Assembly (NCBI RefSeq): GCF_008868125.1
Contig: NZ_WAAQ01000002.1
Coordinates: 558,001 to 622,000, forward strand
Reading direction: 5' to 3'
DNA: 64,000 nucleotides
DNA from: Microbacterium maritypicum
GTDB lineage: Bacteria; Actinomycetota; Actinomycetes; Actinomycetales; Microbacteriaceae
Shown here: positions 1-64,000 of the stretch, one piece after another
Position numbering within the stretch: the first letter of the stretch is position 1
Layout: every line of letters starts with the position of its first letter
The notes under the pieces: generated by a model
Database searches by the model: none
Seen by the model: only the letters and a program-made list of their open reading frames with translations
What the model was told of the DNA's origin: nothing
Made by a program: the position numbers and the translations under genes

Positions 1-2
1 GG

Positions 3-845
3 TGGGGCTTCGGATCCGCGTTGTTCGGAGGGTTCGTCGCGGCCGTCTTCATGATCATCGTGAACGGCGTCGCCTTCGGAACCGGGTCCGGCTGGGAGAA
101 GGTCACCGCGGGCACGCTCCTCCTCGTCGTCTCGGTCATGGCGCTCGGGTTCGCCTGGGTGTGCGGACTGCTGTGGCGTGTGGTGCTGCGCGCTCGCGGC
201 ACCAGGTCGGCTCAGCTGCAGGCGGAGGCGCTCGCCGCGGAGGAGCAGGAGCGCGTGCGCATCGCGCGCGACATGCACGACGTGGTCGCGCACTCGCTCG
301 CGGTCGTGATCGCGCAGGCCGATGGCGCCCGATACGCCGCCGCCGTGAAACCCGAGGTCGCGACCGAGGCACTCGGGACCATCGCCCAGACGGCACGCGG
401 CGCTCTGAGCGACGTGCGGATGCTCCTCACGCAGCTGCGGCACCGGCAGGGCGACGGTCCGCAGCCCACGCTCGCCGATCTCGAAGCGCTGTTCGCGCAG
501 GTGCGACAGGCGGGCATCGAACCGCGGGTCACGGTCGATCCGACGCCGCCGGGGGAGCCGCCCGCCGCCATCCAGCTCGCGGTCTACCGCATCCTGCAGG
601 AAGCACTCACGAACGCGATCCGACACGGCGACGGCGCGGTCGACGTGAACCTCGCCTGGCTGCCGGATCGCGTCGACGTGGACGTGCGCAACACGGTCAC
701 GGGCGAGGCGACCGTCGCGCCGGGCGGACACGGAGTCATCGGCATGCGTGAACGCGCGCAGCTCGTCGGCGGTAGTCTGCAAGCCGAGCGCCGAGGGACA
801 CAGTTCGTCGTCCACGCCACGCTCCCGATCGGAGTCTCCGAATGA
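3..845 (+). CDS. Sensor histidine kinase (5' partial)
   Basis: This is the C-terminal part of a NarL-type sensor kinase; the gene begins upstream of the window. Two hydrophobic segments near the visible start look like the last membrane helices of the sensor. They are followed by a HisKA_3 dimerisation region with the phospho-acceptor histidine in RDMHDVVAHSL and a HATPase domain with an N-box (LQEALTNAIRHG) and a glycine-rich loop (GHGVIGMRERA). It should autophosphorylate and hand phosphate to the response regulator just downstream, whose start overlaps its stop by ATGA. The signal sensed is not evident. The pair precedes an ABC exporter of the MacB/FtsX type, a common pairing for envelope-stress or antimicrobial-peptide response in Gram-positives. 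Confidence 0.93.
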   Translation, partial: WGFGSALFGGFVAAVFMIIVNGVAFGTGSGWEKVTAGTLLLVVSVMALGFAWVCGLLWRVVLRARGTRSAQLQAEALAAEEQERVRIARDMHDVVAHSLAVVIAQADGARYAAAVKPEVATEALGTIAQTARGALSDVRMLLTQLRHRQGDGPQPTLADLEALFAQVRQAGIEPRVTVDPTPPGEPPAAIQLAVYRILQEALTNAIRHGDGAVDVNLAWLPDRVDVDVRNTVTGEATVAPGGHGVIGMRERAQLVGGSLQAERRGTQFVVHATLPIGVSE

Positions 846-1477
846 TCAGAGTCGTGCTCGTCGACGACCAGGCGCTCTTCCGTGCCGGCATCCGGATGCT
901 CGTCGCCTCCCAGCCCGACCTCGAAGTGGTGGGGGAAGCCGGCGACGGGAAGGAGGCGCTCGACGTCGTCCGCATGACCCGCCCGGACGTGGTGCTGATG
1001 GACATCCGGATGCCCGTCATGGACGGGCTCACCGCGACCGCCGAGATCCTGGCACGCCCGGAGCCGCCGCGCATCGTCATGCTCACCACGTTCGACCTCG
1101 ACGAGGCGGCGGCGCGGGCCATCCGCCAGGGGGCGAGCGGCTTCCTCCTCAAGGACGCCGACCCCGAGTTCCTGCTCGCCGCGATCCGCACCGTGCACTC
1201 GGGGTCGAGTGTGATCGCCGCCTCGGCGACGCGCGACCTGTTCGAGCACTTCGCCGAGGCACCCAAGCCCGTGCCCGCGCAGTACACCGACCTCACGGAC
1301 CGTGAGCGGGAGATCTTCGCGCTCGCCGCCCGCGGGCTCTCGAACTCCGAGATCGCCGCTCGCGAGTATCTGAGCGAGGCGACCGTGAAGACGCACATCA
1401 GTCGCATCCTCAGCAAACTCGCGCTGCGCGACCGCGTGCAGCTGGTGGTCTTCGCCTTCGAGCACGGCCTCGCCTGA
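842..1477 (+). CDS. NarL/LuxR-family response regulator
   Basis: This is a 211-residue regulator with an N-terminal receiver domain and a C-terminal LuxR-type helix-turn-helix. The receiver has the acidic pair in LVDDQ and the phospho-acceptor aspartate in VVLMDIRMPVMDG near residue 54. The HTH is DLTDREREIFALAARGLSNS followed by VKTHISRILSKL. The ATG overlaps the kinase stop, so the two are translationally coupled and very likely partners. It probably activates the ABC exporter that starts about 100 bp downstream; that target is inferred from adjacency only. Confidence 0.95.
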   Translation: MIRVVLVDDQALFRAGIRMLVASQPDLEVVGEAGDGKEALDVVRMTRPDVVLMDIRMPVMDGLTATAEILARPEPPRIVMLTTFDLDEAAARAIRQGASGFLLKDADPEFLLAAIRTVHSGSSVIAASATRDLFEHFAEAPKPVPAQYTDLTDREREIFALAARGLSNSEIAAREYLSEATVKTHISRILSKLALRDRVQLVVFAFEHGLA

Positions 1478-1582
1478 TCCCCCGCGCGCTCCGGCGGGCC
1501 CCGCAGATCATCCTTGCGATGTATGCGGAAGGGTCCCCGGGAGCGATGACCCGCGCGGGGCCGCGGAAATAGCGTCGGAGTC

Positions 1583-2344
1583 ATGGAGATCACGACCACC
1601 GACCTGGGGCTCGCCGCCCGCGTCCAGCACCTGAAGAAGACCTACGGCTCCGGCGAGGGCACCGTCCGTGCGCTGGACGATGTGAGCGTCGGCATCCGCC
1701 GTGGGCAGTTCACCGCGATCATGGGGCCGTCCGGTTCCGGCAAGTCCACCCTGATGCACATCATGGCGGGACTCGACAGTCCCACCGAAGGACGTGCCTG
1801 GATCGGAGACACCGAGATCACCGGCCTCGGTGACATCGACCTCACGATCCTGCGGCGTCGACGCGTCGGCTTCATCTTCCAGGCGTTCAACCTGGTCCCG
1901 ACGCTCGATGCGCTCGGCAACATCATGCTTCCGTTCGAGCTCGACGGTCGTCGGCCGAGTGCGATCGAGCGGGCGCGCATCGACGGACTTGTCGAGACGC
2001 TCGGGCTCGGTTCGCGGCTCGCTCATCGTCCGCACCAGCTGTCCGGCGGTCAGCAGCAGCGCGTGGCGATCGCCCGCGCCCTCGCCACCGCACCGGATCT
2101 GGTCTTCGCCGACGAGCCCACCGGAAACCTCGACTCGAAGACCGGGCGCGAGGTGCTGCGACTGCTCGCCACTGCGAGCCGCGAGCACGGCCAGTCCATC
2201 GCGATGGTCACGCACGACGCGATCGCCGCGAGCCACGCCGACCGCGTGCTCTACCTCGGCGACGGCCGCATCGTCGCCGACCACCCGCGCCAGAGCGCCG
2301 AGGAGATCTCGGCCTACATGCTCGCCGCCGAGGTGGCGGCATGA
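1583..2344 (+). CDS. ABC transporter ATP-binding protein (MacB/LolD type)
   Basis: A 253-residue ATPase with Walker A (GPSGSGKSTL), signature (LSGGQQQRVAIARAL) and Walker B followed by DEPTGNLDS. That last motif is typical of the LolD/MacB/FtsE class, which powers mechanotransmission or export rather than import. The short N-terminal extension before the ABC domain is usual for actinobacterial members. It overlaps the permease gene by ATGA and is the only ATPase gene of this operon. With the upstream two-component system it suggests an exporter induced by a cell-envelope signal. The substrate cannot be read from the sequence. Confidence 0.93.
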   Translation: MEITTTDLGLAARVQHLKKTYGSGEGTVRALDDVSVGIRRGQFTAIMGPSGSGKSTLMHIMAGLDSPTEGRAWIGDTEITGLGDIDLTILRRRRVGFIFQAFNLVPTLDALGNIMLPFELDGRRPSAIERARIDGLVETLGLGSRLAHRPHQLSGGQQQRVAIARALATAPDLVFADEPTGNLDSKTGREVLRLLATASREHGQSIAMVTHDAIAASHADRVLYLGDGRIVADHPRQSAEEISAYMLAAEVAA

Positions 2345-3801
2345 CCGCCGTCGCCACGGTCGTCCCCGAATCGCGGGCGACCGGCCCCCGGCTGGCGTGG
2401 CTGCGCGATCGGGGGATGGGCGCGAGCATCCTGGTCGCTGCGTTGTCTGCCGCGTTCGGTGTGCTCCTCGTCGAGATCACCGCCTACATCGGCGCCGTGC
2501 TGCAGGCCGACCCCTTCATCGGTGACAGCGGGACGCTCGCCTTCGTGGTGGCCCTGCTGTCGGTGCTGCTGACCGTGGTCGCGATGTATGTCGCCGCCAT
2601 CGTCACCGCGAACACCTTCTCGACGATCATCGCCGGACGCACCCGTCAGATCGCGCTCATGCGTCTGATCGGGGCGACTGCGCGTTCGCAGCGGTCAGAG
2701 GTCGGAAAGCAGGGACTCGTCGTCGGGCTTCTCGGCGCGGCGATCGGTCTGCTCGCCGGCCTCCTGCTCGCGGTGATCGGGGTGCAGATCGGAGGGCAGC
2801 TGATCGACAACGCCCCCTCCGACTTCTCGCTCGCCCAGCCGTTCGTGGCGCTGCCGGCGATCGGTGTCGCCCTCACCACCTGGGCGGCGGCGTGGGCGGG
2901 CTCCCGGCGCGTGCTGTCGGTGACCCCGCTGCAGGCACTCGGCGGTTCGGTCGAGCGCACGCACGACGAGGTCTCCGGCAAGGCGGGGCGGCACATCGGC
3001 GCCTGGGTGCTGCTGATCGCCGGCGCCGCGCTCCTGGTGGGGGGCGTGCTGGTCGGACTCCTCACGCCGCTCGGCGTCGTGGTCGCCTTCTTCGGGGGCG
3101 TGCTCTCGTTCACGGGCCTCGCTCTCGGATCCGTCCTGTTCATGCCGCCGGTCCTGCGCTTGGTGGGACGCATGTTCGGGTCGAGTGCGACCGCGCGCCT
3201 CGCCGCCGAGAACGCGCTGCGCTACCCGGAGCGCTCGTCGCGGATGGCGATCGGCGTGGTGATGGGGGTGACCCTGGTGACGATGTTCGCCGTGGCCCTC
3301 GAATCGGCCAAGCGTCTGATGATGAGCCAGGTCACGGGCGAGGTCCCGGAGGAGTTCTTCGCCCCGATGGATGCGTTCGCTGCGGTGATGATGGTGCTGG
3401 TCGCCGTCTCGGCCGTGATCGCCGCGGTCGGTCTGGTGAACCTGCTCACGATCGGGGTGGTGCAGCGGCGCCGGGAGCTGGGACTGCTGCGCTCGATCGG
3501 TCTGTCCAACCGCCAGGTGCGACGGATGGTGCTGCTCGAAGCCACGCACATCACGGTCGCGGCGACTCTGACGGGGCTCGTGCTGGGCGTCGCGTACGGC
3601 TGGATCGCCGCGCAGTCGCTGCTGGGCTCGGTGCCGACGCTGCCGGAGTTCACCCCGGCGGGGCTCGTGGCTCCGCAGATCCCGTGGATCCCGGTCGCCA
3701 TCATCGTCGTCGCGACGGCGGTGCTCACGCTGGTGGCGGCGGCGACGCCCACGAGGTTGGCCACCAGGGTGGCTCCGGTCGAGGCGCTCGCAGCGGATTG
3801 A
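2341..3801 (+). CDS. FtsX-like ABC permease
   Basis: A 486-residue membrane protein. There is one N-terminal helix (around residues 25-50), then three helices near residues 75-175. Three more groups of helices follow toward the C-terminus, including the FtsX-type core VSAVIAAVGLVNLLTIGVVQ and a terminal helix ending in ATPTRLATRVAPVEAL. Two FtsX-like repeats are therefore present, as in BceB-like and other antimicrobial-peptide or lipid exporters. It works with the ATPase encoded just upstream (4-bp overlap). No extracytoplasmic domain of BceB size is visible. Confidence 0.9.
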   Translation: MTAVATVVPESRATGPRLAWLRDRGMGASILVAALSAAFGVLLVEITAYIGAVLQADPFIGDSGTLAFVVALLSVLLTVVAMYVAAIVTANTFSTIIAGRTRQIALMRLIGATARSQRSEVGKQGLVVGLLGAAIGLLAGLLLAVIGVQIGGQLIDNAPSDFSLAQPFVALPAIGVALTTWAAAWAGSRRVLSVTPLQALGGSVERTHDEVSGKAGRHIGAWVLLIAGAALLVGGVLVGLLTPLGVVVAFFGGVLSFTGLALGSVLFMPPVLRLVGRMFGSSATARLAAENALRYPERSSRMAIGVVMGVTLVTMFAVALESAKRLMMSQVTGEVPEEFFAPMDAFAAVMMVLVAVSAVIAAVGLVNLLTIGVVQRRRELGLLRSIGLSNRQVRRMVLLEATHITVAATLTGLVLGVAYGWIAAQSLLGSVPTLPEFTPAGLVAPQIPWIPVAIIVVATAVLTLVAAATPTRLATRVAPVEALAAD

Positions 3802-3819
3802 CGCCTCTAGGCTGGTCGG

Positions 3820-4479
3820 ATGCCGTCGCCGTTCGATCAGTCCACGTACCAGGTCCGCCTCGACTGGGGCACTGCGGGTCTCGCCCGTCTCGCCACCGCC
3901 GATGTCGTCGTGGTCGTCGATGTGCTGCGGTTCTCCTCTACGGTCATCGATGCCACGGCCTCGGGCGTCACCGTCGCACTGGAAGAGGCGCAGCGCTGGT
4001 CCCGCAACGGTGCAGCCGTGGTCGCCGCGGCCTCCACGGACTCGACGGTGCTCGTGGGAGGCATCCGCAACGCGGCGGCTGTCGCGCGGGCGGTGCAGAC
4101 CATCCAGGAACGACGGCAGGCACGCACTTCGGTCGCCGTCATCGCGGCGGGTGAGCTCGACTCCGCGGGGACGTTGCGGTTTGCGGTCGAGGACCAGCTC
4201 GGAGCCGGAGCGATCGTGTCGGCGCTCTCTGCTCGGGGCATCGATCACACGGCTCCGGATGCTGCGGTGGCCGCGGAGGGCTTCCATGCTCTCCGCGGCG
4301 CCGTGCGGCACATGGTCGGTGCGAGCGGTTCCGGCCGCGAGCTCGCCGACGGAGTCATCGCTACCGCCCGCATCGAAGCGTCGGGACTGGTGCCGACATC
4401 GGTGGCGGACGCCGCCGTGCTCGACGCGGTCGATCTCGTACCGGTGCTGCGCGACGGATCGTTCACCCGTTTCGAGTGA
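3820..4479 (+). CDS. 2-phosphosulfolactate phosphatase-like protein (ComB family)
   Basis: A 219-residue protein matching the ComB fold, including TADVVVVVDVLRFSSTVIDA near the start. ComB dephosphorylates 2-phosphosulfolactate in coenzyme M synthesis in methanogens. Actinobacteria do not make coenzyme M, so the true substrate here is uncertain. The start is supported by a -10-like TAGGCT placed exactly six bases before the ATG, a leaderless arrangement. It lies between the exporter operon and a DUF3054 gene and looks independently transcribed. Confidence 0.8.
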   Translation: MPSPFDQSTYQVRLDWGTAGLARLATADVVVVVDVLRFSSTVIDATASGVTVALEEAQRWSRNGAAVVAAASTDSTVLVGGIRNAAAVARAVQTIQERRQARTSVAVIAAGELDSAGTLRFAVEDQLGAGAIVSALSARGIDHTAPDAAVAAEGFHALRGAVRHMVGASGSGRELADGVIATARIEASGLVPTSVADAAVLDAVDLVPVLRDGSFTRFE

Positions 4480-4558
4480 CGCCCGCTTCGGGTGCGGTTA
4501 TTCCGCCGGATGCCGCGGGGCGGGCGCTGCTTCGGTTCGAGGCACGTAGGGTCGTGGC

Positions 4559-4972
4559 ATGAGGTACCTTCCCGCTGTCGTCGTCGATGTCGTGCTCGTG
4601 CTGATCTTCGCCGCGATCGGCCGCGCCTCCCATGACGAGAACCCTGCCGGTTTCCTGCTCACGGCGTGGCCCTTCCTGATCGCCCTGCTCATCGGGCATC
4701 TCCTCGCCGCGCTGCTGCCCGGTCGGCCACGCCGCCCCTGGTCCGTGCTGTGGGGTGCCGTGGTCTGGATCGTGACGGTCGCGGGAGGAATGCTCATCCG
4801 CGTGCTCAGCGGCGACACCGCCGAGGTGCCGTTCATCATCGTGGCGACCCTCGTGCTCGGGGCCTTCCTGGTCGGCTGGCGCGCGATCACCGCGCTGCTG
4901 CGTCGCCGGCGCAATTCCCCCGATGCGGCGGAGGCCACGCGGTCCGAAAGCCTCGACGAGCCGAACGACTGA
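4559..4972 (+). CDS. DUF3054 membrane protein
   Basis: A 137-residue protein with four predicted membrane helices, roughly residues 5-22, 33-52, 61-80 and 93-112, and a short charged tail. The pattern and length fit the DUF3054 family found across actinobacteria; no function is established for it. TAGGGT lies six bases before the ATG, again consistent with a leaderless transcript. It faces the SprT-like gene tail to tail. Confidence 0.8.
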   Translation: MRYLPAVVVDVVLVLIFAAIGRASHDENPAGFLLTAWPFLIALLIGHLLAALLPGRPRRPWSVLWGAVVWIVTVAGGMLIRVLSGDTAEVPFIIVATLVLGAFLVGWRAITALLRRRRNSPDAAEATRSESLDEPND

Positions 4973-4979
4973 GTCGCCG

Positions 4980-5468
4980 TCAGCGCGGCATCTGCGCAGC
5001 GAGGCGCACGTCGGTCGAGATCTCGCGTCGGGTCCAGGCGAACAGATGCCGGGAATCGAACGTCCGCGAGCAGCGCGCGCACGATGTGGGTCTCGTGGGG
5101 CGACGGTGCCGGTAGGTCACGTGCCCCGCGGGGCAGCTGCCCACCCAGGGCGCGAGCTCCACGGCCGTCTCACCGTGGTGGGTCGTGCCGCCGACGTAGC
5201 CGAGGTCGCGGGCGACGCGCTTCCATACCGGTCCATGCGCTGCCGCGTGGCCGGCGAGGGCGTGCGCGACCTCGTGCAGCAGCACCTGGTGGATGTCGTC
5301 GTCTTCGAAGCGTGCGGCGAGGTAGCGCGACACGGTGATGCGCTTCTTCGTGTAGTCGCATTGGCCGGCCCGACGCTTGGCATTGTCGAAGCCGAAGGAC
5401 CAGCTGTCGTCGAGATGCAGCGTGATCAGTGCTTCGCCCCAGACGCGCACACGGTCAAGTTCCGCCAT
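4980..5468 (-). CDS. SprT-like zinc metalloprotease-domain protein
   Basis: A 162-residue protein carrying the zinc-protease motif HEVAHALAGH inside LLHEVAHALAGHAAAHG. This is the HExxH plus downstream histidine arrangement of SprT-like proteins. A C-terminal stretch with CPAGH and later CARC fits the zinc ribbon that closes this family. Eukaryotic homologues process DNA-protein crosslinks; bacterial members are poorly characterised. Reading on the minus strand, TAGCCT is six bases before the ATG. Confidence 0.85.
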   Translation of the reverse strand: MAELDRVRVWGEALITLHLDDSWSFGFDNAKRRAGQCDYTKKRITVSRYLAARFEDDDIHQVLLHEVAHALAGHAAAHGPVWKRVARDLGYVGGTTHHGETAVELAPWVGSCPAGHVTYRHRRPTRPTSCARCSRTFDSRHLFAWTRREISTDVRLAAQMPR

Positions 5469-5512
5469 GCGATCAGGCTAAGCCATGCCGCCGACATCGT
5501 CGCGGCACGGGG

Positions 5513-6040
5513 TCAGCCCGCGATGAGCTGCGGCGGGCGACGCCGCTCGACGGCCTCGATGGCCAGGAGCGCGGTCTCGAGCTCGCTGTCCTGCGCGCCG
5601 GACTCACGGCGAAGGAACAGCGACTGCTTGAAGCTCTCCCTGGCGGTCTCGTAGTCGCCCGCGTCGTAGGCGTTCTTGCCGTGGTGCTGATAGGCGAAGG
5701 CAGCGATCGACAGCCAACGCTGCCCTTCCGCCTCGGTCGCGCAGGTCGAGAGCTCCTGTTCGGCCGCGGCATGCGCGCCACGGTACTGCAGGATCGTCGC
5801 GTGCAGCACGCGGGCGCGCAGAACGTCCTTGCGAGTGCCGGCCATGCGTGCTTGGCGCACCGTCTCATCTGCCAGATCGAGCGCCTCGTCGAGGCGGTCG
5901 AGCACCTTCAGCAGCCACACGCGCTCCAGCAGAGCGGGCAGGCTGCGCTGCGAATCGATCTCCGCGAGACGTGTCTCGCACTCATCGAGATCGACCTTTT
6001 CGCGGAGGGTCTCCTGGTCGTATCCCCGGATGAAACTCAT
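5513..6040 (-). CDS. Tetratricopeptide-like helical protein
   Basis: A 175-residue protein made almost wholly of amphipathic helices. It has pairs such as LPALLERVWLLKVLDRLDEA and a later WLSIAAFAYQHHGKNAYDAG that resemble TPR units. The ATG was chosen because GGAAGGAGAGC lies just upstream; the open frame continues further but without a supported start. TPR-like proteins act as protein-interaction scaffolds. No partner is implied by the neighbours. Confidence 0.78.
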   Translation of the reverse strand: MSFIRGYDQETLREKVDLDECETRLAEIDSQRSLPALLERVWLLKVLDRLDEALDLADETVRQARMAGTRKDVLRARVLHATILQYRGAHAAAEQELSTCATEAEGQRWLSIAAFAYQHHGKNAYDAGDYETARESFKQSLFLRRESGAQDSELETALLAIEAVERRRPPQLIAG

Positions 6041-6189
6041 TGCTCTCCTTCCGCAGCGTCCCCTACCAGTCTGCCTTCCGGTCGTGGGCTCGTGGGGGCG
6101 GCGCGCCCTGGTCGCGGCATCCTGTCCTCGACACGCCGTCGCCCCGCTGCGTCGGTTCTTCCCGGGGTGCCAGATGACCGCGTCGTGGC

Positions 6190-7050
6190 TCAGCGCAGGA
6201 AGAGCGAAGCGTCCGGCCGAGGGGAGGCGACGGCGTCGACGTCGGTGACGATCCGTGCGCCCTGAACGAACGCGTCGACCTCTGCGCCCTGCGCGATCTT
6301 CGCGGGGTGGGGACCCGCGGCCAGGATGCGCGGCAGCCACTCCGTCGGCAGGGGAGTGGCCGAAGCGGCGATGACGAGGTTCCCGAAGCGTCGCCCCTTG
6401 AGCACCTGGGTGTCGGCGAGGATGCCGATCTCGGGGAGTACGTGCGCGATCGTCGCGGCCTGCCGGCGGGCGAACGCGAGCCCGGGACCGTCGGCGACGT
6501 TGACGAGGAGCACACCGTCGGTCGACAGCAGCTCCGCCAGCTCGCGGTAGAACTCGACGCTGGTGAGGTGGGCCGGCGTCTGCGCCCCCGAATACACGTC
6601 GGAGACGACGAGGTCGCACTGCGCCCGCAGCGCGCTCGGCAGCTTCGCGACTCCCTCGCGGGCATCGCCGATCCTGATCCGGATCGGTGCGCCCTTGGGC
6701 AGCGGGAGGTGCTCCCGCACCAGCTGCGCGAGCGGGGCTTCGAGTTCGATGACCTGCTGACGCGAGCCCGGGCGCGTGGCCTCGATATAGCGGGGGATCG
6801 TCAGCGCACCGGCACCGAGGTGCACGGCCGTCAGCGCACCCGGTGCGAGCTGGTCGATCACCGCTCCCATGCGCACGATGTACTCGAAGTGCAGGTGCGT
6901 CGGGTCGTCCAGGTCGACGTGCGACTGCGGGGTGCCGTCGACGATCAGCTCGAAACCGCTCGTGAACTCCGACGGAATGATGCTGGCGATGCCGCCGTGA
7001 TCGAGTCGGGTCTGGGGGTGCTCGGTGTCTCGCGATCTCGTCCGGCCCAT
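6190..7050 (-). CDS. Spermidine synthase-like methyltransferase-fold protein
   Basis: A 286-residue Rossmann-fold protein resembling the catalytic half of spermidine synthase. It has a glycine motif (AVHLGAGALTIPRYI), an acidic end to the second strand (VIELEA), a conserved IGDAREGVAKL and an aspartate-containing core (CDLVVSDVYSGAQTP). Many actinobacterial members lack the polyamine-binding residues and are called fused or orphan spermidine synthase-like proteins, so the reaction is uncertain. The ATG at 7050 is preceded by TAGGCT seven bases upstream, suggesting a leaderless transcript; the longer frame is judged non-coding. Confidence 0.82.
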   Translation of the reverse strand: MGRTRSRDTEHPQTRLDHGGIASIIPSEFTSGFELIVDGTPQSHVDLDDPTHLHFEYIVRMGAVIDQLAPGALTAVHLGAGALTIPRYIEATRPGSRQQVIELEAPLAQLVREHLPLPKGAPIRIRIGDAREGVAKLPSALRAQCDLVVSDVYSGAQTPAHLTSVEFYRELAELLSTDGVLLVNVADGPGLAFARRQAATIAHVLPEIGILADTQVLKGRRFGNLVIAASATPLPTEWLPRILAAGPHPAKIAQGAEVDAFVQGARIVTDVDAVASPRPDASLFLR

Positions 7051-7081
7051 GGGCACGAGCCTACGCGCTGGGGGGAGAGCG

Positions 7082-8350
7082 TCAGCGCTGCCTGCCGTTC
7101 GCGCAGGTCTCCTGCTCGGCCGTCTGCCCGGAGATGGCGGAGTCGAGCGTCGCGCGCGGCACCGGAGCCTCCGTTGCGGGGGCGTCGGTCGCGGGATCCG
7201 TCGCCGGAACTTCCGCCTCGGCGCCCGGTGCCGGTTCGACGAGCTCGACGCCTCCGTTGTTGCTGACATCGCCGGTGAGCTGCACGGGCTGGCCCGCCTT
7301 CAGGGCGTCCCAGATGGTGGCCGCGGCGTCGCGGTTCGGGATCACGCGGTCGGAATCGTCGGGGTCGGCGAACACCGGGTACTGCAGGAAGACGAACTCC
7401 GAGAACGGCACATCCTTGACCGACAGTGCGAGCTGGGCGAGCCGGACCGGGTTGGCCAGCTTGTCGCTCGGGTCGATGTTGTCGACGACGGTGTTCGCGA
7501 GCCCCAGCACCTTGCCCGGGTCGGAGAGCACCTCGTCGCTCATGATCTTCTTCACCAGACGAGACATGTACTGCTGCTGGTTCGACACCCGTGCCATGTC
7601 GCTCTCGTCGCCGACGCCGTGCCGCGTGCGGATGAACTGGAGCGCCTCGTAGCCCGAGACCGTGCGCGGTCCCGGCTCCCAGTCGATGGCCGTCTGGTCG
7701 TCGCGGATGCCCTCGCCACCGATGCACACCTCGACCCCGCCGATGGCGTCGGTGACGTCGATCACCCCGTCGAAGTCGATCTTGGCGGCGAAGGGGATCT
7801 CCACACCGGTGAGGTCGGTGATGGTCTTCGCCACGCATGAGATGCCCGCCCGCTGGAAGACCGAGTTGATCTGGGTCTTGCGCGTCGCCGAGGCGACGGA
7901 GCCGTCGGGCAGGGTGCACTCGGGGGTCTCGAGCATCAGGTCGCGGGGGAACGAGATCACGGTGACCTTGCGCGGTTCCGCCGACACATGCACGAGCAGG
8001 TTCACGTCATTGAGGATCCCGCCGTCCGCTTCCGAGCAGCGCTCGCCCAGCAGGCCCGTCGACACTTCGCCGCACTCGTCGGTGCCGATCAGCAGCACGC
8101 TGAACTCGCCGGGGAAGGCGCTGATGGAGGGGGGTTCGACCTCGGGAGCGTCTTCCAGCGTGACGGCGCCCTCGTTGAAGCGGTTGAAGTAGTCGGTCAC
8201 GACGAACGCGGCGACAGCGATCGCGGAGACCAGCACGACACCCAGCGTGATCCCGGCGATCTTGAGGAATCCTCTGGCAGGCCCGGGGGAGGGGAGCGTC
8301 GCGTGGCGGGCGACCGTCGAACGGTCCTTGTCAGGGGTGCGGCGAACCAT
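7082..8350 (-). CDS. LytR-CpsA-Psr family cell-wall glycopolymer ligase
   Basis: A 422-residue protein with a basic cytoplasmic N-terminus, one membrane helix at about residues 28-50, and an extracellular LCP domain. Family motifs are visible: FSVLLIGTDECG, VISFPRDLMLE, a block around TQINSVFQRAG, and IRTRHGVGDESDMARV. LCP enzymes attach teichoic acid-like or arabinogalactan-like polymers to peptidoglycan outside the membrane. The C-terminus is a low-complexity Ala/Pro/Glu-rich tail. TAGGCT lies six bases before the ATG. It is divergent from the sugar importer operon. Confidence 0.92.
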   Translation of the reverse strand: MVRRTPDKDRSTVARHATLPSPGPARGFLKIAGITLGVVLVSAIAVAAFVVTDYFNRFNEGAVTLEDAPEVEPPSISAFPGEFSVLLIGTDECGEVSTGLLGERCSEADGGILNDVNLLVHVSAEPRKVTVISFPRDLMLETPECTLPDGSVASATRKTQINSVFQRAGISCVAKTITDLTGVEIPFAAKIDFDGVIDVTDAIGGVEVCIGGEGIRDDQTAIDWEPGPRTVSGYEALQFIRTRHGVGDESDMARVSNQQQYMSRLVKKIMSDEVLSDPGKVLGLANTVVDNIDPSDKLANPVRLAQLALSVKDVPFSEFVFLQYPVFADPDDSDRVIPNRDAAATIWDALKAGQPVQLTGDVSNNGGVELVEPAPGAEAEVPATDPATDAPATEAPVPRATLDSAISGQTAEQETCANGRQR

Positions 8351-8410
8351 CCGGGGAGCCTACCGGGGGAACCTGATGTTACGGCCGCATGACGATTGTG
8401 AGAGGAACTT

Positions 8411-8447
8411 GCAGGTAATTAGTTAGTCGTGGATACTTTTTCCTAAC
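8411..8447 (+). promoter_or_regulatory. Possible operator upstream of the sugar importer
   Basis: The AT-rich stretch between the divergent LCP and sugar-binding lipoprotein genes contains GTTAG and CTAAC arms separated by about 16 bases. It lies in the right place to be bound by the RpiR-type regulator encoded further down the locus. The arms are short, so this is a weak call. Confidence 0.3.
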
Positions 8448-8500
8448 CCCCGGTGAGTACCCGATGCTTGCCAGGACTTTTCAAAGAGGAGATCCCCGCA

Positions 8501-9790
8501 ATGCACAAGCGCATTCTCTCGGCCGTGGCGCTCGGCGCCGTGGCCACGCTCGCCCTCGCCGGCTGCGCCGGCGGCACCGACGCCGCCTCCACCGACGGCA
8601 AGGGCCAGGAGCTCACCGTCTGGATCATGAAGGGCACCAACCCCGACGCCTCCGCCTTCTACGACAAGGTGTCCGACGCCTTCGAGGAGGAGACCGGCGC
8701 GACGGTCAAGATCGAGGAGATCCAGTGGGCAGACGCCCACGACCGCTTCGTGACCTCCATCGCCGGTGGCACGACTCCCGACATCGCCGAGACCGGAACC
8801 ACCTGGACCGCCGAGTTCGCCGATGCCGGCGCGCTGCTGCCGATCGACGAGTACGTCGACGCCGAGAAGGGCCTCCGCGGCGACCTCGTCGAGGGTCTCG
8901 AAGTCGCCGGCACCTACGACGGAGAGCTGTACGGCATGCCGTGGTACGCCGGCGTCCGCTCGCTCGTGTACCGCGCCGACGTGTTCGAGGAGCTCGGACT
9001 CGAGGCTCCGAAGACGTGGGACGACATCGTCGCAGCGGGTGAGGCCATCAAGGCCGCCAAGCCCGACATGCTCCCCTTCCCCGTCCCCGGTGACGCCGAG
9101 TTCCAGGTCTACCCCTGGGTCTGGGGCGCGGGCGGCGAGATCGCCACGAAGGACGGCAAGACCTGGACGAGCGAGCTCGACAGCAAGGAATCGCAGGCGG
9201 GCATCGAGTTCTACACGGGCCTGGCCACCGAGCACGGCTTCTCCTCCGCAGGTGCCACCACCTGGAAGGAGACCGACCTCAGCGACGCGTTCACCCAGGG
9301 CAATGTCGCGATGATGCTCTCCGGCTCCTGGACGCCGAACAAGCTCATCGAGACCAACCCCGACCTCGAGGGCAAGATCGGTGCAGCAGTCATCCCGGGT
9401 GAAGACGGCGGCATCGCTCCCTCCGTGCTCGGCGGATCGCACCTCTCGATCTTCAACACGACCAAGAACGCCGACCTGGCGTGGGAGTTCGTCAAGCTGG
9501 TGACCACGGGCGACCTCGCCGAGCAGTGGTCGAACGAGACCGGGTACTTCCCGGGCGTCCAGTCCGCGATGGAAGAGGCACTGGCCTCGACCGACCCGCT
9601 GGTCGCACCGTTCGCCGAGCAGATGGTCGATGGCGGCGCATCCGTCCCGGTCACCCCGAACTTCGGCGCCGTGCAGGCGAAGAAGACGACCAACTCCATG
9701 ATCCAGGCCATCCTCAGCGGGCAGAAGGACGTCGCGACCGCGACGAAGGACGCCGCAGCCGAGATGACCGAACTGCTCAACCAGAAGTAA
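8501..9790 (+). CDS. Sugar ABC transporter substrate-binding lipoprotein
   Basis: A 429-residue family 1 (MalE-like) solute-binding lipoprotein. The signal peptide ends in a lipobox (LALAGC), so the cysteine near residue 20 would be lipidated and anchor the protein outside the membrane. Family features include GTTPDIAETGTTWTAEF, the mid-domain WYAGVRSLVYR and the C-terminal helix region NFGAVQAKKTTNSMIQAIL. The ATG at 8501 follows AAAGAGGAG; the longer frame from 8453 would give a poor signal peptide. It heads an operon with two permeases and a NagZ-like enzyme, which suggests an amino sugar or cell-wall disaccharide as ligand. Confidence 0.93.
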   Translation: MHKRILSAVALGAVATLALAGCAGGTDAASTDGKGQELTVWIMKGTNPDASAFYDKVSDAFEEETGATVKIEEIQWADAHDRFVTSIAGGTTPDIAETGTTWTAEFADAGALLPIDEYVDAEKGLRGDLVEGLEVAGTYDGELYGMPWYAGVRSLVYRADVFEELGLEAPKTWDDIVAAGEAIKAAKPDMLPFPVPGDAEFQVYPWVWGAGGEIATKDGKTWTSELDSKESQAGIEFYTGLATEHGFSSAGATTWKETDLSDAFTQGNVAMMLSGSWTPNKLIETNPDLEGKIGAAVIPGEDGGIAPSVLGGSHLSIFNTTKNADLAWEFVKLVTTGDLAEQWSNETGYFPGVQSAMEEALASTDPLVAPFAEQMVDGGASVPVTPNFGAVQAKKTTNSMIQAILSGQKDVATATKDAAAEMTELLNQK

Positions 9791-9805
9791 GGAAGCACTC
9801 CTTCC

Positions 9806-10780
9806 ATGTCGATGGTGCAAGCGCCACTGCCGGCCACGAAGGCGGAGTCCACCTCCGCCTCCGTGGCCGGCGGCCGGAAGCGACGCGGTCTCTCGATCGT
9901 CGCGGCCCGCCCCTGGCTCCTTCTCGCGCCCGGGCTGGCCATCCTCGCGGTGCTCATGCTCTGGCCGCTCATCCAGGTGTTCATCTACTCGCTGCAGGAC
10001 TACGGCCTGCGCGAGATCAACACCGGGGAGAACAACTGGATCGGTCTCGACAACTACGTCGAGGCGCTCACCAACCCGACTCTCTGGACGGTGGTGCTGC
10101 CCAACACGGTCGGCTTCGCCGCCGTGGCGGTGTTCGTCACCGTCGCCGTGGGCACGCTCGTGGCTCTGCTGCTCGCGCGTCTGGGCACCACCTGGCGCGT
10201 CATCGTCTCCAGCTGCATCATGGTCGCCTGGGCGATGCCCGCCGTGACCGGCACCTACGTCTGGACATTCATCTTCGATGCCGACCGCGGCATCTTCAAC
10301 GCCGTGCTGCGTGACCTCGGTCTCATGGACGACCCGGTCAACTGGTTCACGAACCAGTGGTCGTTCTACGCCATCGTGCTCCTGAACGTGGTGCACCACG
10401 GATTCCCGTTCGTCGCCATCACCGTGCTCGCGGGACTGCTCGGCGTCTCGAAGGAGATGCTCGAGGCTGCAGCCCTCGACGGCGCCGGCGCCTGGCGCCG
10501 ATTCTGGAAGATCATCTTCCCCACGCTCAAGCCCGTCTTCTCGGTCGTGATCATCCTGTCGACGATCTGGGACTTCAAGGTCTTCGCCCAGGTGTACCTG
10601 ATGCCCGGCGGCGGCGGTGGCAACCGTCAGGTGCTGAACCTCGGCGTCTGGTCGTACGTGGAGTCCTTCGGTCAGAACCGCTACGGCTTCGGCGCGGCGC
10701 TCGCCGTGCTGCTCACGCTCGTCCTGATCGGCATCACGATCGTCTACATCCGCTCCCTCATGAAGGAGGACGAGCTGTGA
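9806..10780 (+). CDS. Sugar ABC transporter permease (MalF type)
   Basis: A 324-residue permease with six predicted helices. The EAA loop that docks on the ATPase is visible as EAAALDGAGAWRRFWKIIFP at about residues 217-236. It starts 15 bp after the binding protein and overlaps the next permease by GTGA, so the import complex is co-translated. A short Ala/Ser-rich cytoplasmic N-terminus precedes helix one. Confidence 0.93.
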   Translation: MSMVQAPLPATKAESTSASVAGGRKRRGLSIVAARPWLLLAPGLAILAVLMLWPLIQVFIYSLQDYGLREINTGENNWIGLDNYVEALTNPTLWTVVLPNTVGFAAVAVFVTVAVGTLVALLLARLGTTWRVIVSSCIMVAWAMPAVTGTYVWTFIFDADRGIFNAVLRDLGLMDDPVNWFTNQWSFYAIVLLNVVHHGFPFVAITVLAGLLGVSKEMLEAAALDGAGAWRRFWKIIFPTLKPVFSVVIILSTIWDFKVFAQVYLMPGGGGGNRQVLNLGVWSYVESFGQNRYGFGAALAVLLTLVLIGITIVYIRSLMKEDEL

Positions 10781-11610
10781 ACCCGCGCCCGAGGCTCCGC
10801 TCCCGCATCGGAATCGGAATCGCGGTCGCCGCGGTCCTGATCTTCACGCTGTTCCCCGTCTACTGGATGGTCTCCAGTGCCTTCGACGGCAAGGCCTCCA
10901 GCGGTGGGCAGTCGCTGCTCCCGCAGGAGTTCACGTGGGACAACTTCGCGTTCGTGCTCACCGACGGCGGATTCGGCACGTACCTGCGCAACTCGGCGAT
11001 CGTGGCGCTGGTCACCGTGCTCGTGAGTGCGCTCGTGTGTCTGCTCGCCGCCGTCGCCGTCGCACGGTTCAAGTTCAAGTTCCGCACCACGATCCTGATG
11101 ATGATCCTGATCGTGCAGATGGTGCCGCTCGAGGCGCTCGTCATCCCGCTGTTCCTGCAGGTCAAGAGCCTGGGGCTGCTCAACAGCATCCTCGGCCTGA
11201 TGGTCGTCTACGTCGCACTGTCGCTCGCCTTCGGGATCTGGATGCTGCGCGGCTTCGTGGCCGCCGTCCCGGTCGAGCTCGAAGAGGCCGCGTACATCGA
11301 CGGTGCGAGCTGGTGGCGCATGTTCCGCTCGGTGCTGCTGCCGCTCGTCATGCCCGGCCTCGTGGCGACCAGCATCTTCAGCTTCATCACGGCGTGGAAC
11401 GAGTTCATCTTCGCGATGACGATCCTCGGCGCTCAGACCGACCAGTACACGGTCTCGATCGGTCTGAAGTCGTTCTTCGGACTGCACTCCAACGACTGGG
11501 GCAGCATCATGGCCGCGTCGACCATCATCACCGTCCCCGTCATGATCTTCTTCGTGCTGGTGCAGCGCAAGCTCGCCTCCGGCATGGTGGCAGGAGCGGT
11601 GAAGGGATGA
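10777..11610 (+). CDS. Sugar ABC transporter permease (MalG type)
   Basis: A 277-residue permease with six helices and the EAA motif EEAAYIDGASWWRMFRSVLL near residue 170. The GTG start overlaps the stop of the first permease. Its own stop overlaps the ATG of the hexosaminidase gene, tying transport to hydrolysis. No nucleotide-binding subunit is encoded in this operon, so a shared ATPase of the MsiK/UgpC kind encoded elsewhere is implied. Confidence 0.93.
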   Translation: MNPRPRLRSRIGIGIAVAAVLIFTLFPVYWMVSSAFDGKASSGGQSLLPQEFTWDNFAFVLTDGGFGTYLRNSAIVALVTVLVSALVCLLAAVAVARFKFKFRTTILMMILIVQMVPLEALVIPLFLQVKSLGLLNSILGLMVVYVALSLAFGIWMLRGFVAAVPVELEEAAYIDGASWWRMFRSVLLPLVMPGLVATSIFSFITAWNEFIFAMTILGAQTDQYTVSIGLKSFFGLHSNDWGSIMAASTIITVPVMIFFVLVQRKLASGMVAGAVKG

Positions 11611-13124
11611 CCGACGACCTCGAACGTCTCGCCAACGGCGTGCTGTGGCCGGGCTTCTTCGGCACGGAAGCGCCCCAGTGGCTGCGTGACGAACTGCGTG
11701 AGGGCCTGGCCGGAGTCGTGTACTTCGGGCAGAACGTCGGCGAGGGGCTTCCGGCTCTCAGCGCCGCGATCCTCGACGCGAACCCCGACGCACTGATCGG
11801 CATCGACGAAGAGGGCGGCAGCGTCACCCGGCTCGAGTCGGCCACCGGATCGACCGTCCCCGGAGCCGCCCAGCTCGGTCTGCTCGACGACCTCGTCGCC
11901 TCCGAGAAGACCGGTGCGGAGCTGGCCAGACGTGTGCGGGCGGTCGGCGCCAATGTGGTGCTCGGTCCGGTCGCCGACGTCAACACCGACCCCCGCAACC
12001 CGGTGATCGGCGTGCGGGCGTTCGGCGATGACGAGGCGCTGGTCTCCCGGCACGTGGTCGCGACGATCGACGGCATCCAGGACGGGGCGGTCGCCGCCTG
12101 CGTCAAGCACTTCCCCGGCCACGGCGACACCCACATGGATTCGCATCACTCGCTCCCCGAGATCACGCTCGATCTCGAGGAGTTCGAGCGGGTGCACCTG
12201 GAGCCCTTCCGCGCGGCGATCGACGCCGGAGTGGACGCCGTCATGACCGCGCACATCGTCGTCCCGGCGTGGGGGGAGCAGCCCGCGACGCTCAACCCGC
12301 GGGTGCTCGGCATGCTGCGCGACTGGGGCTACGACGGCGTCATCATCACCGACGCGCTCGACATGGCCGCGATCCGAGAGACGGTGGGACTCGGTGGGGG
12401 AGCAGCCCTGGCACTCGCAGCCGGAGCAGACCTCCTCTGCATCGGGAACCCCACCAACCCCGGTGATGCCGCTCTTCCCGATCAGGATGAGCAGGACTTC
12501 CGTGCGGCCAGAGACGGCATCATCGCCGCGCTGCGTGACGGTTCGCTCTCCCGGGCGCGCGTCGAGGAGGCCGCCGGCCGGGTCGCGGCTCTCGCGACCA
12601 AGCTCCGTGCGGCAGCCGCTGCCGCCGACGAGGAGGAGCCGACGGACGACTTCGACGCGGCCGAGATCGTGCGCCGTGTGGTGACGATCTCCGGCGGCGC
12701 CCTCGAGACGGCATCCGAGCTCGCCGTGATCGATGCGCGTCGCCGATCGACGCTCGCCGTCGACAGCGCCGGTTCCTACGTCGCGAGCGCGCTCGCGGAG
12801 GAGGGGCTGCGCGTGCGCCTCGACGTGGCATCCGCACCGGAGTCCGAACAGGATCGTGTGCTCGACGAGGTCACGGCAGGGGCAGGGACCACCGTGCTCC
12901 TGATCGATCGGCCCGACACGGATGCCGCGCAGCGTGCGCTCGTCGAACGCGCTGCTGTGCGTGATCCCCGCGCCGTCGTCGTCAACGTGGGTCTTCCCAC
13001 TGTGAGTCCGTTGCCGCTGCCGACCGTGGAGGTCGCCGCAGCCAGTAGGCTCGGTGCGCAGACGGCGCGTGAAGCACTCCTGGGGTGCTTCACTGTGCAG
13101 CAGAGGATGACCAGCGCCGGCTGA
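11607..13124 (+). CDS. nagZ: Glycoside hydrolase family 3, beta-N-acetylhexosaminidase (NagZ-like)
   Basis: A 505-residue intracellular enzyme with no signal peptide. It carries the NagZ hallmark KHFPGHGDT followed by DSHHSLP near residue 166, which supplies the Asp-His acid/base pair used only by GH3 N-acetylglucosaminidases. The nucleophile region VIITDALDMAAI lies near residue 247. NagZ removes N-acetylglucosamine from muropeptides or chitobiose. It is longer than the minimal 340-residue NagZ, with a C-terminal alpha/beta domain of about 150 residues. The start overlaps the permease stop, so the substrate is probably imported and cleaved directly. Confidence 0.88.
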   Translation: MTDDLERLANGVLWPGFFGTEAPQWLRDELREGLAGVVYFGQNVGEGLPALSAAILDANPDALIGIDEEGGSVTRLESATGSTVPGAAQLGLLDDLVASEKTGAELARRVRAVGANVVLGPVADVNTDPRNPVIGVRAFGDDEALVSRHVVATIDGIQDGAVAACVKHFPGHGDTHMDSHHSLPEITLDLEEFERVHLEPFRAAIDAGVDAVMTAHIVVPAWGEQPATLNPRVLGMLRDWGYDGVIITDALDMAAIRETVGLGGGAALALAAGADLLCIGNPTNPGDAALPDQDEQDFRAARDGIIAALRDGSLSRARVEEAAGRVAALATKLRAAAAAADEEEPTDDFDAAEIVRRVVTISGGALETASELAVIDARRRSTLAVDSAGSYVASALAEEGLRVRLDVASAPESEQDRVLDEVTAGAGTTVLLIDRPDTDAAQRALVERAAVRDPRAVVVNVGLPTVSPLPLPTVEVAAASRLGAQTAREALLGCFTVQQRMTSAG

Positions 13125-13138
13125 GACAGGGATCCCTC

Positions 13139-14005
13139 ATGGACGATGACGTTCTCGCTCGGGTGCGACGCTCGCTCCCCAAGGTGAGCGCTGCCGAGGC
13201 GCGCGTCGCGGAGACGATCCTGGGAGACCCGACACTCGTCGTCGATCTGGCCATCAACGATCTCGCCCAGCTCTGCCACACCTCGCTCTCGACGGTCGCC
13301 CGCTATGCCCAGTCACTCGGGTACAGCGGATACCGCGAGCTGCGGGTGGCTGTGGCACGTGCGGTCACGCTGGAACAGGCGCAGCAGGCCCGGTTCGGTC
13401 TCGACACCACGGCGATCGACCCCGACGACGGTCCGACGGCGATCGCCGCCAAGCTCGCCGCGCAGGAGATCGACGCGATCGAGAAGACGGCGCTCGCCCT
13501 CGATGCGGTCGCCCTCGACAGGGTCGCGCGTGCGGTGGTCGACGCCCGTCACATCGATCTCTTCGGACAGGCGGCGTCATCACTGACGGCTCAGGATCTG
13601 CTGCTGAAGCTGTCGCGCATCGGCTGCTCGGTCTCGCACTCGTCGGACCCGCACCTCGCGGTCACCACGGCCTCGCTGCGCACTGCGGACGATGTGGCGA
13701 TCGCGTTCTCCCACGGCGGCGAGACGGCCGAGACTCTGCGCGCGCTCGAGGTCGCCCGCGATGCCGGCGCCCTCGCAGTGGCGGTCACCAGCGCCCCCGA
13801 CTCGCCGTTGGCGCTGGCGGCGGATGTCGTGCTGCTCACGCATGCGCACGAATCCCCGTTCCGGATGGCCGCGATGTCGAGCCGCATCGCTCAGCTCGCC
13901 CTCGTCGACGTGCTGTTCGTGCGCGTCGTGCAGCACCGCGGCGAGCCGGTCGCGGTCTCGCTGCAACGGACCCACGACGCGGTCCCCGCGCGCCGCCGCA
14001 CCTGA
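13139..14005 (+). CDS. MurR/RpiR-family transcriptional regulator
   Basis: A 288-residue regulator with an N-terminal RpiR helix-turn-helix (roughly residues 1-77, LAINDLAQLCHTSLSTVARY) and a C-terminal SIS sugar-phosphate-binding domain. The SIS loop is IDLFGQAASSLTAQDLLLKL and a later block is VAIAFSHGGETAETLRAL. MurR/RpiR proteins sense phosphorylated amino sugars such as MurNAc-6-phosphate. Its place next to a NagZ-like gene and a sugar kinase makes it the likely repressor of this locus. The ATG at 13139 begins the HTH domain; an upstream frame exists but overlaps the hydrolase. Confidence 0.9.
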   Translation: MDDDVLARVRRSLPKVSAAEARVAETILGDPTLVVDLAINDLAQLCHTSLSTVARYAQSLGYSGYRELRVAVARAVTLEQAQQARFGLDTTAIDPDDGPTAIAAKLAAQEIDAIEKTALALDAVALDRVARAVVDARHIDLFGQAASSLTAQDLLLKLSRIGCSVSHSSDPHLAVTTASLRTADDVAIAFSHGGETAETLRALEVARDAGALAVAVTSAPDSPLALAADVVLLTHAHESPFRMAAMSSRIAQLALVDVLFVRVVQHRGEPVAVSLQRTHDAVPARRRT

Positions 14006-14034
14006 CCTTCCGGATTCTCCGTCCGGCCGGGGCG

Positions 14035-14955
14035 TCAGTCGACGTGGTCGCGGGTGCTGACCAGCGCGCGCGTCGCGATGCGGTGCCCGCGCGCGAGGCT
14101 TCCCGTGAGCGACAGGCCGGTGAGGATGCCGGCGAGGAAGCCGGCCGCGAAGGCGTCTCCTGCTCCGATCGTCTCCACCACGGGGGCGTCGAGGGCGTCG
14201 CTGTCGGCGGTCTCCGTGCCGTCGAAGGCGACCGCACCATTCGGGTCGGTCACGAGCAGGTACCGTGGCCGGGGGAACAGCGAGCGCAGCCGGTGCGGGT
14301 CGCTCGTTCCGAAGACGACCTCCGCATCGGTGCGGGTGCAGAACACGATGTCCGCGCGACCAGCGAAATCGGAGACGATCGTCCGACCCTCCTCTTCGCG
14401 GCCTCGCCAGAGCGCGGGTCGCCAGTTCAGGTCGAAGCTGAGCAGCCGGTCGGGGTGCCGTTGCGTGAACAGGGCCTCCTGCGCAGCGAGCGCCGAGGCA
14501 GACAGCGCGGGGGTGATCCCCGAGGTGTGCACGAGCGCCGCTTCGGCGAGAAGAGCGGATGCCACGGGCGTGGTCAAGGTCTGCGGCGAGATCGCCGCAG
14601 CGGCCGAGCCGGCGCGGTAGTAGTGCATGGTTCCGTCGACCGCGCCGTCGTCTCGAGCCGAGAGCTCCTTCACATACAGGCCGGTGGGCGCATCTCCGTC
14701 GACCTCGACCGCGGAGTCGTCGACGCCGTGGTCGCGCAGCTCGGCGGTGAGGAAGCGTCCGAAGCCGTCGTCTCCCACCCGGGAGAGGACCGAGGTGCGG
14801 ATGCCCGCCGATGCCAGGGCGATCGCGGTGTTCCACTCGGCCCCTGCCAGGGAGCGGTGGAAGGTCCGGCATCCCTCGAGAGGACCGGCGGTGGCGGCGA
14901 CGAGGGCGACCATGCCCTCGCCGAAGCAGACGGCGAGCGGGGTGGTGTCGGGCAC
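14035..14955 (-). CDS. PfkB-family sugar kinase
   Basis: A 306-residue ribokinase-fold kinase. The N-terminal sugar-binding region is CFGEGMVALVAATAGPLEG with a later GAEWNTAIALASAG. The catalytic anion-hole motif is VETIGAGDAFAAGFLAG, containing the base aspartate of GAGD. The closest functional type is 2-keto-3-deoxygluconate or similar kinase, but the substrate is unproven. I chose the GTG at 14955 because TAGTGT lies seven bases upstream and the frame beyond it is not protein-like. It converges on the RpiR gene and may phosphorylate the sugar released by the hexosaminidase. Confidence 0.85.
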   Translation of the reverse strand: MPDTTPLAVCFGEGMVALVAATAGPLEGCRTFHRSLAGAEWNTAIALASAGIRTSVLSRVGDDGFGRFLTAELRDHGVDDSAVEVDGDAPTGLYVKELSARDDGAVDGTMHYYRAGSAAAAISPQTLTTPVASALLAEAALVHTSGITPALSASALAAQEALFTQRHPDRLLSFDLNWRPALWRGREEEGRTIVSDFAGRADIVFCTRTDAEVVFGTSDPHRLRSLFPRPRYLLVTDPNGAVAFDGTETADSDALDAPVVETIGAGDAFAAGFLAGILTGLSLTGSLARGHRIATRALVSTRDHVD

Positions 14956-15059
14956 GATCTGGACACTACCGGATCGATGTCTGTCGCGCCGATATCGGAT
15001 TGCAACCTGGATGCGTTTGGCATCTGAGGATCTGCTGGGTACCGTCGAGTCATCACCGT

Positions 15060-15082
15060 CCCCGAGGCGAAGAAGCCTCGGG
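15060..15082 (+). promoter_or_regulatory. Leader hairpin before oligopeptide-binding protein
   Basis: A stem with arms CCGAGGC and GCCTCGG lies in the 5' region about 40 bases before the oligopeptide-binding lipoprotein start. It may be a small attenuator, or a terminator for transcription coming from the left. There is no U-tract. Confidence 0.35.
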
Positions 15083-15118
15083 ACGCGCAATGAAGCGCCC
15101 GACAGGGAAGGTCACACA

Positions 15119-16792
15119 ATGCACCAATCAGTCAAGCGTCGGCGAGGACTCATCGCCGTAACCGGAGCCACGATCGCGGCGCTCGCCCTCGCGGGCTGCG
15201 TCGCCAGCGAGCGTGGCGATGAAGGGTCCGAAGGCTCGGGCGACGTCGACGGGACATTCGTCTTCGCCGCCTCCTCCGACCCGGCGAGCCTCGACCCCGC
15301 CTTCGCTCAGGACGGCGAGAGCTTCCGCGTCTCGCGTCAGATCTTCGAAGGCCTCGTCGGCACCGAACCCGGCACCGCGGACCCTGCGCCGCTGCTCGCC
15401 GAGTCGTGGGAGTCGTCGGAGGACGGCATGTCCCACACCTTCGCGCTGAAGGAGGACGTCACGTTCCAGGACGGAACGCCGTTCAACGCCGAAGCCGTCT
15501 GCGTGAACTTCGACCGCTGGTTCAACTGGACCGGCCTCGCCGCGTCCGAGGCGTTCGGCTACTACTACAACAAGCTCTTCAAGGGGTACGCCTCCAACCC
15601 GGCCGACGCCGTGTACAAGTCCTGCACCCCTGACGGCGACTACTCGGTCACGATCGACCTCAACAAGCCGTTCGCCGGCTTCGTCGCCTCCCTCTCGCTC
15701 CCGTCCTTCTCGATGCAGAGCCCTTCGGCGATGCAGGAGTTCGGTGCGGACGAGGTCAGCGGCTCGGCGGAGTCCCCGCAGCTGTCCGAGTACGCGATGG
15801 GTCACCCGGTCGGTACCGGTCCCTACGCGTTCGACGAGTGGGCACCGGGCGAGCAGGTCACGCTCAAGGCCTACGACGGCTACTGGGGCGACGCCGGACA
15901 GATCGACGAGATCATCTTCCGCACGATCGACGACCCGACCGCTCGCCGTCAGGCGCTCGAATCCGGCTCGATCGACGGGTACGACCTTGTCGGACCGGCC
16001 GACACCAAGGCCCTCGAAGACGACGGCTTCACGATGGTGTCGCGCCCGCCGTTCACGATCCTCTACCTCGCCTTCAACCAGGCGGTCCCGGAGCTGCAGG
16101 ACCCGAAGGTCCGTGAGGCTCTGTCCTACGCGGTCGACAAGGACGCGCTGATCAGCCAGGTGCTCCCTGAGGGCACCCAGAAGGCGATCGAGTTCGTGCC
16201 CGAGGCCGTCAACGGCTACAACCCCGATGTCACGACCTACGACTACGACCCGGAGAAGGCCAAGGCGCTGCTGGCCGAGGCCGGGTACACCGAGGCGAAC
16301 CCGTTGAAGCTCACCTTCAACTACCCGGTCAACGTCTCGCGTCCCTACATGCCGGACCCCGAGCAGATCTTCACGGTGCTCTCGTCCCAGCTGTCCGAGG
16401 TCGGCGTCGAGACCACCCCGGTCTCGGAGGAGTGGGTCGAATACCTCGACCGCACCACCGGCACCGCGGATCACGGCATCCACCTGCTCGGCTGGACCGG
16501 CGACTACAACGACACCGACAACTTCGTCGGCGTCTTCTTCGGCCAGCAGAGCTCCGAGTGGGGCTTCGACAACCCCGAGCTGTTCCAGAAGCTGAACGAG
16601 GCGCGCGGCGTCTCCAACCTCGAGGAGCAGACGGCGCTGTACGAGGAGATCAACGAGATGGTCGCCCAGTTCATCCCTGGAGTCCCGCTCGCGCACCCGG
16701 CGCCGACCCTGGCGTTCGACCCGCGCGTGAAGAGCTACCCCGCCAGCCCGGTGAACGACGAGGTCTTCACGGACATCGTCCTCACCAAGTAG
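15119..16792 (+). CDS. Oligopeptide ABC transporter substrate-binding lipoprotein
   Basis: A 557-residue family 5 (DppA/OppA-like) binding protein. The signal peptide has a KRRR basic start and a lipobox (LALAGC). Family markers include the region around SDPASLDPAFAQDGESFRVS and the block LAFNQAVPELQDPKVREALS. It captures peptides or peptide-like ligands outside the cell for the two permeases and the ATPase downstream. The ATG at 15119 gives the signal peptide directly; longer in-frame starts do not. Next to a NagZ-type locus, murein peptides are one plausible ligand, by context only. Confidence 0.93.
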   Translation: MHQSVKRRRGLIAVTGATIAALALAGCVASERGDEGSEGSGDVDGTFVFAASSDPASLDPAFAQDGESFRVSRQIFEGLVGTEPGTADPAPLLAESWESSEDGMSHTFALKEDVTFQDGTPFNAEAVCVNFDRWFNWTGLAASEAFGYYYNKLFKGYASNPADAVYKSCTPDGDYSVTIDLNKPFAGFVASLSLPSFSMQSPSAMQEFGADEVSGSAESPQLSEYAMGHPVGTGPYAFDEWAPGEQVTLKAYDGYWGDAGQIDEIIFRTIDDPTARRQALESGSIDGYDLVGPADTKALEDDGFTMVSRPPFTILYLAFNQAVPELQDPKVREALSYAVDKDALISQVLPEGTQKAIEFVPEAVNGYNPDVTTYDYDPEKAKALLAEAGYTEANPLKLTFNYPVNVSRPYMPDPEQIFTVLSSQLSEVGVETTPVSEEWVEYLDRTTGTADHGIHLLGWTGDYNDTDNFVGVFFGQQSSEWGFDNPELFQKLNEARGVSNLEEQTALYEEINEMVAQFIPGVPLAHPAPTLAFDPRVKSYPASPVNDEVFTDIVLTK

Positions 16793-16814
16793 GCCTGACC
16801 ACTTGATATGTCGA

Positions 16815-16847
16815 CCCCCGGTCCCGCGCATTCGGCGGGACCGGGGG
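16815..16847 (+). terminator. Intra-operon hairpin after oligopeptide-binding protein
   Basis: A perfect 13-bp GC-rich stem with a 7-base loop starts 23 bases after the binding-protein stop. It has no U-tract, and the permease genes follow on the same strand. It probably stabilises the abundant binding-protein message or attenuates transcription into the membrane genes, a common arrangement in ABC import operons. Confidence 0.7.
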
Positions 16848-16879
16848 AACGGCGTACCTTCTGATCGACGGAGATCTTC

Positions 16880-17884
16880 GTGCTGCGCACCATCGGCAGG
16901 CGACTGCTGTTCCTCATTCCCACCCTGTTCGGGCTCAGCATCCTGCTGTTCGCCTGGGTCAGGGCCCTCCCCGGCGGCCCCGCGGTCGCCCTGCTCGGCG
17001 AGAAGGCCACGCCAGAGGCTGTCGCGAGAGTCAACGAGCTCTACGGCTTCGACAAGCCCCTCATCGAGCAGTACTTCATCTGGATCGGACGCCTTCTCCA
17101 GGGAGACTTCGGCACCTCGATCCAGACCAACAGGCCGGTGACGGAGGAGTTCCTCCGCCGGTTCCCCGCGACGCTGGAGCTGAGCGTCATGGCGCTCATC
17201 TTCGCCGTCGGCATCGGCATCCCGCTCGGGTACTGGGCGGCTCGCCGTCACGGCAAGTTCACCGACCACGCCTCGGTCGTGCTGAGCCTGATCGGCATCA
17301 CCATCCCGGTGTTCTTCCTCGCGTTCATCCTGAAGTACGTCTTCGCGGTGCAGCTGGGATGGCTGCCTTCGGACGGACGCCAGAATCCACGAATAGATGC
17401 CACCCATCCCACCGGGTTCTATGTGTGGGACGGCATCATCACCGGAGAGTTCGATGCCGCATGGGATGCGATCCTGCATCTGATCCTGCCGGCGCTCGCG
17501 CTGGGCACCATCCCACTTGCGATCATCGTCCGCATCACCAGGGCGAGTGTCCTGGAGGTGCAGAACGCGGACTACGTGCGCACGGGTCGGGCGAAGGGCG
17601 TCGGGTCGCCGACGCTGCGCAACCGCTTCATCCTGCGAAACGCCATGCTCCCGGTGATCACCACGATCGGCCTGCAGACGGGGCTGCTGATCTCGGGGGC
17701 GGTGCTCACCGAGACGGTGTTCGCCTTCCCGGGCATCGGCTCGTTCCTGGCGAGAGCCATCTTCACCAGGGACTTCCCCGTCCTCCAAGGGTTCATCATC
17801 TTCATCGCGATCGCCTACGCGTTGATCAACCTGGCGGTGGACGTCTCCTACAGCTTCATCGATCCGAGAGTGAGGGTGCAGTGA
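16880..17884 (+). CDS. Oligopeptide ABC transporter permease (DppB type)
   Basis: A 334-residue permease with six helices. The first is within residues 8-30, ending in the family block ALPGGPAVALLGEKATPEA. The EAA-type loop ARAKGVGSPTLRNRFILRNA (read here as GRAKGVGSPTL) is near residue 237. The start is GTG, with GGAG about 10 bases upstream. It pairs with the DppC-like permease that begins 34 bp downstream. Confidence 0.92.
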   Translation: MLRTIGRRLLFLIPTLFGLSILLFAWVRALPGGPAVALLGEKATPEAVARVNELYGFDKPLIEQYFIWIGRLLQGDFGTSIQTNRPVTEEFLRRFPATLELSVMALIFAVGIGIPLGYWAARRHGKFTDHASVVLSLIGITIPVFFLAFILKYVFAVQLGWLPSDGRQNPRIDATHPTGFYVWDGIITGEFDAAWDAILHLILPALALGTIPLAIIVRITRASVLEVQNADYVRTGRAKGVGSPTLRNRFILRNAMLPVITTIGLQTGLLISGAVLTETVFAFPGIGSFLARAIFTRDFPVLQGFIIFIAIAYALINLAVDVSYSFIDPRVRVQ

Positions 17885-17918
17885 TGTCACTCCCCACCGT
17901 GCGAAAGGAGGCGGTCGT

Positions 17919-18884
17919 ATGAGCATCGCCCTCCCGCCCGCCCAGGGCCCTTCGGCAGAGAGCGTCGGCAGCATCGACACCGTCGCGATCGCCCAGGCCG
18001 ATCTGAAGAACGGTTCCGGCGGATTCTGGCGGGACGTGTTCCGTCGCCTCCGTCGCAATCCGACAGCGTGGATCGGCGCGGCCATCGTCGTGGCCTTCCT
18101 GCTCATCGCAGCCCTCGCGCCCCTGCTCGCTCCCTATCCGGAGACGGCGCTGCCGGGTGCGAAGTACATCACGCCCACCTACATCCCGGGTCCGGGAGAG
18201 CTGCCGCAGTTCCCTCTGGGCCTGGACCGCTTCGGCGGCGACGTGCTGTCCAAGCTCATCTGGGGCGCGCAGGCGTCGCTCATGATCGGCGTCATCTCCA
18301 CCGCGATGGGTCTGGTCGGGGGCATGATCCTTGGCCTGCTCGCCGGCACGTTCGGCGGATGGGTGGACACCCTCATCATGCGCATCGTCGACATCATCCT
18401 GTCGGTGCCGAATCTTCTGCTCGCGGTGTCGATCGCCGCGATCCTCGGTCAGACCCCGTTCGCGATCATGATCGCGATCGGGGCATCGCAGGTGCCGATC
18501 TTCGCTCGCCTGCTGCGCGCGTCGATGCTGCAGCAGCGTTCGAGCGACTACGTGCTCTCCGCGCAGACCCTCGGTCTCGGTCGCGGCAAGATCACCATGT
18601 CGCATGTGCTGCCCAACGCCATCGGTCCGGTGATCGTGCAGGGGACCCTGACGCTGGCCACCGCCGTCATCGATGCGGCGGCCCTGTCGTTCCTCGGTCT
18701 CGGCGGCGGACGCCCGGAGACGGCGGAGTGGGGCCGCATGCTCACCTACGCGCAGTCCGAGCTGGCCATCGCGCCGTGGCTCGCCTTCCTCCCCGGTATC
18801 TGCATCGCGGTCACCGCGCTCGGCTTCACCCTGCTGGGTGAGGCGCTGCGCGAGGCGATGGATCCCCGGACGAGGGCACGATGA
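17919..18884 (+). CDS. Oligopeptide ABC transporter permease (DppC type)
   Basis: A 321-residue permease with the usual cytoplasmic N-terminus containing RRLRRNPTAWIGAAIV, a first helix near residue 50, and five more helices after a periplasmic segment with LGLDRFGGDVLSKLIWG. The EAA loop is visible in LSAQTLGLGRGKITMSHVLP. A strong Shine-Dalgarno (AAAGGAGG) precedes the ATG. Its stop overlaps the ATPase start by ATGA. Confidence 0.92.
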   Translation: MSIALPPAQGPSAESVGSIDTVAIAQADLKNGSGGFWRDVFRRLRRNPTAWIGAAIVVAFLLIAALAPLLAPYPETALPGAKYITPTYIPGPGELPQFPLGLDRFGGDVLSKLIWGAQASLMIGVISTAMGLVGGMILGLLAGTFGGWVDTLIMRIVDIILSVPNLLLAVSIAAILGQTPFAIMIAIGASQVPIFARLLRASMLQQRSSDYVLSAQTLGLGRGKITMSHVLPNAIGPVIVQGTLTLATAVIDAAALSFLGLGGGRPETAEWGRMLTYAQSELAIAPWLAFLPGICIAVTALGFTLLGEALREAMDPRTRAR

Positions 18885-20587
18885 ACGCGCGGGAAGACGG
18901 CGCCGTGAGCGCCGCGAAGGAGAAGCAGATGTCGACCGAACCGCTGTTGTCGGTCCAGGGGCTGGCCGTGGACTTCGCCACCATGGACGGTGTCGTGCAC
19001 GCCGTGGAGGGCGTGGACCTCGAGATCCGCCCCGGCGAGACCGTCGCGATCGTGGGGGAGTCCGGCTCGGGCAAGTCCACCACCGCGATGGCGATCATCG
19101 GACTGCTCGCCGGGGGCGGCAAGATCGCCTCCGGCAGCATCCGCCTCGACGGGAAGGAGATCTCGCGCGCGTCGGAGCATGAGATGCGCGCGATCCGCGG
19201 TCGTGACATCGGTCTCGTGCCGCAGGACCCGATGTCCAACCTGAACCCGGTCGCGAAGATCGGCACCCAGGTGGCGGAGACGCTGCTCGCGCACGGCCTC
19301 GCCACACGGCAGAACGTGCAGACCAAGGTGGTCGAGGCCCTGACCGCCGCGGGCCTTCCCGACCCGGCGCGACGTGCGAAGCAGTATCCGCACGAGTTCT
19401 CCGGCGGCATGCGTCAGCGCGCGCTCATCGCGATCGGGCTGGCGTGCAAGCCCCGACTGCTGATCGCCGACGAGCCCACGAGCGCCCTCGACGTCACGGT
19501 GCAGCAGACGATCCTCGACCAGATCGGGCAGATGACTCGCGAGCTGGGAACGGCCGTGCTGCTCATCACACACGACCTGGGGCTCGCGGCAGAGCGTGCG
19601 GAGCGTGTGATCGTTATGCATCGCGGCAAGGTGGTCGAGCAGGGCGATGCCCGGCAGATCCTGGAGGACCCGCAGCATCCGTACACGCAGTCGCTCGTGA
19701 AGGCGGCCCCCTCGGTCGCCGCGGCCCGCCTGCAGCCGGAGGCGTTCCGCGTGCAGGAGAGGGCAGCGGAGGCGAGCACCGTCGCCGAGACGGCTCCCGC
19801 CGACAACATCGTCGAGATCGAGAACCTCACCAAGGTGTATCCGGTGCGCGGACGCGGGGAGGACTTCGTGGCCGTCGACGACGTGTCGCTGGTGATCCCG
19901 CGCGGCGAGACCGTGGCGATCGTGGGCGAGTCCGGCTCGGGCAAGACCACGACGGCACGGATGCTGCTCAAGGTGATCGAGCCGACCAGCGGGCTGATCC
20001 GCTACGAGGGCAAGGACATCGCGTCGCTGACTCGGGCGGAGACGAAGGAGTTCCGGCAGCAGGTGCAGCCGATCTTCCAGGATCCGTACTCGAGCCTGAA
20101 CCCGATGTTCACGATCGAGCGCCTGATCGCCGAACCGTTGGAGTTCTACAAGAGGGGAAGTGGCGCCGACCGACGCAGGCGCGTGCGTCAGCTGCTGGAT
20201 GACGTGGCTCTGCCGCAGTCGATGCTGCGTCGGTACCCGTCCGAGCTGTCCGGTGGGCAGCGGCAGCGCGTCGCGATCGCCCGTGCCCTCGCCCTCTCGC
20301 CCGATCTGATCGTGTGCGACGAACCGGTGTCGGCGCTCGATGTGCTCGTGCAGGACCAGATCCTGAAGCTGCTCGGCGACCTGCAGAGCGAGTACGGGTT
20401 GAGCTATCTGTTCATCTCGCACGACCTCGCGGTGGTGCGACTGATCAGCGACTACGTGTGCGTGATGAAGGACGGCAAGCTCGTCGAGGCCGCCACCTCG
20501 GAGGAGATCTTCACGAACCCCCGCGACCCGTACACCCGGCGTCTGCTGGCGTCGATTCCCGGCAACGAGCTGGGCATCGCCTCCTGA
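18881..20587 (+). CDS. Oligopeptide ABC transporter, fused double ATPase (DppD-DppF type)
   Basis: A 568-residue protein with two complete ABC domains. Domain 1 has GESGSGKSTT, FSGGMRQRALIAIGLA and IADEPTSALDV; domain 2 has GESGSGKTTTARM, LSGGQRQRVAIARALA and CDEPVSALDV. Each is followed by an oligopeptide-transporter C-terminal extension (a DPQHPYTQSL-type block). In many bacteria these are separate DppD and DppF proteins; the fusion gives a fixed heterodimer and is common in actinobacteria. An internal ATG at 18929 is an alternative start, since the first 16 residues are not conserved in character. Confidence 0.93.
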   Translation: MNAREDGAVSAAKEKQMSTEPLLSVQGLAVDFATMDGVVHAVEGVDLEIRPGETVAIVGESGSGKSTTAMAIIGLLAGGGKIASGSIRLDGKEISRASEHEMRAIRGRDIGLVPQDPMSNLNPVAKIGTQVAETLLAHGLATRQNVQTKVVEALTAAGLPDPARRAKQYPHEFSGGMRQRALIAIGLACKPRLLIADEPTSALDVTVQQTILDQIGQMTRELGTAVLLITHDLGLAAERAERVIVMHRGKVVEQGDARQILEDPQHPYTQSLVKAAPSVAAARLQPEAFRVQERAAEASTVAETAPADNIVEIENLTKVYPVRGRGEDFVAVDDVSLVIPRGETVAIVGESGSGKTTTARMLLKVIEPTSGLIRYEGKDIASLTRAETKEFRQQVQPIFQDPYSSLNPMFTIERLIAEPLEFYKRGSGADRRRRVRQLLDDVALPQSMLRRYPSELSGGQRQRVAIARALALSPDLIVCDEPVSALDVLVQDQILKLLGDLQSEYGLSYLFISHDLAVVRLISDYVCVMKDGKLVEAATSEEIFTNPRDPYTRRLLASIPGNELGIAS

Positions 20588-20602
20588 CGACGGTCGTCCG
20601 CC

Positions 20603-20678
20603 GAGACCCACCCCGCTCGTCGAGACCCATCTCCGCAGTCGTCTGCGGGGGTGGGTCTCGACACAGAAGGTGGGTCTC
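20603..20678. repeat. Nested inverted repeat of GAGACCCA
   Basis: Four copies of an 8-bp word are arranged as two direct copies (20603-20610, 20622-20629) followed by two reverse-complement copies (20652-20659, 20671-20678). The inner pair extends into CCGCAG and CTGCGG, giving a strong central stem. It lies just after the oligopeptide transporter operon and before the rpoB promoter. It may terminate that operon, or be a dispersed REP-like element. Confidence 0.75.
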
Positions 20679-20734
20679 GGCGTCCCCGCAGGGGCACTCA
20701 TACCGCAGCTTCCGAGATTGGTCAAGGACTGCGC

Positions 20735-20763
20735 TTGCCATGTCGCAGAATCGTGCGTATAGT
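20735..20763 (+). promoter_or_regulatory. rpoBC promoter
   Basis: TTGCCA and TATAGT are separated by exactly 17 bases, a near-consensus housekeeping sigma promoter. Transcription would begin about 120 bases before rpoB, leaving an untranslated leader with a small hairpin near AGCCCTGCGGGGCT. This is the most canonical promoter visible in the window, as expected for RNA polymerase genes. Confidence 0.85.
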
Positions 20764-20888
20764 AGGTAGTTGCGCTCGCTTCTCCCTGCCCTCATATGGT
20801 GGTCGGCATCTGTTGAGTTCCCGGGCGCACACTCCACCTGACGACAAAGGAATCGAGAAGCCCTGCGGGGCTCACGGAGGTTATTCCC

Positions 20889-24392
<3,504 letters not shown>

Positions 24393-24399
24393 TCCGCAG

Positions 24400-24430
24400 G
24401 TGTGCCCGGGATCCAACTCCCGGGCACACC
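24400..24430 (+). terminator. rpoB-rpoC intercistronic hairpin
   Basis: An 11-bp perfect stem (GGTGTGCCCGG with CCGGGCACACC) and a nine-base loop lie in the 80-bp gap between rpoB and rpoC. No U-tract follows, so it is more likely an RNA-processing or stability element than a full terminator. Confidence 0.6.
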
Positions 24431-24472
24431 CCAGCAGACTTCTCAAAAAGAATTTCCGACACAGGAGAACTA

Positions 24473-27400
24473 GTGCTCGAGTCCACAACTTTCGATGAGC
24501 TTCGCATCGGCCTGGCGACCGCAGACCACATCCGCGCGTGGTCCTACGGCGAGGTCAAGAAGCCCGAAACCATCAACTACCGCACCCTGAAGCCGGAGAA
24601 GGATGGTCTCTTCGGAGAGCAGATCTTCGGCCCGTCCCGCGACTGGGAGTGCGCCTGCGGCAAGTACAAGCGTGTCCGCTTCAAGGGCATCGTCTGCGAG
24701 CGCTGCGGCGTGGAGGTCACCAAGAGCTCCGTCCGTCGTGAGCGCATGGGTCACATCGAGCTCGCCGCTCCCGTCACCCACATCTGGTACTTCAAGGGCG
24801 TGCCCTCGCGTCTGGGCTACCTGCTCGACATGGCGCCGAAGGACCTCGAGAAGGTCATCTACTTCGCCGCCTACATGGTCATCTCGGTCGACGAGGAAGC
24901 TCGTCACCGTGACCTGGGCACGCAGGAGAACAACATCCGTCTCGAGCTGAAGACGCTCGGCGACCGCCGCGATTCCAAGATCGCGGAGCGCCTGGCCAAG
25001 CTGGAGGAGGAGCTCGCCGCTCTCGAGGCGGAGGGTGCCAAGGCCGACGCCAAGAAGAAGGTCAAGGACGCCGCCGAGAAGGAGATGTCGCTCATCCGCA
25101 AGGGTGCCGACGAGGCGATCCTGAAGCTGGAGCGCGTGTGGGAGGACTTCCGCACCCTCGAGGTCGGCGCCCTGCGCCCGGAGGACGACGTCTTCCACGA
25201 GCTGCAGGACCGGTTCGGACAGTACTTCGAGGCCTACATGGGTGCCGAGTCGATCCAGCGCCGCCTTGCGGCCTTCGACCTCGTCGCCGAGGCGGAGAAC
25301 CTGCGTCTGCAGATCTCCGAGGGCAAGGGCCAGCGCAAGATCCGTGCGATCAAGCGCCTCAAGGTCGTCAGCTCGTTCCTCGAGACCGGCATGAGCCCGG
25401 CCGCGATGGTCCTCGACGTCGTCCCGGTGATCCCCCCGGAGCTGCGCCCGATGGTCCAGCTCGACGGTGGACGCTTCGCGACCAGTGACCTGAACGACCT
25501 GTACCGTCGCGTGATCAACCGCAACAACCGTCTTCGTCGTCTGATCGACCTCGGTGCCCCCGAGATCATCGTCAACAACGAGAAGCGCATGCTGCAGGAG
25601 GCCGTCGACGCACTGTTCGACAACGGTCGCCGTGGTCGCCCCGTCACCGGTACCGGCAACCGTGCCCTGAAGTCCCTCAGCGACATGCTGAAGGGTAAGC
25701 AGGGTCGTTTCCGCCAGAACCTGCTCGGAAAGCGTGTCGACTACTCTGGCCGTTCGGTCATCATCGTCGGCCCGCAGCTGAAGCTGCACCAGTGCGGTCT
25801 GCCCAAGCAGATGGCTCTGGAGCTCTTCAAGCCGTTCGTCATCAAGCGCCTGATCGACCTCGGTCACTCGCAGAACATCAAGGCGGCCAAGCGCGCCGTC
25901 GAGCGCACCCGTCCCGAGGTCTGGGACGTGCTCGAGGAGATCATCCGCGAGCGTCCGGTTCTGCTCAACCGTGCACCCACCCTGCACCGTCTGGGCATCC
26001 AGGCGTTCGAGCCTCAGCTCGTCGAGGGCAAGGCCATTCAGCTGCACCCGCTCGTCTGCGCGGCGTTCAACGCCGACTTCGACGGTGACCAGATGGCTGT
26101 CCACCTGCCGCTGTCGGTCGAGGCTCAGGCCGAGGCCCGCGTGCTGATGCTCGCGTCGAACAACATCCTGAAGCCGTCTGACGGTCGTCCGGTCACCCTG
26201 CCTTCGCAGGACATGATCATCGGCCTCCACCACCTGACCACGGTCAAGGAGGGTGCAGCCGGTGAGGGACGTGCGTTCGGTTCTGTGGGCGAGGCGATCC
26301 TGGCCAAGGACGAGGGTTCCCTCGACCTGCAGGCGAAGATCCGCATCCGCATCCCCGGTCTGACCTTCCTCGAGGGCGAAGCTCCCGAGGGCTACGAGCG
26401 TCACGGTCTCGTCGACGCCTCGCTGGGTCAGGCGATCTTCAACGACACGCTGCCCAAGGGCTACCCGTTCGTCCGCGAGCAGGCTGACAAGAACAAGCTG
26501 TCGCAGATCGTCAACAAGCTGGCCGAGGAGTACCCCAAGGTCGAGACGGCTGCGTCGCTGGACCGCATCAAGGACGCCGGTTTCTACTGGGCCACGCGCT
26601 CCGGTGTGACCGTCGCCCTGAGCGACATCCTCACCCCGCCGAACAAGGCGGAGATCGTCGCCGGCTACGAGAAGCAGGCCGCGAAGGTCCAGTCGCAGTA
26701 CGAAAAGGGTCTGACGACCGACTCCGAGCGTCGCCAGGAGCTCATCAAGATCTGGACCGAGGCGACCGACGAGGTTCAGGCCGCCATGAAGGCGAACTTC
26801 CCCGAGGACAACACCATCAACCGCATGGTGTCGTCGGGTGCTCGTGGTAACTGGCTGCAGATCCGGAACATCGCCGGTATGCGTGGTCTGGTGAACAACC
26901 CCAAGGGTGAGATCATCCCGCGTCCGATCATCTCCTCGTACCGCGAGGGTCTGTCGGTTGCGGAGTACTTCATCGCGACGCACGGTACCCGTAAGGGTCT
27001 GGCCGACACCGCTCTGCGTACCGCCGACTCGGGTTACCTGACCCGTCGTCTGGTGGACGTCTCGCAGGACGTCATCATCCGCGAAGAGGACTGTGGCACG
27101 TCGAAGGGCCTCGAGCTCCCGATCGCCGCTCCGAACTCGCAGGGTGAGCTCGTGCGCGACGCGAACGTCGAGAACTCGGTGTTCGCTCGTACGCTGGCCT
27201 CCGACGTCGTGAACGAGTCGGGCGAGGTTCTCGCCTCGGCCGGCGACGACGTGGGTGATGTGCTGATCGACAAGCTCGTCGGACTCGGTGTCGAGAGCAT
27301 CAAGGTGCGCTCGGTCCTGACCTGCGACTCCGCTGTCGGTGTCTGCGCGCAGTGCTACGGCCGTTCGCTCGCGACCGGCAAGACGGTCGACATCGGAGAG

Positions 27401-28348
27401 GCCGTCGGCATCATCGCGGCCCAGTCGATCGGTGAGCCCGGTACCCAGCTGACGATGCGTACCTTCCACACGGGTGGTTCGGCATCGGCGGATGACATCA
27501 CGCAGGGTCTTCCCCGTGTGCAGGAGCTCTTCGAGGCGCGTACCCCCAAGGGCGCGTCGCCGATCGCCGAGGCTGATGGCCGCATCACGATCGACGAGAC
27601 CGACAAGGGCAAGAAGGTCATCCTCACGCCCGACAGCGGTGACGAGCCGGTCATCTACCCGGTGCTGAAGCGTGCGACGCTTCTCGTCGAGGACGGGCAG
27701 CACGTCACGGTCGGTCAGCCGATCCTGGTGGGCACGCTCGACCCCAAGGAGATCATGCGCGTCATGGGTGCTCGCGAGGTGCAGCGTTACCTCGTCGGCG
27801 GCGTCCAGGGCGTGTACCGCTCGCAGGGTGTGCCGATCCACGACAAGCACATCGAGGTCATCGTCCGTCAGATGCTCCGCAAGGTCACCGTCGTCGATCA
27901 CGCCGACACGAACCTGCTGCCGGGTGAGATGGTCGATCTCAAGCGCTACCAGTCGATCAACCGCGAGACAGTGGCAGAGGGCAAGCGCCCCGCGTCGGGC
28001 CGTCCGGAGCTGATGGGTATCACGAAGGCGTCGCTCGCGACCGAGTCGTGGCTGTCGGCCGCCTCCTTCCAGGAGACGACCCGCGTGCTCACCGAGGCTG
28101 CGATGCAGGGCAAGCGTGACCCGCTGGTCGGTCTCAAGGAGAACGTCATCATCGGTAAGCTCATCCCGGCCGGAACCGGTCTCTCGAAGTACCGCGACGT
28201 CACGGTCGAGGCCACCGAGGAAGCCAAGAGCGAGCGCTACCCGAACCGGATCTTCGCATCCGACGGCGCGTACGCTGACGGTGACTTCGGCTACGTCGAC
28301 TTCGACGCGTTCTCGACGGACGACATCACCCCCGGCACTTATAACTGA
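24473..28348 (+). CDS. rpoC: DNA-directed RNA polymerase beta-prime subunit
   Basis: A 1291-residue beta-prime subunit. The N-terminal zinc-binding cysteines are in [10 protein letters not shown] and [10 protein letters not shown]. The catalytic magnesium motif is [12 protein letters not shown] near residue 535. The trigger-loop and bridge-helix region include [17 protein letters not shown]. The start is GTG, with AGGAGAA upstream. It is cotranscribed with rpoB. Confidence 0.98.
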
Positions 28349-28363
28349 GTGCTGAGTGACTGA

Positions 28364-28397
28364 GAAGGCCCCAGGCGATTCGCCTGGGGCCTTCTTC
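28364..28397 (+). terminator. rpoBC terminator
   Basis: A 14-bp perfect stem (GAAGGCCCCAGGCG and its complement) with a three-base loop, followed by CTTCTTCG, lies 16 bases after the rpoC stop. It can also serve the lipoprotein gene converging from the right. Confidence 0.9.
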
Positions 28398-28446
28398 GTG
28401 CCCTGGTGCAGTCGCGTGGTGCCTGGCAGCCGCGCGGTGGACGAGG

Positions 28447-29034
28447 TCAGCCGAAGATGTGCTCCACGATGCTCGAGGTGTACCCGCTCGGCGCCAGGTT
28501 CGAGTAGCGCGTGTCGATGAGCACATCCTCCCGCCAGAAGAGGGTGCGGCCGTCGGTCACCGGGTACTGCGCATTGGGCCAGGTCTTCTCGCAGCGCGTG
28601 CCGCCGTCCGGGGTGAAGCAGGAGAAGCCCTCATCGTTCGCGAGAGCGTTCAACATGTCGAGCGCGGGTCCGCGGTTCATCCGGGAGATCGTGGTCGTGA
28701 GACCGGTCGTGTCGGCGCCCGGGTCGGCCCAGATGCACGTCAGAGTGCCGTCGGAGCCCACACCGGAAGGGCCGAAGGCGGCGTCGTTGAGCGGTGTCTC
28801 CCCGAGTTCGGCCAGGACGGCGTCCGACAGGATCGCACGGCAGTCGGTCGGGAGCGCGACGGGTGCGCTGGTCGGCGTGGGGCTGGGCGACGGCGAGCCG
28901 GTCTGCTCGGGGTCGGCCGTCTCGCTCCCTGCCGGGCTCGGCGAAGCGCTCGCGCCGCCCGTCTGCGGGGTGCAGGCGGTCAGTGCGACGAGGAGGAGGA
29001 GTGCCGCGGCAGCGCCGGTGAGTCGGGGCTTCAT
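28447..29034 (-). CDS. Hypothetical lipoprotein
   Basis: A 195-residue lipoprotein with signal peptide and lipobox (LVALTAC), then a Ser/Pro/Thr-rich linker of about 40 residues. A globular domain follows with four cysteines (CRAIL, CIWAD, CFTPD, CEKTW) that could form two disulfides. Lipoproteins of this shape are common in actinobacteria and generally of unknown role. The ATG was chosen for the signal peptide and for TACGGT six bases upstream. Confidence 0.8.
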   Translation of the reverse strand: MKPRLTGAAAALLLLVALTACTPQTGGASASPSPAGSETADPEQTGSPSPSPTPTSAPVALPTDCRAILSDAVLAELGETPLNDAAFGPSGVGSDGTLTCIWADPGADTTGLTTTISRMNRGPALDMLNALANDEGFSCFTPDGGTRCEKTWPNAQYPVTDGRTLFWREDVLIDTRYSNLAPSGYTSSIVEHIFG

Positions 29035-29120
29035 GGCCACACCGTACTGCGCATCGGTGTCGGGATGGCAGAGGATCGCGGTGTTGCCGTCGGCTCCCCG
29101 TGCCGCGATAGTGTCGGCGG

Positions 29121-30050
29121 GTGAGCAACCAGACTTCTTCCGCCGGTTCCGTGGTCGTGATCGGCGATGCCTTGATCGATGAGATCCGCGACGATTCGGG
29201 GGTGCGCGAGCTCGTCGGCGGTGCCGCACTCAACGTCGCCGTCGGACTGCGGCGCCTGGGAGTCGTGACGACGCTGATCGCGATGGTGGGAGATGACGAG
29301 GCCGGCGCGCACATCCGCGAGTACCTTTCCGACCACGGCGTGCGGCTCATCGGGAGCGAGGCGCCGCTCGGTTCCTCTCGGGCGATCGTGCAGCGGGCGG
29401 CGAACGGTGAGCCGCAGTACGTCTTCAACGATGCCGCACAGAAGCGCAGCATCCGGTACTCCGACGAGGCTCGACAGGCGATCGCCGACGCTGGGCTCGT
29501 CGCGATCAGCTGCTTCCCCTTCGACGTGCCGGTCGAGGTCGACGCCCTGACCGATGCCCTGGGGGACGCGCGCGTTGCCGTCGACCCCAACCCGCGCACC
29601 GGAATGCTCAGCGACCGTGAGGAGTTCGTCCGCGGCTTCGAGCGGCTCGCGGCTTCGGCCGCCATCGTCAAGGTCGGCGCGGATGACGCGACGATCCTCT
29701 ACGACGGCGACCTCGACGCCCTGCGCGCCCGTCTGCGGGCCCTCGGCGCTGCTGCCGTCCTCGCGACCGCGGGTGCCGACGGCGCCACCATCGATGCGGA
29801 TGCCGGCATCGTCTCGGCTCCCATCGCGCAGCTTCCCGGTGTCGTGATCGACACCGTCGGCGCGGGGGACGCGACTCTCGCGGCGGTTTCGGAGGGCCTG
29901 GTCACAGCGTCTCCGTCCGACCTGGGGGAGTGGCGTGCACTGCTGCTGCGCGCGATGGACGTCGCCGCCGCGACCTGTCGCGCCGAGGGTGGTCTGCTGC
30001 GGACACCCGAGTCGCTGGAGGACTCCAGGCGCGGCGCGAACGGCAGCTGA
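29121..30050 (+). CDS. PfkB-family carbohydrate kinase
   Basis: A 309-residue ribokinase-like kinase. The N-terminal block is VVIGDALIDEI with LVGGAALNVAVGLRRLG. The catalytic motif is VIDTVGAGDATLAAVSEGL. Length and motif spacing fit fructokinase or ribokinase types, but the sugar cannot be assigned. The GTG start has TAGTGT six bases before it, consistent with leaderless transcription. It stands alone between the rpoBC lipoprotein gene and tRNA-Tyr. Confidence 0.88.
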   Translation: MSNQTSSAGSVVVIGDALIDEIRDDSGVRELVGGAALNVAVGLRRLGVVTTLIAMVGDDEAGAHIREYLSDHGVRLIGSEAPLGSSRAIVQRAANGEPQYVFNDAAQKRSIRYSDEARQAIADAGLVAISCFPFDVPVEVDALTDALGDARVAVDPNPRTGMLSDREEFVRGFERLAASAAIVKVGADDATILYDGDLDALRARLRALGAAAVLATAGADGATIDADAGIVSAPIAQLPGVVIDTVGAGDATLAAVSEGLVTASPSDLGEWRALLLRAMDVAAATCRAEGGLLRTPESLEDSRRGANGS

Positions 30051-30136
30051 CCGTTCGATTTCTTGCACCCGCCTCCGGCAGGTATGCTTGTCTCTCGTGC
30101 CCCCGGTTGGCTGTCCAAGTCGGACGGGTGCGCTCT

Positions 30137-30218
30137 GGCGAGTTACCCAAGCGGCCAAAGGGATCTGACTGTAAATCAGACTGCTCAGCATTCGGGGGTT
30201 CGAATCCCTCACTCGCCA
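30137..30218 (+). tRNA. tRNA-Tyr (GTA)
   Basis: A class II tRNA with acceptor arms GGCGAGT and ACTCGCC, an anticodon arm with loop reading CTGTAAA (anticodon GTA), a long variable arm and a TTCGAAT T-loop. CCA is encoded directly after the discriminator A (30219-30221). Confidence 0.96.
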
Positions 30219-30249
30219 CCACCACATCCGCGGAACGCCGCGGAACTCG

Positions 30250-30278
30250 AAGGCCCACGCGATTACCGCGGGGGCCTT
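30250..30278 (+). terminator. tRNA-Tyr terminator
   Basis: A 12-bp stem (AAGGCCCACGCG against CGCGGGGGCCTT, one mismatch) with loop ATTAC, followed by CTCTCG. Its right arm is the start of direct repeat A; a degenerate half of it reappears at the far repeat near 37795. Confidence 0.8.
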
Positions 30279-30405
30279 CTCTCGTCACCGTGGCCCTCAC
30301 CAGAATCGGGTGGCCACATGCCACCGAAGACTTGCGCTCGCCCCGACCTCCGAGATCGTTCGTGAGCGCGCCCGCGGGTTGGTATGTCGACGATAAGGGT
30401 GCGAC
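30277..30405 (+). repeat. Direct repeat A (left boundary of accessory island)
   Basis: The first 26 bp (30277-30302) match 37803-37828 exactly, and 30343-30405 matches 37862-37924 at 61 of 63 positions. The repeat covers the tRNA-Tyr terminator edge and the 5' end of a DUF2510 gene. Together the two copies bracket about 7.4 kb of accessory genes. Confidence 0.9.
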
Positions 30406-30586
30406 CCGGTGGTGGGACGGTTCCCGGTGGGGTGAGGACTCTTCGGTCGCAGCGCCATCGACGGAGTTCCCCTCGGTCCCGGAGGGGACGAGCACGACCA
30501 CGGTGTGGGTGTGGCCGGGTGTCGCTGGCTTCACGGATCCAGTCGCGCAATTGCGAGATCCGTCGGCCGCACGGCGAGTCGGATAG
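30362..30586 (+). CDS. DUF2510-domain small protein
   Basis: A 74-residue reading frame starting GTG at the position shared with the far repeat. It begins SAPAGWYVDDKGATRWWDGS, the tryptophan-rich DUF2510 signature usually found at the N-terminus of longer actinobacterial membrane proteins. The usual transmembrane remainder is missing, so this is probably a truncated gene rather than a complete one. It lies inside direct repeat A. Confidence 0.55.
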   Translation: MSAPAGWYVDDKGATRWWDGSRWGEDSSVAAPSTEFPSVPEGTSTTTVWVWPGVAGFTDPVAQLRDPSAARRVG

Positions 30587-31004
30587 ACGCGCGGCAAGCT
30601 CCCGCTGCGCGACTGGGTGGTGTCGGTGGAGAAGAACTCACTGCTCGGATGTCAGACTCTCGAGCCCCGCTGAGCGGCATACGTCGATGGAGTGGTGTTT
30701 GCGCGAGACGGAAAATCCTGACAGACATTTTTCTGATCGACGCGACAGGCGCAAAGAGAAGCGGTGACGGCGGCTGCGGCGACGGCAGCACGGCGCCCGC
30801 TCATCGTCCGCATTTGGCCGCAGGAATACGCCGAAGTGAGGGCAGGAAAGATGTGTGTCAGGTGTTCCTTGTGCCTGCAAAAGGCCACCACCGTGTCCTC
30901 CGAAAGGGGGACAGACACTCCGAAACGCTGTCTTTCACACTCAGGGGGAACCGAGGTGAAACTGGTCAATACTGATCCAGGCCTCGCATCCATGAGGAGA
31001 GAAA
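30587..31004 (+). other. Non-coding control region of the island
   Basis: No convincing gene is seen in these 418 bases. They contain the word GTGTGTCAGG (30853-30862), which recurs on the opposite strand upstream of the second secreted-protein gene. They also contain GGAACC at about 30949 followed 16 bases later by an AT-rich hexamer (compatible with an ECF promoter), and a strong GAGGAGAG ribosome site before the next gene. Confidence 0.45.
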
Positions 31005-31397
31005 ATGAAGTTGAGCACGAAGAAGCGCTTGGCGAAGTTCGCCGCCGCGACGGCAGTGTCCGCCGCCCTGATCGTCACGCCGTCGGTTGCGGCGATGGCC
31101 GACGCCACGGCGACGTACACGACAGGCGGCCAGGCGCGCGCCACCGCGTACTGGAATGCATCCTCGGACACGATGTCCAGCACCGACCGTTACAACGACG
31201 GGTGGGGCTCCCGCACCGCGTACAACCTCCGTGGCAATACCAGCAACCAGTACGTTGACAACATCAAGGGCGCCGGCACGACCGAGTCGCGCACCCTGTG
31301 GGTGCTTCCTGGCTGGGAGTTCCGCGTCCAGGCGTGCTCCATCAACAACGGCACGCAGCTCGGCTGCGGGTCCTGGTCGGGCTTCTCGGGAGTCTGA
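31005..31397 (+). CDS. Small secreted protein of unknown family
   Basis: A 130-residue protein with a classical Sec signal peptide: a basic start (MKLSTKKRLAKF), a hydrophobic core and a predicted cut near VAAMADA. The mature part is about 98 residues, rich in Gly, Ser, Thr, Asn and aromatic residues, with exactly two cysteines (QACSINNGTQLGCGSW) that could form one disulfide and no charge bias. I do not recognise the family. A strong Shine-Dalgarno site and a hairpin right after the gene suggest high expression relative to the following exporter genes. The layout resembles a bacteriocin or secreted effector ahead of its dedicated transporter, but toxicity is only inferred. Confidence 0.8.
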   Translation: MKLSTKKRLAKFAAATAVSAALIVTPSVAAMADATATYTTGGQARATAYWNASSDTMSSTDRYNDGWGSRTAYNLRGNTSNQYVDNIKGAGTTESRTLWVLPGWEFRVQACSINNGTQLGCGSWSGFSGV

Positions 31398-31403
31398 CCC
31401 ACG

Positions 31404-31438
31404 CGTGAGACCGGGCCTACTGCGTGCCCGGTCTCACG
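31404..31438 (+). terminator. Attenuator hairpin after secreted protein gene
   Basis: A perfect 13-bp stem (CGTGAGACCGGGC and its complement, nine-base loop) starts 7 bases after the stop codon. No U-tract follows. It sits between the secreted-protein gene and the exporter genes, so partial termination or 3' protection is likely. Confidence 0.75.
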
Positions 31439-31474
31439 TCCCCACCGTCTCGAGATTAGGAACGCCCCGAACCC

Positions 31475-32452
31475 ATGAAACGCCTCGCGCCCACACTGCC
31501 CCTGCTCGCCATTGCCGCACTCGTCATCTCGGGATGCTCCAACGCGTCGTCGGAAGAGGGATGGACCACCCCGGACCTTCCTGCAGAACTCTCCGCGACG
31601 CAGGCGCTCGCAGCGTTGCCGTTCGATTCGTTCGCGATGAGCAACTCCGAACGTGAGCAGCTGCAACAGGGCACGGCCGCTCTACTGAACCGGTGCATCG
31701 CCGACTTCGGTCTCTCTGCGACGTTCAGCGGCGACTACATCCAGCAGCTGAGTGAAGATCCGGACGTGCCTCTCATCTACCAATGGGGAGGCAGGCTCGG
31801 TACTCTCCCGCGTGACCAGGCCGAAGAGTACGGCTACGCAGCACCTCCCGGAGGCGAGTGGTCGAATGGGGCCGGCATCTACCTGTCCAGCGCGGAGAAC
31901 TTGAACCCGGTTATGCCGAGCGATCCGACGGAGGCCGCGCAGCTGGCGGCGGTGATGTACGGCCCCGAGCAAGGAAGGATCCCCGGCGAGGGGGGCGATG
32001 ACCAGGTACTTTCCTCAGAGCTCATCCCGACAGACGTCGAAGGCAATGCGCCATCCGCGAAGGGGTGCTACGGAGTCGTCGAAGACGAGATCGGAGTTCC
32101 GTTCGTCGACCTCCGCGACCTGACGTCCGACGTCTACGGCCTCACGTTCAGTCACGATGCGGTGAAAGAGAAAGCCAGCGCCTGGTCGGCATGCATGAAG
32201 GATGCCGGCTTCGATTACGCACGCTTCGAGGAAGCTCCGACTGCGAATGCGGGCGCGATCAGCGCGGACACTATCGCCGTGGCCTTGGCAGATGTCGAGT
32301 GCACGAAGGAAAGCCGCTGGCCGGACACTTTCTACTACGTCCTCGCCGACTACGAGCAGCAAGCGATAGACAAGCAGCCGGACACGTTCCAATCAGCGCT
32401 GGACGGAGAGCGGAAGCGACTCGAGGCCGTGAACACACTCCTGGGCAAATAG
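31475..32452 (+). CDS. Exporter-associated lipoprotein of unknown family
   Basis: A 325-residue lipoprotein with a lipobox at about residues 18-21 (VISGC). The mature domain has two pairs of cysteines (NRCIADF, KGCYGVV, SACMKDAGFDY, VECTKES) and no recognised fold. Its stop lies 5 bases before the adaptor gene, so it is part of the exporter operon. Surface lipoproteins beside MacAB-like systems may act as substrate chaperones, immunity factors or cell-wall anchors; which applies here is unknown. Confidence 0.78.
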   Translation: MKRLAPTLPLLAIAALVISGCSNASSEEGWTTPDLPAELSATQALAALPFDSFAMSNSEREQLQQGTAALLNRCIADFGLSATFSGDYIQQLSEDPDVPLIYQWGGRLGTLPRDQAEEYGYAAPPGGEWSNGAGIYLSSAENLNPVMPSDPTEAAQLAAVMYGPEQGRIPGEGGDDQVLSSELIPTDVEGNAPSAKGCYGVVEDEIGVPFVDLRDLTSDVYGLTFSHDAVKEKASAWSACMKDAGFDYARFEEAPTANAGAISADTIAVALADVECTKESRWPDTFYYVLADYEQQAIDKQPDTFQSALDGERKRLEAVNTLLGK

Positions 32453-32457
32453 AGACG

Positions 32458-33543
32458 ATGGACGACAAGCCCCGGATGACGCCGACACGTCGAGTAGGCA
32501 CCCTGATCCTCGTCACAGCTCTCGTATCTGCGGCCATCGGGGGTGCGGCCGGCTTCTTCGTGCGCTCGCCCGCACAAGTTGCGGCGGATGCTGCCCCGCC
32601 CGCGCACAGTGAGCTGACCGTTGCCGTCGAAGAGGGCACTATCACCGACCCGCTTCTCCTGTCCGGAGTCGTTGCTCTCGGCAGCGTGACCGACCTCACG
32701 CCAAACGGGGGAGGTGTTGTCACAGGTCTGCCGGTAGCCCTCGGAGCGCAGTTCACCGCCGGTACCGTCATCGCCGAGGTGAACGACAGGCCCGTGATCT
32801 ACCTGCAAGGCTCTATACCGCTGCTGCGGGACCTGCGCCCCGGGGACAAGGGTGAGGATGTTCGGCGCCTGCAGGAAGGGCTGCGTCCGTGGCTGAGCGG
32901 CGAGCCCGATGGCACGTGGGGGACGGCGACGACCCGTGCTCTGCAGGCCCTCTACAAAGCTGCAGGGTATGTGGCTCCTGTGGACAGCGCCGCTCTCCAG
33001 GCGGAGCTCGTATTCGGCGCCGCGGCCACGGCTACGGTTCTCAGCGTCGCGTCCCCGCTCGGAGGAGCGGTCGAGAGTCCGCTGATTCGGGCGACCACAT
33101 CCGATCCGACAGTGACAGCAGAAGTCGCCGATGCGACGTCGCAGCTTGTTCACATCGGTGACCGCGTATCCGTGACAGGCAGTGCCATCGGCGGTGCGCA
33201 GGACGGCACGATCACCGCGGTGGGCGGCTTGGTCACGGGAGACGATGGAGTCAGCCGGGCCACCGTCACAGTCCAGCCGGATGTTGCGTTGCCAGCCGCG
33301 GCTATTGACCGAAAGGTGGAGATCACCGTCTTGACCGGCGCGGACGCTGAGGTCGGTCTCATCGTTCCGCTCTCCGCTATCCGCTCGAACGCGACCGGCG
33401 GAACATATGTACTGCACGTGCACGGGGAGAACCCTCATCGCGTCATGGTGACTGTCGAAGAGACGGGAGGCGGACAGGCGCGAGTGACCGCCAGCGACGG
33501 AGATCTCGCTGTCGGTGACCTGGTCGTGCTGGGCGTGCAATGA
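32458..33543 (+). CDS. Periplasmic adaptor-like protein with peptidoglycan-binding domain
   Basis: A 361-residue membrane-anchored protein with an N-terminal helix at about residues 14-35 (LILVTALVSAAIGGAAGFFV). A lipoyl/barrel-like region follows, then a PG_binding_1 domain near residues 125-170 (LRPGDKGEDVRRLQEGLRPW and later DGTWGTATTRALQALYKAAG), then beta-rich adaptor segments to the C-terminus. This is the Gram-positive counterpart of a MacA adaptor, probably docking the exporter to the cell wall. It overlaps the ATPase gene by ATGA. Confidence 0.85.
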   Translation: MDDKPRMTPTRRVGTLILVTALVSAAIGGAAGFFVRSPAQVAADAAPPAHSELTVAVEEGTITDPLLLSGVVALGSVTDLTPNGGGVVTGLPVALGAQFTAGTVIAEVNDRPVIYLQGSIPLLRDLRPGDKGEDVRRLQEGLRPWLSGEPDGTWGTATTRALQALYKAAGYVAPVDSAALQAELVFGAAATATVLSVASPLGGAVESPLIRATTSDPTVTAEVADATSQLVHIGDRVSVTGSAIGGAQDGTITAVGGLVTGDDGVSRATVTVQPDVALPAAAIDRKVEITVLTGADAEVGLIVPLSAIRSNATGGTYVLHVHGENPHRVMVTVEETGGGQARVTASDGDLAVGDLVVLGVQ

Positions 33544-34214
33544 CAGCTGTCGTCGAACTGCGAGACGTCTCGCGTGTCTACCCTGGGCCACCCGAGGTGC
33601 ACGCGCTGGTAACGTCCTCCGTCACCATCGATGAAGGCGATTTCGTCACCATCGTCGGCCCGTCCGGCTCTGGGAAATCGACTCTTCTGAACCTTCTCGG
33701 CCTTCTCGACAAGCCGACGGCGGGAACCTACGCGTTGAGAGGCCAGGACGTCACGCCGCTTTCGGAAAACGAGCGGGCGCGTGTGCGGGGCACCGACATC
33801 GGGTTCGTCTTCCAGTCCTTCCACCTGCTCGAACAACGCACCTGCTTAGAGAACGTGATGCTCAGCGACCTGTACAACGGAACGACGGAGCGAGAGTCTC
33901 GCGCTCGCGCATACGAGGCGTTGGAGGCAGTCGGACTCGGGGCTTTCGACCGCCGGCTGCCGACCGAACTCTCGGGCGGACAGCAACAACGAGTAGCCAT
34001 CGCCCGAGCGTTGGCATCCGACCCCGCGGTGCTGTTGTGCGATGAACCGACCGGAAACCTGGATAGCGTAACCGCATCGGCCATCCTCACCCTCTTCGAC
34101 GACCTCAACGCCGTCGGCCGCACGGTCGTGCTCATCACCCACGACGCCGACGTCGCCCGCCACGGCAATCGAACACTGCACATGCTTGATGGCGCGTTGA
34201 GCGAGGAGTCATGA
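33540..34214 (+). CDS. ABC exporter ATP-binding protein (MacB type)
   Basis: A 224-residue ATPase with Walker A (GPSGSGKSTL), signature (LSGGQQQRVAIARALA) and CDEPTGNLDSVTA, the class used by MacB and LolCDE systems. Start and stop both overlap neighbouring genes by four bases, so adaptor, ATPase and permease form one translational unit. It should power a mechanotransmission exporter acting on a substrate outside the membrane. Confidence 0.92.
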   Translation: MTAVVELRDVSRVYPGPPEVHALVTSSVTIDEGDFVTIVGPSGSGKSTLLNLLGLLDKPTAGTYALRGQDVTPLSENERARVRGTDIGFVFQSFHLLEQRTCLENVMLSDLYNGTTERESRARAYEALEAVGLGAFDRRLPTELSGGQQQRVAIARALASDPAVLLCDEPTGNLDSVTASAILTLFDDLNAVGRTVVLITHDADVARHGNRTLHMLDGALSEES

Positions 34215-35395
34215 CCCGTCACCCGGTGCGCAGGCGGTTGCTCAACGAGGCGATGGCCGGTGTTGTGCAACGCTCGTCTCGCTCGGGGATGACGATTGTC
34301 GGAATCGCGATCGGCGTCGCGTCCTTCGTGGCGGTGCTCGGCGTGACCGCCAGCGCCAACGGACAGATCAGTGACGAGTTCCTGAGAGTCGAAGCCACCC
34401 AGATCACGGTGACTCCCCGCACTGGGGGAACCGGGACCGAACCTCTCTTCGCTACGGACGCCGACCGCCGTGTCGGTCAGATCGACGGGGTCACCGCGAC
34501 CGGACGATGGTGGAACGTCCCCGGCGTCACCATCAGCGTAAATCCTCCGTCGATCGACCCCGGCTCCTCCCAACCTTCGTTGCTGGCAGCGACACCGGGG
34601 TACTTCGATCTCGTCGGCGCTGAGGTGTCCAGCGGCCGCACATTCGATGAGTTCCATGAGGATCAGCCGGTTGCGGTCATCGGAGACAAGCTGGCCGGCG
34701 ACCTCCGTATCAGCGACATCGCTGATCAACCCGTCATCGTGCTCAACGATCTTCGGGTCACTGTCATCGGCGTCATCGATGACACGACCGGCTCGAGCGC
34801 TGCGCTGACAAGCGTCATCATCCCCGACGGGTTCGCTCGGACACACTTCACTGCACCAGGACAGCGGGAGACGATGGTCGTAGCCACCGAGGTGGGGGCA
34901 TCGGAGGTTGTCGCCGACCAGCTCGCGGTCGCCTTGAACCCCGCGGAACTCACCGCGTTTCAGATCGTCCCACCTCCGAAGCCGACGGTCGTGAAAGACC
35001 GGGTCAACACGTCGACGCAGGCGCTCTTCTTCGCACTCGCAGGCATCTGCGTTCTCGTCAGTGGTGTCGGAATCGCCAACGTGTCATTGCTCGGCGTCAT
35101 CGCCCGCACGCGAGAGATCGCACTTCGGCGTTCGCTCGGCGCCTTGCCCAGACATATAGCGATGCAGTTCCTCGGAGAGTCAGTCGTGCGCGGGCTCCTG
35201 GGTGGGCTTGTGGGTACGGCGTTGGCGATGGCAGCCGTGACCGCCATCGCAGTGAGTCAGCAGTGGACGGCCGTCATCGAACCATGGTCGCTCATCATGG
35301 GGCCGGTCATGGGTGTGGCCATCGGATCGATCGCGGGGCTCTATCCGGCGATTCGAGCCACGAGGATCGAACCGGTAGAGGCGTTCCGTCGATGA
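34211..35395 (+). CDS. ABC exporter permease (MacB type)
   Basis: A 394-residue MacB-like permease with one N-terminal helix (about residues 25-48, GMTIVGIAIGVASFVAVLGV). An extracytoplasmic domain of about 210 residues is followed by three C-terminal helices, including CVLVSGVGIANVSLLGVI and AIGSIAGLYPAIRATRIEPV. This is the standard four-helix MacB topology. With the adaptor and ATPase it forms a complete tripartite-like exporter. The best local candidates for substrates are the two small secreted proteins of the island, by context only. Confidence 0.9.
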   Translation: MTRHPVRRRLLNEAMAGVVQRSSRSGMTIVGIAIGVASFVAVLGVTASANGQISDEFLRVEATQITVTPRTGGTGTEPLFATDADRRVGQIDGVTATGRWWNVPGVTISVNPPSIDPGSSQPSLLAATPGYFDLVGAEVSSGRTFDEFHEDQPVAVIGDKLAGDLRISDIADQPVIVLNDLRVTVIGVIDDTTGSSAALTSVIIPDGFARTHFTAPGQRETMVVATEVGASEVVADQLAVALNPAELTAFQIVPPPKPTVVKDRVNTSTQALFFALAGICVLVSGVGIANVSLLGVIARTREIALRRSLGALPRHIAMQFLGESVVRGLLGGLVGTALAMAAVTAIAVSQQWTAVIEPWSLIMGPVMGVAIGSIAGLYPAIRATRIEPVEAFRR

Positions 35396-35419
35396 ACGTC
35401 TATTCGATTTCGTTCTGTC

Positions 35420-36406
35420 TCACTTGACGTCCCACAGCGTGTACCCGACGACACCAGCAGGAATGAACTCCATCGCCTTGGTCAGTTCGTTCTCGGTACC
35501 GACTATCCGCCCCGTATCCCGAGAGATGAGGAGTGTGTTCTGATAACCGCGGTCGTCGATGGTTGTGCGGAGCCCGACGACCGCTCGTCCCAGTCGGTCG
35601 GTCGATTCGCCGAGAACCGTGACATCGCCTGCATCGACGAGCATGTGGATTAAGGTCGCGTGCTGTTCGTCGGTCAAGGTCCAGTAGCTCAGCAGTTGGC
35701 TGATGGCCACGAGGAGGTCTCCGGATGAAGAGTCGGCTGACGCGCCAAGCTCTCCCAGCGCTGCAAACAGTTCCTCGCGACTCGACCCCTTCAGGCTCAC
35801 AACCCCGGGCGGGATGTCGAGGTCTGCGGCGCTGGTCGTGAGTTCGCTGATGATGTCACCAGGTCGATACGGACTCTCAGCGATGCCCTCAGGCCGCGCA
35901 TCGCCAGACCAATACGATTCGGCGGCGACGACCGTGCTGATGGAGCCAGTCTCCGGCGACCAGTCGAAGGTTGTTTTTTGCGGCACGACCTCCACCCGCC
36001 CCTTCGCCATGTCGATGTTCCACCCCCAGCTCAGCGTCTGCACCCGCGACTCCTGGACGACGTCGTCTGGCAGATCGAGTTTCAGCTCAGCGGCTGTGAC
36101 GACGGCAGACAGCGGCTGCGCGTTTGCGTATTGCAGTGGCGGGGGCGTGAGCGCGACAGCGGATTGCGTCGGACCCAGTACGTTGACCGCGATGATGGTG
36201 ACCGCAGCGATGGATGCCACCACGGCGGTCACGCCGCCCCAGACCCGCCCTGCGCGACGGCGAGGCTCCGGTGATAGTTCGAACGTCCCGCGGATGATGC
36301 CCTCGCGGATAGCGATGTCGCGCGCGGTGAGCGGAGCGAAGCGTGCGCCCGGCGCAGGGCTCACTGCTCGGAACAGCTGGTCCAGCTCCTCGTCGGAGAC
36401 GTTCAT
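35420..36406 (-). CDS. Anti-sigma factor-like membrane protein (CU044_5270 type)
   Basis: A 328-residue single-pass protein. The N-terminal cytoplasmic part of about 60 residues (SDEELDQLFRAVSPAPGARF) is the likely sigma-binding region. A membrane helix follows at about residues 55-75 (GVTAVVASIAAVTIIAVNVL), then an extracellular domain of about 250 residues. Its start overlaps the sigma factor stop by ATGA, the standard sigma/anti-sigma arrangement. It resembles the CU044_5270 family of actinobacteria. The extracellular domain presumably senses the state of the envelope or of the secreted product. Confidence 0.8.
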   Translation of the reverse strand: MNVSDEELDQLFRAVSPAPGARFAPLTARDIAIREGIIRGTFELSPEPRRRAGRVWGGVTAVVASIAAVTIIAVNVLGPTQSAVALTPPPLQYANAQPLSAVVTAAELKLDLPDDVVQESRVQTLSWGWNIDMAKGRVEVVPQKTTFDWSPETGSISTVVAAESYWSGDARPEGIAESPYRPGDIISELTTSAADLDIPPGVVSLKGSSREELFAALGELGASADSSSGDLLVAISQLLSYWTLTDEQHATLIHMLVDAGDVTVLGESTDRLGRAVVGLRTTIDDRGYQNTLLISRDTGRIVGTENELTKAMEFIPAGVVGYTLWDVK

Positions 36407-37020
36407 CGCCCGTCCTCCTTCACCTCAAGCTGGATACGCAGCTTCGTCCTCGCGCGGGTGAGTGTGGTCCATACCGCCGCAGAACTGCAACGCAGCACAG
36501 CCGCGACCTCACCGGCGGTGAGTTCGTCCCAGTATGTGAGTACCACCACTTGACGCTCACGGGCGTTCAACTTCTTCATAGCCTGACGCAGCGCGAGCGC
36601 CTCCAGCGGATGAAGCCGCTCCGCGGCGTTCTCCAAGCCCCGGCTCATCGCGTCAAGCGCCCTCCCTCGCGAACGGGCACTTCGGTCGACATCGCGGACC
36701 TTGTTGTCTGCGGTGCGGATGAACCAGCGCAAGCCCATCGGCGTCTCCGGACGCAGTTTCCTCCATGCGACGACGAACACCTCCGCAGTGATCTCGTCGA
36801 CTTCTTCCTGGTTGTCGAGGAAACCCGACAGGTGGTGGTGCACGAGAGGCCAATACTCATCGAACAATCGGCGGAAGACGACGGCCTTGTTGAGAGCCGG
36901 GGCGCTCGTCGAGGTGCTGGAATGCGCCTCAGCCGGAAGGGGAAAGCTCTCAGCTCCGGCAAGAACGACGCGGACGGTATCGAATAGCCCCAGCCTCACC
37001 ATCGAAGACGCCCCGCTCAT
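36403..37020 (-). CDS. ECF-type RNA polymerase sigma factor
   Basis: A 205-residue sigma factor. Region 2 is around RLFDEYWPLVHHHLSGFLDN with VDEITAEVFVVAWRKL. Region 4 is LNARERQVVVLTYWDELTAG followed by a HTH (EVAAVLRCSSAAVWTTLTRA). It should direct polymerase to a small regulon, probably including the island itself, under control of the anti-sigma factor encoded downstream. The start has GAGGAGAC about ten bases upstream. It lies 29 bases after the second secreted-protein gene, so all three appear to be one operon. Confidence 0.87.
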   Translation of the reverse strand: MSGASSMVRLGLFDTVRVVLAGAESFPLPAEAHSSTSTSAPALNKAVVFRRLFDEYWPLVHHHLSGFLDNQEEVDEITAEVFVVAWRKLRPETPMGLRWFIRTADNKVRDVDRSARSRGRALDAMSRGLENAAERLHPLEALALRQAMKKLNARERQVVVLTYWDELTAGEVAAVLRCSSAAVWTTLTRARTKLRIQLEVKEDGR

Positions 37021-37049
37021 CTCGCTCGTCTCCTCAGGTTATCGGGTGC

Positions 37050-37511
37050 TCAGAGCGTGCAGAGCAAGTTGGTGGTGCCAGCGCCGACGTTCGCGGAACC
37101 GTTCGCCCCGGCCGTCGCGAGCGTTGTGCCTGAGGAGTTGCGCGCGCGAACGCTGCCGAAGGAGCGGCCGTTGGCGATGGATCCGACGGACTGCAATGCG
37201 GCTGTGCTGACGGTGGTGCAGATGGTGAACGTCAACTTCGAGCCTTGAAGATTGGGCGAGGCGTATGCGCAGTATGTCCCGGTGGCGCAACTGCCGACAG
37301 CGCGCAGCGACGCGGACTCCGACCCCGCTTCGAGGATCATCCCGAGTGCCGGCCAGACGGCGGTGGTGTCGTTCACGGCGAAGCCGCCGGGCAACGCCTC
37401 CAAGGCGTACTCGACATCCGGGTGGAGTTCGTCGGAGTCTGCGTTGGCTGTGGCAGGTGTGAGAACCAGTGCGAGGACGAGCGCCGCGATGGTGGTGATG
37501 GTGCGTTTCAT
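37050..37511 (-). CDS. Small secreted protein, peptidase inhibitor I36-like
   Basis: A 153-residue protein with a Sec signal peptide (MKRTITTIAALVLALVLTPA, cut near ANADSD). The mature domain includes CATGTYCAYASPNLQGSKLT and a later Ser/Gly/Asn-rich stretch. The spaced C-x5-C plus aromatic and glycine pattern resembles the SMI-type/I36 inhibitor or crystallin-like fold of actinobacterial secreted proteins; this is a similarity by eye, not a firm family call. It is the first gene of the sigma/anti-sigma operon and may be an output or a signal of that pathway. Confidence 0.72.
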   Translation of the reverse strand: MKRTITTIAALVLALVLTPATANADSDELHPDVEYALEALPGGFAVNDTTAVWPALGMILEAGSESASLRAVGSCATGTYCAYASPNLQGSKLTFTICTTVSTAALQSVGSIANGRSFGSVRARNSSGTTLATAGANGSANVGAGTTNLLCTL

Positions 37512-37802
37512 GTTGCCCCCAGGCTCAGGATGCGAGGGAACCCGGGGGCCAACCGAGCACCCCGCCGAGGGGCGCGAATGGCCTCCGATCTCAGTACGGG
37601 TGCCCTCCGATTTCAGTATCCGCGCGGGATAGCGGTCCCATCCGCTCCTTCTTTGCGGCTGAGGGCGATTCCTGACACACCTGTTCGATGACTGAGCCCA
37701 GCTAAGTTCACAGCTGTCTTCGCGCGACGTGCTCGTGGTGTCAGGTCTCACTTTCGTGGTCGCGCGATGGGTGACTCCCACCGAGAAGATTGGGCGGGGG
37801 CG
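37512..37802 (-). other. Control region of the sigma operon
   Basis: No gene seen. It carries the word GTGTGTCAGG (minus strand, 37671-37680), shared with the control region at the other end of the island, and is a candidate autoregulated ECF promoter region. Confidence 0.4.
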
Positions 37803-37924
37803 TTCTCTCGTCACCGTGGCCCTCACCATGAATAGCGTGGTCACGACGACGTGTGCTCGCACCGACCTCCGAGATCGTTCGTGACCGCGCCCGCGGGTTG
37901 GTATGTCGACGACAAGGGTGCGAC
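37803..37924 (+). repeat. Direct repeat B (right boundary of accessory island)
   Basis: This copy matches repeat A in the same orientation: 26 bp exact at the left end, then 61 of 63 bp over the 5' end of the DUF2510 gene. The sequences diverge right after the codons for DDKGAT, which marks the inner or outer breakpoint of the island. Confidence 0.9.
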
Positions 37925-38000
37925 AGCCGTCTGGGCATCCGTGTTCGTCGCCCAGACGTTCGAGACCGTGTTCTGGATGGTTACGACGCGGCAGATGTGA
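37881..38000 (+). pseudogene. DUF2510 gene fragment
   Basis: A 39-codon frame starting GTG with TAPAGWYVDDKGAT, nearly identical to the start of the gene at 30362, then unrelated residues to a stop. The WWDG core of the domain is lost. It looks like the 5' end of a DUF2510 gene cut by a rearrangement. Confidence 0.65.
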
Positions 38001-38039
38001 CGTGGCCCCGGGACCGCGAACGATTCATAGACTGGAGCG

Positions 38040-38531
38040 ATGCGACCGCTCACCGAAGCCGACGTCCGCGCATCGTTCGTCAATGCGGATGCTGACGAAC
38101 TGCGCCTCATGGAGATGCCGCACGACTTCCTGCTCGTCGACTGGGACTACCTCGACTTCTTCGCCTGGCAGGATCCGGGTGCGAGCCGTCGAGGCTACGT
38201 GGTGATCCCTCACGACGACGAGGTGGTCGGCATCGTGCTGCGCGCGACGGAGCCCGGCCGCGCCCGTTCGGGCATGTGCAACATCTGCCACACGATGCAG
38301 CCCGGCAACCAGGTCGCGCTCCTCTCCGCACGTCGGGCCGGTGAAGCGGGCACGCGTGGGGACTCGTTCGGCACCTACATGTGCGCCGACCTCTCCTGCC
38401 ACGAGAATGTGCGCCTCGCCCACCCGCTCGCGCCCAACGAGGTGCGCACTCCGGGGCAGGTCGACTTCCGCCTCGACGGCACCCGTCGGCGGATGGAGAG
38501 CTTCGTCTCGCAGGTCTGGGAGCGGGTCTGA
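38040..38531 (+). CDS. FBP-domain (FusB-like zinc finger) protein
   Basis: A 163-residue protein. The C-terminal treble-clef zinc site is visible as CNICHTMQPGNQVALLSARR and, later, CADLSCHENVR. This matches actinobacterial FBP-domain proteins related to the elongation factor G-binding protein FusB. FusB members rescue EF-G on the ribosome and can protect from fusidic acid; whether this one does is unknown. TAGACT lies six bases before the ATG, a leaderless start. Confidence 0.83.
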   Translation: MRPLTEADVRASFVNADADELRLMEMPHDFLLVDWDYLDFFAWQDPGASRRGYVVIPHDDEVVGIVLRATEPGRARSGMCNICHTMQPGNQVALLSARRAGEAGTRGDSFGTYMCADLSCHENVRLAHPLAPNEVRTPGQVDFRLDGTRRRMESFVSQVWERV

Positions 38532-38577
38532 TCGCGGTTACGCTGGTCCCACACGTCCTGCGCTCGAAGGAGAAGCC

Positions 38578-39378
38578 ATGAGTGATGCCATCCTGTTCGC
38601 CGTCGAAGAGGGAATGGCCCGGCTGACGCTGAACCGCCCCGCTCGCCTGAACGCCTTCAATGCCGACCTGGCGCACGCCTGGAAGGATGCGACGGCCGAG
38701 GCGACCTCTAGGGCCGACGTGAAGGCGATTCTCATCGATGCCGCCGGCCCCGCGTTCTGCGCCGGCGGCGACGTGATCGACATGGCGACGACGATGGGGG
38801 CGTCCGGTGGGCAGATCACCGCGCTCGCCGAGGTGATCAACGCCGGTATCCGCTCGCTCACGGAGTCTGCGGTGCCCGTCGTCGCGGCTGCCCACGGCAC
38901 GACCGCAGGCGGCGGTCTCGGCATCCTGCTGTGCAGCGACTACGCCGTCGTCGGCTCACGGTCGAAGCTCGGCAGCCTCTACGCGAACATCGGTCTGACT
39001 CCGGATCTGTCCGTCTCCGCTCAACTCGCCCGCGCCGTGGGCCAGCGCCGCGCCCTGCAGCTCGTGCTGCAGGACCGACTGCTCTCGTCGGCGGAGGCCG
39101 TGGAATGGGGGCTCGTCGCCGAAGCCGTCGAGGGCGCGGATGCCGTCTCCGAGGCGGAGAGCGTGCGAGCACGCGGTGAGGAGATCGCGCGGTTCTGGCT
39201 GGCAGGAGCGGCCGAGGCCTACGGTCAGGCGAAGCGGTTGGTGCGCTCCCAGCCCGAGCGCTCCTTCGTCGAGCAGCTGAGTGAAGAGGCGCGTTCGATC
39301 GGTGCGGCTCTGGAGACGCCCGACGCGCAGGCCAGGGTCGCAGCCTTCGCCGCGGCGTCGGCGAAGAAGGCGGGCTGA
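38578..39378 (+). CDS. Enoyl-CoA hydratase/isomerase family protein
   Basis: A 266-residue crotonase-fold enzyme. The oxyanion-hole elements are GPAFCAGGDVIDMA and HGTTAGGGLGILLCSDYAVV. The second catalytic glutamate site typical of hydratases is replaced in NIGLTPDLSVSAQLARAVG, which has Asp/Ser, so the exact reaction (hydratase, isomerase or other) is open. AAGGAGAAG precedes the ATG. It follows the FBP gene by 46 bp on the same strand. Confidence 0.88.
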   Translation: MSDAILFAVEEGMARLTLNRPARLNAFNADLAHAWKDATAEATSRADVKAILIDAAGPAFCAGGDVIDMATTMGASGGQITALAEVINAGIRSLTESAVPVVAAAHGTTAGGGLGILLCSDYAVVGSRSKLGSLYANIGLTPDLSVSAQLARAVGQRRALQLVLQDRLLSSAEAVEWGLVAEAVEGADAVSEAESVRARGEEIARFWLAGAAEAYGQAKRLVRSQPERSFVEQLSEEARSIGAALETPDAQARVAAFAAASAKKAG

Positions 39379-39497
39379 CGACCTCTCCTGCCCAGGCGCA
39401 GGGGAGGAGTGAGCTTCCTCGGGATGGGGCGGGAGCCGTGGCAACCGTCGACGCGCGTGGCAGGATGAAGGCATCGCCGCTCGACGAGAGGATCGCC

Positions 39498-40517
39498 ATG
39501 TCCCATCCGGACATCACCACGCATCAGACGCAGGGTGAGAAGAAGAACATGTCGCTGCTCATCAGGGGCTCTCTGTGGATCGCCATCGGGGCTCTGATCG
39601 CTGCGGCTCTCGTGTGCGTGGTCTGGGTGCTCATCGGTGATCAGGACGGTCTGATCGGTCGGGCCTTCCTCACGATCCTCCTGCTGGCGGCTTTCGCGGG
39701 GATCGCGATCCTCGAAGCAGGGCTGGCGCCGAATCGCCCCGACTGGCTGCAGCTGGCGAGCATGGTGAGCTGGATCGTCGCTCTCCTCGTCGGCGCCGTG
39801 AAGATCTGGCTGCCGGAGGATGGCTTCTACTTCGGCGCGGAGCGGTTCTTCCAGTTGCTCCTCGTCATCGGAATCCTCCAGCTCGCCCTGCTGCATGTGC
39901 GCCTGTTCACTCCGGCCGCGCAGAGACATGTCACGACGTTCACGCGCATCATCTACATCGTCACCGTCACGTTCCTCGTCGGCCTGGTCGGCATGCTCGT
40001 GTTCTTCCTCGCCTTCCCGAACACGTTCGACTACGGCGAGCTGTACTGGCGCATCGTGGTCGCGCTCACGATCCTCGTGGCTGTCGGCACGACTCTGATC
40101 CCGCTGCTGAACGCGCTCTTCGCACCGAAGAAGAAGACGCCTGCCGATCGTGCGGTGGCGGCGGCGCCGGCGTGGCCCACCTACGCAGACGGCATCACGC
40201 CGCTCCCTGCCCTCCCCGACGCGACTCCGGATTGGAACGCCTACTACACCGGGTATCCGACCGTCGCGCCGCAGCAGGCTCTCGGTCAGGTGCCCGCATC
40301 GGCCTTCCCTGTCGCGCCCCAGCCCCTGCCCCCGCAGCCTGCCCCGCCGCTCCCGGCCGCCCCGCAGTTCGCGCAGCCTGTCGTGCCCGCACCCGTCGCT
40401 TCCGGAGAGCACCCGGTACCGCCGGCACCGACCGCCGCGCAGTCGACGGCTTCTCCTCAGGAGCCGTCGCCGGCCTTCCCGCCGCCTCCGCCCGCCCCGC
40501 AGCAGCCTGCACGGTGA
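39498..40517 (+). CDS. Six-helix membrane protein with proline-rich tail
   Basis: A 339-residue protein with six predicted helices in the first 220 residues (first: LLIRGSLWIAIGALIAAALV). A cytoplasmic or external Pro/Ala/Gln-rich tail of about 115 residues follows (for example PPQPAPPLPAAPQFAQPVVP). I do not recognise a family. The ATG at 39498 is preferred for GAGAGGA upstream and for beginning just before the first helix; an earlier GTG at 39438 is possible. Its stop overlaps the start of the phosphatase gene by GTGA. Confidence 0.78.
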   Translation: MSHPDITTHQTQGEKKNMSLLIRGSLWIAIGALIAAALVCVVWVLIGDQDGLIGRAFLTILLLAAFAGIAILEAGLAPNRPDWLQLASMVSWIVALLVGAVKIWLPEDGFYFGAERFFQLLLVIGILQLALLHVRLFTPAAQRHVTTFTRIIYIVTVTFLVGLVGMLVFFLAFPNTFDYGELYWRIVVALTILVAVGTTLIPLLNALFAPKKKTPADRAVAAAPAWPTYADGITPLPALPDATPDWNAYYTGYPTVAPQQALGQVPASAFPVAPQPLPPQPAPPLPAAPQFAQPVVPAPVASGEHPVPPAPTAAQSTASPQEPSPAFPPPPPAPQQPAR

Positions 40518-41308
40518 CGCTCGAACTCGAACTCCGCGAACTCGCCACCGAGATCGCTGAGGAGGCCGGACGACTCGCGCGCACACGTCGACAGGAGGGT
40601 GTGCGCCTGGCGGCCACCAAATCGTCCCTGGCCGACATCGTCACCGAAGCCGACCGAGAGGTCGAGGCGCTGATCCGCGCACGTCTTCGCGCAGCACGAG
40701 CCGACGATGGTTTCCTCGGCGAGGAGTCGGGCGCCGAGGTCGGCAGCAGTGGGATCACCTGGGTCGTCGATCCGATCGACGGCACCGTCAACTACGCCTA
40801 CGGCATCCCGGCGTACAACGTGAGCATCGCCGCCGTCCGGGGTGAACCCGACCCGGCGACGTGGGAAGCGCTCGCCGGGGCCGTCAACGCGCCGGCACTG
40901 GGCGAGACGTTCACGGCTGCCCGCGGCCATGGCGCGTGGGTGAACGGGAGCCGGCTCGCGGTGACCGCCGCGACCCCGGCAGGCGCTCTGCTCGCGACGG
41001 GGTTCGGCTATGACCCCACCACCCACGAGGGGGACATCGCGACCGTGGCCCGAGTCATGCCGATGGCCCGTGACCTCCGTCGCATGGGCGCTGCGGCGCT
41101 CGACCTCGCCTTCGTCGCGGCCGGACGACTCGACGGGTACTTCGAACGAGGACTCCGCCCCTGGGACTTCGCCGCCGGCGCCCTCCTGGTCGAGGAGGCG
41201 GGTGGCGTCGTTTCGCGAATCGACGTCGACTCCCCGCGTCCGATGCTGATCGCGGGTGGACCCGATGTGCACGCCCGACTGCTCGCGATCCTCGACGAGA
41301 AAGCGTGA
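40514..41308 (+). CDS. Inositol monophosphatase family protein
   Basis: A 264-residue phosphatase. The metal-site motifs are all present: GEESG near residue 77, WVVDPIDGTVNYAYGIP near residue 92, and LRPWDFAAGALLVEEAGGVV near residue 216. Such enzymes hydrolyse inositol-1-phosphate, histidinol phosphate or PAP-like substrates using magnesium; the substrate is not determined by the motifs. The GTG start overlaps the stop of the membrane protein gene. Confidence 0.9.
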   Translation: MTLELELRELATEIAEEAGRLARTRRQEGVRLAATKSSLADIVTEADREVEALIRARLRAARADDGFLGEESGAEVGSSGITWVVDPIDGTVNYAYGIPAYNVSIAAVRGEPDPATWEALAGAVNAPALGETFTAARGHGAWVNGSRLAVTAATPAGALLATGFGYDPTTHEGDIATVARVMPMARDLRRMGAAALDLAFVAAGRLDGYFERGLRPWDFAAGALLVEEAGGVVSRIDVDSPRPMLIAGGPDVHARLLAILDEKA

Positions 41309-41429
41309 ACGATTCATGGCATTCCCAGCCTGGTCAGGGTAGGGTTTACGGGATCGTTACTTTCGCCACCCGAAGGTGAAAGTCAAAGTTTGCGCCCCCC
41401 GAGCTTGACGCACGACCGAGAGAAACGTT

Positions 41430-42728
41430 TTGCCCTTCGAGAATTCCCAGGCTGCCTCTGCGCCCACGCGCCGGTCCAGCCGACTCCGCACTGCGGCCTC
41501 TGAGGCCCCCGCGGCGGGACCGACGGCACCCATTTCTGCCGCGGAGTCCACCGCTATCGCCCTCGCTGCCGTCGCTCCTCCTTCCCGACGCGCCGCCCGC
41601 CAGCGCCAGGCGCCCGACGACGTCGCAGCCGAAGCGCTGATCGAGCCCTTCACGGCGGCGAGCCCCGAGCCGATCATCGCCGATGTTCCCGCCGTGCCCG
41701 TCGCGGCCGAGAACGTCGACGAGACCATCGAGCTCGTCGACGTCGACGTCGACGTCGACGTCGAAGCCGAAGAGGCTCCCGAGTCGATCGAACCCTCAGC
41801 CTCTCCCGAAGAAGCCCCGTATCCCGTTTCCGGGAATGACGACGAGGTCGATGCTTTCGAGCGCGCATCCCGCGCCTTCCGTGTCACCGGTTCGGTGCCG
41901 ACGGTTTCCGCCGCCGCCGACCCGTCGCAGCCGGAGCAGGGGTCGAGTGACGAGCCTGTCGCTTCCGCGCACGTGGCGCCTCGTCGTCCTCGCAGCATCC
42001 GCAAGGCCGTCACCTTCGGCGCGACCGTCGGTGTGATGAGCCTCGCCGGTCTCCTCGCGGTGTCCATGACGCTCCCCGCTGAGGCCGTTGCCGGCGTTCA
42101 GGGAGCCTCGGCGGCATCGATGTCGTTGGTCTCCTCCTCCGCGGCCGCCGCGAAGGACGCCGCCGACGACGAGATCCAGGCTTTCGTCGCCCCGTCCGGT
42201 GTCGAGAGCGAATCGCTCACTCGCGCCGATGACTTCAGCACGGTCTCGCTCGCCGAGGTCGCGGCAGAACAGGGCATCAACTACTCGGGTGAGATCTTCA
42301 CGAACGACCCGGACGCCGCCATCCAGTGGCCGTTCCTCGTCGGCGTGGGCATGAGCTACGGGTACGGCATGCGCAGCGGCCGCCTCCACGAAGGCATCGA
42401 CTTCGTGCCCGGCGACGGGGCCCCCATCCAGGCCATCGCCGACGGCACGGTCCGCATCGCGACCGAGCAGGGCGGCGCCTACGGTGTGACCGTCTACATC
42501 GACCACGTCATCGACGGCCAGGTCATCACGAGCCACTACTCGCACATGCAGTACGGCTCCCTCAACGTCAAGGCCGGCGACACGGTGAAGGTCGGCACCG
42601 TCGTCGGCAAGACCGGCAACACGGGCCGTTCCTACGGCGCGCACCTGCACTTCGAGCTCATCGTCAACGGATCGACCATCGACCCGATGCCGTGGCTCAA
42701 GGAGAATGCCGGTCGAACGTCGTACTGA
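41430..42728 (+). CDS. Secreted M23-family peptidoglycan endopeptidase
   Basis: A 432-residue protein with a long acidic, Ala/Pro/Glu-rich cytoplasmic region of about 190 residues, a membrane helix near residues 195-215 (VTFGATVGVMSLAGLLAVSM), and a C-terminal LytM/M23 domain. Zinc-ligand motifs are HEGIDFVPG, and HLHFELIV near the end. It cuts peptide crossbridges in the wall. The start is TTG at 41430, with GAGAGAAA upstream. Residues about 103-110 are (VD)n encoded by GTCGAC repeats. No coding or clear riboswitch structure was found in the 120 bases before it. Confidence 0.88.
   Translation: MPFENSQAASAPTRRSSRLRTAASEAPAAGPTAPISAAESTAIALAAVAPPSRRAARQRQAPDDVAAEALIEPFTAASPEPIIADVPAVPVAAENVDETIELVDVDVDVDVEAEEAPESIEPSASPEEAPYPVSGNDDEVDAFERASRAFRVTGSVPTVSAAADPSQPEQGSSDEPVASAHVAPRRPRSIRKAVTFGATVGVMSLAGLLAVSMTLPAEAVAGVQGASAASMSLVSSSAAAAKDAADDEIQAFVAPSGVESESLTRADDFSTVSLAEVAAEQGINYSGEIFTNDPDAAIQWPFLVGVGMSYGYGMRSGRLHEGIDFVPGDGAPIQAIADGTVRIATEQGGAYGVTVYIDHVIDGQVITSHYSHMQYGSLNVKAGDTVKVGTVVGKTGNTGRSYGAHLHFELIVNGSTIDPMPWLKENAGRTSY
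41736..41759 (+). repeat. Tandem hexamer GTCGAC x4 inside M23 gene
   Basis: Four perfect GTCGAC units encode Val-Asp repeats. Because the unit is six bases, slippage would lengthen or shorten the acidic linker without breaking the frame. Confidence 0.9.
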
Positions 42729-42796
42729 CCGGCTCGATTTCATGAGGACGCCACAGTGATGGTATTCTCGTACGGTTGCCCCGCGAGGGGCAGCAC

Positions 42797-42868
42797 GCCC
42801 CGATAGCTCAGTGGCAGAGCACTTCCATGGTAAGGAAGGGGTCGTCAGTTCAATCCTGACTCGGGGCT
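42797..42868 (+). tRNA. tRNA-Thr (GGT)
   Basis: Cloverleaf with acceptor arms GCCCCGA and TCGGGGC. The anticodon arm is CTTCC-ATGGTAA-GGAAG, giving anticodon GGT. The T-arm has TTCAATC. CCA is not encoded. Confidence 0.96.
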
Positions 42869-42903
42869 CGCAAGCATTCTTCTCACGCGGACGGATGCCT
42901 CGC

Positions 42904-42977
42904 GGCAGGGTAGCTCAGCTGGTTAGAGCGCACGACTCATAATCGTGAGGTCGCGGGTTCAAGCCCCGCTCCTGCTA
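42904..42977 (+). tRNA. tRNA-Met (CAT), prophage attachment site
   Basis: Cloverleaf with acceptor arms GGCAGGG and TCCTGCT, and anticodon arm CACGA-CTCATAA-TCGTG (anticodon CAT). It lacks the C1-A72-type mismatch of initiator tRNA, so it is an elongator. Its 3' half from 42943 is the prophage attL and is repeated at 57110-57146, meaning the phage rebuilt the tRNA on integration. Confidence 0.95.
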
Positions 42978-42979
42978 CA
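42943..42979 (+). other. attL (37-bp core in tRNA-Met)
   Basis: A 37-bp stretch from the anticodon arm through the 3' end of tRNA-Met is identical to 57110-57146. This is the typical core of a tyrosine-integrase attachment site in a tRNA gene. Confidence 0.95.
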
Positions 42980-42986
42980 AAACACT

Positions 42987-43018
42987 AGGCCCGCGGGTGA
43001 ATCTCACCTCGCGGGCCA
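42987..43018. terminator. Hairpin downstream of tRNA-Met
   Basis: Imperfect inverted repeat GGCCCGCG...CGCGGGCC just inside attL. The phage-side sequence supplies a terminator for the rebuilt tRNA gene and possibly for the small minus-strand frame beside it. Confidence 0.6.
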
Positions 43019-43022
43019 GCGT

Positions 43023-43163
43023 TTACCCAGCGGAAACAAATGCGGAGCTGTCCGGCTCATCCGCAATCGCGATGAGGAAGTCGACCAGCTCGATCAGACA
43101 CTCTTGCCTGGTGGGAGGTCGGGATACTCCGACCCCATCCTTCGGTTGAGTGTTTTCGTCCAT
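43023..43163 (-). CDS. Possible small phage protein
   Basis: A 46-residue frame with a protein-like hydrophobic/acidic stretch (CLIELVDFLIAIADEPDS) between attL and the divergent lipoprotein gene. No family recognised; a weak call because of its size and the lack of a clear ribosome site. Confidence 0.35.
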   Translation of the reverse strand: MDENTQPKDGVGVSRPPTRQECLIELVDFLIAIADEPDSSAFVSAG

Positions 43164-43218
43164 GCCATCATCATGACGATGCCTTCCTACATCGGTCTCC
43201 GACGCTATGCTCACGATC

Positions 43219-43812
43219 ATGACTAACAAAGCGAGAACGGCTGCGCCGCTTCTGATCGCCGTTCTCCTGCTCGCCGGATGCGCCGAGACTGCATCACCTG
43301 CGCCGGCCCCCACGGTCGAGGAGGCCGGGCCGACGTCGAGCTCCTCGCCGACGCCGACGAGCGCCGCTCCCGCCACGAGTGAGAGAGGGAACCTCATCAA
43401 GACGGTTGGGGAGACCTTTGGTCTCGGTGGCGGTACCGACGGCGCTTCCGTCGCTGATTTCGTCGTCACCGCGATTGACGTCGACCCTGTGTGCGCTGCA
43501 GAGTTCGCAACGGCGCCCGAACACGGGCACTTCGTGCGACTCGCGATCGAAGGCGAAACGACCGCCGAGCTCCCCGGTGACCTCTACTTCGCCGGTGGGA
43601 CCTGGACAGCCATAGCCGAGAACGGCACTACGTTCAACGGCGATCCGTGGAGCATTGCAGCGATCAGCTGCCAGAACGACGCCGAAAGGTTCCCGAGCAT
43701 CGTAGGTCCTGGGGAACGCGTCGCGGGAGCTGTGATCCTCGACGTTCCTACTGCGCACGGAGTCATGGTCTGGGAGCCGGAACCCGGGCTTTCCTGGGAA
43801 TGGTCTTTCTAG
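43219..43812 (+). CDS. Prophage lipoprotein (possible superinfection exclusion)
   Basis: A 197-residue lipoprotein with lipobox LLLAGC, a Pro/Ser/Thr linker of about 35 residues, and a beta-rich domain with two cysteines (DPVCAAEF, ISCQND) that resembles DUF4352-type telokin folds. The ATG at 43219 is preferred over 43207 because TATGCT lies seven bases before it. Prophage lipoproteins next to the attachment site often block DNA entry of related phages; that role here is inference. Confidence 0.72.
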   Translation: MTNKARTAAPLLIAVLLLAGCAETASPAPAPTVEEAGPTSSSSPTPTSAAPATSERGNLIKTVGETFGLGGGTDGASVADFVVTAIDVDPVCAAEFATAPEHGHFVRLAIEGETTAELPGDLYFAGGTWTAIAENGTTFNGDPWSIAAISCQNDAERFPSIVGPGERVAGAVILDVPTAHGVMVWEPEPGLSWEWSF

Positions 43813-43956
43813 ATTTCACCGCCCTTCCACGTGCAGGCATGCGGGGCAGTTGCCAGCGGAGAAATCGTGAGGATCTTGCGCGCTCGACCGTCCTGTCGAA
43901 CGTCGTAGCCCTCGACGTAGAATCGTCTCCTCGGCCGGAGGAAGGAATCACCGGCT

Positions 43957-44274
43957 ATGGGGAACCCTGGATCGACGCTCTCCGCGTACCGGAATAAGCA
44001 GTCACAGGAACGATCGATCCTGGAGGCTGCGAAGCACGGCCCGCTGCAGTCGCTCACCGATCGTGAGATGGACGTGCGCGAGCAGCCGATGACGATCTAC
44101 CCGCGACCGAAGCGCGTCCGTGCGTGGGTGCGGTTCGGGCCCGAGGCGGTGCGCGTCGACGCGAAGATCGTACGCTCCACCCCGCTCGCCGCCGGCATCG
44201 AGTTTTGCGCCGGCGAACAGACATTCCGATGCTGGGTATGGGGCAACGCCGTGCAACTCGACGAGGTCGCCTGA
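43957..44274 (+). CDS. Phage hypothetical protein
   Basis: A 105-residue protein with an Arg/Lys-rich N-terminal half and a beta-rich C-terminal half (RAWVRFGPEAVRVDAKIVRS). A strong GGAGGAAGGAA site precedes the ATG. It lies 41 bp upstream of the RelA/SpoT-domain gene on the same strand. Function unknown. Confidence 0.65.
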   Translation: MGNPGSTLSAYRNKQSQERSILEAAKHGPLQSLTDREMDVREQPMTIYPRPKRVRAWVRFGPEAVRVDAKIVRSTPLAAGIEFCAGEQTFRCWVWGNAVQLDEVA

Positions 44275-44315
44275 GAATCCACCACGCTCGCCGGGGCCTC
44301 GGCTAGGATTCGGGC

Positions 44316-45137
44316 ATGCTGCGATGCCCCTGGACCAACGCGCAGCTGCGGAGGCTCAGTAACCACATCCGTGACGGCGCCCCGCTGACACCGGGGGACC
44401 CGTCATACAGCGAGGTGATGGTCTGGTACAACGACCTCGCGGCGCAGGTGCAACGGGAGATTGCGTCGCTCGCTTGGGAGCCGCTGCTTCGAGGGCGACC
44501 GTTCGAAGTGACGTCGCGTCCGAAGACTATCGACACACTCCGAGACAAGCTCCGGCGGGACACGGGCACGCCTCTGTTGAGCGTGCAGGACATCGCTGGT
44601 GTCCGGTTTGAAGCGGAAATGTCACTCGACGAGCAGGATGGTGTTGTCAACGCGATCTGCGGCCTGTACGGTCATGACCTCGAATCTGCCGTTCGTGACA
44701 TGAGGGGGAAGCCGCACTCCGGCTATCGCGCCGTGCACATCTGGTTGAAGCTACCTGCTCGAGTTGAGATTCAGGTGCGGACACATCTGCAGGGGCACTG
44801 GGCGAACGCCTACGAACTCGCCGCAGACATCTACGGCCGAGAGATTCGCTACGACGATGCCCTTCCTGACGATGAAATCCAGGCGGGGATCGTGACGGAG
44901 CTGCGGGAGATCTCTCTCTTTCGGGTATCGAAGATCGAGCGTGACCGTAACGAGATCTCAAACCTTGAGTCTCAAGTGGAGGATACGGTTCGGCGAGGCG
45001 GTGCAGAGCCTCCGCTATGGTTGCGGCGTAGACTGGCGTTGCTCAGGCGCCGCAATGGGACCAATGAGCGGGAGCTGCAGGCTCTTCTCTCGGAGGTTCA
45101 AGCAGCGTTCGAGCGCGCAAGGCTAGGAAGGGACTAA
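44316..45137 (+). CDS. RelA/SpoT-domain nucleotide pyrophosphokinase (toxSAS-like)
   Basis: A 273-residue single-domain synthetase without hydrolase (HD) or regulatory domains. Catalytic elements of the RelA/SpoT fold are present: R68 and K70 in TSRPKTIDTLRDKL, K78, metal aspartate D92 in VQDIAGVRF, Y137 and H141 in GYRAVH, and E151, Q153, R155 in VEIQVRT. The C-terminal 100 residues are helical and charged. Stand-alone phage-borne synthetases of this kind are known as toxSAS toxins (for example PhRel of phage Phrann), which inhibit growth with alarmones or by modifying tRNA ends. TAGGAT sits six bases before the ATG, giving an autonomous leaderless promoter. A small gene follows after 3 bases and is the likely partner. 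Confidence 0.86.
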   Translation: MLRCPWTNAQLRRLSNHIRDGAPLTPGDPSYSEVMVWYNDLAAQVQREIASLAWEPLLRGRPFEVTSRPKTIDTLRDKLRRDTGTPLLSVQDIAGVRFEAEMSLDEQDGVVNAICGLYGHDLESAVRDMRGKPHSGYRAVHIWLKLPARVEIQVRTHLQGHWANAYELAADIYGREIRYDDALPDDEIQAGIVTELREISLFRVSKIERDRNEISNLESQVEDTVRRGGAEPPLWLRRRLALLRRRNGTNERELQALLSEVQAAFERARLGRD

Positions 45138-45140
45138 GCG

Positions 45141-45365
45141 ATGCCTGGATTTGTCATCGAATATCACCGGCCAAGCGGGGACCGGCGGGTCACCGAGTTC
45201 CCCGGCGAGAACGGTCACCGCGAAGCGTTGCAGTATCGACTCGCTCTCGAACGCGAGCGTGTCGACGGAAACTGGGAGATTGCCTCTCTGAACTCCCAAT
45301 CGCTCGACATGCTCCAGCGCACTCACCGTCGCTACTTCCAGGGGCGGGAGCTCCTGAGCGCCTAG
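45141..45365 (+). CDS. Small partner of RelA/SpoT-domain protein (candidate antitoxin)
   Basis: A 74-residue charged protein (VIEYHRPSGDRRVTEFPGEN) beginning 3 bases after the synthetase stop, with AAGGGA upstream. The tight coupling and size fit an antitoxin of a two-gene toxin-antitoxin pair in toxin-first order. No recognised DNA-binding motif is present, so it would act by protein binding if at all. It could also be an unrelated small phage protein. Confidence 0.6.
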   Translation: MPGFVIEYHRPSGDRRVTEFPGENGHREALQYRLALERERVDGNWEIASLNSQSLDMLQRTHRRYFQGRELLSA

Positions 45366-45381
45366 GGGCACAACAGCGAAG

Positions 45382-45417
45382 AAGACCCCATCCAGCCGCG
45401 GCCGGACGGGGTCTTTT
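45382..45417 (+). terminator. Terminator of the RelA/SpoT operon
   Basis: Stem AAGACCCCATCC...GGACGGGGTCTT with one G-T pair, followed by TTTC. It closes the two-gene unit. Confidence 0.85.
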
Positions 45418-45615
45418 CATGCAGGTGGCCATGTCGGTGGCGAGAGTGGACGCGGACGAATCAGCCGAGCAGCCGCCTGGTGCGCGGTTGGAGTGAAGAC
45501 CATCCTCGTCTTGCGGGCGGTCGCCACTCCGATGACGGTCGCGCTGAGCGGGGGGGCGTCGAAACGTCGGCTCGCGAAAGATCGATCGCATCTGGGCGAT
45601 CGCGCGCGAGCAAGG

Positions 45616-45858
45616 TCACGGCGCGGTGGGATCCTCGTCGTTGGCGACGGCTTCAATCCAGTCGATTGCGCGATCCGTAAGGGTGATCGTAGTTCCGCTG
45701 TCGTCCCACCCCGCTGCGTAGTCGAACGTCGTGCCGGCGTCGCGGACGGTGGACGCGACGTTGTCGGGCAGCGGCTCGCCGTTGTGAGCGATCAGCCATT
45801 CCCGCGTTTCATGGGGGAGGTTTGCCCACCAGCCGTCCATGCTCGTGGTGGTGATCAT
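45616..45858 (-). CDS. Phage hypothetical protein
   Basis: An 80-residue acidic protein rich in tryptophan (MDGWWANLPHETREWLIAHN and WIEAVANDEDP at the end). The frame is open further upstream, but the extension is unlike protein. The gaps on either side (45418-45615 and 45859-46031) hold nothing I can assign. Function unknown. Confidence 0.5.
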   Translation of the reverse strand: MITTTSMDGWWANLPHETREWLIAHNGEPLPDNVASTVRDAGTTFDYAAGWDDSGTTITLTDRAIDWIEAVANDEDPTAP

Positions 45859-46031
45859 CCCATGACCCCTGGCGCAGGGTGCAGACGCGACTCCGCGTCT
45901 GAAACGGCAGAAGACCTCCACTCGGCCGAAACCACGTGGGGGGTCTCTCAACGTATCGAGGTCTGAGCTCGGGTGTCTGTAGGCCAAAGAGGGGACAGCG
46001 TGGGGCGCGTGTTCTTCAATACGTTGTGCGT

Positions 46032-46898
46032 ATGAGTCCTCCTCAAGAACCACATCCGCTGGGTGCGAGCTTCGCGCATCGCCCCGTATCGCGTCGGACC
46101 ATGCTCGCGGCCACCGGCATTACCGCAGGCGTAGCGCTCGTCGGGCGCGGCATCCTGACCGGTGAATCGGCGTCCGCAGCTGTCCCCGCCACGAACGGAT
46201 ACATCTACCCCACCGACCCGTTCAAAGCATCCACCGAGGCAGCTGGACAGTTCAACGCACCGCGTGAGGGCACGCGACGCCATATGGGGCTGGACACCTG
46301 GGGGTACCGTGGCATGCCGGTCCTCGCAATCGCAGGTGGATATGTATCCGGAGGCGACTGGGAGTCCACGCCCAGCGATCCCCACGGGTGGGGGAACCAC
46401 ATCGTCGTCGACCATGGCAACAGTGTGGTGAGCCGGTATGCCCACTTCGAAGGGGCACCCATCGTCGCGCGAGGCGCGACGGTCGCACAGGGGCAGACGC
46501 TCGGCTATATGGGCAACAGCCAACGAGGACCACGCAACTCTGCGATGGGAGTGCACCTGCACTTCGAGATCCTCGTGAACGGTGCCTTCGTCAGCCCCCT
46601 CGCATTCTTGGCGGGCAACTCATCTCCGCCCGTGACGAACCCCAACCCTGACCCCGGCTACGAACCGATTGGAATCGCTGACATGACCTTCCTGTGCATC
46701 ACCCCCATCAACGGAACCAACGCCGACGCCGGCGTCTACCGCTGGATCATCGACCCCGCCGCGGGAACCAAGCGGAACATCGACGGGGGCGAGTACGAGT
46801 ACTTGAAGACTGTCGGATACCGAGAAGTCGTCGGACTTCAAGCGCCGATCACATCGGCGCGGTATCAGCAGATCTATCCGGCAGCAACCACCCCGTGA
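46032..46898 (+). CDS. Secreted M23 endopeptidase, probable phage endolysin
   Basis: A 288-residue protein with a twin-arginine-type signal (SRRTMLAATGITAGVALVGR) and an M23 domain with zinc motif RRHMGLD and closing VHLHFEILV. A C-terminal domain of about 75 residues begins near GIADMTFLCITPINGTNADA. It should cleave peptidoglycan bridges and probably served host lysis with the holin-like gene converging from the right. TACGTT lies six bases before the ATG, so it has its own leaderless promoter, which is unusual for a lysis gene and may mean it is expressed in the lysogen. Confidence 0.82.
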   Translation: MSPPQEPHPLGASFAHRPVSRRTMLAATGITAGVALVGRGILTGESASAAVPATNGYIYPTDPFKASTEAAGQFNAPREGTRRHMGLDTWGYRGMPVLAIAGGYVSGGDWESTPSDPHGWGNHIVVDHGNSVVSRYAHFEGAPIVARGATVAQGQTLGYMGNSQRGPRNSAMGVHLHFEILVNGAFVSPLAFLAGNSSPPVTNPNPDPGYEPIGIADMTFLCITPINGTNADAGVYRWIIDPAAGTKRNIDGGEYEYLKTVGYREVVGLQAPITSARYQQIYPAATTP

Positions 46899-46900
46899 AG

Positions 46901-46945
46901 CACAGAAGACCCCACCCTGCGTCGGGCAGGGTGGGGTCTTCTGTG
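46901..46945. terminator. Bidirectional terminator, 20-bp perfect stem
   Basis: A perfect 20-bp stem with loop GTCGG lies between the converging endolysin-like and holin-like genes and can terminate both. Confidence 0.93.
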
Positions 46946-46946
46946 T

Positions 46947-47363
46947 TCAGAGTCCGAGGCGGTCGTTGTGTTCAGAGATCGTGGTGGGAAGCTGTGCCGT
47001 CTCGTCGGTGCCGGTGTCTGCGCCGTCGAGCAGCGCGCGCCACTGTCGTCGGGTGAGTCCGGTGGTGTTGCCGTCGATCTGAGCCACGACAGCACCGGAG
47101 GGGGCCGAGCCGGCGCCGAACTTGCGGAGCCATTCGTCGACGGCGGGGATTGCCATCACCCGCGCGACTGCGGCGCTGATGCCGGCGAGGACGGCGATCG
47201 CTCCGGTGAGCCACGCGACGAAGGGGCCCGGGAGCACGTCCTGGATCGCGGTGAGGATCTGCGGGGCGATGACGACTATGGTCGCGAGGATGGCGGCCGC
47301 GGCGATGATGACCTGCACGGCTGTGCGGATGGCCCGCTGCAGCGGGAACCAGATCTTGTTCAT
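46947..47363 (-). CDS. Holin-like phage membrane protein
   Basis: A 138-residue protein with two predicted membrane helices in the first 75 residues (VQVIIAAAAILATIVVIAP and PFVAWLTGAIAVLAGISAAV) and a polar C-terminal tail of about 65 residues. Size, topology and position by an endolysin-type gene fit a holin. The stop lies right at the shared terminator. Confidence 0.68.
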   Translation of the reverse strand: MNKIWFPLQRAIRTAVQVIIAAAAILATIVVIAPQILTAIQDVLPGPFVAWLTGAIAVLAGISAAVARVMAIPAVDEWLRKFGAGSAPSGAVVAQIDGNTTGLTRRQWRALLDGADTGTDETAQLPTTISEHNDRLGL

Positions 47364-47374
47364 GGTGTTCCGAT

Positions 47375-47626
47375 CTATCTCGGGAGGCCTTCCGGCCAGG
47401 GCGGGAGTGGGATGCCGTGCGCGGCCATGTGGTCGCGCTGCACGCCGATGAATGCGCGGTAGGCGCGGTTCTCGGATGTGAGCTCGTCGACCGCGTCCTC
47501 GAGGCGGCCGATTCTGCGGTCGTTGTCGTCGCGGTAGCGCGAGAGTTCTTCCTGCAGTTGGTCGATGAGCTTGTCCTGCGCCGAGGTCTCGGCGACGACC
47601 TCGGCGACCAATGACCATGACCTCAC
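47375..47626 (-). CDS. Phage coiled-coil protein
   Basis: An 83-residue protein that is mostly one coiled coil (DKLIDQLQEELSRYRDDNDR and GRLEDAVDELTSENRAYRAF). It precedes the holin-like gene by 11 bp. The GTG at 47626 is the best available start, though the ribosome site is weak. Function unknown; small coiled-coil proteins are common in phage lysis or tail-end modules. Confidence 0.55.
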   Translation of the reverse strand: MRSWSLVAEVVAETSAQDKLIDQLQEELSRYRDDNDRRIGRLEDAVDELTSENRAYRAFIGVQRDHMAAHGIPLPPWPEGLPR

Positions 47627-47660
47627 GGCCGAGGATTCGCGCTGACGATGCGCCCGGCGT

Positions 47661-47936
47661 CTAGATGATCTGTGAGGAGATGACGGTGCCGAAGATCGCG
47701 GTGTTCTGGAACAGGACGAACACATTCTGGTACACCGTCTGCAGCGTACGACCGACGATCACGATGATCCCCGTACGCGGCGCGAGACGCACGGCGAGCA
47801 GAAAAGCGAGCAGGCTGATGACCGTCTTCCCAGACGACACAGCACCGAACCACAGGGCGAGCTTGAACTTCATCGCGTCGACGAGAGAGAGCAGCTGCGC
47901 CGGGGACACCATGCGCTCGAGCTCATCAAGCCTCAT
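47661..47936 (-). pseudogene. Phage terminase large subunit, N-terminal fragment
   Basis: Only 91 residues remain of a protein normally over 400 residues. The ATPase Walker A is intact in ALWFGAVSSGKTVISLLAFL and is followed by IIVIVGRTLQTVYQNVFVLF, typical of terminase motor domains. The frame then ends at TAG, 34 bp before the next gene. All head and tail genes that normally follow are missing, so this is one side of a large deletion. It overlaps the small-subunit gene by 11 bp. Confidence 0.85.
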
Positions 47937-48432
47937 CAGCCGGCGTCTCCGCTCGAAGTCGATCAGCGGCAGCAGCGAACCCGACAGCGAGAGTGTCGAT
48001 CACACCGATCGCCTGCTCGAGCCCACCGTTCTCGCGCTCGACGATGCGAGTCAGCTTGTCGAACGTGATCCCGGCCGTCGTGATGACGTTGCGGCGCACC
48101 TCCACCGGGGCAGAGTCCAGCACGCGCGACTCGAACGTGTTGTCCTTCCCGCCGAAGTTGTACACCTCGTACGGGCCATCAATCACGTCGAGCATGTCCT
48201 CCGACGCGGCGAGCATCTTCTCCGCCAGACGGATCCGCCCAGCAGCGAGGTCGACGGTGTGAGCCGCGACCGCAGCTGCCGTCTTCGACCGATCGAACGA
48301 CAGACCCGCAGCTTTCGCCCACCGCGACACCGTCGAAGCAGCGCACCCGAGCTCGCGGGCGATCGCGTTGCAAGATAACTGCTGGTCGTAGAGCTCCCGA
48401 GCGCGTTCAGCGTCGAATGTTGCTTGCGCCAT
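47926..48432 (-). CDS. Phage terminase small subunit-like DNA-binding protein
   Basis: A 168-residue protein with an N-terminal helix-turn-helix (LSCNAIARELGCAASTVSRW) and a helical C-terminal region. Position just before the terminase large-subunit fragment and the HTH-plus-helices layout fit the small subunit that recognises packaging sites. It is apparently intact, although its partner is not. Confidence 0.75.
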   Translation of the reverse strand: MAQATFDAERARELYDQQLSCNAIARELGCAASTVSRWAKAAGLSFDRSKTAAAVAAHTVDLAAGRIRLAEKMLAASEDMLDVIDGPYEVYNFGGKDNTFESRVLDSAPVEVRRNVITTAGITFDKLTRIVERENGGLEQAIGVIDTLAVGFAAAADRLRAETPADEA

Positions 48433-48537
48433 GACGGATCACCTCGACTCGGGCCTCTTGCCCTGTGCGGTGTCGGCGTTGGGCCGTACGTTGGGGAGAA
48501 GTGCTGAGCATGGGGCTCGGCGAAGAAGGGAACGATC

Positions 48538-48711
48538 GTGGCAGATCGGGAAAGCACCAAAGCCGCGCTGTTCGCGGCGATCGAGGCGGAGCTTGCGGAC
48601 GTGAGCAAACTGAGCGCGCTTGGCTCTCGGGTCAAGGTCGTGCATGACCTTGCCCTGGCCTACCGGTACGCGGCGGGTGGTCCTCAGCCTGGCAGCGGCG
48701 CTGGTGAGTGA
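48538..48711 (+). CDS. Small phage protein
   Basis: A 57-residue frame starting GTG with GAAGGGA eight bases upstream: ADRESTKAALFAAIEAELAD, then VKVVHDLALAYRYAAGG. It is helical and has a hairpin terminator right after it. It opposes the terminase genes, as lysogeny cargo often does. Function unknown. Confidence 0.55.
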   Translation: MADRESTKAALFAAIEAELADVSKLSALGSRVKVVHDLALAYRYAAGGPQPGSGAGE

Positions 48712-48723
48712 TTGACCGCATGG

Positions 48724-48762
48724 GCGAAGCCCCGGTGTCTTCCCTGAGGGCCGGGGCTTCGC
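48724..48762 (+). terminator. Terminator after small phage gene
   Basis: A 12-bp perfect stem GCGAAGCCCCGG / CCGGGGCTTCGC with a 15-base loop. No long U-tract. Confidence 0.75.
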
Positions 48763-48855
48763 TCTGGGCGGAGTGCTCCACCATCTACCTTCTATCGTTG
48801 CGGGTTTCGCGAATTAATGCACGGCCAGATCGGTGGATCTCGGTACGATCGGGGA

Positions 48856-49590
48856 ATGACCAACGCCGCCCAAGAGCTCGCCGACATACTCGATGGTTGG
48901 CGGGTCGTCTCGAAGGGCAATTCGATCCGTACTCTACGCAGCCTGCACGCCGATTCCCCAGATGAGTGGCGAGGGCAGGTCCGCGCATTCGGCCTTCTCC
49001 ATGAGGTGGACAGCTACCTGGCCTCGGCGCAGCTCGGGGGAAGGAACGTCGACCATTACTTGCGCGCCTATCCGCAGTGGGCGAAGGCCCTGGTCGCACC
49101 GGACATGCTGTGGTCCGACGCGGTGACAGGCAGCGCCCGCGGCGTCGTGGACCAGGGGAGCATCGACGTGCTGCGTGCTCTTGGCGACATCATGGATTCG
49201 TCCCAGCTGAGCGTGTCTCTGTCGCCTGAGATGACGATTGATGGCCTCGCAGCAGTGGACGCACTCCTTGAAGCACTATCTGACCCGTCCGTGCATCTCA
49301 GGGAGGCGGAGCGCCGGTACGTGTACGAGCTGATCGCGTCAGTTCGTCGAGTCTTCGAAGAGTCCACCGTGCTCGGCTCAGTTGATCTGCTCGGTCGCGT
49401 ACATGAGCTTCTCGGCGTGATGTCGCTGCTGGCTGAGACGCTCGCGAAAGATCCGCAGACGAGCAAGCTTGCAAAGAAGATCAAGGACGCCGCCCGACGG
49501 ATCGTCCCGTACGCCTCGTTTGGTGCGAAGGTTGGCGCGGGGACGATCGGAGCGGCCGCCGATCTGCTGCAGATCACGACAGGTGGCTGA
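48856..49590 (+). CDS. Prophage cargo protein of unknown function
   Basis: A 244-residue, largely helical protein without signal peptide. Its C-terminal end (ASFGAKVGAGTIGAAADLLQ) could be weakly membrane-active. TACGAT lies six bases before the ATG, giving an autonomous leaderless promoter opposite to the lytic genes. This suggests expression in the lysogen. I do not recognise the family; an abortive-infection or immunity role is possible but untested. Confidence 0.7.
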   Translation: MTNAAQELADILDGWRVVSKGNSIRTLRSLHADSPDEWRGQVRAFGLLHEVDSYLASAQLGGRNVDHYLRAYPQWAKALVAPDMLWSDAVTGSARGVVDQGSIDVLRALGDIMDSSQLSVSLSPEMTIDGLAAVDALLEALSDPSVHLREAERRYVYELIASVRRVFEESTVLGSVDLLGRVHELLGVMSLLAETLAKDPQTSKLAKKIKDAARRIVPYASFGAKVGAGTIGAAADLLQITTGG

Positions 49591-49836
49591 CTAACGGGTT
49601 CGAGCGGTGCGGCGGGGCCTACCCCTCCTTACCGAGGGCTCAATGCGAAGGACGGCCTTCGACATCACCTGAGTGACGCCTTCCGTGTTCGTGCGGGTGG
49701 CAAGCCTGCCGGCATCGATCCACCGGTACACCTGGGACACGTGGCGGCCGATCAGCACGGCGGCTTCCTTCGCGGTCACCCACTCCTTCGGCTCAGGCAA
49801 CTCCGCTCCTCCCTGCTGTTCCGAAGCGGTTCGCAT
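49591..49836 (-). CDS. Excisionase/MerR-like HTH protein
   Basis: An 81-residue protein with a winged-helix DNA-binding motif (WVTAKEAAVLIGRHVSQVYR followed by WIDAGRLATR), then a basic tail. This is the layout of phage excisionases and small AlpA/MerR-type regulators. With the integrase broken it could only act as a regulator or with an integrase supplied in trans. It abuts the end of the cargo gene to its left. Confidence 0.72.
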   Translation of the reverse strand: MRTASEQQGGAELPEPKEWVTAKEAAVLIGRHVSQVYRWIDAGRLATRTNTEGVTQVMSKAVLRIEPSVRRGRPRRTARTR

Positions 49837-49914
49837 GGTTCATGCGCACAGCGGCGTCGTACATCAACTGGCCATCCTTCTTGGTCGAGCGCGTGTTTGT
49901 GGTTGGGTTCTCTC

Positions 49915-50769
49915 ATGTGGGATTCCGTGATTGCTGCCGGTTCTAGTGGGACGTCTGGTGGCGGATGGTGGGACATGTCGTCGTTTTGGCCGGACATGAT
50001 TGTCGGTGCCGGAACTGGTCTCATGATTGGAGTTCTTCTCTCCGCATTTGAGTGGTGGCGTGGTAGTCGTTCCCGGCGAACGGCGCTATCGGATCAGCAG
50101 ACCCGGGCCGCGGAGACCGCAGCTCAGTTGTTGAGTCCGTCTTTCGTTTACGCCGGGGTCGGAGCAGATTCGCTTGTTCCGGCGGGCAGCCGGATGGAGT
50201 CGGTGAGTTCCCTAGTCAGCGGGGTGCCTAGCGGTGTTGGGTCGCGGCTCGTTCCAGGGTTCGAGATCTTGAGCGAGCTCTCTCGCACTCATTTGCTATT
50301 GAAAGCGACGGTCGAGAACCTCGCGACGAGGGTGGCCGAGTACGAGCGTGGAGCGCCAACAGGCAGGGTGGCCGCTGGCCTGTACGACGCCATCAGGAGC
50401 GCCATACAAACAGGTGACGGGTACTTCATGGCGTGGTGGGACAGTGGTTCCACACCGCCGGCGGATCTCGCTCCTGTCGCGGCGAAGCTCGAGATGGACT
50501 TCGAGTTTCGGGAGGACGTGAGTCAATACCTTCACAACCGCCGGTTGCTTGATCATGGCCGCGAGGGGTTCCTGATGGCCTGGGGCGGAACAGGCGCGAG
50601 GGCGCACCTGGCGACCATGCTCTGGCTCGGCAACATGGTGGACGGGAAGCACCATTGGCCGAACAACCTGATCGAGGAACGTCGTCTGCGGAAAGCCCAG
50701 AAGGTCGCTGCGGCCGAGGCTGAGCGCGAGGCGATTGAATACGTGTCTGGCGTCCGAGGGGGCTGCTAA
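49915..50769 (+). CDS. Prophage membrane-anchored cargo protein
   Basis: A 284-residue protein with one N-terminal helix (about residues 27-45, DMIVGAGTGLMIGVLLSAFE) and a soluble domain of about 240 residues. The latter contains GDGYFMAWWDSGSTPP and a basic helical end. No ribosome site is clear before the ATG at 49915; 49975 is an alternative. It is oriented against the lytic genes, like the other cargo. Family not recognised. Confidence 0.62.
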   Translation: MWDSVIAAGSSGTSGGGWWDMSSFWPDMIVGAGTGLMIGVLLSAFEWWRGSRSRRTALSDQQTRAAETAAQLLSPSFVYAGVGADSLVPAGSRMESVSSLVSGVPSGVGSRLVPGFEILSELSRTHLLLKATVENLATRVAEYERGAPTGRVAAGLYDAIRSAIQTGDGYFMAWWDSGSTPPADLAPVAAKLEMDFEFREDVSQYLHNRRLLDHGREGFLMAWGGTGARAHLATMLWLGNMVDGKHHWPNNLIEERRLRKAQKVAAAEAEREAIEYVSGVRGGC

Positions 50770-50793
50770 CCCGCACTTCTCGAGGATGGTTGG

Positions 50794-51411
50794 TCATGAT
50801 GCGTGCTCCAGTTCTTCGTATTCGTCTTGGTTCAGCACATGCCGGCACTCGTCGTTCGAGCACTTCACGGTCACATGGCCCTCGAACCAGGCGGGCGGGT
50901 GCCAGATCATCTGCTGCTGGCTTTCGGGGCACCGGACCCGGCGGACTCGGTGGGGGCGTTCTTCGACCTCGTGGGACCGGTAGGCGCGTTCGGCGGCTGC
51001 CGCGAACTGGATCGCGTCGCCGGCGCCCGCCTCGGTCTGTACCCACATTTCGGCGGTGCGACCGCGGCGGAAGCCGAGGAAGCCGTAGCACTCGTCGAGG
51101 GCGAGGTAGACGCCTGTGAGGTTCACGTGACCGTCGGCAGTGGTGCGTACCCCGGCGTTGTCGCGCTGGACGGCCTTCGTCAGACCGAGGCGACCGGCAC
51201 GGATCGCGAACTCCGACCAGCGGGCGAGCGCATGCTCGACGCGGTCGAAGTGCGACGCGCACAGGAACCCGCGCTCCGCCTGCCGAGGGAAACACCCGCG
51301 GCAGTCGTCGTTCTGGCACGTATCGAGGTGCACGTCGGACTGCTTGCACGGTGCGACCGAGGGGACGCCGGGCCAGGCGGCGACGCAGAGGATCTGGTTC
51401 AGCACAGGCAT
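50794..51411 (-). CDS. Phage zinc-finger-like protein
   Basis: A 205-residue protein with a Cys-rich N-terminus (VAPCKQSDVHLDTCQNDDCR, then GFLCASHFDRVEHAL) and a C-terminal pair of motifs (CPESQQQ, CSNDECRHV), suggesting zinc binding. In the direction of transcription it follows a smaller Cys-rich gene. Function unknown; typical of the early region of actinophages. Confidence 0.62.
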   Translation of the reverse strand: MPVLNQILCVAAWPGVPSVAPCKQSDVHLDTCQNDDCRGCFPRQAERGFLCASHFDRVEHALARWSEFAIRAGRLGLTKAVQRDNAGVRTTADGHVNLTGVYLALDECYGFLGFRRGRTAEMWVQTEAGAGDAIQFAAAAERAYRSHEVEERPHRVRRVRCPESQQQMIWHPPAWFEGHVTVKCSNDECRHVLNQDEYEELEHAS

Positions 51412-51599
51412 GCTCCGTTCAGTGCGATGGTCGTCCAGCACGTCGTGCAGACGGGCCGGGGTTCAGGGTCGTCCTCGTCGGACGGCTGGCAGTGGCCGTG
51501 GGCGAGTACGTTCTCGACGTACTCGACCTCGTCGCCCTCGTGGATACGGTCGCCGCAGTCGTTCCCGCAGACGCCGTTGTACTTCGCCCGGAATGTCAC
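51399..51599 (-). CDS. Small phage Cys-rich protein
   Basis: A 66-residue protein (TFRAKYNGVCGNDCGDRIHE, then CTTCWTTIALNGACLC) with two CxxC-type pairs. The GTG at 51599 is chosen for GAGG eight bases upstream; an ATG at 51740 would add unlikely residues. It overlaps the next gene by 13 bp. Confidence 0.55.
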   Translation of the reverse strand: MTFRAKYNGVCGNDCGDRIHEGDEVEYVENVLAHGHCQPSDEDDPEPRPVCTTCWTTIALNGACLC

Positions 51600-51677
51600 G
51601 CCACACCTCGCGACTTTGGGCAGCCCGCATAGAGGGACCAGCTGGGTGACCGTCGCCTCAGAGAAAGCAGGACCCTC

Positions 51678-51836
51678 ATGGAACCGAAGAGACAGCTCAC
51701 GAACGGCCAGGCCTTCCTCGCCGCCGTGGTGACCGGGCATGCCGCAACGCTCGCTGCGTTCGGCGTGCTAGCCAAGCTCGGGACGCTGAACCCGATGGTG
51801 GTCGAGGCCTTCCTCCGCGCCTTTGGGCTGTTGTAG
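51678..51836 (+). CDS. Possible small plus-strand phage protein
   Basis: A 52-residue frame (EPKRQLTNGQAFLAAVVTGH) with a hydrophobic middle, lying in the gap between two minus-strand genes. It could be coding or chance; no family recognised. Confidence 0.35.
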   Translation: MEPKRQLTNGQAFLAAVVTGHAATLAAFGVLAKLGTLNPMVVEAFLRAFGLL

Positions 51837-51848
51837 CGGAAGGGGCGC

Positions 51849-52337
51849 TCAGAACGGTGTGCCATCGCCGACCCCTCCCGCCGCTGCCCACGCGTCCGTC
51901 TGAGCGCCTGGCCTCTGCCACGGCTCCTCCGATGTCGCCGGGGTCGCGTTCGCGCCCTGAGCCCCACCGGACGCGGCGGCGCGGGTGACGTGCGCGGTCG
52001 CGTACCGGAGCGAGGGGCCGATCTCGTCGACCTCCAGCTCGATCGCGGTGCGCTGGTTGCCCTCGCGGTCCTGGTAGGAGCGCTGACGCAGACGGCCCTG
52101 CGCGATGACGCGCATGCCCTTCGTCAGCGAACCCGCCACGTGCTCGGCGAACTCGCGCCAGACGGATGCGCGGAGGAACAGCGCGTCGCCGTCCTTCCAC
52201 TCATTCGCGGCACGGTCGAAGTTCCGAGGCGTCGATGCGATGGTGAAGTTCGCCACCGGCAGCCCGTTCTGCGTGTAGCTCAGCTCGGGATCCGCCGTCA
52301 GGTTTCCCGCCACGGTGATCACGGTCTCGCCGGCCAT
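51849..52337 (-). CDS. ssb: Phage single-stranded DNA-binding protein
   Basis: A 162-residue SSB with an OB fold over residues 1-110. Conserved parts are [29 protein letters not shown] and [21 protein letters not shown] disordered Ala/Gly/Thr linker and a short acidic-aromatic tip (DGTPF) follow, a weakened version of the usual DDDIPF end. It coats single strands during phage DNA replication. It lies in the minus-strand early gene run, immediately before a small gene sharing one base. Confidence 0.93.
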
Positions 52338-52537
52338 CAGCGCTTCTCACCCGTCATCGGCTCGACGTGCACCCGGATCGCGGCGCGCTCGAAGAAGTCG
52401 TGCGGCAGCTCAATCTCGAGCGGCATGACAACGTCGCCGTCGCGAGTCGCCGCGTCCCGGGTCTTCGCGAGCTTCACGACCGAGAACCCGCTCCACCCCG
52501 CCTTCCTCAGATGCAGGTACACCGTCTTGGTGCTCAT
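52337..52537 (-). CDS. Phage hypothetical protein
   Basis: A 66-residue basic protein ([20 protein letters not shown]) with GGAAGGAC upstream of the ATG. It sits one base from the SSB start, in the early operon. Function unknown. Confidence 0.6.
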
Positions 52538-52875
52538 GATGCTGTCCTTCCTGCGCGATCGCGCATGTTCTGTTCTCTGACTTCGGTTGCGTACTTCGCC
52601 GCCCAAGTGCGGGCGGTGTGCTCGGAGATCCCGAGGTGTCGGCTGATCTCGGCCCACGACTGGTTGAAGCGACGGCCAGCGCTGATCTCCTCGCCGGCGC
52701 GGGTGGTGTACCCGCTGCGGCGACCCGAGTTCGGGCGTGCGCCGCCATGCTTCGGCGGGGTGAGCGTCTGGGCGATGCGCTCGGCGATCGTGATGCCCCG
52801 GGCCTCCGCCTCGGCGTTCAGGCGCCGGTAGTCCTCGAGGGGGACGTTCACCCTCACGGGCAGATAGCCGTCCAT
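52534..52875 (-). CDS. Phage HTH DNA-binding protein
   Basis: A 113-residue protein. The N-terminus (LPVRVNVPLEDYRRLNAEAE) looks like a ribbon-helix-helix segment. The C-terminus holds a clear helix-turn-helix (SWAEISRHLGISEHTARTWA). Either could bind DNA, so a regulator or a terminase-like adaptor is possible. The ATG at 52875 follows GAGGTGG; a GTG three bases earlier is possible. Confidence 0.62.
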   Translation of the reverse strand: MDGYLPVRVNVPLEDYRRLNAEAEARGITIAERIAQTLTPPKHGGARPNSGRRSGYTTRAGEEISAGRRFNQSWAEISRHLGISEHTARTWAAKYATEVREQNMRDRAGRTAS

Positions 52876-53063
52876 CACGCCACCTCGAATCGATCGATCA
52901 GACCCTTATCCACAGCCCCCGACGCATCAGGAACAGAAGGAACTTCATCGGGGTCTTGGTAGCTCTCTCGTTCCGTCTCGTACCGTCCCGTTTCGTAGCA
53001 TTCGGCCACGCCATTGGGGTGGGCCATAGGCCAGGCCATAGGGGTAGGCCATGCGTGCGCCAT
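52875..53063 (-). CDS. Small phage protein with Met-Ala-Trp-Pro repeats
   Basis: A 62-residue protein whose first 20 residues are a short repeat (AHAWPTPMAWPMAHPNG), encoded by a tandem GGCCATAGGGG-like DNA repeat, followed by an acidic tail. Overlapping start and stop codons with both neighbours support it as part of the operon. Function unknown. Confidence 0.5.
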   Translation of the reverse strand: MAHAWPTPMAWPMAHPNGVAECYETGRYETERESYQDPDEVPSVPDASGAVDKGLIDRFEVA

Positions 53064-53434
53064 CACGATTCCTTCCCCCAACGCGCCGCAGCGCCCTTCT
53101 TTCCGGCCTCCGACAGTTGCTCCCTGAGCTGATCAGTCATCGCCCGCGACGGCTGATGCGTCTCGTAGCCCGCGATCTGCCACCCCTTCTCAGTGAGCTC
53201 AAAGAACCCCGCCTCGACCAGAAGTCGTGCGTGAGCGGGTGTGCCGTGGACCTGTTTCAGTGCGGCGCGAGTGATTTCTCCGTCCGTTCCGTGCCCGCCG
53301 GCGTACCCGATCGCGAACTTCCACACCGCAATCGCTGCAAGCGCACGCTGCCCGTGCTCCTCGATGAAGTCGAGGATCTTCGGGTTCTCGTGGGTGTCGG
53401 TATCCATCCGCACCCACGGCAATCCGGTAGCCAT
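53063..53434 (-). CDS. Phage replication-initiator-like winged-helix protein
   Basis: A 123-residue protein (GLPWVRMDTDTHENPKILDF, LAAIAVWKFAIGYAGGHGTD, and a basic end with KKGAAARWGKES). It resembles the N-terminal domain of phage replisome-organiser or DnaD-like proteins. It is shorter than full initiators, so the C-terminal domain may be absent. It is coupled to the HNH gene upstream. Confidence 0.6.
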   Translation of the reverse strand: MATGLPWVRMDTDTHENPKILDFIEEHGQRALAAIAVWKFAIGYAGGHGTDGEITRAALKQVHGTPAHARLLVEAGFFELTEKGWQIAGYETHQPSRAMTDQLREQLSEAGKKGAAARWGKES

Positions 53435-53838
53435 CAGGTCCCCTCTTCCAGCGCGGTCCCGCGCATCAACATGTCCGCGACCGTCTCGGTGATCTCCGAC
53501 CACCAACGGCCCTCAGAATCGGGGGCGTCGTAATAGAGCACCCACGATCGGACGTCCTCACGCCATGCCGGCCAGAACCCCCAGTCCGCCCAGCGGGGGA
53601 CCGCGAAGCCTTCGAGGATCGCAGCCGACGGGTTCTCCGTCTTCCACTGGTGGCAGGCGGGGCACAGTCCCTGCAGGTTCGAGACGACCGTGTTCCCCGA
53701 CTGGCGGTTCTGACGGTGATCGCGCTGCACCCCGTATGCGAGACACCGCGTGCAGCGGTTCTGATCGCGGAACGTCATTGCCTCATAGGCGCGCTTCTCG
53801 TCCGCCGGGGACGGCTTCGGGATCTTCGGCCCGATCAT
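53434..53838 (-). CDS. Phage HNH endonuclease
   Basis: A 134-residue nuclease with paired cysteines in NRCTRCLAYGVQRDHRQNRQ, the histidine of the ββα-metal fold within it, the Asn in SNLQGLCPACHQWKTEN, and a C-terminal extension. Phage HNH enzymes nick DNA during packaging or replication. AGAGGAGAAG precedes the ATG. It is intact. Confidence 0.82.
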   Translation of the reverse strand: MIGPKIPKPSPADEKRAYEAMTFRDQNRCTRCLAYGVQRDHRQNRQSGNTVVSNLQGLCPACHQWKTENPSAAILEGFAVPRWADWGFWPAWREDVRSWVLYYDAPDSEGRWWSEITETVADMLMRGTALEEGT

Positions 53839-53975
53839 CGCTTCTCCTCTCTGTGGCAGGTGCACGCCCTCTTCCGGGCGCACATGTACGGGGTCTTGCA
53901 GCACGACGGACGGCAGGGCTTCCTGATCTCGTGCGGCTGGGTGTCGGGGGAGGCGCCCGGGGGCAGGTTCTTCAT
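53835..53975 (-). CDS. Small Cys-rich phage protein
   Basis: A 46-residue frame with six cysteines (CRPSCCKTPYMCARKRACTC) in its C-terminal half, start and stop overlapping its neighbours by four bases. Probably a small zinc-binding protein; function unknown. Confidence 0.55.
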   Translation of the reverse strand: MKNLPPGASPDTQPHEIRKPCRPSCCKTPYMCARKRACTCHREEKR

Positions 53976-54226
53976 GACCGCTTCCCCTTCTTCGCCGGGT
54001 TGAAGTCGCCGCGGCGCTGCCGGTGCGATTCGGACGTCTTCGAGCACAGGCCGAACGCGTCCAGGCGGTTCACGACCTGCCCGCACAGGCGGCATTGCGG
54101 CTTGCCCTCATGGACCATGTCGACGATGCGGAGCCGCTCGAGCGTCACCTCACGGTTCGGCACCCACACCTTCTCCTCGGCGGCCGCGAGAGAACGGGCG
54201 ATGTTCGCCTCGAGCGTCGCGATCAT
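53972..54226 (-). CDS. Phage zinc-finger-like protein
   Basis: An 84-residue protein with an N-terminal helix and a CRLCGQVVNRLDAFGLCSKT motif suggesting a single zinc site, then a basic tail. Part of the overlapping early operon; function unknown. Confidence 0.6.
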   Translation of the reverse strand: MIATLEANIARSLAAAEEKVWVPNREVTLERLRIVDMVHEGKPQCRLCGQVVNRLDAFGLCSKTSESHRQRRGDFNPAKKGKRS

Positions 54227-54525
54227 GCCGCGTCCTCCATGAGCTCGGCCTCGCGCTGCGCCTGCCACTGCTTCTCGAACTTCTCGAACGTCACCCTCGG
54301 GTGCGACTGCCAGTGCTCGACGAGCTCCTCCGAGGCGTAAGCGAGCGCGCGGCGCTCGTTTCCCATGAACAGCGAGAACGGGTCGATGCCCTTCTGCCGG
54401 CCGCGAGCGTTCAGCATCGCGCCATTCGTCGCCGCCTCCGCAGCCTCGTACTGTGCATAGAGCGTGTCGTCGTACTCGGCGCGACACTCCCGCCACGCGT
54501 TGAACGCCTCGCTGATGATGCTCAT
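54223..54525 (-). CDS. Phage hypothetical helical protein
   Basis: A 100-residue helical, charged protein (MSIISEAFNAWRECRAEYDD). It overlaps both neighbouring genes by four bases. Function unknown. Confidence 0.6.
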   Translation of the reverse strand: MSIISEAFNAWRECRAEYDDTLYAQYEAAEAATNGAMLNARGRQKGIDPFSLFMGNERRALAYASEELVEHWQSHPRVTFEKFEKQWQAQREAELMEDAA

Positions 54526-54836
54526 TGCGTCACTTCCATGCGGACGGCATGGATCTTCTCGAACGGCGCCCGATCGACCCAGGAGTAGTCGGTCTTCACT
54601 GAGACGTTGGCCTTGTTGACACGGACTACCGTCCGCCACTGGAAGCCGTCGTGGATGAAAGCGGCTCCGACGACGTCCTCGCGCGTGAACCTGCGACGAG
54701 CGGTCTCCCGCGCAGCGTGCTCGCGCTTGGACGCTTCGAACTCCGCAGCACGCTCTGCCTTCACCGCGGCGACCGCGGCGTCGACCGTGCGCTCCGGCTC
54801 GGCAGCGCGGCGTCGGAACGCCTGCACGCCGCTCAT
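54522..54836 (-). CDS. Phage hypothetical protein, first gene of the minus-strand early run
   Basis: A 104-residue protein with a long basic/acidic helix (residues 10-55) and a beta-like end (GAAFIHDGFQWRTVVRVNKA). It is the 5'-most gene of the tightly overlapping minus-strand series that runs to the HNH gene. It diverges from the plus-strand quartet across a duplicated control region. Confidence 0.6.
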   Translation of the reverse strand: MSGVQAFRRRAAEPERTVDAAVAAVKAERAAEFEASKREHAARETARRRFTREDVVGAAFIHDGFQWRTVVRVNKANVSVKTDYSWVDRAPFEKIHAVRMEVTQ

Positions 54837-54862
54837 CCGGTGACCCCCGATAGAGTGCGGGC
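54831..54862. promoter_or_regulatory. Divergent control region, copy 1 (start-associated motif)
   Basis: It contains the 12-mer CGATAGAGTGCG (54848-54859) just before the ATG at 54863. TAGAGT reads as a -10 element exactly six bases from the start. The segment from GCTCAT onward is repeated at 55103-55134. Confidence 0.75.
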
Positions 54863-55060
54863 ATGACGACGAACGAGAAACATGACTACTATCTGGCCCG
54901 CGAGCAGCAGGCAAGCGTCGAGGGGTTCGACGTGACCGCCCATCTGTATGCGAGCCTGAAAGTTCTGGCAACCAACGGCGCCCCGGACCCGATCACCGCA
55001 ATCGAGCAGATCGCCGATGCAATCGAGAAGCTCGAAGCGCGACTCAACGCCGCATCCTGA
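54863..55060 (+). CDS. Small phage protein (quartet gene 1)
   Basis: A 65-residue acidic helical protein (HDYYLAREQQASVEGFDVTA; end IEKLEARLNAAS). It has its own start-associated motif and no ribosome site, consistent with leaderless translation. Function unknown. Confidence 0.6.
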   Translation: MTTNEKHDYYLAREQQASVEGFDVTAHLYASLKVLATNGAPDPITAIEQIADAIEKLEARLNAAS

Positions 55061-55102
55061 GAGACCGCCTCGTCCGCAACGGGACGCGCTAGAGACGCGC
55101 GC

Positions 55103-55134
55103 GCTCATCGGGTCACCCTCGATAGAGTGCGGGG
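55103..55134. promoter_or_regulatory. Divergent control region, copy 2 (start-associated motif)
   Basis: Repeat of the copy 1 segment, with the same 17-base spacing between GCTCAT and CGATAGAGTGCG (55120-55131). It sits just before the ATG at 55135. Confidence 0.72.
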
Positions 55135-55629
55135 ATGAACTCTGGGTGGGCCGTCATTCTCGGCGCTGTGATCGCGTTGATCGGATCCTCTATTGTTCCC
55201 TGGGTTCGGGACGCACTCGAGGGCCAGCGCGCGCGGGCCAGAGCCGCAACAGTCCGACGCCATGATGCTGTCGTGAGCCTCCTGGAGGCGAACAGCGCGC
55301 TTGGGTTCGCCTTCGCGATCCAGGACAATGACCGGACGCTTGCCGCCGTGCAAGCGCGGTCGCGCGCTGCGGTGCAGCTCTTGCTTGAACTTCCACCACA
55401 TGAGCGGGTGATCCTCAGCAATGTCATCGACAACACGGCGCCAGTTCCGCTGGCCACTACGGATGGAGTACCGCCCGCCGTAAAGATCCGTGCGCTGCAG
55501 GCCGTTTTGCTCGAATGGGCGCGCGAGGAGATCAGCGCGAACGATCTCCCCAGGAAGTACGCGGAGGCGGTTCGTTCGGAACGCGAGCTGCTCACCAAGA
55601 CAACTGACGCTGGTACAGACGACCGTTAG
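55135..55629 (+). CDS. Membrane-anchored phage protein (quartet gene 2)
   Basis: A 164-residue protein with one N-terminal helix (SGWAVILGAVIALIGSSIVP) and a helical soluble part. The topology suits a membrane-localised immunity or exclusion factor, but nothing in the sequence proves it. Start set by the shared motif. Confidence 0.6.
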   Translation: MNSGWAVILGAVIALIGSSIVPWVRDALEGQRARARAATVRRHDAVVSLLEANSALGFAFAIQDNDRTLAAVQARSRAAVQLLLELPPHERVILSNVIDNTAPVPLATTDGVPPAVKIRALQAVLLEWAREEISANDLPRKYAEAVRSERELLTKTTDAGTDDR

Positions 55630-55668
55630 CGGTGCACTCCAGATCGGCAAGCTCGCGATGCCGCACAC

Positions 55669-55683
55669 CGATAGAGTGCGGGC
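55669..55683 (+). promoter_or_regulatory. Start-associated motif, copy 3
   Basis: The 12-mer CGATAGAGTGCG again (55669-55680), ending three bases before the ATG at 55684. The longer duplicated flank of copies 1 and 2 is not present here. Confidence 0.7.
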
Positions 55684-55929
55684 ATGATTCCTACGACACC
55701 GCCTCCTGCTGGCTCGCCCAATCTGACCTTCCGAGGGGCGAACATCACATACATTTGGCGCACCATCAATGACAGCGAATGGATCGTCGAGGGGGCGCCG
55801 GGCGTCGAGACCTACATCACTCGAAGCGCGAACGTGGCCGGAGCGTTCGATGTTGTGCAGACCAACGGACCATCGGGCGCGCCGAGCACAGTTAGCGAAT
55901 GGAGCGGGCTGAACGACTTCTTCCGCTGA
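55684..55929 (+). CDS. Small phage protein (quartet gene 3)
   Basis: An 81-residue protein rich in Thr, Ser, Asn and Trp with a beta-like pattern (NLTFRGANITYIWRTINDSE). Leaderless start as for its neighbours. Function unknown. Confidence 0.55.
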   Translation: MIPTTPPPAGSPNLTFRGANITYIWRTINDSEWIVEGAPGVETYITRSANVAGAFDVVQTNGPSGAPSTVSEWSGLNDFFR

Positions 55930-55944
55930 ACAGGCAGGCGTCCC

Positions 55945-55960
55945 CGATAGAGTGCGTGGC
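55945..55960 (+). promoter_or_regulatory. Start-associated motif, copy 4
   Basis: CGATAGAGTGCG (55945-55956) before the ATG at 55961; here seven bases separate TAGAGT from the start. Confidence 0.7.
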
Positions 55961-56299
55961 ATGACCGACGAATCGACCATGGAACCCTTCGAACCGTACA
56001 TCGGCACCGCGAAGATGGATGCAGAGAAGCGCCTCGATGACCTCCGTGCCCGAAGGGAGCGCGAGCCGGATGGCTGGCTCGCGTTGCAGCTCGCGGAGTA
56101 TTGGAACGGGTTCTCCACAGTCGCTGTGTTCAAGCCGGACGAGGTCGAGGGCCGGGACTTCGCGGTGGCGATCGCGGGCCGTCCGCAGCAGTTCGCTGCC
56201 GGTCCCGGGCTGGTCGCGGTCCTGCTTGACAAGCCAACGCTTGCGGTAGAGGTGTACGCGGATGGGGTGCGCACTCCGCTGGAACTCGTGAGGTTGTAG
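55961..56299 (+). CDS. Phage hypothetical protein (quartet gene 4)
   Basis: A 112-residue protein with an acidic/basic helix (residues 18-40) and a beta-rich second half (VAVFKPDEVEGRDFAVAIAG). Its stop lies 7 bases from the end of the converging antirepressor fragment. Function unknown. Confidence 0.6.
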   Translation: MTDESTMEPFEPYIGTAKMDAEKRLDDLRARREREPDGWLALQLAEYWNGFSTVAVFKPDEVEGRDFAVAIAGRPQQFAAGPGLVAVLLDKPTLAVEVYADGVRTPLELVRL

Positions 56300-56306
56300 T
56301 CACCGC

Positions 56307-56705
56307 TCACGCTGCTACTCCTGTCTCAATCGTTCCGAGACGCTGGCGCAGCCGCTCAATGCCCCGGACGGTGACGCGCACCTGCGGAGCATCGAGAACG
56401 AGGTCTCCGGTGCGCGGGTGGTGGTGCGATTGCGGCTTCTCGGTGAGGTAGCCGTTGTCGACGGCGGTCGCGTACGCGCGCCACTTCCCGTCGTGCGCGC
56501 GGTGCACCCACCGGATGCCGGCGAGCTGCTCGAAGAGGCGCTGCGGGCCGGTCTTCACTCCAGCGCGGGCGAGGATCTTCGCGGCGTCCGCGACCGAGTA
56601 GTCGCCCTCGGCCGATGCGAGCTCGTCCCACGCCTCAGCGCGCGGCGTCAGCTCGGCGACCTGCTGATCGCGCTCCGGGAGCGCGCCGACGATCCGAACT
56701 GGCAT
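56307..56705 (-). pseudogene. Phage antirepressor, C-terminal KilAC-domain fragment
   Basis: About 115 residues matching the KilAC (ANT) domain: AELTPRAEAWDELASAEGDY, SVADAAKILARAGVKTGPQR, and the closing VRVTVRGIERLRQRLG. Phage antirepressors normally carry a Bro-N or other domain before this, which is missing. The frame continues rightward only as the antisense of the integrase remnant, so the true coding part ends at about 56690, a deletion junction. It might still be expressed as a stand-alone KilAC peptide from the ATG at 56705. Confidence 0.75.
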
Positions 56706-57068
56706 CCGGTGCTCGTGTTCCCGTCGGCCCGGGGCAAGGAGCGCGACCCGAACAACTTCCGCATGGGGTGGGATGAATTCAAGAAGGCGAACGGCTACGA
56801 GTGGGTGCACCCGCACGTGTTCCGGAAGACGGCGGCAGCCCTCGTGAAAGATCCTGCATTGGCGGCGGGCCTCCTTGGGTACGCTGACGAGCGCGTCACC
56901 AAGACGCATTATCTGCCGCGGGTGACGCTCGCGCCGGACGTCCGTGCACAGCTGGACCCGATGGGAGATTCGCCAGCGAATACCCAGCGGAATACACGCG
57001 GAGTAGTGCCGATCACTGCAGAACGACGACAACCACCAGGCCGGTCGGGAGTAGGGCAAGCGGGATAG
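56685..57068 (+). pseudogene. Tyrosine integrase, C-terminal fragment
   Basis: The last 125 or so residues of a phage tyrosine recombinase: HPVLVFPSARGKERDPNNFR, the box II HxxR in HPHVFRKTAAALVKDPALAA, and the tyrosine in RVTKTHYLPR. It lacks the N-terminal arm- and core-binding domains and the first catalytic arginine, so it is inactive. It lies 41 bp from attR, the usual place for the integrase. Confidence 0.85.
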
Positions 57069-57109
57069 TTCGATGTCACTGCGGAATGACGAAGAACACC
57101 GGTTCAGAT

Positions 57110-57146
57110 TCGTGAGGTCGCGGGTTCAAGCCCCGCTCCTGCTACA
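57110..57146 (+). other. attR (37-bp core)
   Basis: An exact copy of the tRNA-Met 3' end at 42943-42979. It has no acceptor 5' half, so it is not a functional tRNA. The host terminator follows after 4 bases. Confidence 0.95.
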
Positions 57147-57150
57147 GATG

Positions 57151-57175
57151 AAAACCCCGGTTCGCCGGGGTTTTT
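57151..57175 (+). terminator. Original tRNA-Met terminator, displaced by the prophage
   Basis: AAAACCCCGG-TTCG... with a UUUUU tail: a stable tetraloop terminator. It belonged to tRNA-Met before the phage inserted 14.2 kb between them. Confidence 0.9.
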
Positions 57176-57211
57176 CTGCTTTCCGGCGGTACTTTCCCGG
57201 CGACCTGCGAC

Positions 57212-57424
57212 CTATTCCGCGGGCGAGTGCGAGGGCTGCACCCTGGGCGCTCTCGCGACGGGAGGCCACACGACGAGCAGAAAAGCGGCGATCGGGCCGA
57301 ACAGGAGCGTCAGAAGGAACCACGCCCACGCGGACCTGTTGCGCGTCCGGGCGAATCCTCCGGCGAGGATGGCGACGGTCAGCCACATGGACGACACGAC
57401 GGTCCCGAGGTACTCGACAGTCAT
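57212..57424 (-). CDS. Small membrane protein
   Basis: A 70-residue protein with two predicted helices (residues 5-22 and about 33-55, AWAWFLLTLLFGPIAAFLLV) and a short tail. Small two-helix proteins with an NRSAWAWFLLTLLFGPIA-like core are frequent in actinobacteria; no function is known. The ATG at 57424 follows CGAGGG. Confidence 0.62.
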   Translation of the reverse strand: MTVEYLGTVVSSMWLTVAILAGGFARTRNRSAWAWFLLTLLFGPIAAFLLVVWPPVARAPRVQPSHSPAE

Positions 57425-57563
57425 GCCCTCGCGGCTACGTCGGTGTTCCGACACCCCCCGCAAGTGCCGGGGCGTGTCGGTGGTGTCGCGCGCCCGCCCG
57501 CGGCAGACCGGCCCGGGGGCCTATCGTGGCAGGGGAATCGATTGAGAACGAACAAGGAGCGGC

Positions 57564-57899
57564 ATGCGCATCGCACTGCACTCGGTGATCGCAGCAGGTG
57601 CGATCGACGACTACCGGACCCACCACGCCCGCGTCCCCGATGGGCTGCGGGACCTGTTCGGGGTCGCCGGGATCGAGGATTGGACCATCTGGCGCTCCGG
57701 TCGCAACCTGTTCCACATCGTCGAGTGCGAGGACTTCGACGCGGCGATGCGGGTGGTCAACGCCTCGCCGGCGAACGATGCGTGGCAGGCCGACATCGGC
57801 CGTTTCGTCGAGGGGTTCCACGGGCCCGACGGGGAGGACGGGTTCACTCCGATCGAGCAGGTGTGGGCGCTGTCGACGCAGCGGAGCTACGAAGGTTGA
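57564..57899 (+). CDS. L-rhamnose mutarotase-family protein
   Basis: A 111-residue protein of the RhaM/DUF718 family: start RIALHSVIAAGAIDDYRTHH, conserved DWTIWRSGRNLFHIVECEDF, and WQADIGRFV. The family interconverts sugar anomers. The HxxR-type residues fit, but no rhamnose pathway genes are nearby, so the sugar is uncertain. AAGGAGC precedes the ATG. Confidence 0.83.
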   Translation: MRIALHSVIAAGAIDDYRTHHARVPDGLRDLFGVAGIEDWTIWRSGRNLFHIVECEDFDAAMRVVNASPANDAWQADIGRFVEGFHGPDGEDGFTPIEQVWALSTQRSYEG

Positions 57900-57917
57900 G
57901 ATCTGCGCCAGCGATCG

Positions 57918-57932
57918 GTATCTTTTGGATAC
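57918..57932. promoter_or_regulatory. GTATC-N5-GATAC operator-like palindrome
   Basis: A perfect 5+5 inverted repeat with spacer TTTTG lies 47 bases before the alcohol dehydrogenase-like gene. HxlR-family repressors of redox genes use sites of this kind; no such regulator is encoded in the window. Confidence 0.55.
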
Positions 57933-57979
57933 TAGGAGCGCTTGCGGGTAACTAGAGGGCTTCGGATAGCGTGGCGCGC

Positions 57980-59044
57980 ATGGCAACCACGAACCTTCCG
58001 GAATCCTCTTCCACCCCGCTGTCCCTCCCTGAGCGGATGCCCGCGATCGGCGCCCGCGGCAGGCGTCCCGTGTCGGCCCCCGACGCTCTCAGCGACATCT
58101 TCCTTCCCGTGCCGAGACCTGCCGGACGGGATGTGCTCGTCGAGGTGCAGGGCGTCTCGGTGAACCCCGTCGACGTGAAGGTGCGTGCGGGAGCCGCCAC
58201 CACCGGGGCGCCTCGGGTCCTCGGGTACGACGCGGCAGGAGTCGTGGTGGCCGTCGGCGACGAGGCCACGCGCTTCGCGGTGGGGGACCGCGTGTACTAC
58301 GCGGGTCAGATCGACCGCCCCGGCACCAACGCCCGGTTCCACCTCGTGAACGAGAACATCGTCGGGCATGCCCCACGCACACTCTCGGTCGCCGAGACGG
58401 CCGCTCTGCCCCTCACCGTCATCACCGCGTGGGAGAGTCTCTTCGACCGGCTCGCGCTCACCCAGGAGAGCGAGGGCGTGCTCCTCGTGATCGGGGCCGC
58501 AGGCGGCGTCGGCTCGCTCATCATCCAGCTCGCGAAGGCGCTCACGCGTCTCGAGGTGATCGCGGTGGCCTCCCGCCCTGAGACCGCGGAGTGGGTGCGG
58601 CAGATGGGGGCCGACCACGTCGTGGGTCGCGACTTCGTCTCCGAGGTCTCGGCGATTGCTCCCGCCGGCGTCGACTACGTGTTCACGTCGTTCACTCCTG
58701 GCAACGTCCGGGCGATCGCCGACGTCATCCGTCCACGCGGGCAGGTGGTCTCCATCGACGAGACCGGTGGCAGTATCGACGCGCTCAAGGCGAAGAGCGT
58801 GACCTGGCACTGGGAGCTCATGTTCACCAGGCCCGTCACCGACCCCGCAGACCACTACCAGCACGATCTGCTGGAGGCCGTCGCCGCGCTTGTGGACGAC
58901 GGCACGCTGCGCACCACCGTGACGACCCACCTCACGCCGCTGGATGCGGCGACCATGCGTCAGGCGCACGAGATCGTCGAGGCGTCGCGCACGATCGGCA
59001 AGGTCGTCGTCACCGACTGGCCGGAGGGGGATCGATCAGCCTGA
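57980..59044 (+). CDS. Zinc-type alcohol dehydrogenase/quinone oxidoreductase-like protein
   Basis: A 354-residue medium-chain dehydrogenase. The N-terminal GroES-like domain has VLVEVQGVSVNPVDVKVRAG and GYDAAGVVVAVGDEATRFAV. The NADP(H) loop is VIGAAGGVGSLIIQLAKAL. The catalytic zinc cysteine and histidine of true alcohol dehydrogenases are not seen, so a quinone/enoyl reductase activity is more likely. The ATG at 57980 is preferred to the GTG at 57971 because TAGCGT lies seven bases upstream. A GTATC-GATAC palindrome precedes it. Confidence 0.88.
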   Translation: MATTNLPESSSTPLSLPERMPAIGARGRRPVSAPDALSDIFLPVPRPAGRDVLVEVQGVSVNPVDVKVRAGAATTGAPRVLGYDAAGVVVAVGDEATRFAVGDRVYYAGQIDRPGTNARFHLVNENIVGHAPRTLSVAETAALPLTVITAWESLFDRLALTQESEGVLLVIGAAGGVGSLIIQLAKALTRLEVIAVASRPETAEWVRQMGADHVVGRDFVSEVSAIAPAGVDYVFTSFTPGNVRAIADVIRPRGQVVSIDETGGSIDALKAKSVTWHWELMFTRPVTDPADHYQHDLLEAVAALVDDGTLRTTVTTHLTPLDAATMRQAHEIVEASRTIGKVVVTDWPEGDRSA

Positions 59045-59076
59045 GGATCGAGGGGACCGCGGCCGCTCGGCATCCG

Positions 59077-59901
59077 TCAGGCGGCGCGGTCCTCGGTGAA
59101 GGAGGGGGCGGCGTCGCCCACGCGGCCGCGGATGAAGAAGATCAGCGCGGCCGCAGCGGCGATGACGACGATGTTCCCGAAGCCGGCGAACGCGGTGAGA
59201 GCGCCTTCGGCAGGGTGCGCGGTCTGGAGGAAGATGCTCGGATCGGTGCTGGCGTGCAGCAGGATCGGCGCGAGGATCGTCCCGGTGACCCGGAGCGCGA
59301 GGTACATCAGGATGCCGAACGCGAAGGTGTACACGAGCTGGAACGCGGTCGCGAACACCGACTGTCCGCTCAGGAGGTTCCCGGCGTGCAGGCCGGCGAA
59401 CACGGCGGCGGAGAGCACCGCGGCCACGATCTCGCGGTATCCGGCCTTGCGGGCGAGGTTGACGACCAGCCCCCGGGTGAGCACCTCTTCGGCGAACCCG
59501 ATGAGGAGTCCGGCCAGCAGCCAGCTGGCCACGACGTCGAATCCGACGTCGCCGTAGTCGATCGTGGCGAAGCGCAGGATGTTGAACAGGAGCACGACGA
59601 CGATCGCGATCCACATCCATCCCCGTCCTCGGATCGGCTGCGGACCGAAGACGTCGCGCCACCACCCGACCGACGCGATGAAGCCGACGAGCAGCAGGCC
59701 GCCGACGACGAGCGGCAGGACGTAGTAGACGACGACCGCAGCGGCACCGGTCGGATCGTCGAGCTGAAGGGCGAGGGGCGTGAACGCGAGCGAGAGCAGG
59801 TCGTAGAGCACGAAGTACACGGCAGCGAGGACGAGCGCACGCCACCAGCCGCCCTTCTCCCAGAACCTCTTCCAGGGGGACGCGTCCGTGGGGGTCGACA
59901 T
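59077..59901 (-). CDS. CPBP-family intramembrane protease
   Basis: A 274-residue protein with about eight helices. The active-site motifs are GFAEEVLTRGLVVNLARKAG (the EExxxR-type block) and VFAGLHAGN. CPBP/Abi proteases cleave within the membrane and in Gram-positives are linked to bacteriocin immunity or surface protein processing. The substrate is unknown. It stands alone, converging on the dehydrogenase gene. Confidence 0.9.
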   Translation of the reverse strand: MSTPTDASPWKRFWEKGGWWRALVLAAVYFVLYDLLSLAFTPLALQLDDPTGAAAVVVYYVLPLVVGGLLLVGFIASVGWWRDVFGPQPIRGRGWMWIAIVVVLLFNILRFATIDYGDVGFDVVASWLLAGLLIGFAEEVLTRGLVVNLARKAGYREIVAAVLSAAVFAGLHAGNLLSGQSVFATAFQLVYTFAFGILMYLALRVTGTILAPILLHASTDPSIFLQTAHPAEGALTAFAGFGNIVVIAAAAALIFFIRGRVGDAAPSFTEDRAA

Positions 59902-60006
59902 GGGATGCTCCAGACCGTCGGCGCGTGGGGGCGGCCGACTAACGGTCAGTTTGTCGCACGACGTCGGTCAGCGTCCATCCGGAGAATCCGGCGGGTGTCG
60001 GACGGC

Positions 60007-60309
60007 TCACCCGCGGAACCCCCTCGGGTCACGCGCCGGAGGCATATGCGGGATCGGGATCGGACGTGTGGCGCGTGAGGTGTCCTGGAATCTGCGCACG
60101 GCCTCGAGAACGTCGGCAGCCGTGGAATAGCGCAACGCGAGCGGCAGGTCGCGTCGCCACAGGACCTCGACCTCGGTCGGGGCGTCTTCGAAGATCGTGC
60201 AGACGACGCGACGGTGGTCGTTCTCCGGGTACTGCAGATCGTGGATGGTCCAGTCGGTCGCGCTGACCTCGACCAGCGTGAACCTGCGATCAGGATCGTG
60301 CTCCATCAT
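60007..60309 (-). CDS. Hypothetical protein
   Basis: A 100-residue protein (EHDPDRRFTLVEVSATDWTI) with a beta-rich first half and a basic end containing IPIPHMPPARDP. GCGAGGAGA precedes the double-ATG start. The frame is open far to the right, but that part is antisense to the exporter gene. No family recognised. Confidence 0.6.
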   Translation of the reverse strand: MMEHDPDRRFTLVEVSATDWTIHDLQYPENDHRRVVCTIFEDAPTEVEVLWRRDLPLALRYSTAADVLEAVRRFQDTSRATRPIPIPHMPPARDPRGFRG

Positions 60310-60376
60310 TCTCCTCGCTGTCCCCACGGTGAAGAATGCGGGATCCACGCCCGGAAGGGGAGCCCCTTGACAGACG

Positions 60377-60408
60377 GCGGCCCCTGCCCACGTCGGGGCA
60401 GGGGCCGC
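60377..60408. terminator. Terminator of the MFS exporter gene
   Basis: A 13-bp perfect stem GCGGCCCCTGCCC / GGGCAGGGGCCGC with a six-base loop, 6 bases beyond the exporter stop. It could work in both directions. Confidence 0.85.
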
Positions 60409-60413
60409 TCGTC

Positions 60414-62096
<1,683 letters not shown>

Positions 62097-62723
62097 TCAG
62101 TGCGCTTTCTGTGACGGTGCGTAGAGCGAGCGGGCGACGTCGAGGCGTCGGGTGAGGAGATCGGTGAACGGCTCGGTCGACTGGCGATGCAGCAGCTCGT
62201 CCATGCTCATGCGCACGAGCGCGCCGACGGTGTGCACGACCACCTCGGCCTGCAGCTCGGCGGCGTCGTCGGCGGTGCGATCGGTCTCGGCGGTTCGGCG
62301 GAGGATCAGCCCCACATCGCGCCTCTCGTTCTTCGCGAGATGCTCGAAGGCGGCCTTGAGCAGACGCGGCTCCTGCTCGATCACAGCGAACATCGCCGGG
62401 GCGTCCTCGACCGGGTTGAACAGCTCGAAGCGGCGGATCGTCAACCGGAGGAAGTCGTCGAGCAGGTCTCCGCGTCGGGCAGCGAACTCCTCCTCGAGCG
62501 CCTCCTGGGACGAGTCGATCGTCGCGAACCCGAAGACCGCATTCTCCTTGCTCTCGAAGTAGTTGAAGAACGTGCGGCGGGAGACTCCGACCTCGGCGCA
62601 CACCTCCTCGATCGTGAACCCGGCGAACCCCTTCTCCGTCGTCAGACGTCGTGCGGCGTCGGTGAGGGCGCGGGAGGTCTCTCGCTTGCGCTGTTCTCGC
62701 AAGGAATCTGCACTGTCGGTCAT
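62097..62723 (-). CDS. TetR-family repressor of the MFS exporter
   Basis: A 208-residue TetR regulator. The HTH is FAGFTIEEVCAEVGVSRRTF followed by FNYFESKENAVFGF; the helical ligand domain follows. The ATG at 62723 lies one base from an 18-bp perfect palindrome, so it should repress its own operon by covering the start. Drug binding would release it and induce the exporter. The open frame extends to 62813, but the added residues lie across the operator. Confidence 0.92.
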   Translation of the reverse strand: MTDSADSLREQRKRETSRALTDAARRLTTEKGFAGFTIEEVCAEVGVSRRTFFNYFESKENAVFGFATIDSSQEALEEEFAARRGDLLDDFLRLTIRRFELFNPVEDAPAMFAVIEQEPRLLKAAFEHLAKNERRDVGLILRRTAETDRTADDAAELQAEVVVHTVGALVRMSMDELLHRQSTEPFTDLLTRRLDVARSLYAPSQKAH

Positions 62724-62724
62724 G

Positions 62725-62742
62725 GAGTGCAATATTGCACTC
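62725..62742. promoter_or_regulatory. TetR operator palindrome
   Basis: GAGTGCAATATTGCACTC is a perfect 18-bp palindrome immediately upstream of the repressor start, with a further half-site GAGTGCAC at 62752. Very likely the autoregulatory operator. Confidence 0.85.
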
Positions 62743-62902
62743 TCAACCTTTGAGTGCACCGTGAGCGGTTCGTCGGGGGACTTCAGAGATTTCTTTCGAC
62801 GGATCTGTGACATCTGCCGTTCGGTATACGTCCTAGTGGTGGCGTCGCCGACCGCGACCTGCGCTTCGCACTGCGAGCGGCATGAGGAAGAAGGAGCTCA
62901 CG

Positions 62903-63352
62903 ATGACGAACACGACAGGTGGCACCCAGCCCGAGATTCAGGTCGTCACCCCGCCGCAGGGGGCTGCGGTGGGGACGACCACGATCGAGGATGCGGTGGT
63001 CGCGAAGATCGCCGGCATCGCTGCGCGTGACGTCAGCGGAGTCCATGCGCTCGGCGGGGGCGCCGCACGCATGGTGGGCGCGATTCGGGACGCGCTCAAC
63101 ACGACCGACCTCTCGCAGGGGATCAGCGTCGCGGTCGGCGAAGCACAGATCACCGTCGACGTGACGATCGTCGCCGAGTACCCCGTCTCGCTGCAGAAGG
63201 TCGCGGATGACGTCCGCGCGGCGATCCACCGGGACATGGTCGATCTGGTCGGGGTGGGCGTGGTCGAGGTCAACGTCACCATCGACGACGTACACGTCCC
63301 CTCGGATGACGAAGGCGACACCGCAGACAGGGACGAGGCACCGACGGCATAA
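62903..63352 (+). CDS. Asp23/Gls24-family envelope stress protein
   Basis: A 149-residue protein. The Asp23 core is recognisable in TTTIEDAVVAKIAGIAARDV, GVHALGGG, and ITVDVTIVAEYPVSLQKVAD followed by VGVVEVNVTIDDVHVP. The C-terminus is acidic. These proteins form cytoplasmic or membrane-attached assemblies in cell-envelope and alkaline stress. AGGAGCTC precedes the ATG. It opens a short stress cluster with CsbD and a sigma factor. Confidence 0.9.
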   Translation: MTNTTGGTQPEIQVVTPPQGAAVGTTTIEDAVVAKIAGIAARDVSGVHALGGGAARMVGAIRDALNTTDLSQGISVAVGEAQITVDVTIVAEYPVSLQKVADDVRAAIHRDMVDLVGVGVVEVNVTIDDVHVPSDDEGDTADRDEAPTA

Positions 63353-63414
63353 GCCGCCTCGTCGAGGACTCGGCCCCGAGATGCGGGGTCGGTGGAGAAG
63401 GAGAAGGAGAAGCC

Positions 63415-63588
63415 ATGAGCGCTGAAGACAAGATCAAGGCCGCAGCCGAGAAGATCGCGGGCAAGGCGAAGGAGACCGTCGGCAAGGTCATCGATGACGA
63501 CAAGCTCGTCGCCGAGGGCAAGGCGGAGCAGGCCAAGGGCAACGTCCGCGATGCCGCCGAGAACGTGAAGGATGCGTTCAAGAAGTGA
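63415..63588 (+). CDS. CsbD-family stress protein
   Basis: A 57-residue protein (AEDKIKAAAEKIAGKAKETV and a Lys-rich helical end) fitting CsbD, a small protein induced by general stress in Gram-positives; its molecular role is unknown. GGAGAAGGAGAAG precedes the ATG. It lies 62 bp after the Asp23-like gene and is too small to be found by length alone. Confidence 0.88.
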   Translation: MSAEDKIKAAAEKIAGKAKETVGKVIDDDKLVAEGKAEQAKGNVRDAAENVKDAFKK

Positions 63589-63710
63589 CGAGGCGGGGGA
63601 GGGGCCCGTACGGCCTCTCCCCGATCCCTCACAGGCGGGTGAACAATGATCCGATCCGTTGGGGCATCTGTTCCGAATCCCTCAGGGGATCGGATCGAGG
63701 GGTGGGGTAG

Positions 63711-64000
63711 ATGGAAGACGAACGCTTTCGCACAGCGCTCGAACACGCGGACGACGGCATCGTCGCCGGACGCGCGATGGACGGCGACGTCGAGGCCTTC
63801 GCGGTGCTCGTGCGCAGGCACACGCCCATGATGCGCGCGTACACACAGCGGATGCTGAATGCATCCGCGGATGTGGACGACATCGTGCAGGAGTCCTTCG
63901 TCACCGCCTGGCAGCGGTTCGGCGAACTCGAGGATCCGGCCAAGGTCAAGAGCTGGCTGATGAGGATCGTGAGCCGGAAGGCCGTGGATCGCATCCGCGC
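63711..64000 (+). CDS. ECF/sigma-70-type sigma factor (3' truncated by window)
   Basis: The first 96 residues of a sigma factor. Region 2 is visible as GDVEAFAVLVRRHTPMMRAY, DVDDIVQESFVTAWQRFGEL and KSWLMRIVSRKAVDRIR. Region 4 lies beyond the window. It follows the Asp23 and CsbD genes on the same strand and may control that stress cluster. Confidence 0.9.
   Translation, partial: MEDERFRTALEHADDGIVAGRAMDGDVEAFAVLVRRHTPMMRAYTQRMLNASADVDDIVQESFVTAWQRFGELEDPAKVKSWLMRIVSRKAVDRIR

What the first reader, a model, noticed from the sequence alone, without database searches (positions are those of the whole stretch)
31005..37511. Candidate undescribed secretion/envelope system: secreted protein, lipoprotein, PG-anchored MacAB exporter, ECF sigma and anti-sigma, second secreted protein
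Two converging operons inside one island combine a small two-cysteine secreted protein of unknown family, a surface lipoprotein and a tripartite-like exporter whose adaptor has a peptidoglycan-binding domain. They also carry an ECF sigma/anti-sigma pair led by another small secreted protein. Parts are familiar from bacteriocin export and envelope stress, but I know no described system with this whole set. A secreted effector with self-monitoring export, or envelope defence, is plausible.
Basis: inference. Interest (0 to 1): 0.75.

Follow-up and report, generated by a model that had tools for sequence, protein, structure and literature searches.

The report
Sigma-controlled secreted-protein, lipoprotein and ABC locus
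The gene group is real and is one instance of a widespread, apparently undescribed actinobacterial system in which a small secreted protein is paired with a lipoprotein of an unnamed family, in part beside an ABC transporter and, in some Microbacterium, beside its own sigma factor; it may be a self-protected antagonism or envelope-defence system, but its function is untested.

Summary
All eight genes are present at the stated place in a Microbacterium genome. Comparison shows two modules. E: small Sec-type secreted protein, lipoprotein, HlyD-like adaptor, ABC ATPase, MacB-type permease. R: another small secreted protein, ECF sigma factor, anti-sigma-like protein. The lipoprotein family has no Pfam or NCBIfam model; it occurs in 46 of 296 genomes sampled from the class and 75 of 244 Microbacterium genomes. 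A small secreted-protein gene lies directly upstream of 27 of 41 lipoprotein genes, against 16 of 471 other genes; that partner varies (I36/crystallin-like, ricin-like). Anti-sigma genes neighbour it 13 times, 0.26 expected. A promoter-like element, TGTMAGG-N14-GCAA, precedes both window operons and some relatives (chosen after looking). So the set is a regulated system, not chance. My preferred model is a Sec-exported antagonist with lipoprotein-plus-ABC self-protection under sigma control; envelope defence is a close rival. Structure prediction never returned; no function was tested.

The parts
31005..31397 (+). secreted protein 1 (130 aa, Sec-type signal, two Cys); module E
   Evidence: 5 of 247 Microbacterium genomes; distant relatives without the lipoprotein
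31475..32452 (+). lipoprotein of an unnamed family (three invariant Cys and one nearly invariant over 35 members); module E
   Evidence: no Pfam match at E 0.01 in any of 35 members, one incidental NCBIfam match
32458..33543 (+). HlyD/MacA-like adaptor with PG_binding_1-like insert; module E
   Evidence: HlyD_3 above cut-off, PG_binding_1 below
33540..34214 (+). MacB/LolD-type ABC ATPase; module E
34211..35395 (+). MacB_PCD + FtsX permease; module E
35420..36406 (-). anti-sigma-like membrane protein (CU044_5270-like, below cut-off); module R
36403..37020 (-). ECF sigma factor; module R
37050..37511 (-). secreted protein 2 (153 aa, weakly I36-like), first gene of the sigma operon; module R
30856..30881 (+). 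promoter-like element TGTCAGG-N14-GCAAA, 149 bp before secreted protein 1
37652..37677 (-). same element, 166 bp before secreted protein 2
30698..30723 (-). same element, divergent from the E operon; purpose unknown
30268..30405 (+). left direct repeat, partly in a DUF2510-like reading frame, next to tRNA-Tyr
37794..37924 (+). right direct repeat

Best explanation
Shown: the locus combines two recurring modules, and both operons follow a shared promoter-like element. Inferred: the ECF sigma factor, held by the membrane-spanning anti-sigma-like protein until its outer domain senses a change at the envelope, transcribes its own operon (with secreted protein 2) and the E operon. Secreted protein 1 leaves by Sec and acts at neighbouring cell envelopes as a bacteriocin-like antagonist. 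The neighbouring lipoprotein, tethered outside the producer's membrane, binds it, and the MacB-type ABC pair with its wall-reaching adaptor uses ATP to clear it from the producer's envelope. That is self-protection comparable to a lantibiotic lipoprotein plus ABC immunity pair. The secreted partner is exchangeable (crystallin/I36-like, ricin-like and others), while the lipoprotein family is kept.
For: Secreted gene directly upstream of the lipoprotein gene in 27 of 41 vs 16 of 471, in many cases less than 90 bp away. Different secreted families with one lipoprotein family: of 32 scanned, 23 match I36 and 2 ricin-type at E 0.01. An I36 profile without Microbacterium rows finds the E-module partners of L190, L159, L191, L192, L163. 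Tandem pairs in L087 and L088. Secreted and lipoprotein distances correlate, r 0.65, 0 of 2000 permutations (species descent not removed). In 40 genomes chosen for the lipoprotein, 21 of 22 close adaptor relatives lie within 1.6 kb of a lipoprotein hit (by eye). Anti-sigma linkage 13 vs 0.26 expected; 6 not used in the profile, p 3e-7. Promoter-like element. Mobility: different sites and orientations, integrase-core genes nearby, tRNA-Tyr site. Analogues: Lcn972 cluster with putative ABC immunity genes; [quoted passage not shown] a reference title).
Against: No toxicity, binding or immunity was shown. All five E genes are under purifying selection, and secreted protein 1 is as conserved as the rest (92% vs 80-87% to L006, 83% vs 79-92% to L007), unlike many diversifying toxins. 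The lipoprotein-adaptor-ABC operon without a secreted gene fits sensing or detoxification better. Six Microbacterium loci with lipoprotein, sigma and anti-sigma have no recognised secreted gene directly upstream (L152, L154, L166, L167, L189, L193). Secreted protein 1 has relatives without lipoprotein neighbours. The sigma link is absent outside Microbacterium (0 of 59 with both).
Confidence: 0.38

Rival explanations
1. Envelope-stress and antimicrobial-detoxification system: the ECF sigma pair senses damage to the wall and induces lipoprotein plus ABC, which strip foreign antimicrobials from the membrane; the small secreted proteins shield or repair the wall, or act as sensor ligands, and are not toxins.
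For: Lipoprotein-adaptor-ABC-permease operon without secreted gene in Microbacterium, including the window's own genome (L164), and beside a divergent response-regulator-like gene in the 12 loci L094-L105 (read by eye). ECF control. In L077 the lipoprotein domain sits behind a longer N-terminus directly downstream of an ECF-like sigma gene, which suggests a sensor role.
Against: Does not explain why a secreted gene is so tightly paired with the lipoprotein even where no exporter or sigma is near, nor why that partner changes family.
Confidence: 0.36
2. The MacAB-like complex is a true exporter that moves the Sec-delivered protein through the wall.
For: Adaptor with a PG-binding-like insert, MacB-type permease and tight co-directional spacing; 7 of 11 Microbacterium pairs have an adaptor; in Gram-negative MacAB-TolC an exported protein also first uses Sec (recalled).
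Against: Sec-type signals; in other genera 26 of 33 pairs have no adaptor within 6 kb; operons without a secreted gene; a single-membrane host has no outer membrane to cross (recalled).
Confidence: 0.16
3. Two unrelated operons happened to land in one tRNA-Tyr island and do not work together.
For: Modules R and E each occur alone; in G134 R sits at the tRNA-Tyr site and E elsewhere.
Against: Repeated neighbourhood with different orders in other genomes and the shared promoter-like element.
Confidence: 0.07

Closest known systems
MacAB-type ABC exporter
   Same: HlyD/MacA-like adaptor, MacB-type ATPase and MacB_PCD/FtsX permease
   Different: scores far below the MacB equivalog cut-off (209 and 86 vs 966 bits), permease separate from the ATPase, PG-binding-like insert, lipoprotein partner, no outer-membrane channel gene in the locus
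Lactococcin 972 cluster
   Same: small secreted protein followed by a putative ABC immunity pair (PMC4055356, passages); the ABC scores 187.8 bits to the L_ocin_972 export model
   Different: below that model's cut-off (254.85), secreted protein 1 matches no Pfam family, plus lipoprotein, adaptor and sigma control
Nisin immunity NisI + NisFEG
   Same: lipoprotein plus ABC next to a secreted antimicrobial (analogy; gene names seen, roles recalled)
   Different: no sequence comparison made; MacB-type permease with adaptor here; no lanthipeptide enzymes among the island genes
Peptidase inhibitor I36 / microbial beta-gamma crystallins
   Same: 23 of 32 scanned secreted partners match I36, and their profile matches solved bacterial crystallins (E 4e-4)
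   Different: secreted protein 1 does not match; secreted protein 2 only below cut-off
ECF sigma / CU044_5270 pairs
   Same: sigma gene overlapping a CU044_5270-like membrane-protein gene; 113 anti-sigma-like matches in 95 of 241 Microbacterium genomes
   Different: below the NCBIfam cut-off; 100 of those 113 are not within 6 kb of a lipoprotein hit

Membership tests
MacAB-TolC exporter | adaptor + MacB-type ATPase/permease | tested here: met
MacAB-TolC exporter | MacB equivalog score | tested here: not met
   209 and 86 bits vs cut-off 966; the model is for the fused protein
MacAB-TolC exporter | outer-membrane channel | not tested
   none among the locus genes; host is monoderm (recalled)
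Lactococcin 972 system | lactococcin_972 structural domain | tested here: not met
   secreted protein 1 matches no Pfam family at E 0.1
Lactococcin 972 system | TIGR03608 ABC at cut-off | tested here: not met
   187.8 vs 254.85 bits
Bacteriocin with lipoprotein/ABC immunity (works like) | secreted gene directly beside lipoprotein and ABC genes | tested here: met
Bacteriocin with lipoprotein/ABC immunity (works like) | killing and self-protection | not testable with these tools
   needs bench assay
Inhibitor_I36 | Pfam gathering score, secreted protein 2 | tested here: not met
   17.2 vs 21.1 bits; no match to an independent profile
ECF sigma factor | regions 2 and 4 | tested here: met
Anti-sigma factor | CU044_5270 model at cut-off | tested here: not met
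   60.1 vs 100 bits
Anti-sigma factor | beside the ECF gene, short N-terminus before a membrane span | tested here: met
   (span read by eye)
Anti-sigma factor | binds the sigma factor | not testable with these tools
   needs bench assay
Known anti-phage defence | PADLOC family for the specific genes | tested here: not met
   matches only for the ATPase and permease, generic in kind

The most novel reading that the evidence does not exclude
A widespread actinobacterial antagonism system in which one conserved lipoprotein family acts as receptor or immunity protein for exchangeable small secreted beta-proteins, with a MacB-type ABC and wall-reaching adaptor as clearing motor and, in Microbacterium, a dedicated ECF sigma factor as switch.
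Probability: 0.33. Interest if true: 0.82.

Novelty: new variant of a known kind. Interest (0 to 1): 0.66.

Why it matters
If right, many unannotated small secreted proteins of actinobacteria gain a testable partner (the lipoprotein) and role, and an ECF regulon with a recognisable promoter becomes available to find further members. It would also suggest what lipoprotein-coupled MacB-type transporters do in single-membrane bacteria.

Tried and rejected
Rejected: (a) chance neighbourhood; (b) secreted protein 2 as a proven I36 protein; (c) secreted protein 1 as a lactococcin 972 or solved-structure relative by sequence; (d) known anti-phage system.

Led nowhere: the genome-contig scan with secreted protein 1 gave only two loci (L022, L023), from genomes already seen as G124 and G223. 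No gene was recognised behind the divergent element at 30723. The phage-library search of the unknown proteins gave weak or no hits. Structure prediction: one job (A3) was accepted but had not finished at its last poll; the lipoprotein job (A4) was answered busy each time. So no fold is reported.

Limits: genes in fetched loci were called with my own codon-score script, signal peptides with a crude rule. The loci were picked by me from longer hit lists, best scores favoured; 20 of the 98 Microbacterium lipoprotein places were fetched. Rows left out of A5: L055, L060, L074, L078, L079, L080, L089 (fragments or near copies); out of A6: L055, L077, L078. Loci L189-L193 were fetched because an anti-sigma gene was near, so overstates sigma linkage; among L149-L168, chosen by lipoprotein alone, sigma plus anti-sigma were near 5 of 19 lipoprotein genes. 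L094-L105 were fetched for adaptor hits, so overstates the adaptor share in other genera; one search separates them. The lipoprotein and anti-sigma samples (244 and 241 genomes) were drawn separately. The element was shaped after reading and shortened from GCAAA to GCAA after one search had already shown seven of the eight sites; only the L180 site was new. The profile HMMs include some of the loci later counted.
Full report
What is there. The window lies in a Microbacterium genome: its same-genus relative G124 has a contig of the same number and length (C8, 326731 bases) as the one that the search for related loci names Microbacterium sp. 3J1. They lie between direct repeats just 3' of tRNA-Tyr. 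In G004 the same site, recognised by the flanking kinase-like gene, the tRNA region and the FBP gene, holds only a 204-aa gene whose start matches the window's DUF2510-like frame (69.9% over 156 bases; no Pfam match of its own at E 0.001) and a bile-acid-symporter-family gene. In G134 the tRNA-Tyr site holds the sigma module without the exporter operon (73.7% nucleotide identity over 35422-37685) beside an integrase-core gene, while its exporter operon is elsewhere.

Module E. Secreted protein 1 was found in 5 of 247 Microbacterium genomes. In 4 of those 5 all five genes are together; in the fifth (L009) only secreted gene and lipoprotein were found, with an integrase-core gene 3.5 kb away. 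In an order-wide sample of 396 genomes, 13 reached E 0.01 but only the own genome and G408 (1.8e-7) were better than 1e-5. The lipoprotein reaches much further: 46 of 296 genomes of the class at E 1e-3, 75 of 244 Microbacterium genomes at 1e-5, 9 of 198 of a phylum sample at 1e-10. Its 35-row alignment has three invariant cysteines (C74, C240, C276), a nearly invariant one (C198) and invariant W237, M241 and G245. No member matches Pfam at E 0.01 and one has an incidental NCBIfam match.

The pair. Of 41 lipoprotein genes in the loci have a gene of at most 205 aa with a crude Sec signal directly upstream; of 471 other genes in the same loci 16 do (Fisher p 9e-24). Of 32 small secreted proteins scanned (including secreted protein 2 and its L008 relative), 23 match I36 and 2 ricin-type lectin at E 0.01. 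Their profile matches bacterial crystallins among solved structures (E 4e-4). A profile of 27 non-Microbacterium partners finds the partners of L190, L159, L191, L192 and L163 (E 9e-12 or better) but neither secreted protein of the window. Secreted protein 1 has distant relatives that lack the lipoprotein in the stretches fetched (L202, L203, L204); in G408 (L010) a relative precedes ABC-like genes (read by eye).

The transporter. In 40 genomes chosen for holding the lipoprotein, 22 adaptor genes score E 2e-45 or better; 21 have a lipoprotein hit within 1.6 kb, and the 22nd a marginal one (counted by eye). Of the weaker adaptor hits only those of G643 and G680 lie near one, by the same count. 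A form without recognised secreted gene or sigma occurs in Microbacterium (L157, L160, L161, L164, L168; L164 is the window's own genome) and in L094-L105, there beside a divergent gene that reads as a response regulator, with a gene of 429-673 aa behind it that may be its kinase (not scanned). In other genera 26 of 33 secreted-lipoprotein pairs have no adaptor within 6 kb; in Microbacterium (window, L006-L009, L149-L168) 4 of 11 have none.

Module R. Genes like secreted protein 2, sigma and anti-sigma form a unit without module E in 9 of the 12 fetched loci L177-L188 (L177, L179, L181, L182, L184-L188, order varying; no secreted gene was called in L178 and L180, no sigma in L183). Of 113 anti-sigma-like matches in 95 of 241 genomes, 13 lie within 6 kb of a lipoprotein hit against 0.26 expected; 6 of these were not used to build the profile (p 3e-7). 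L190 has genes like secreted protein 2, sigma, anti-sigma, I36, lipoprotein, adaptor and ABC in one direction. Over 29 lipoprotein genes in 30 Microbacterium loci, 14 have a recognised secreted gene upstream, 20 an adaptor and 12 sigma plus anti-sigma within 6 kb, 5 everything; over 59 in other genera the numbers are 33, 24, 0 and 0 (selection of loci is told under limits). So the sigma link is seen in Microbacterium only.

Regulation. Reading upstream regions showed TGTMAGG-N14-GCAAA. In the 64-kb window it occurs exactly three times, all between the island's repeats and outside the called genes: before secreted protein 1, before secreted protein 2, and divergent from the former; 0.13 are expected even with one mismatch allowed and 0 of 100 shuffles had three. 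With GCAA as the second half, 33 other Microbacterium loci (509,548 bases) hold 8 sites against 0.225 expected (largest of 40 null sets 2); six precede sigma (L152, L180), lipoprotein (L154, L167, L189) or I36-lipoprotein (L190) genes, at 68-626 bp, and two lie upstream of a 571-aa gene in L007; 941,909 bases of loci from other genera hold none. The pattern was not fixed blind. A weight matrix trained on eight R-operon sites of other genomes ranks the window's secreted-protein-2 site first and its secreted-protein-1 site fourth in the window, and 7 sites score as high as the latter in 962,807 bases of other loci. No site was found in L006, L008, L009, L155, L159, L166, L191, L192 and others of the 33. 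That the sigma factor reads this element is inference.

How it may work. The evidence supports a regulated system, not its function. Sec-type signals and the many pairs without an adaptor argue against export as the transporter's main task. The tight pairing of a changing secreted partner with one lipoprotein family suggests binding between them. I prefer antagonism with self-protection (0.38) narrowly over envelope defence (0.36). All five E genes are under purifying selection, and the distances of partner and lipoprotein correlate (r 0.65 over 25 pairs), though shared descent can cause that.

Literature. Nine searches of the open library listed no description of this set; only the best-ranked papers of each are listed. 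The Pfam name of I36 or its accession occurs in one paper, on a fungus. I saw passages of PMC9964109 and PMC4055356; of the others only search listings.

Noticed in passing
window 43207-57424: Prophage-like stretch of short genes 3' of tRNA-Thr and tRNA-Met; of 10 proteins scanned 6 match PHROGs, among them an endolysin-like peptidase, a single-strand DNA binding protein, an HNH endonuclease and a head-protein fragment.
   Followed up: partly
window 30698-30723 (-): A third exact copy of the promoter-like element points away from the E operon, about 280 bp from the first start codon; L007 has one at the matching place, but no gene was recognised behind the window copy.
   Followed up: partly
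L077:7801-8913: Lipoprotein-family domain behind a longer N-terminus that reads like an anti-sigma start, directly downstream of an ECF-like sigma gene.
   Followed up: no
L165 (G000:C1 about 390 kb): The window's own genome holds another lipoprotein-adaptor-permease stretch in which no ABC gene was called, with a transposase-like gene nearby; it looks decayed.
   Followed up: no
L094-L105: Lipoprotein-adaptor-ABC-permease operon beside a divergent response-regulator-like gene in 12 genomes of one family; the ABC gene was not called in L103.
   Followed up: partly
L006 and L007: The five-gene unit sits near the same dehydrogenase-like operon in two genomes but in opposite orientation (read by eye).
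   Followed up: no
L087, L088: Two secreted-lipoprotein pairs close together in each; the L088 secreted proteins read as the two ricin-type matches.
   Followed up: no
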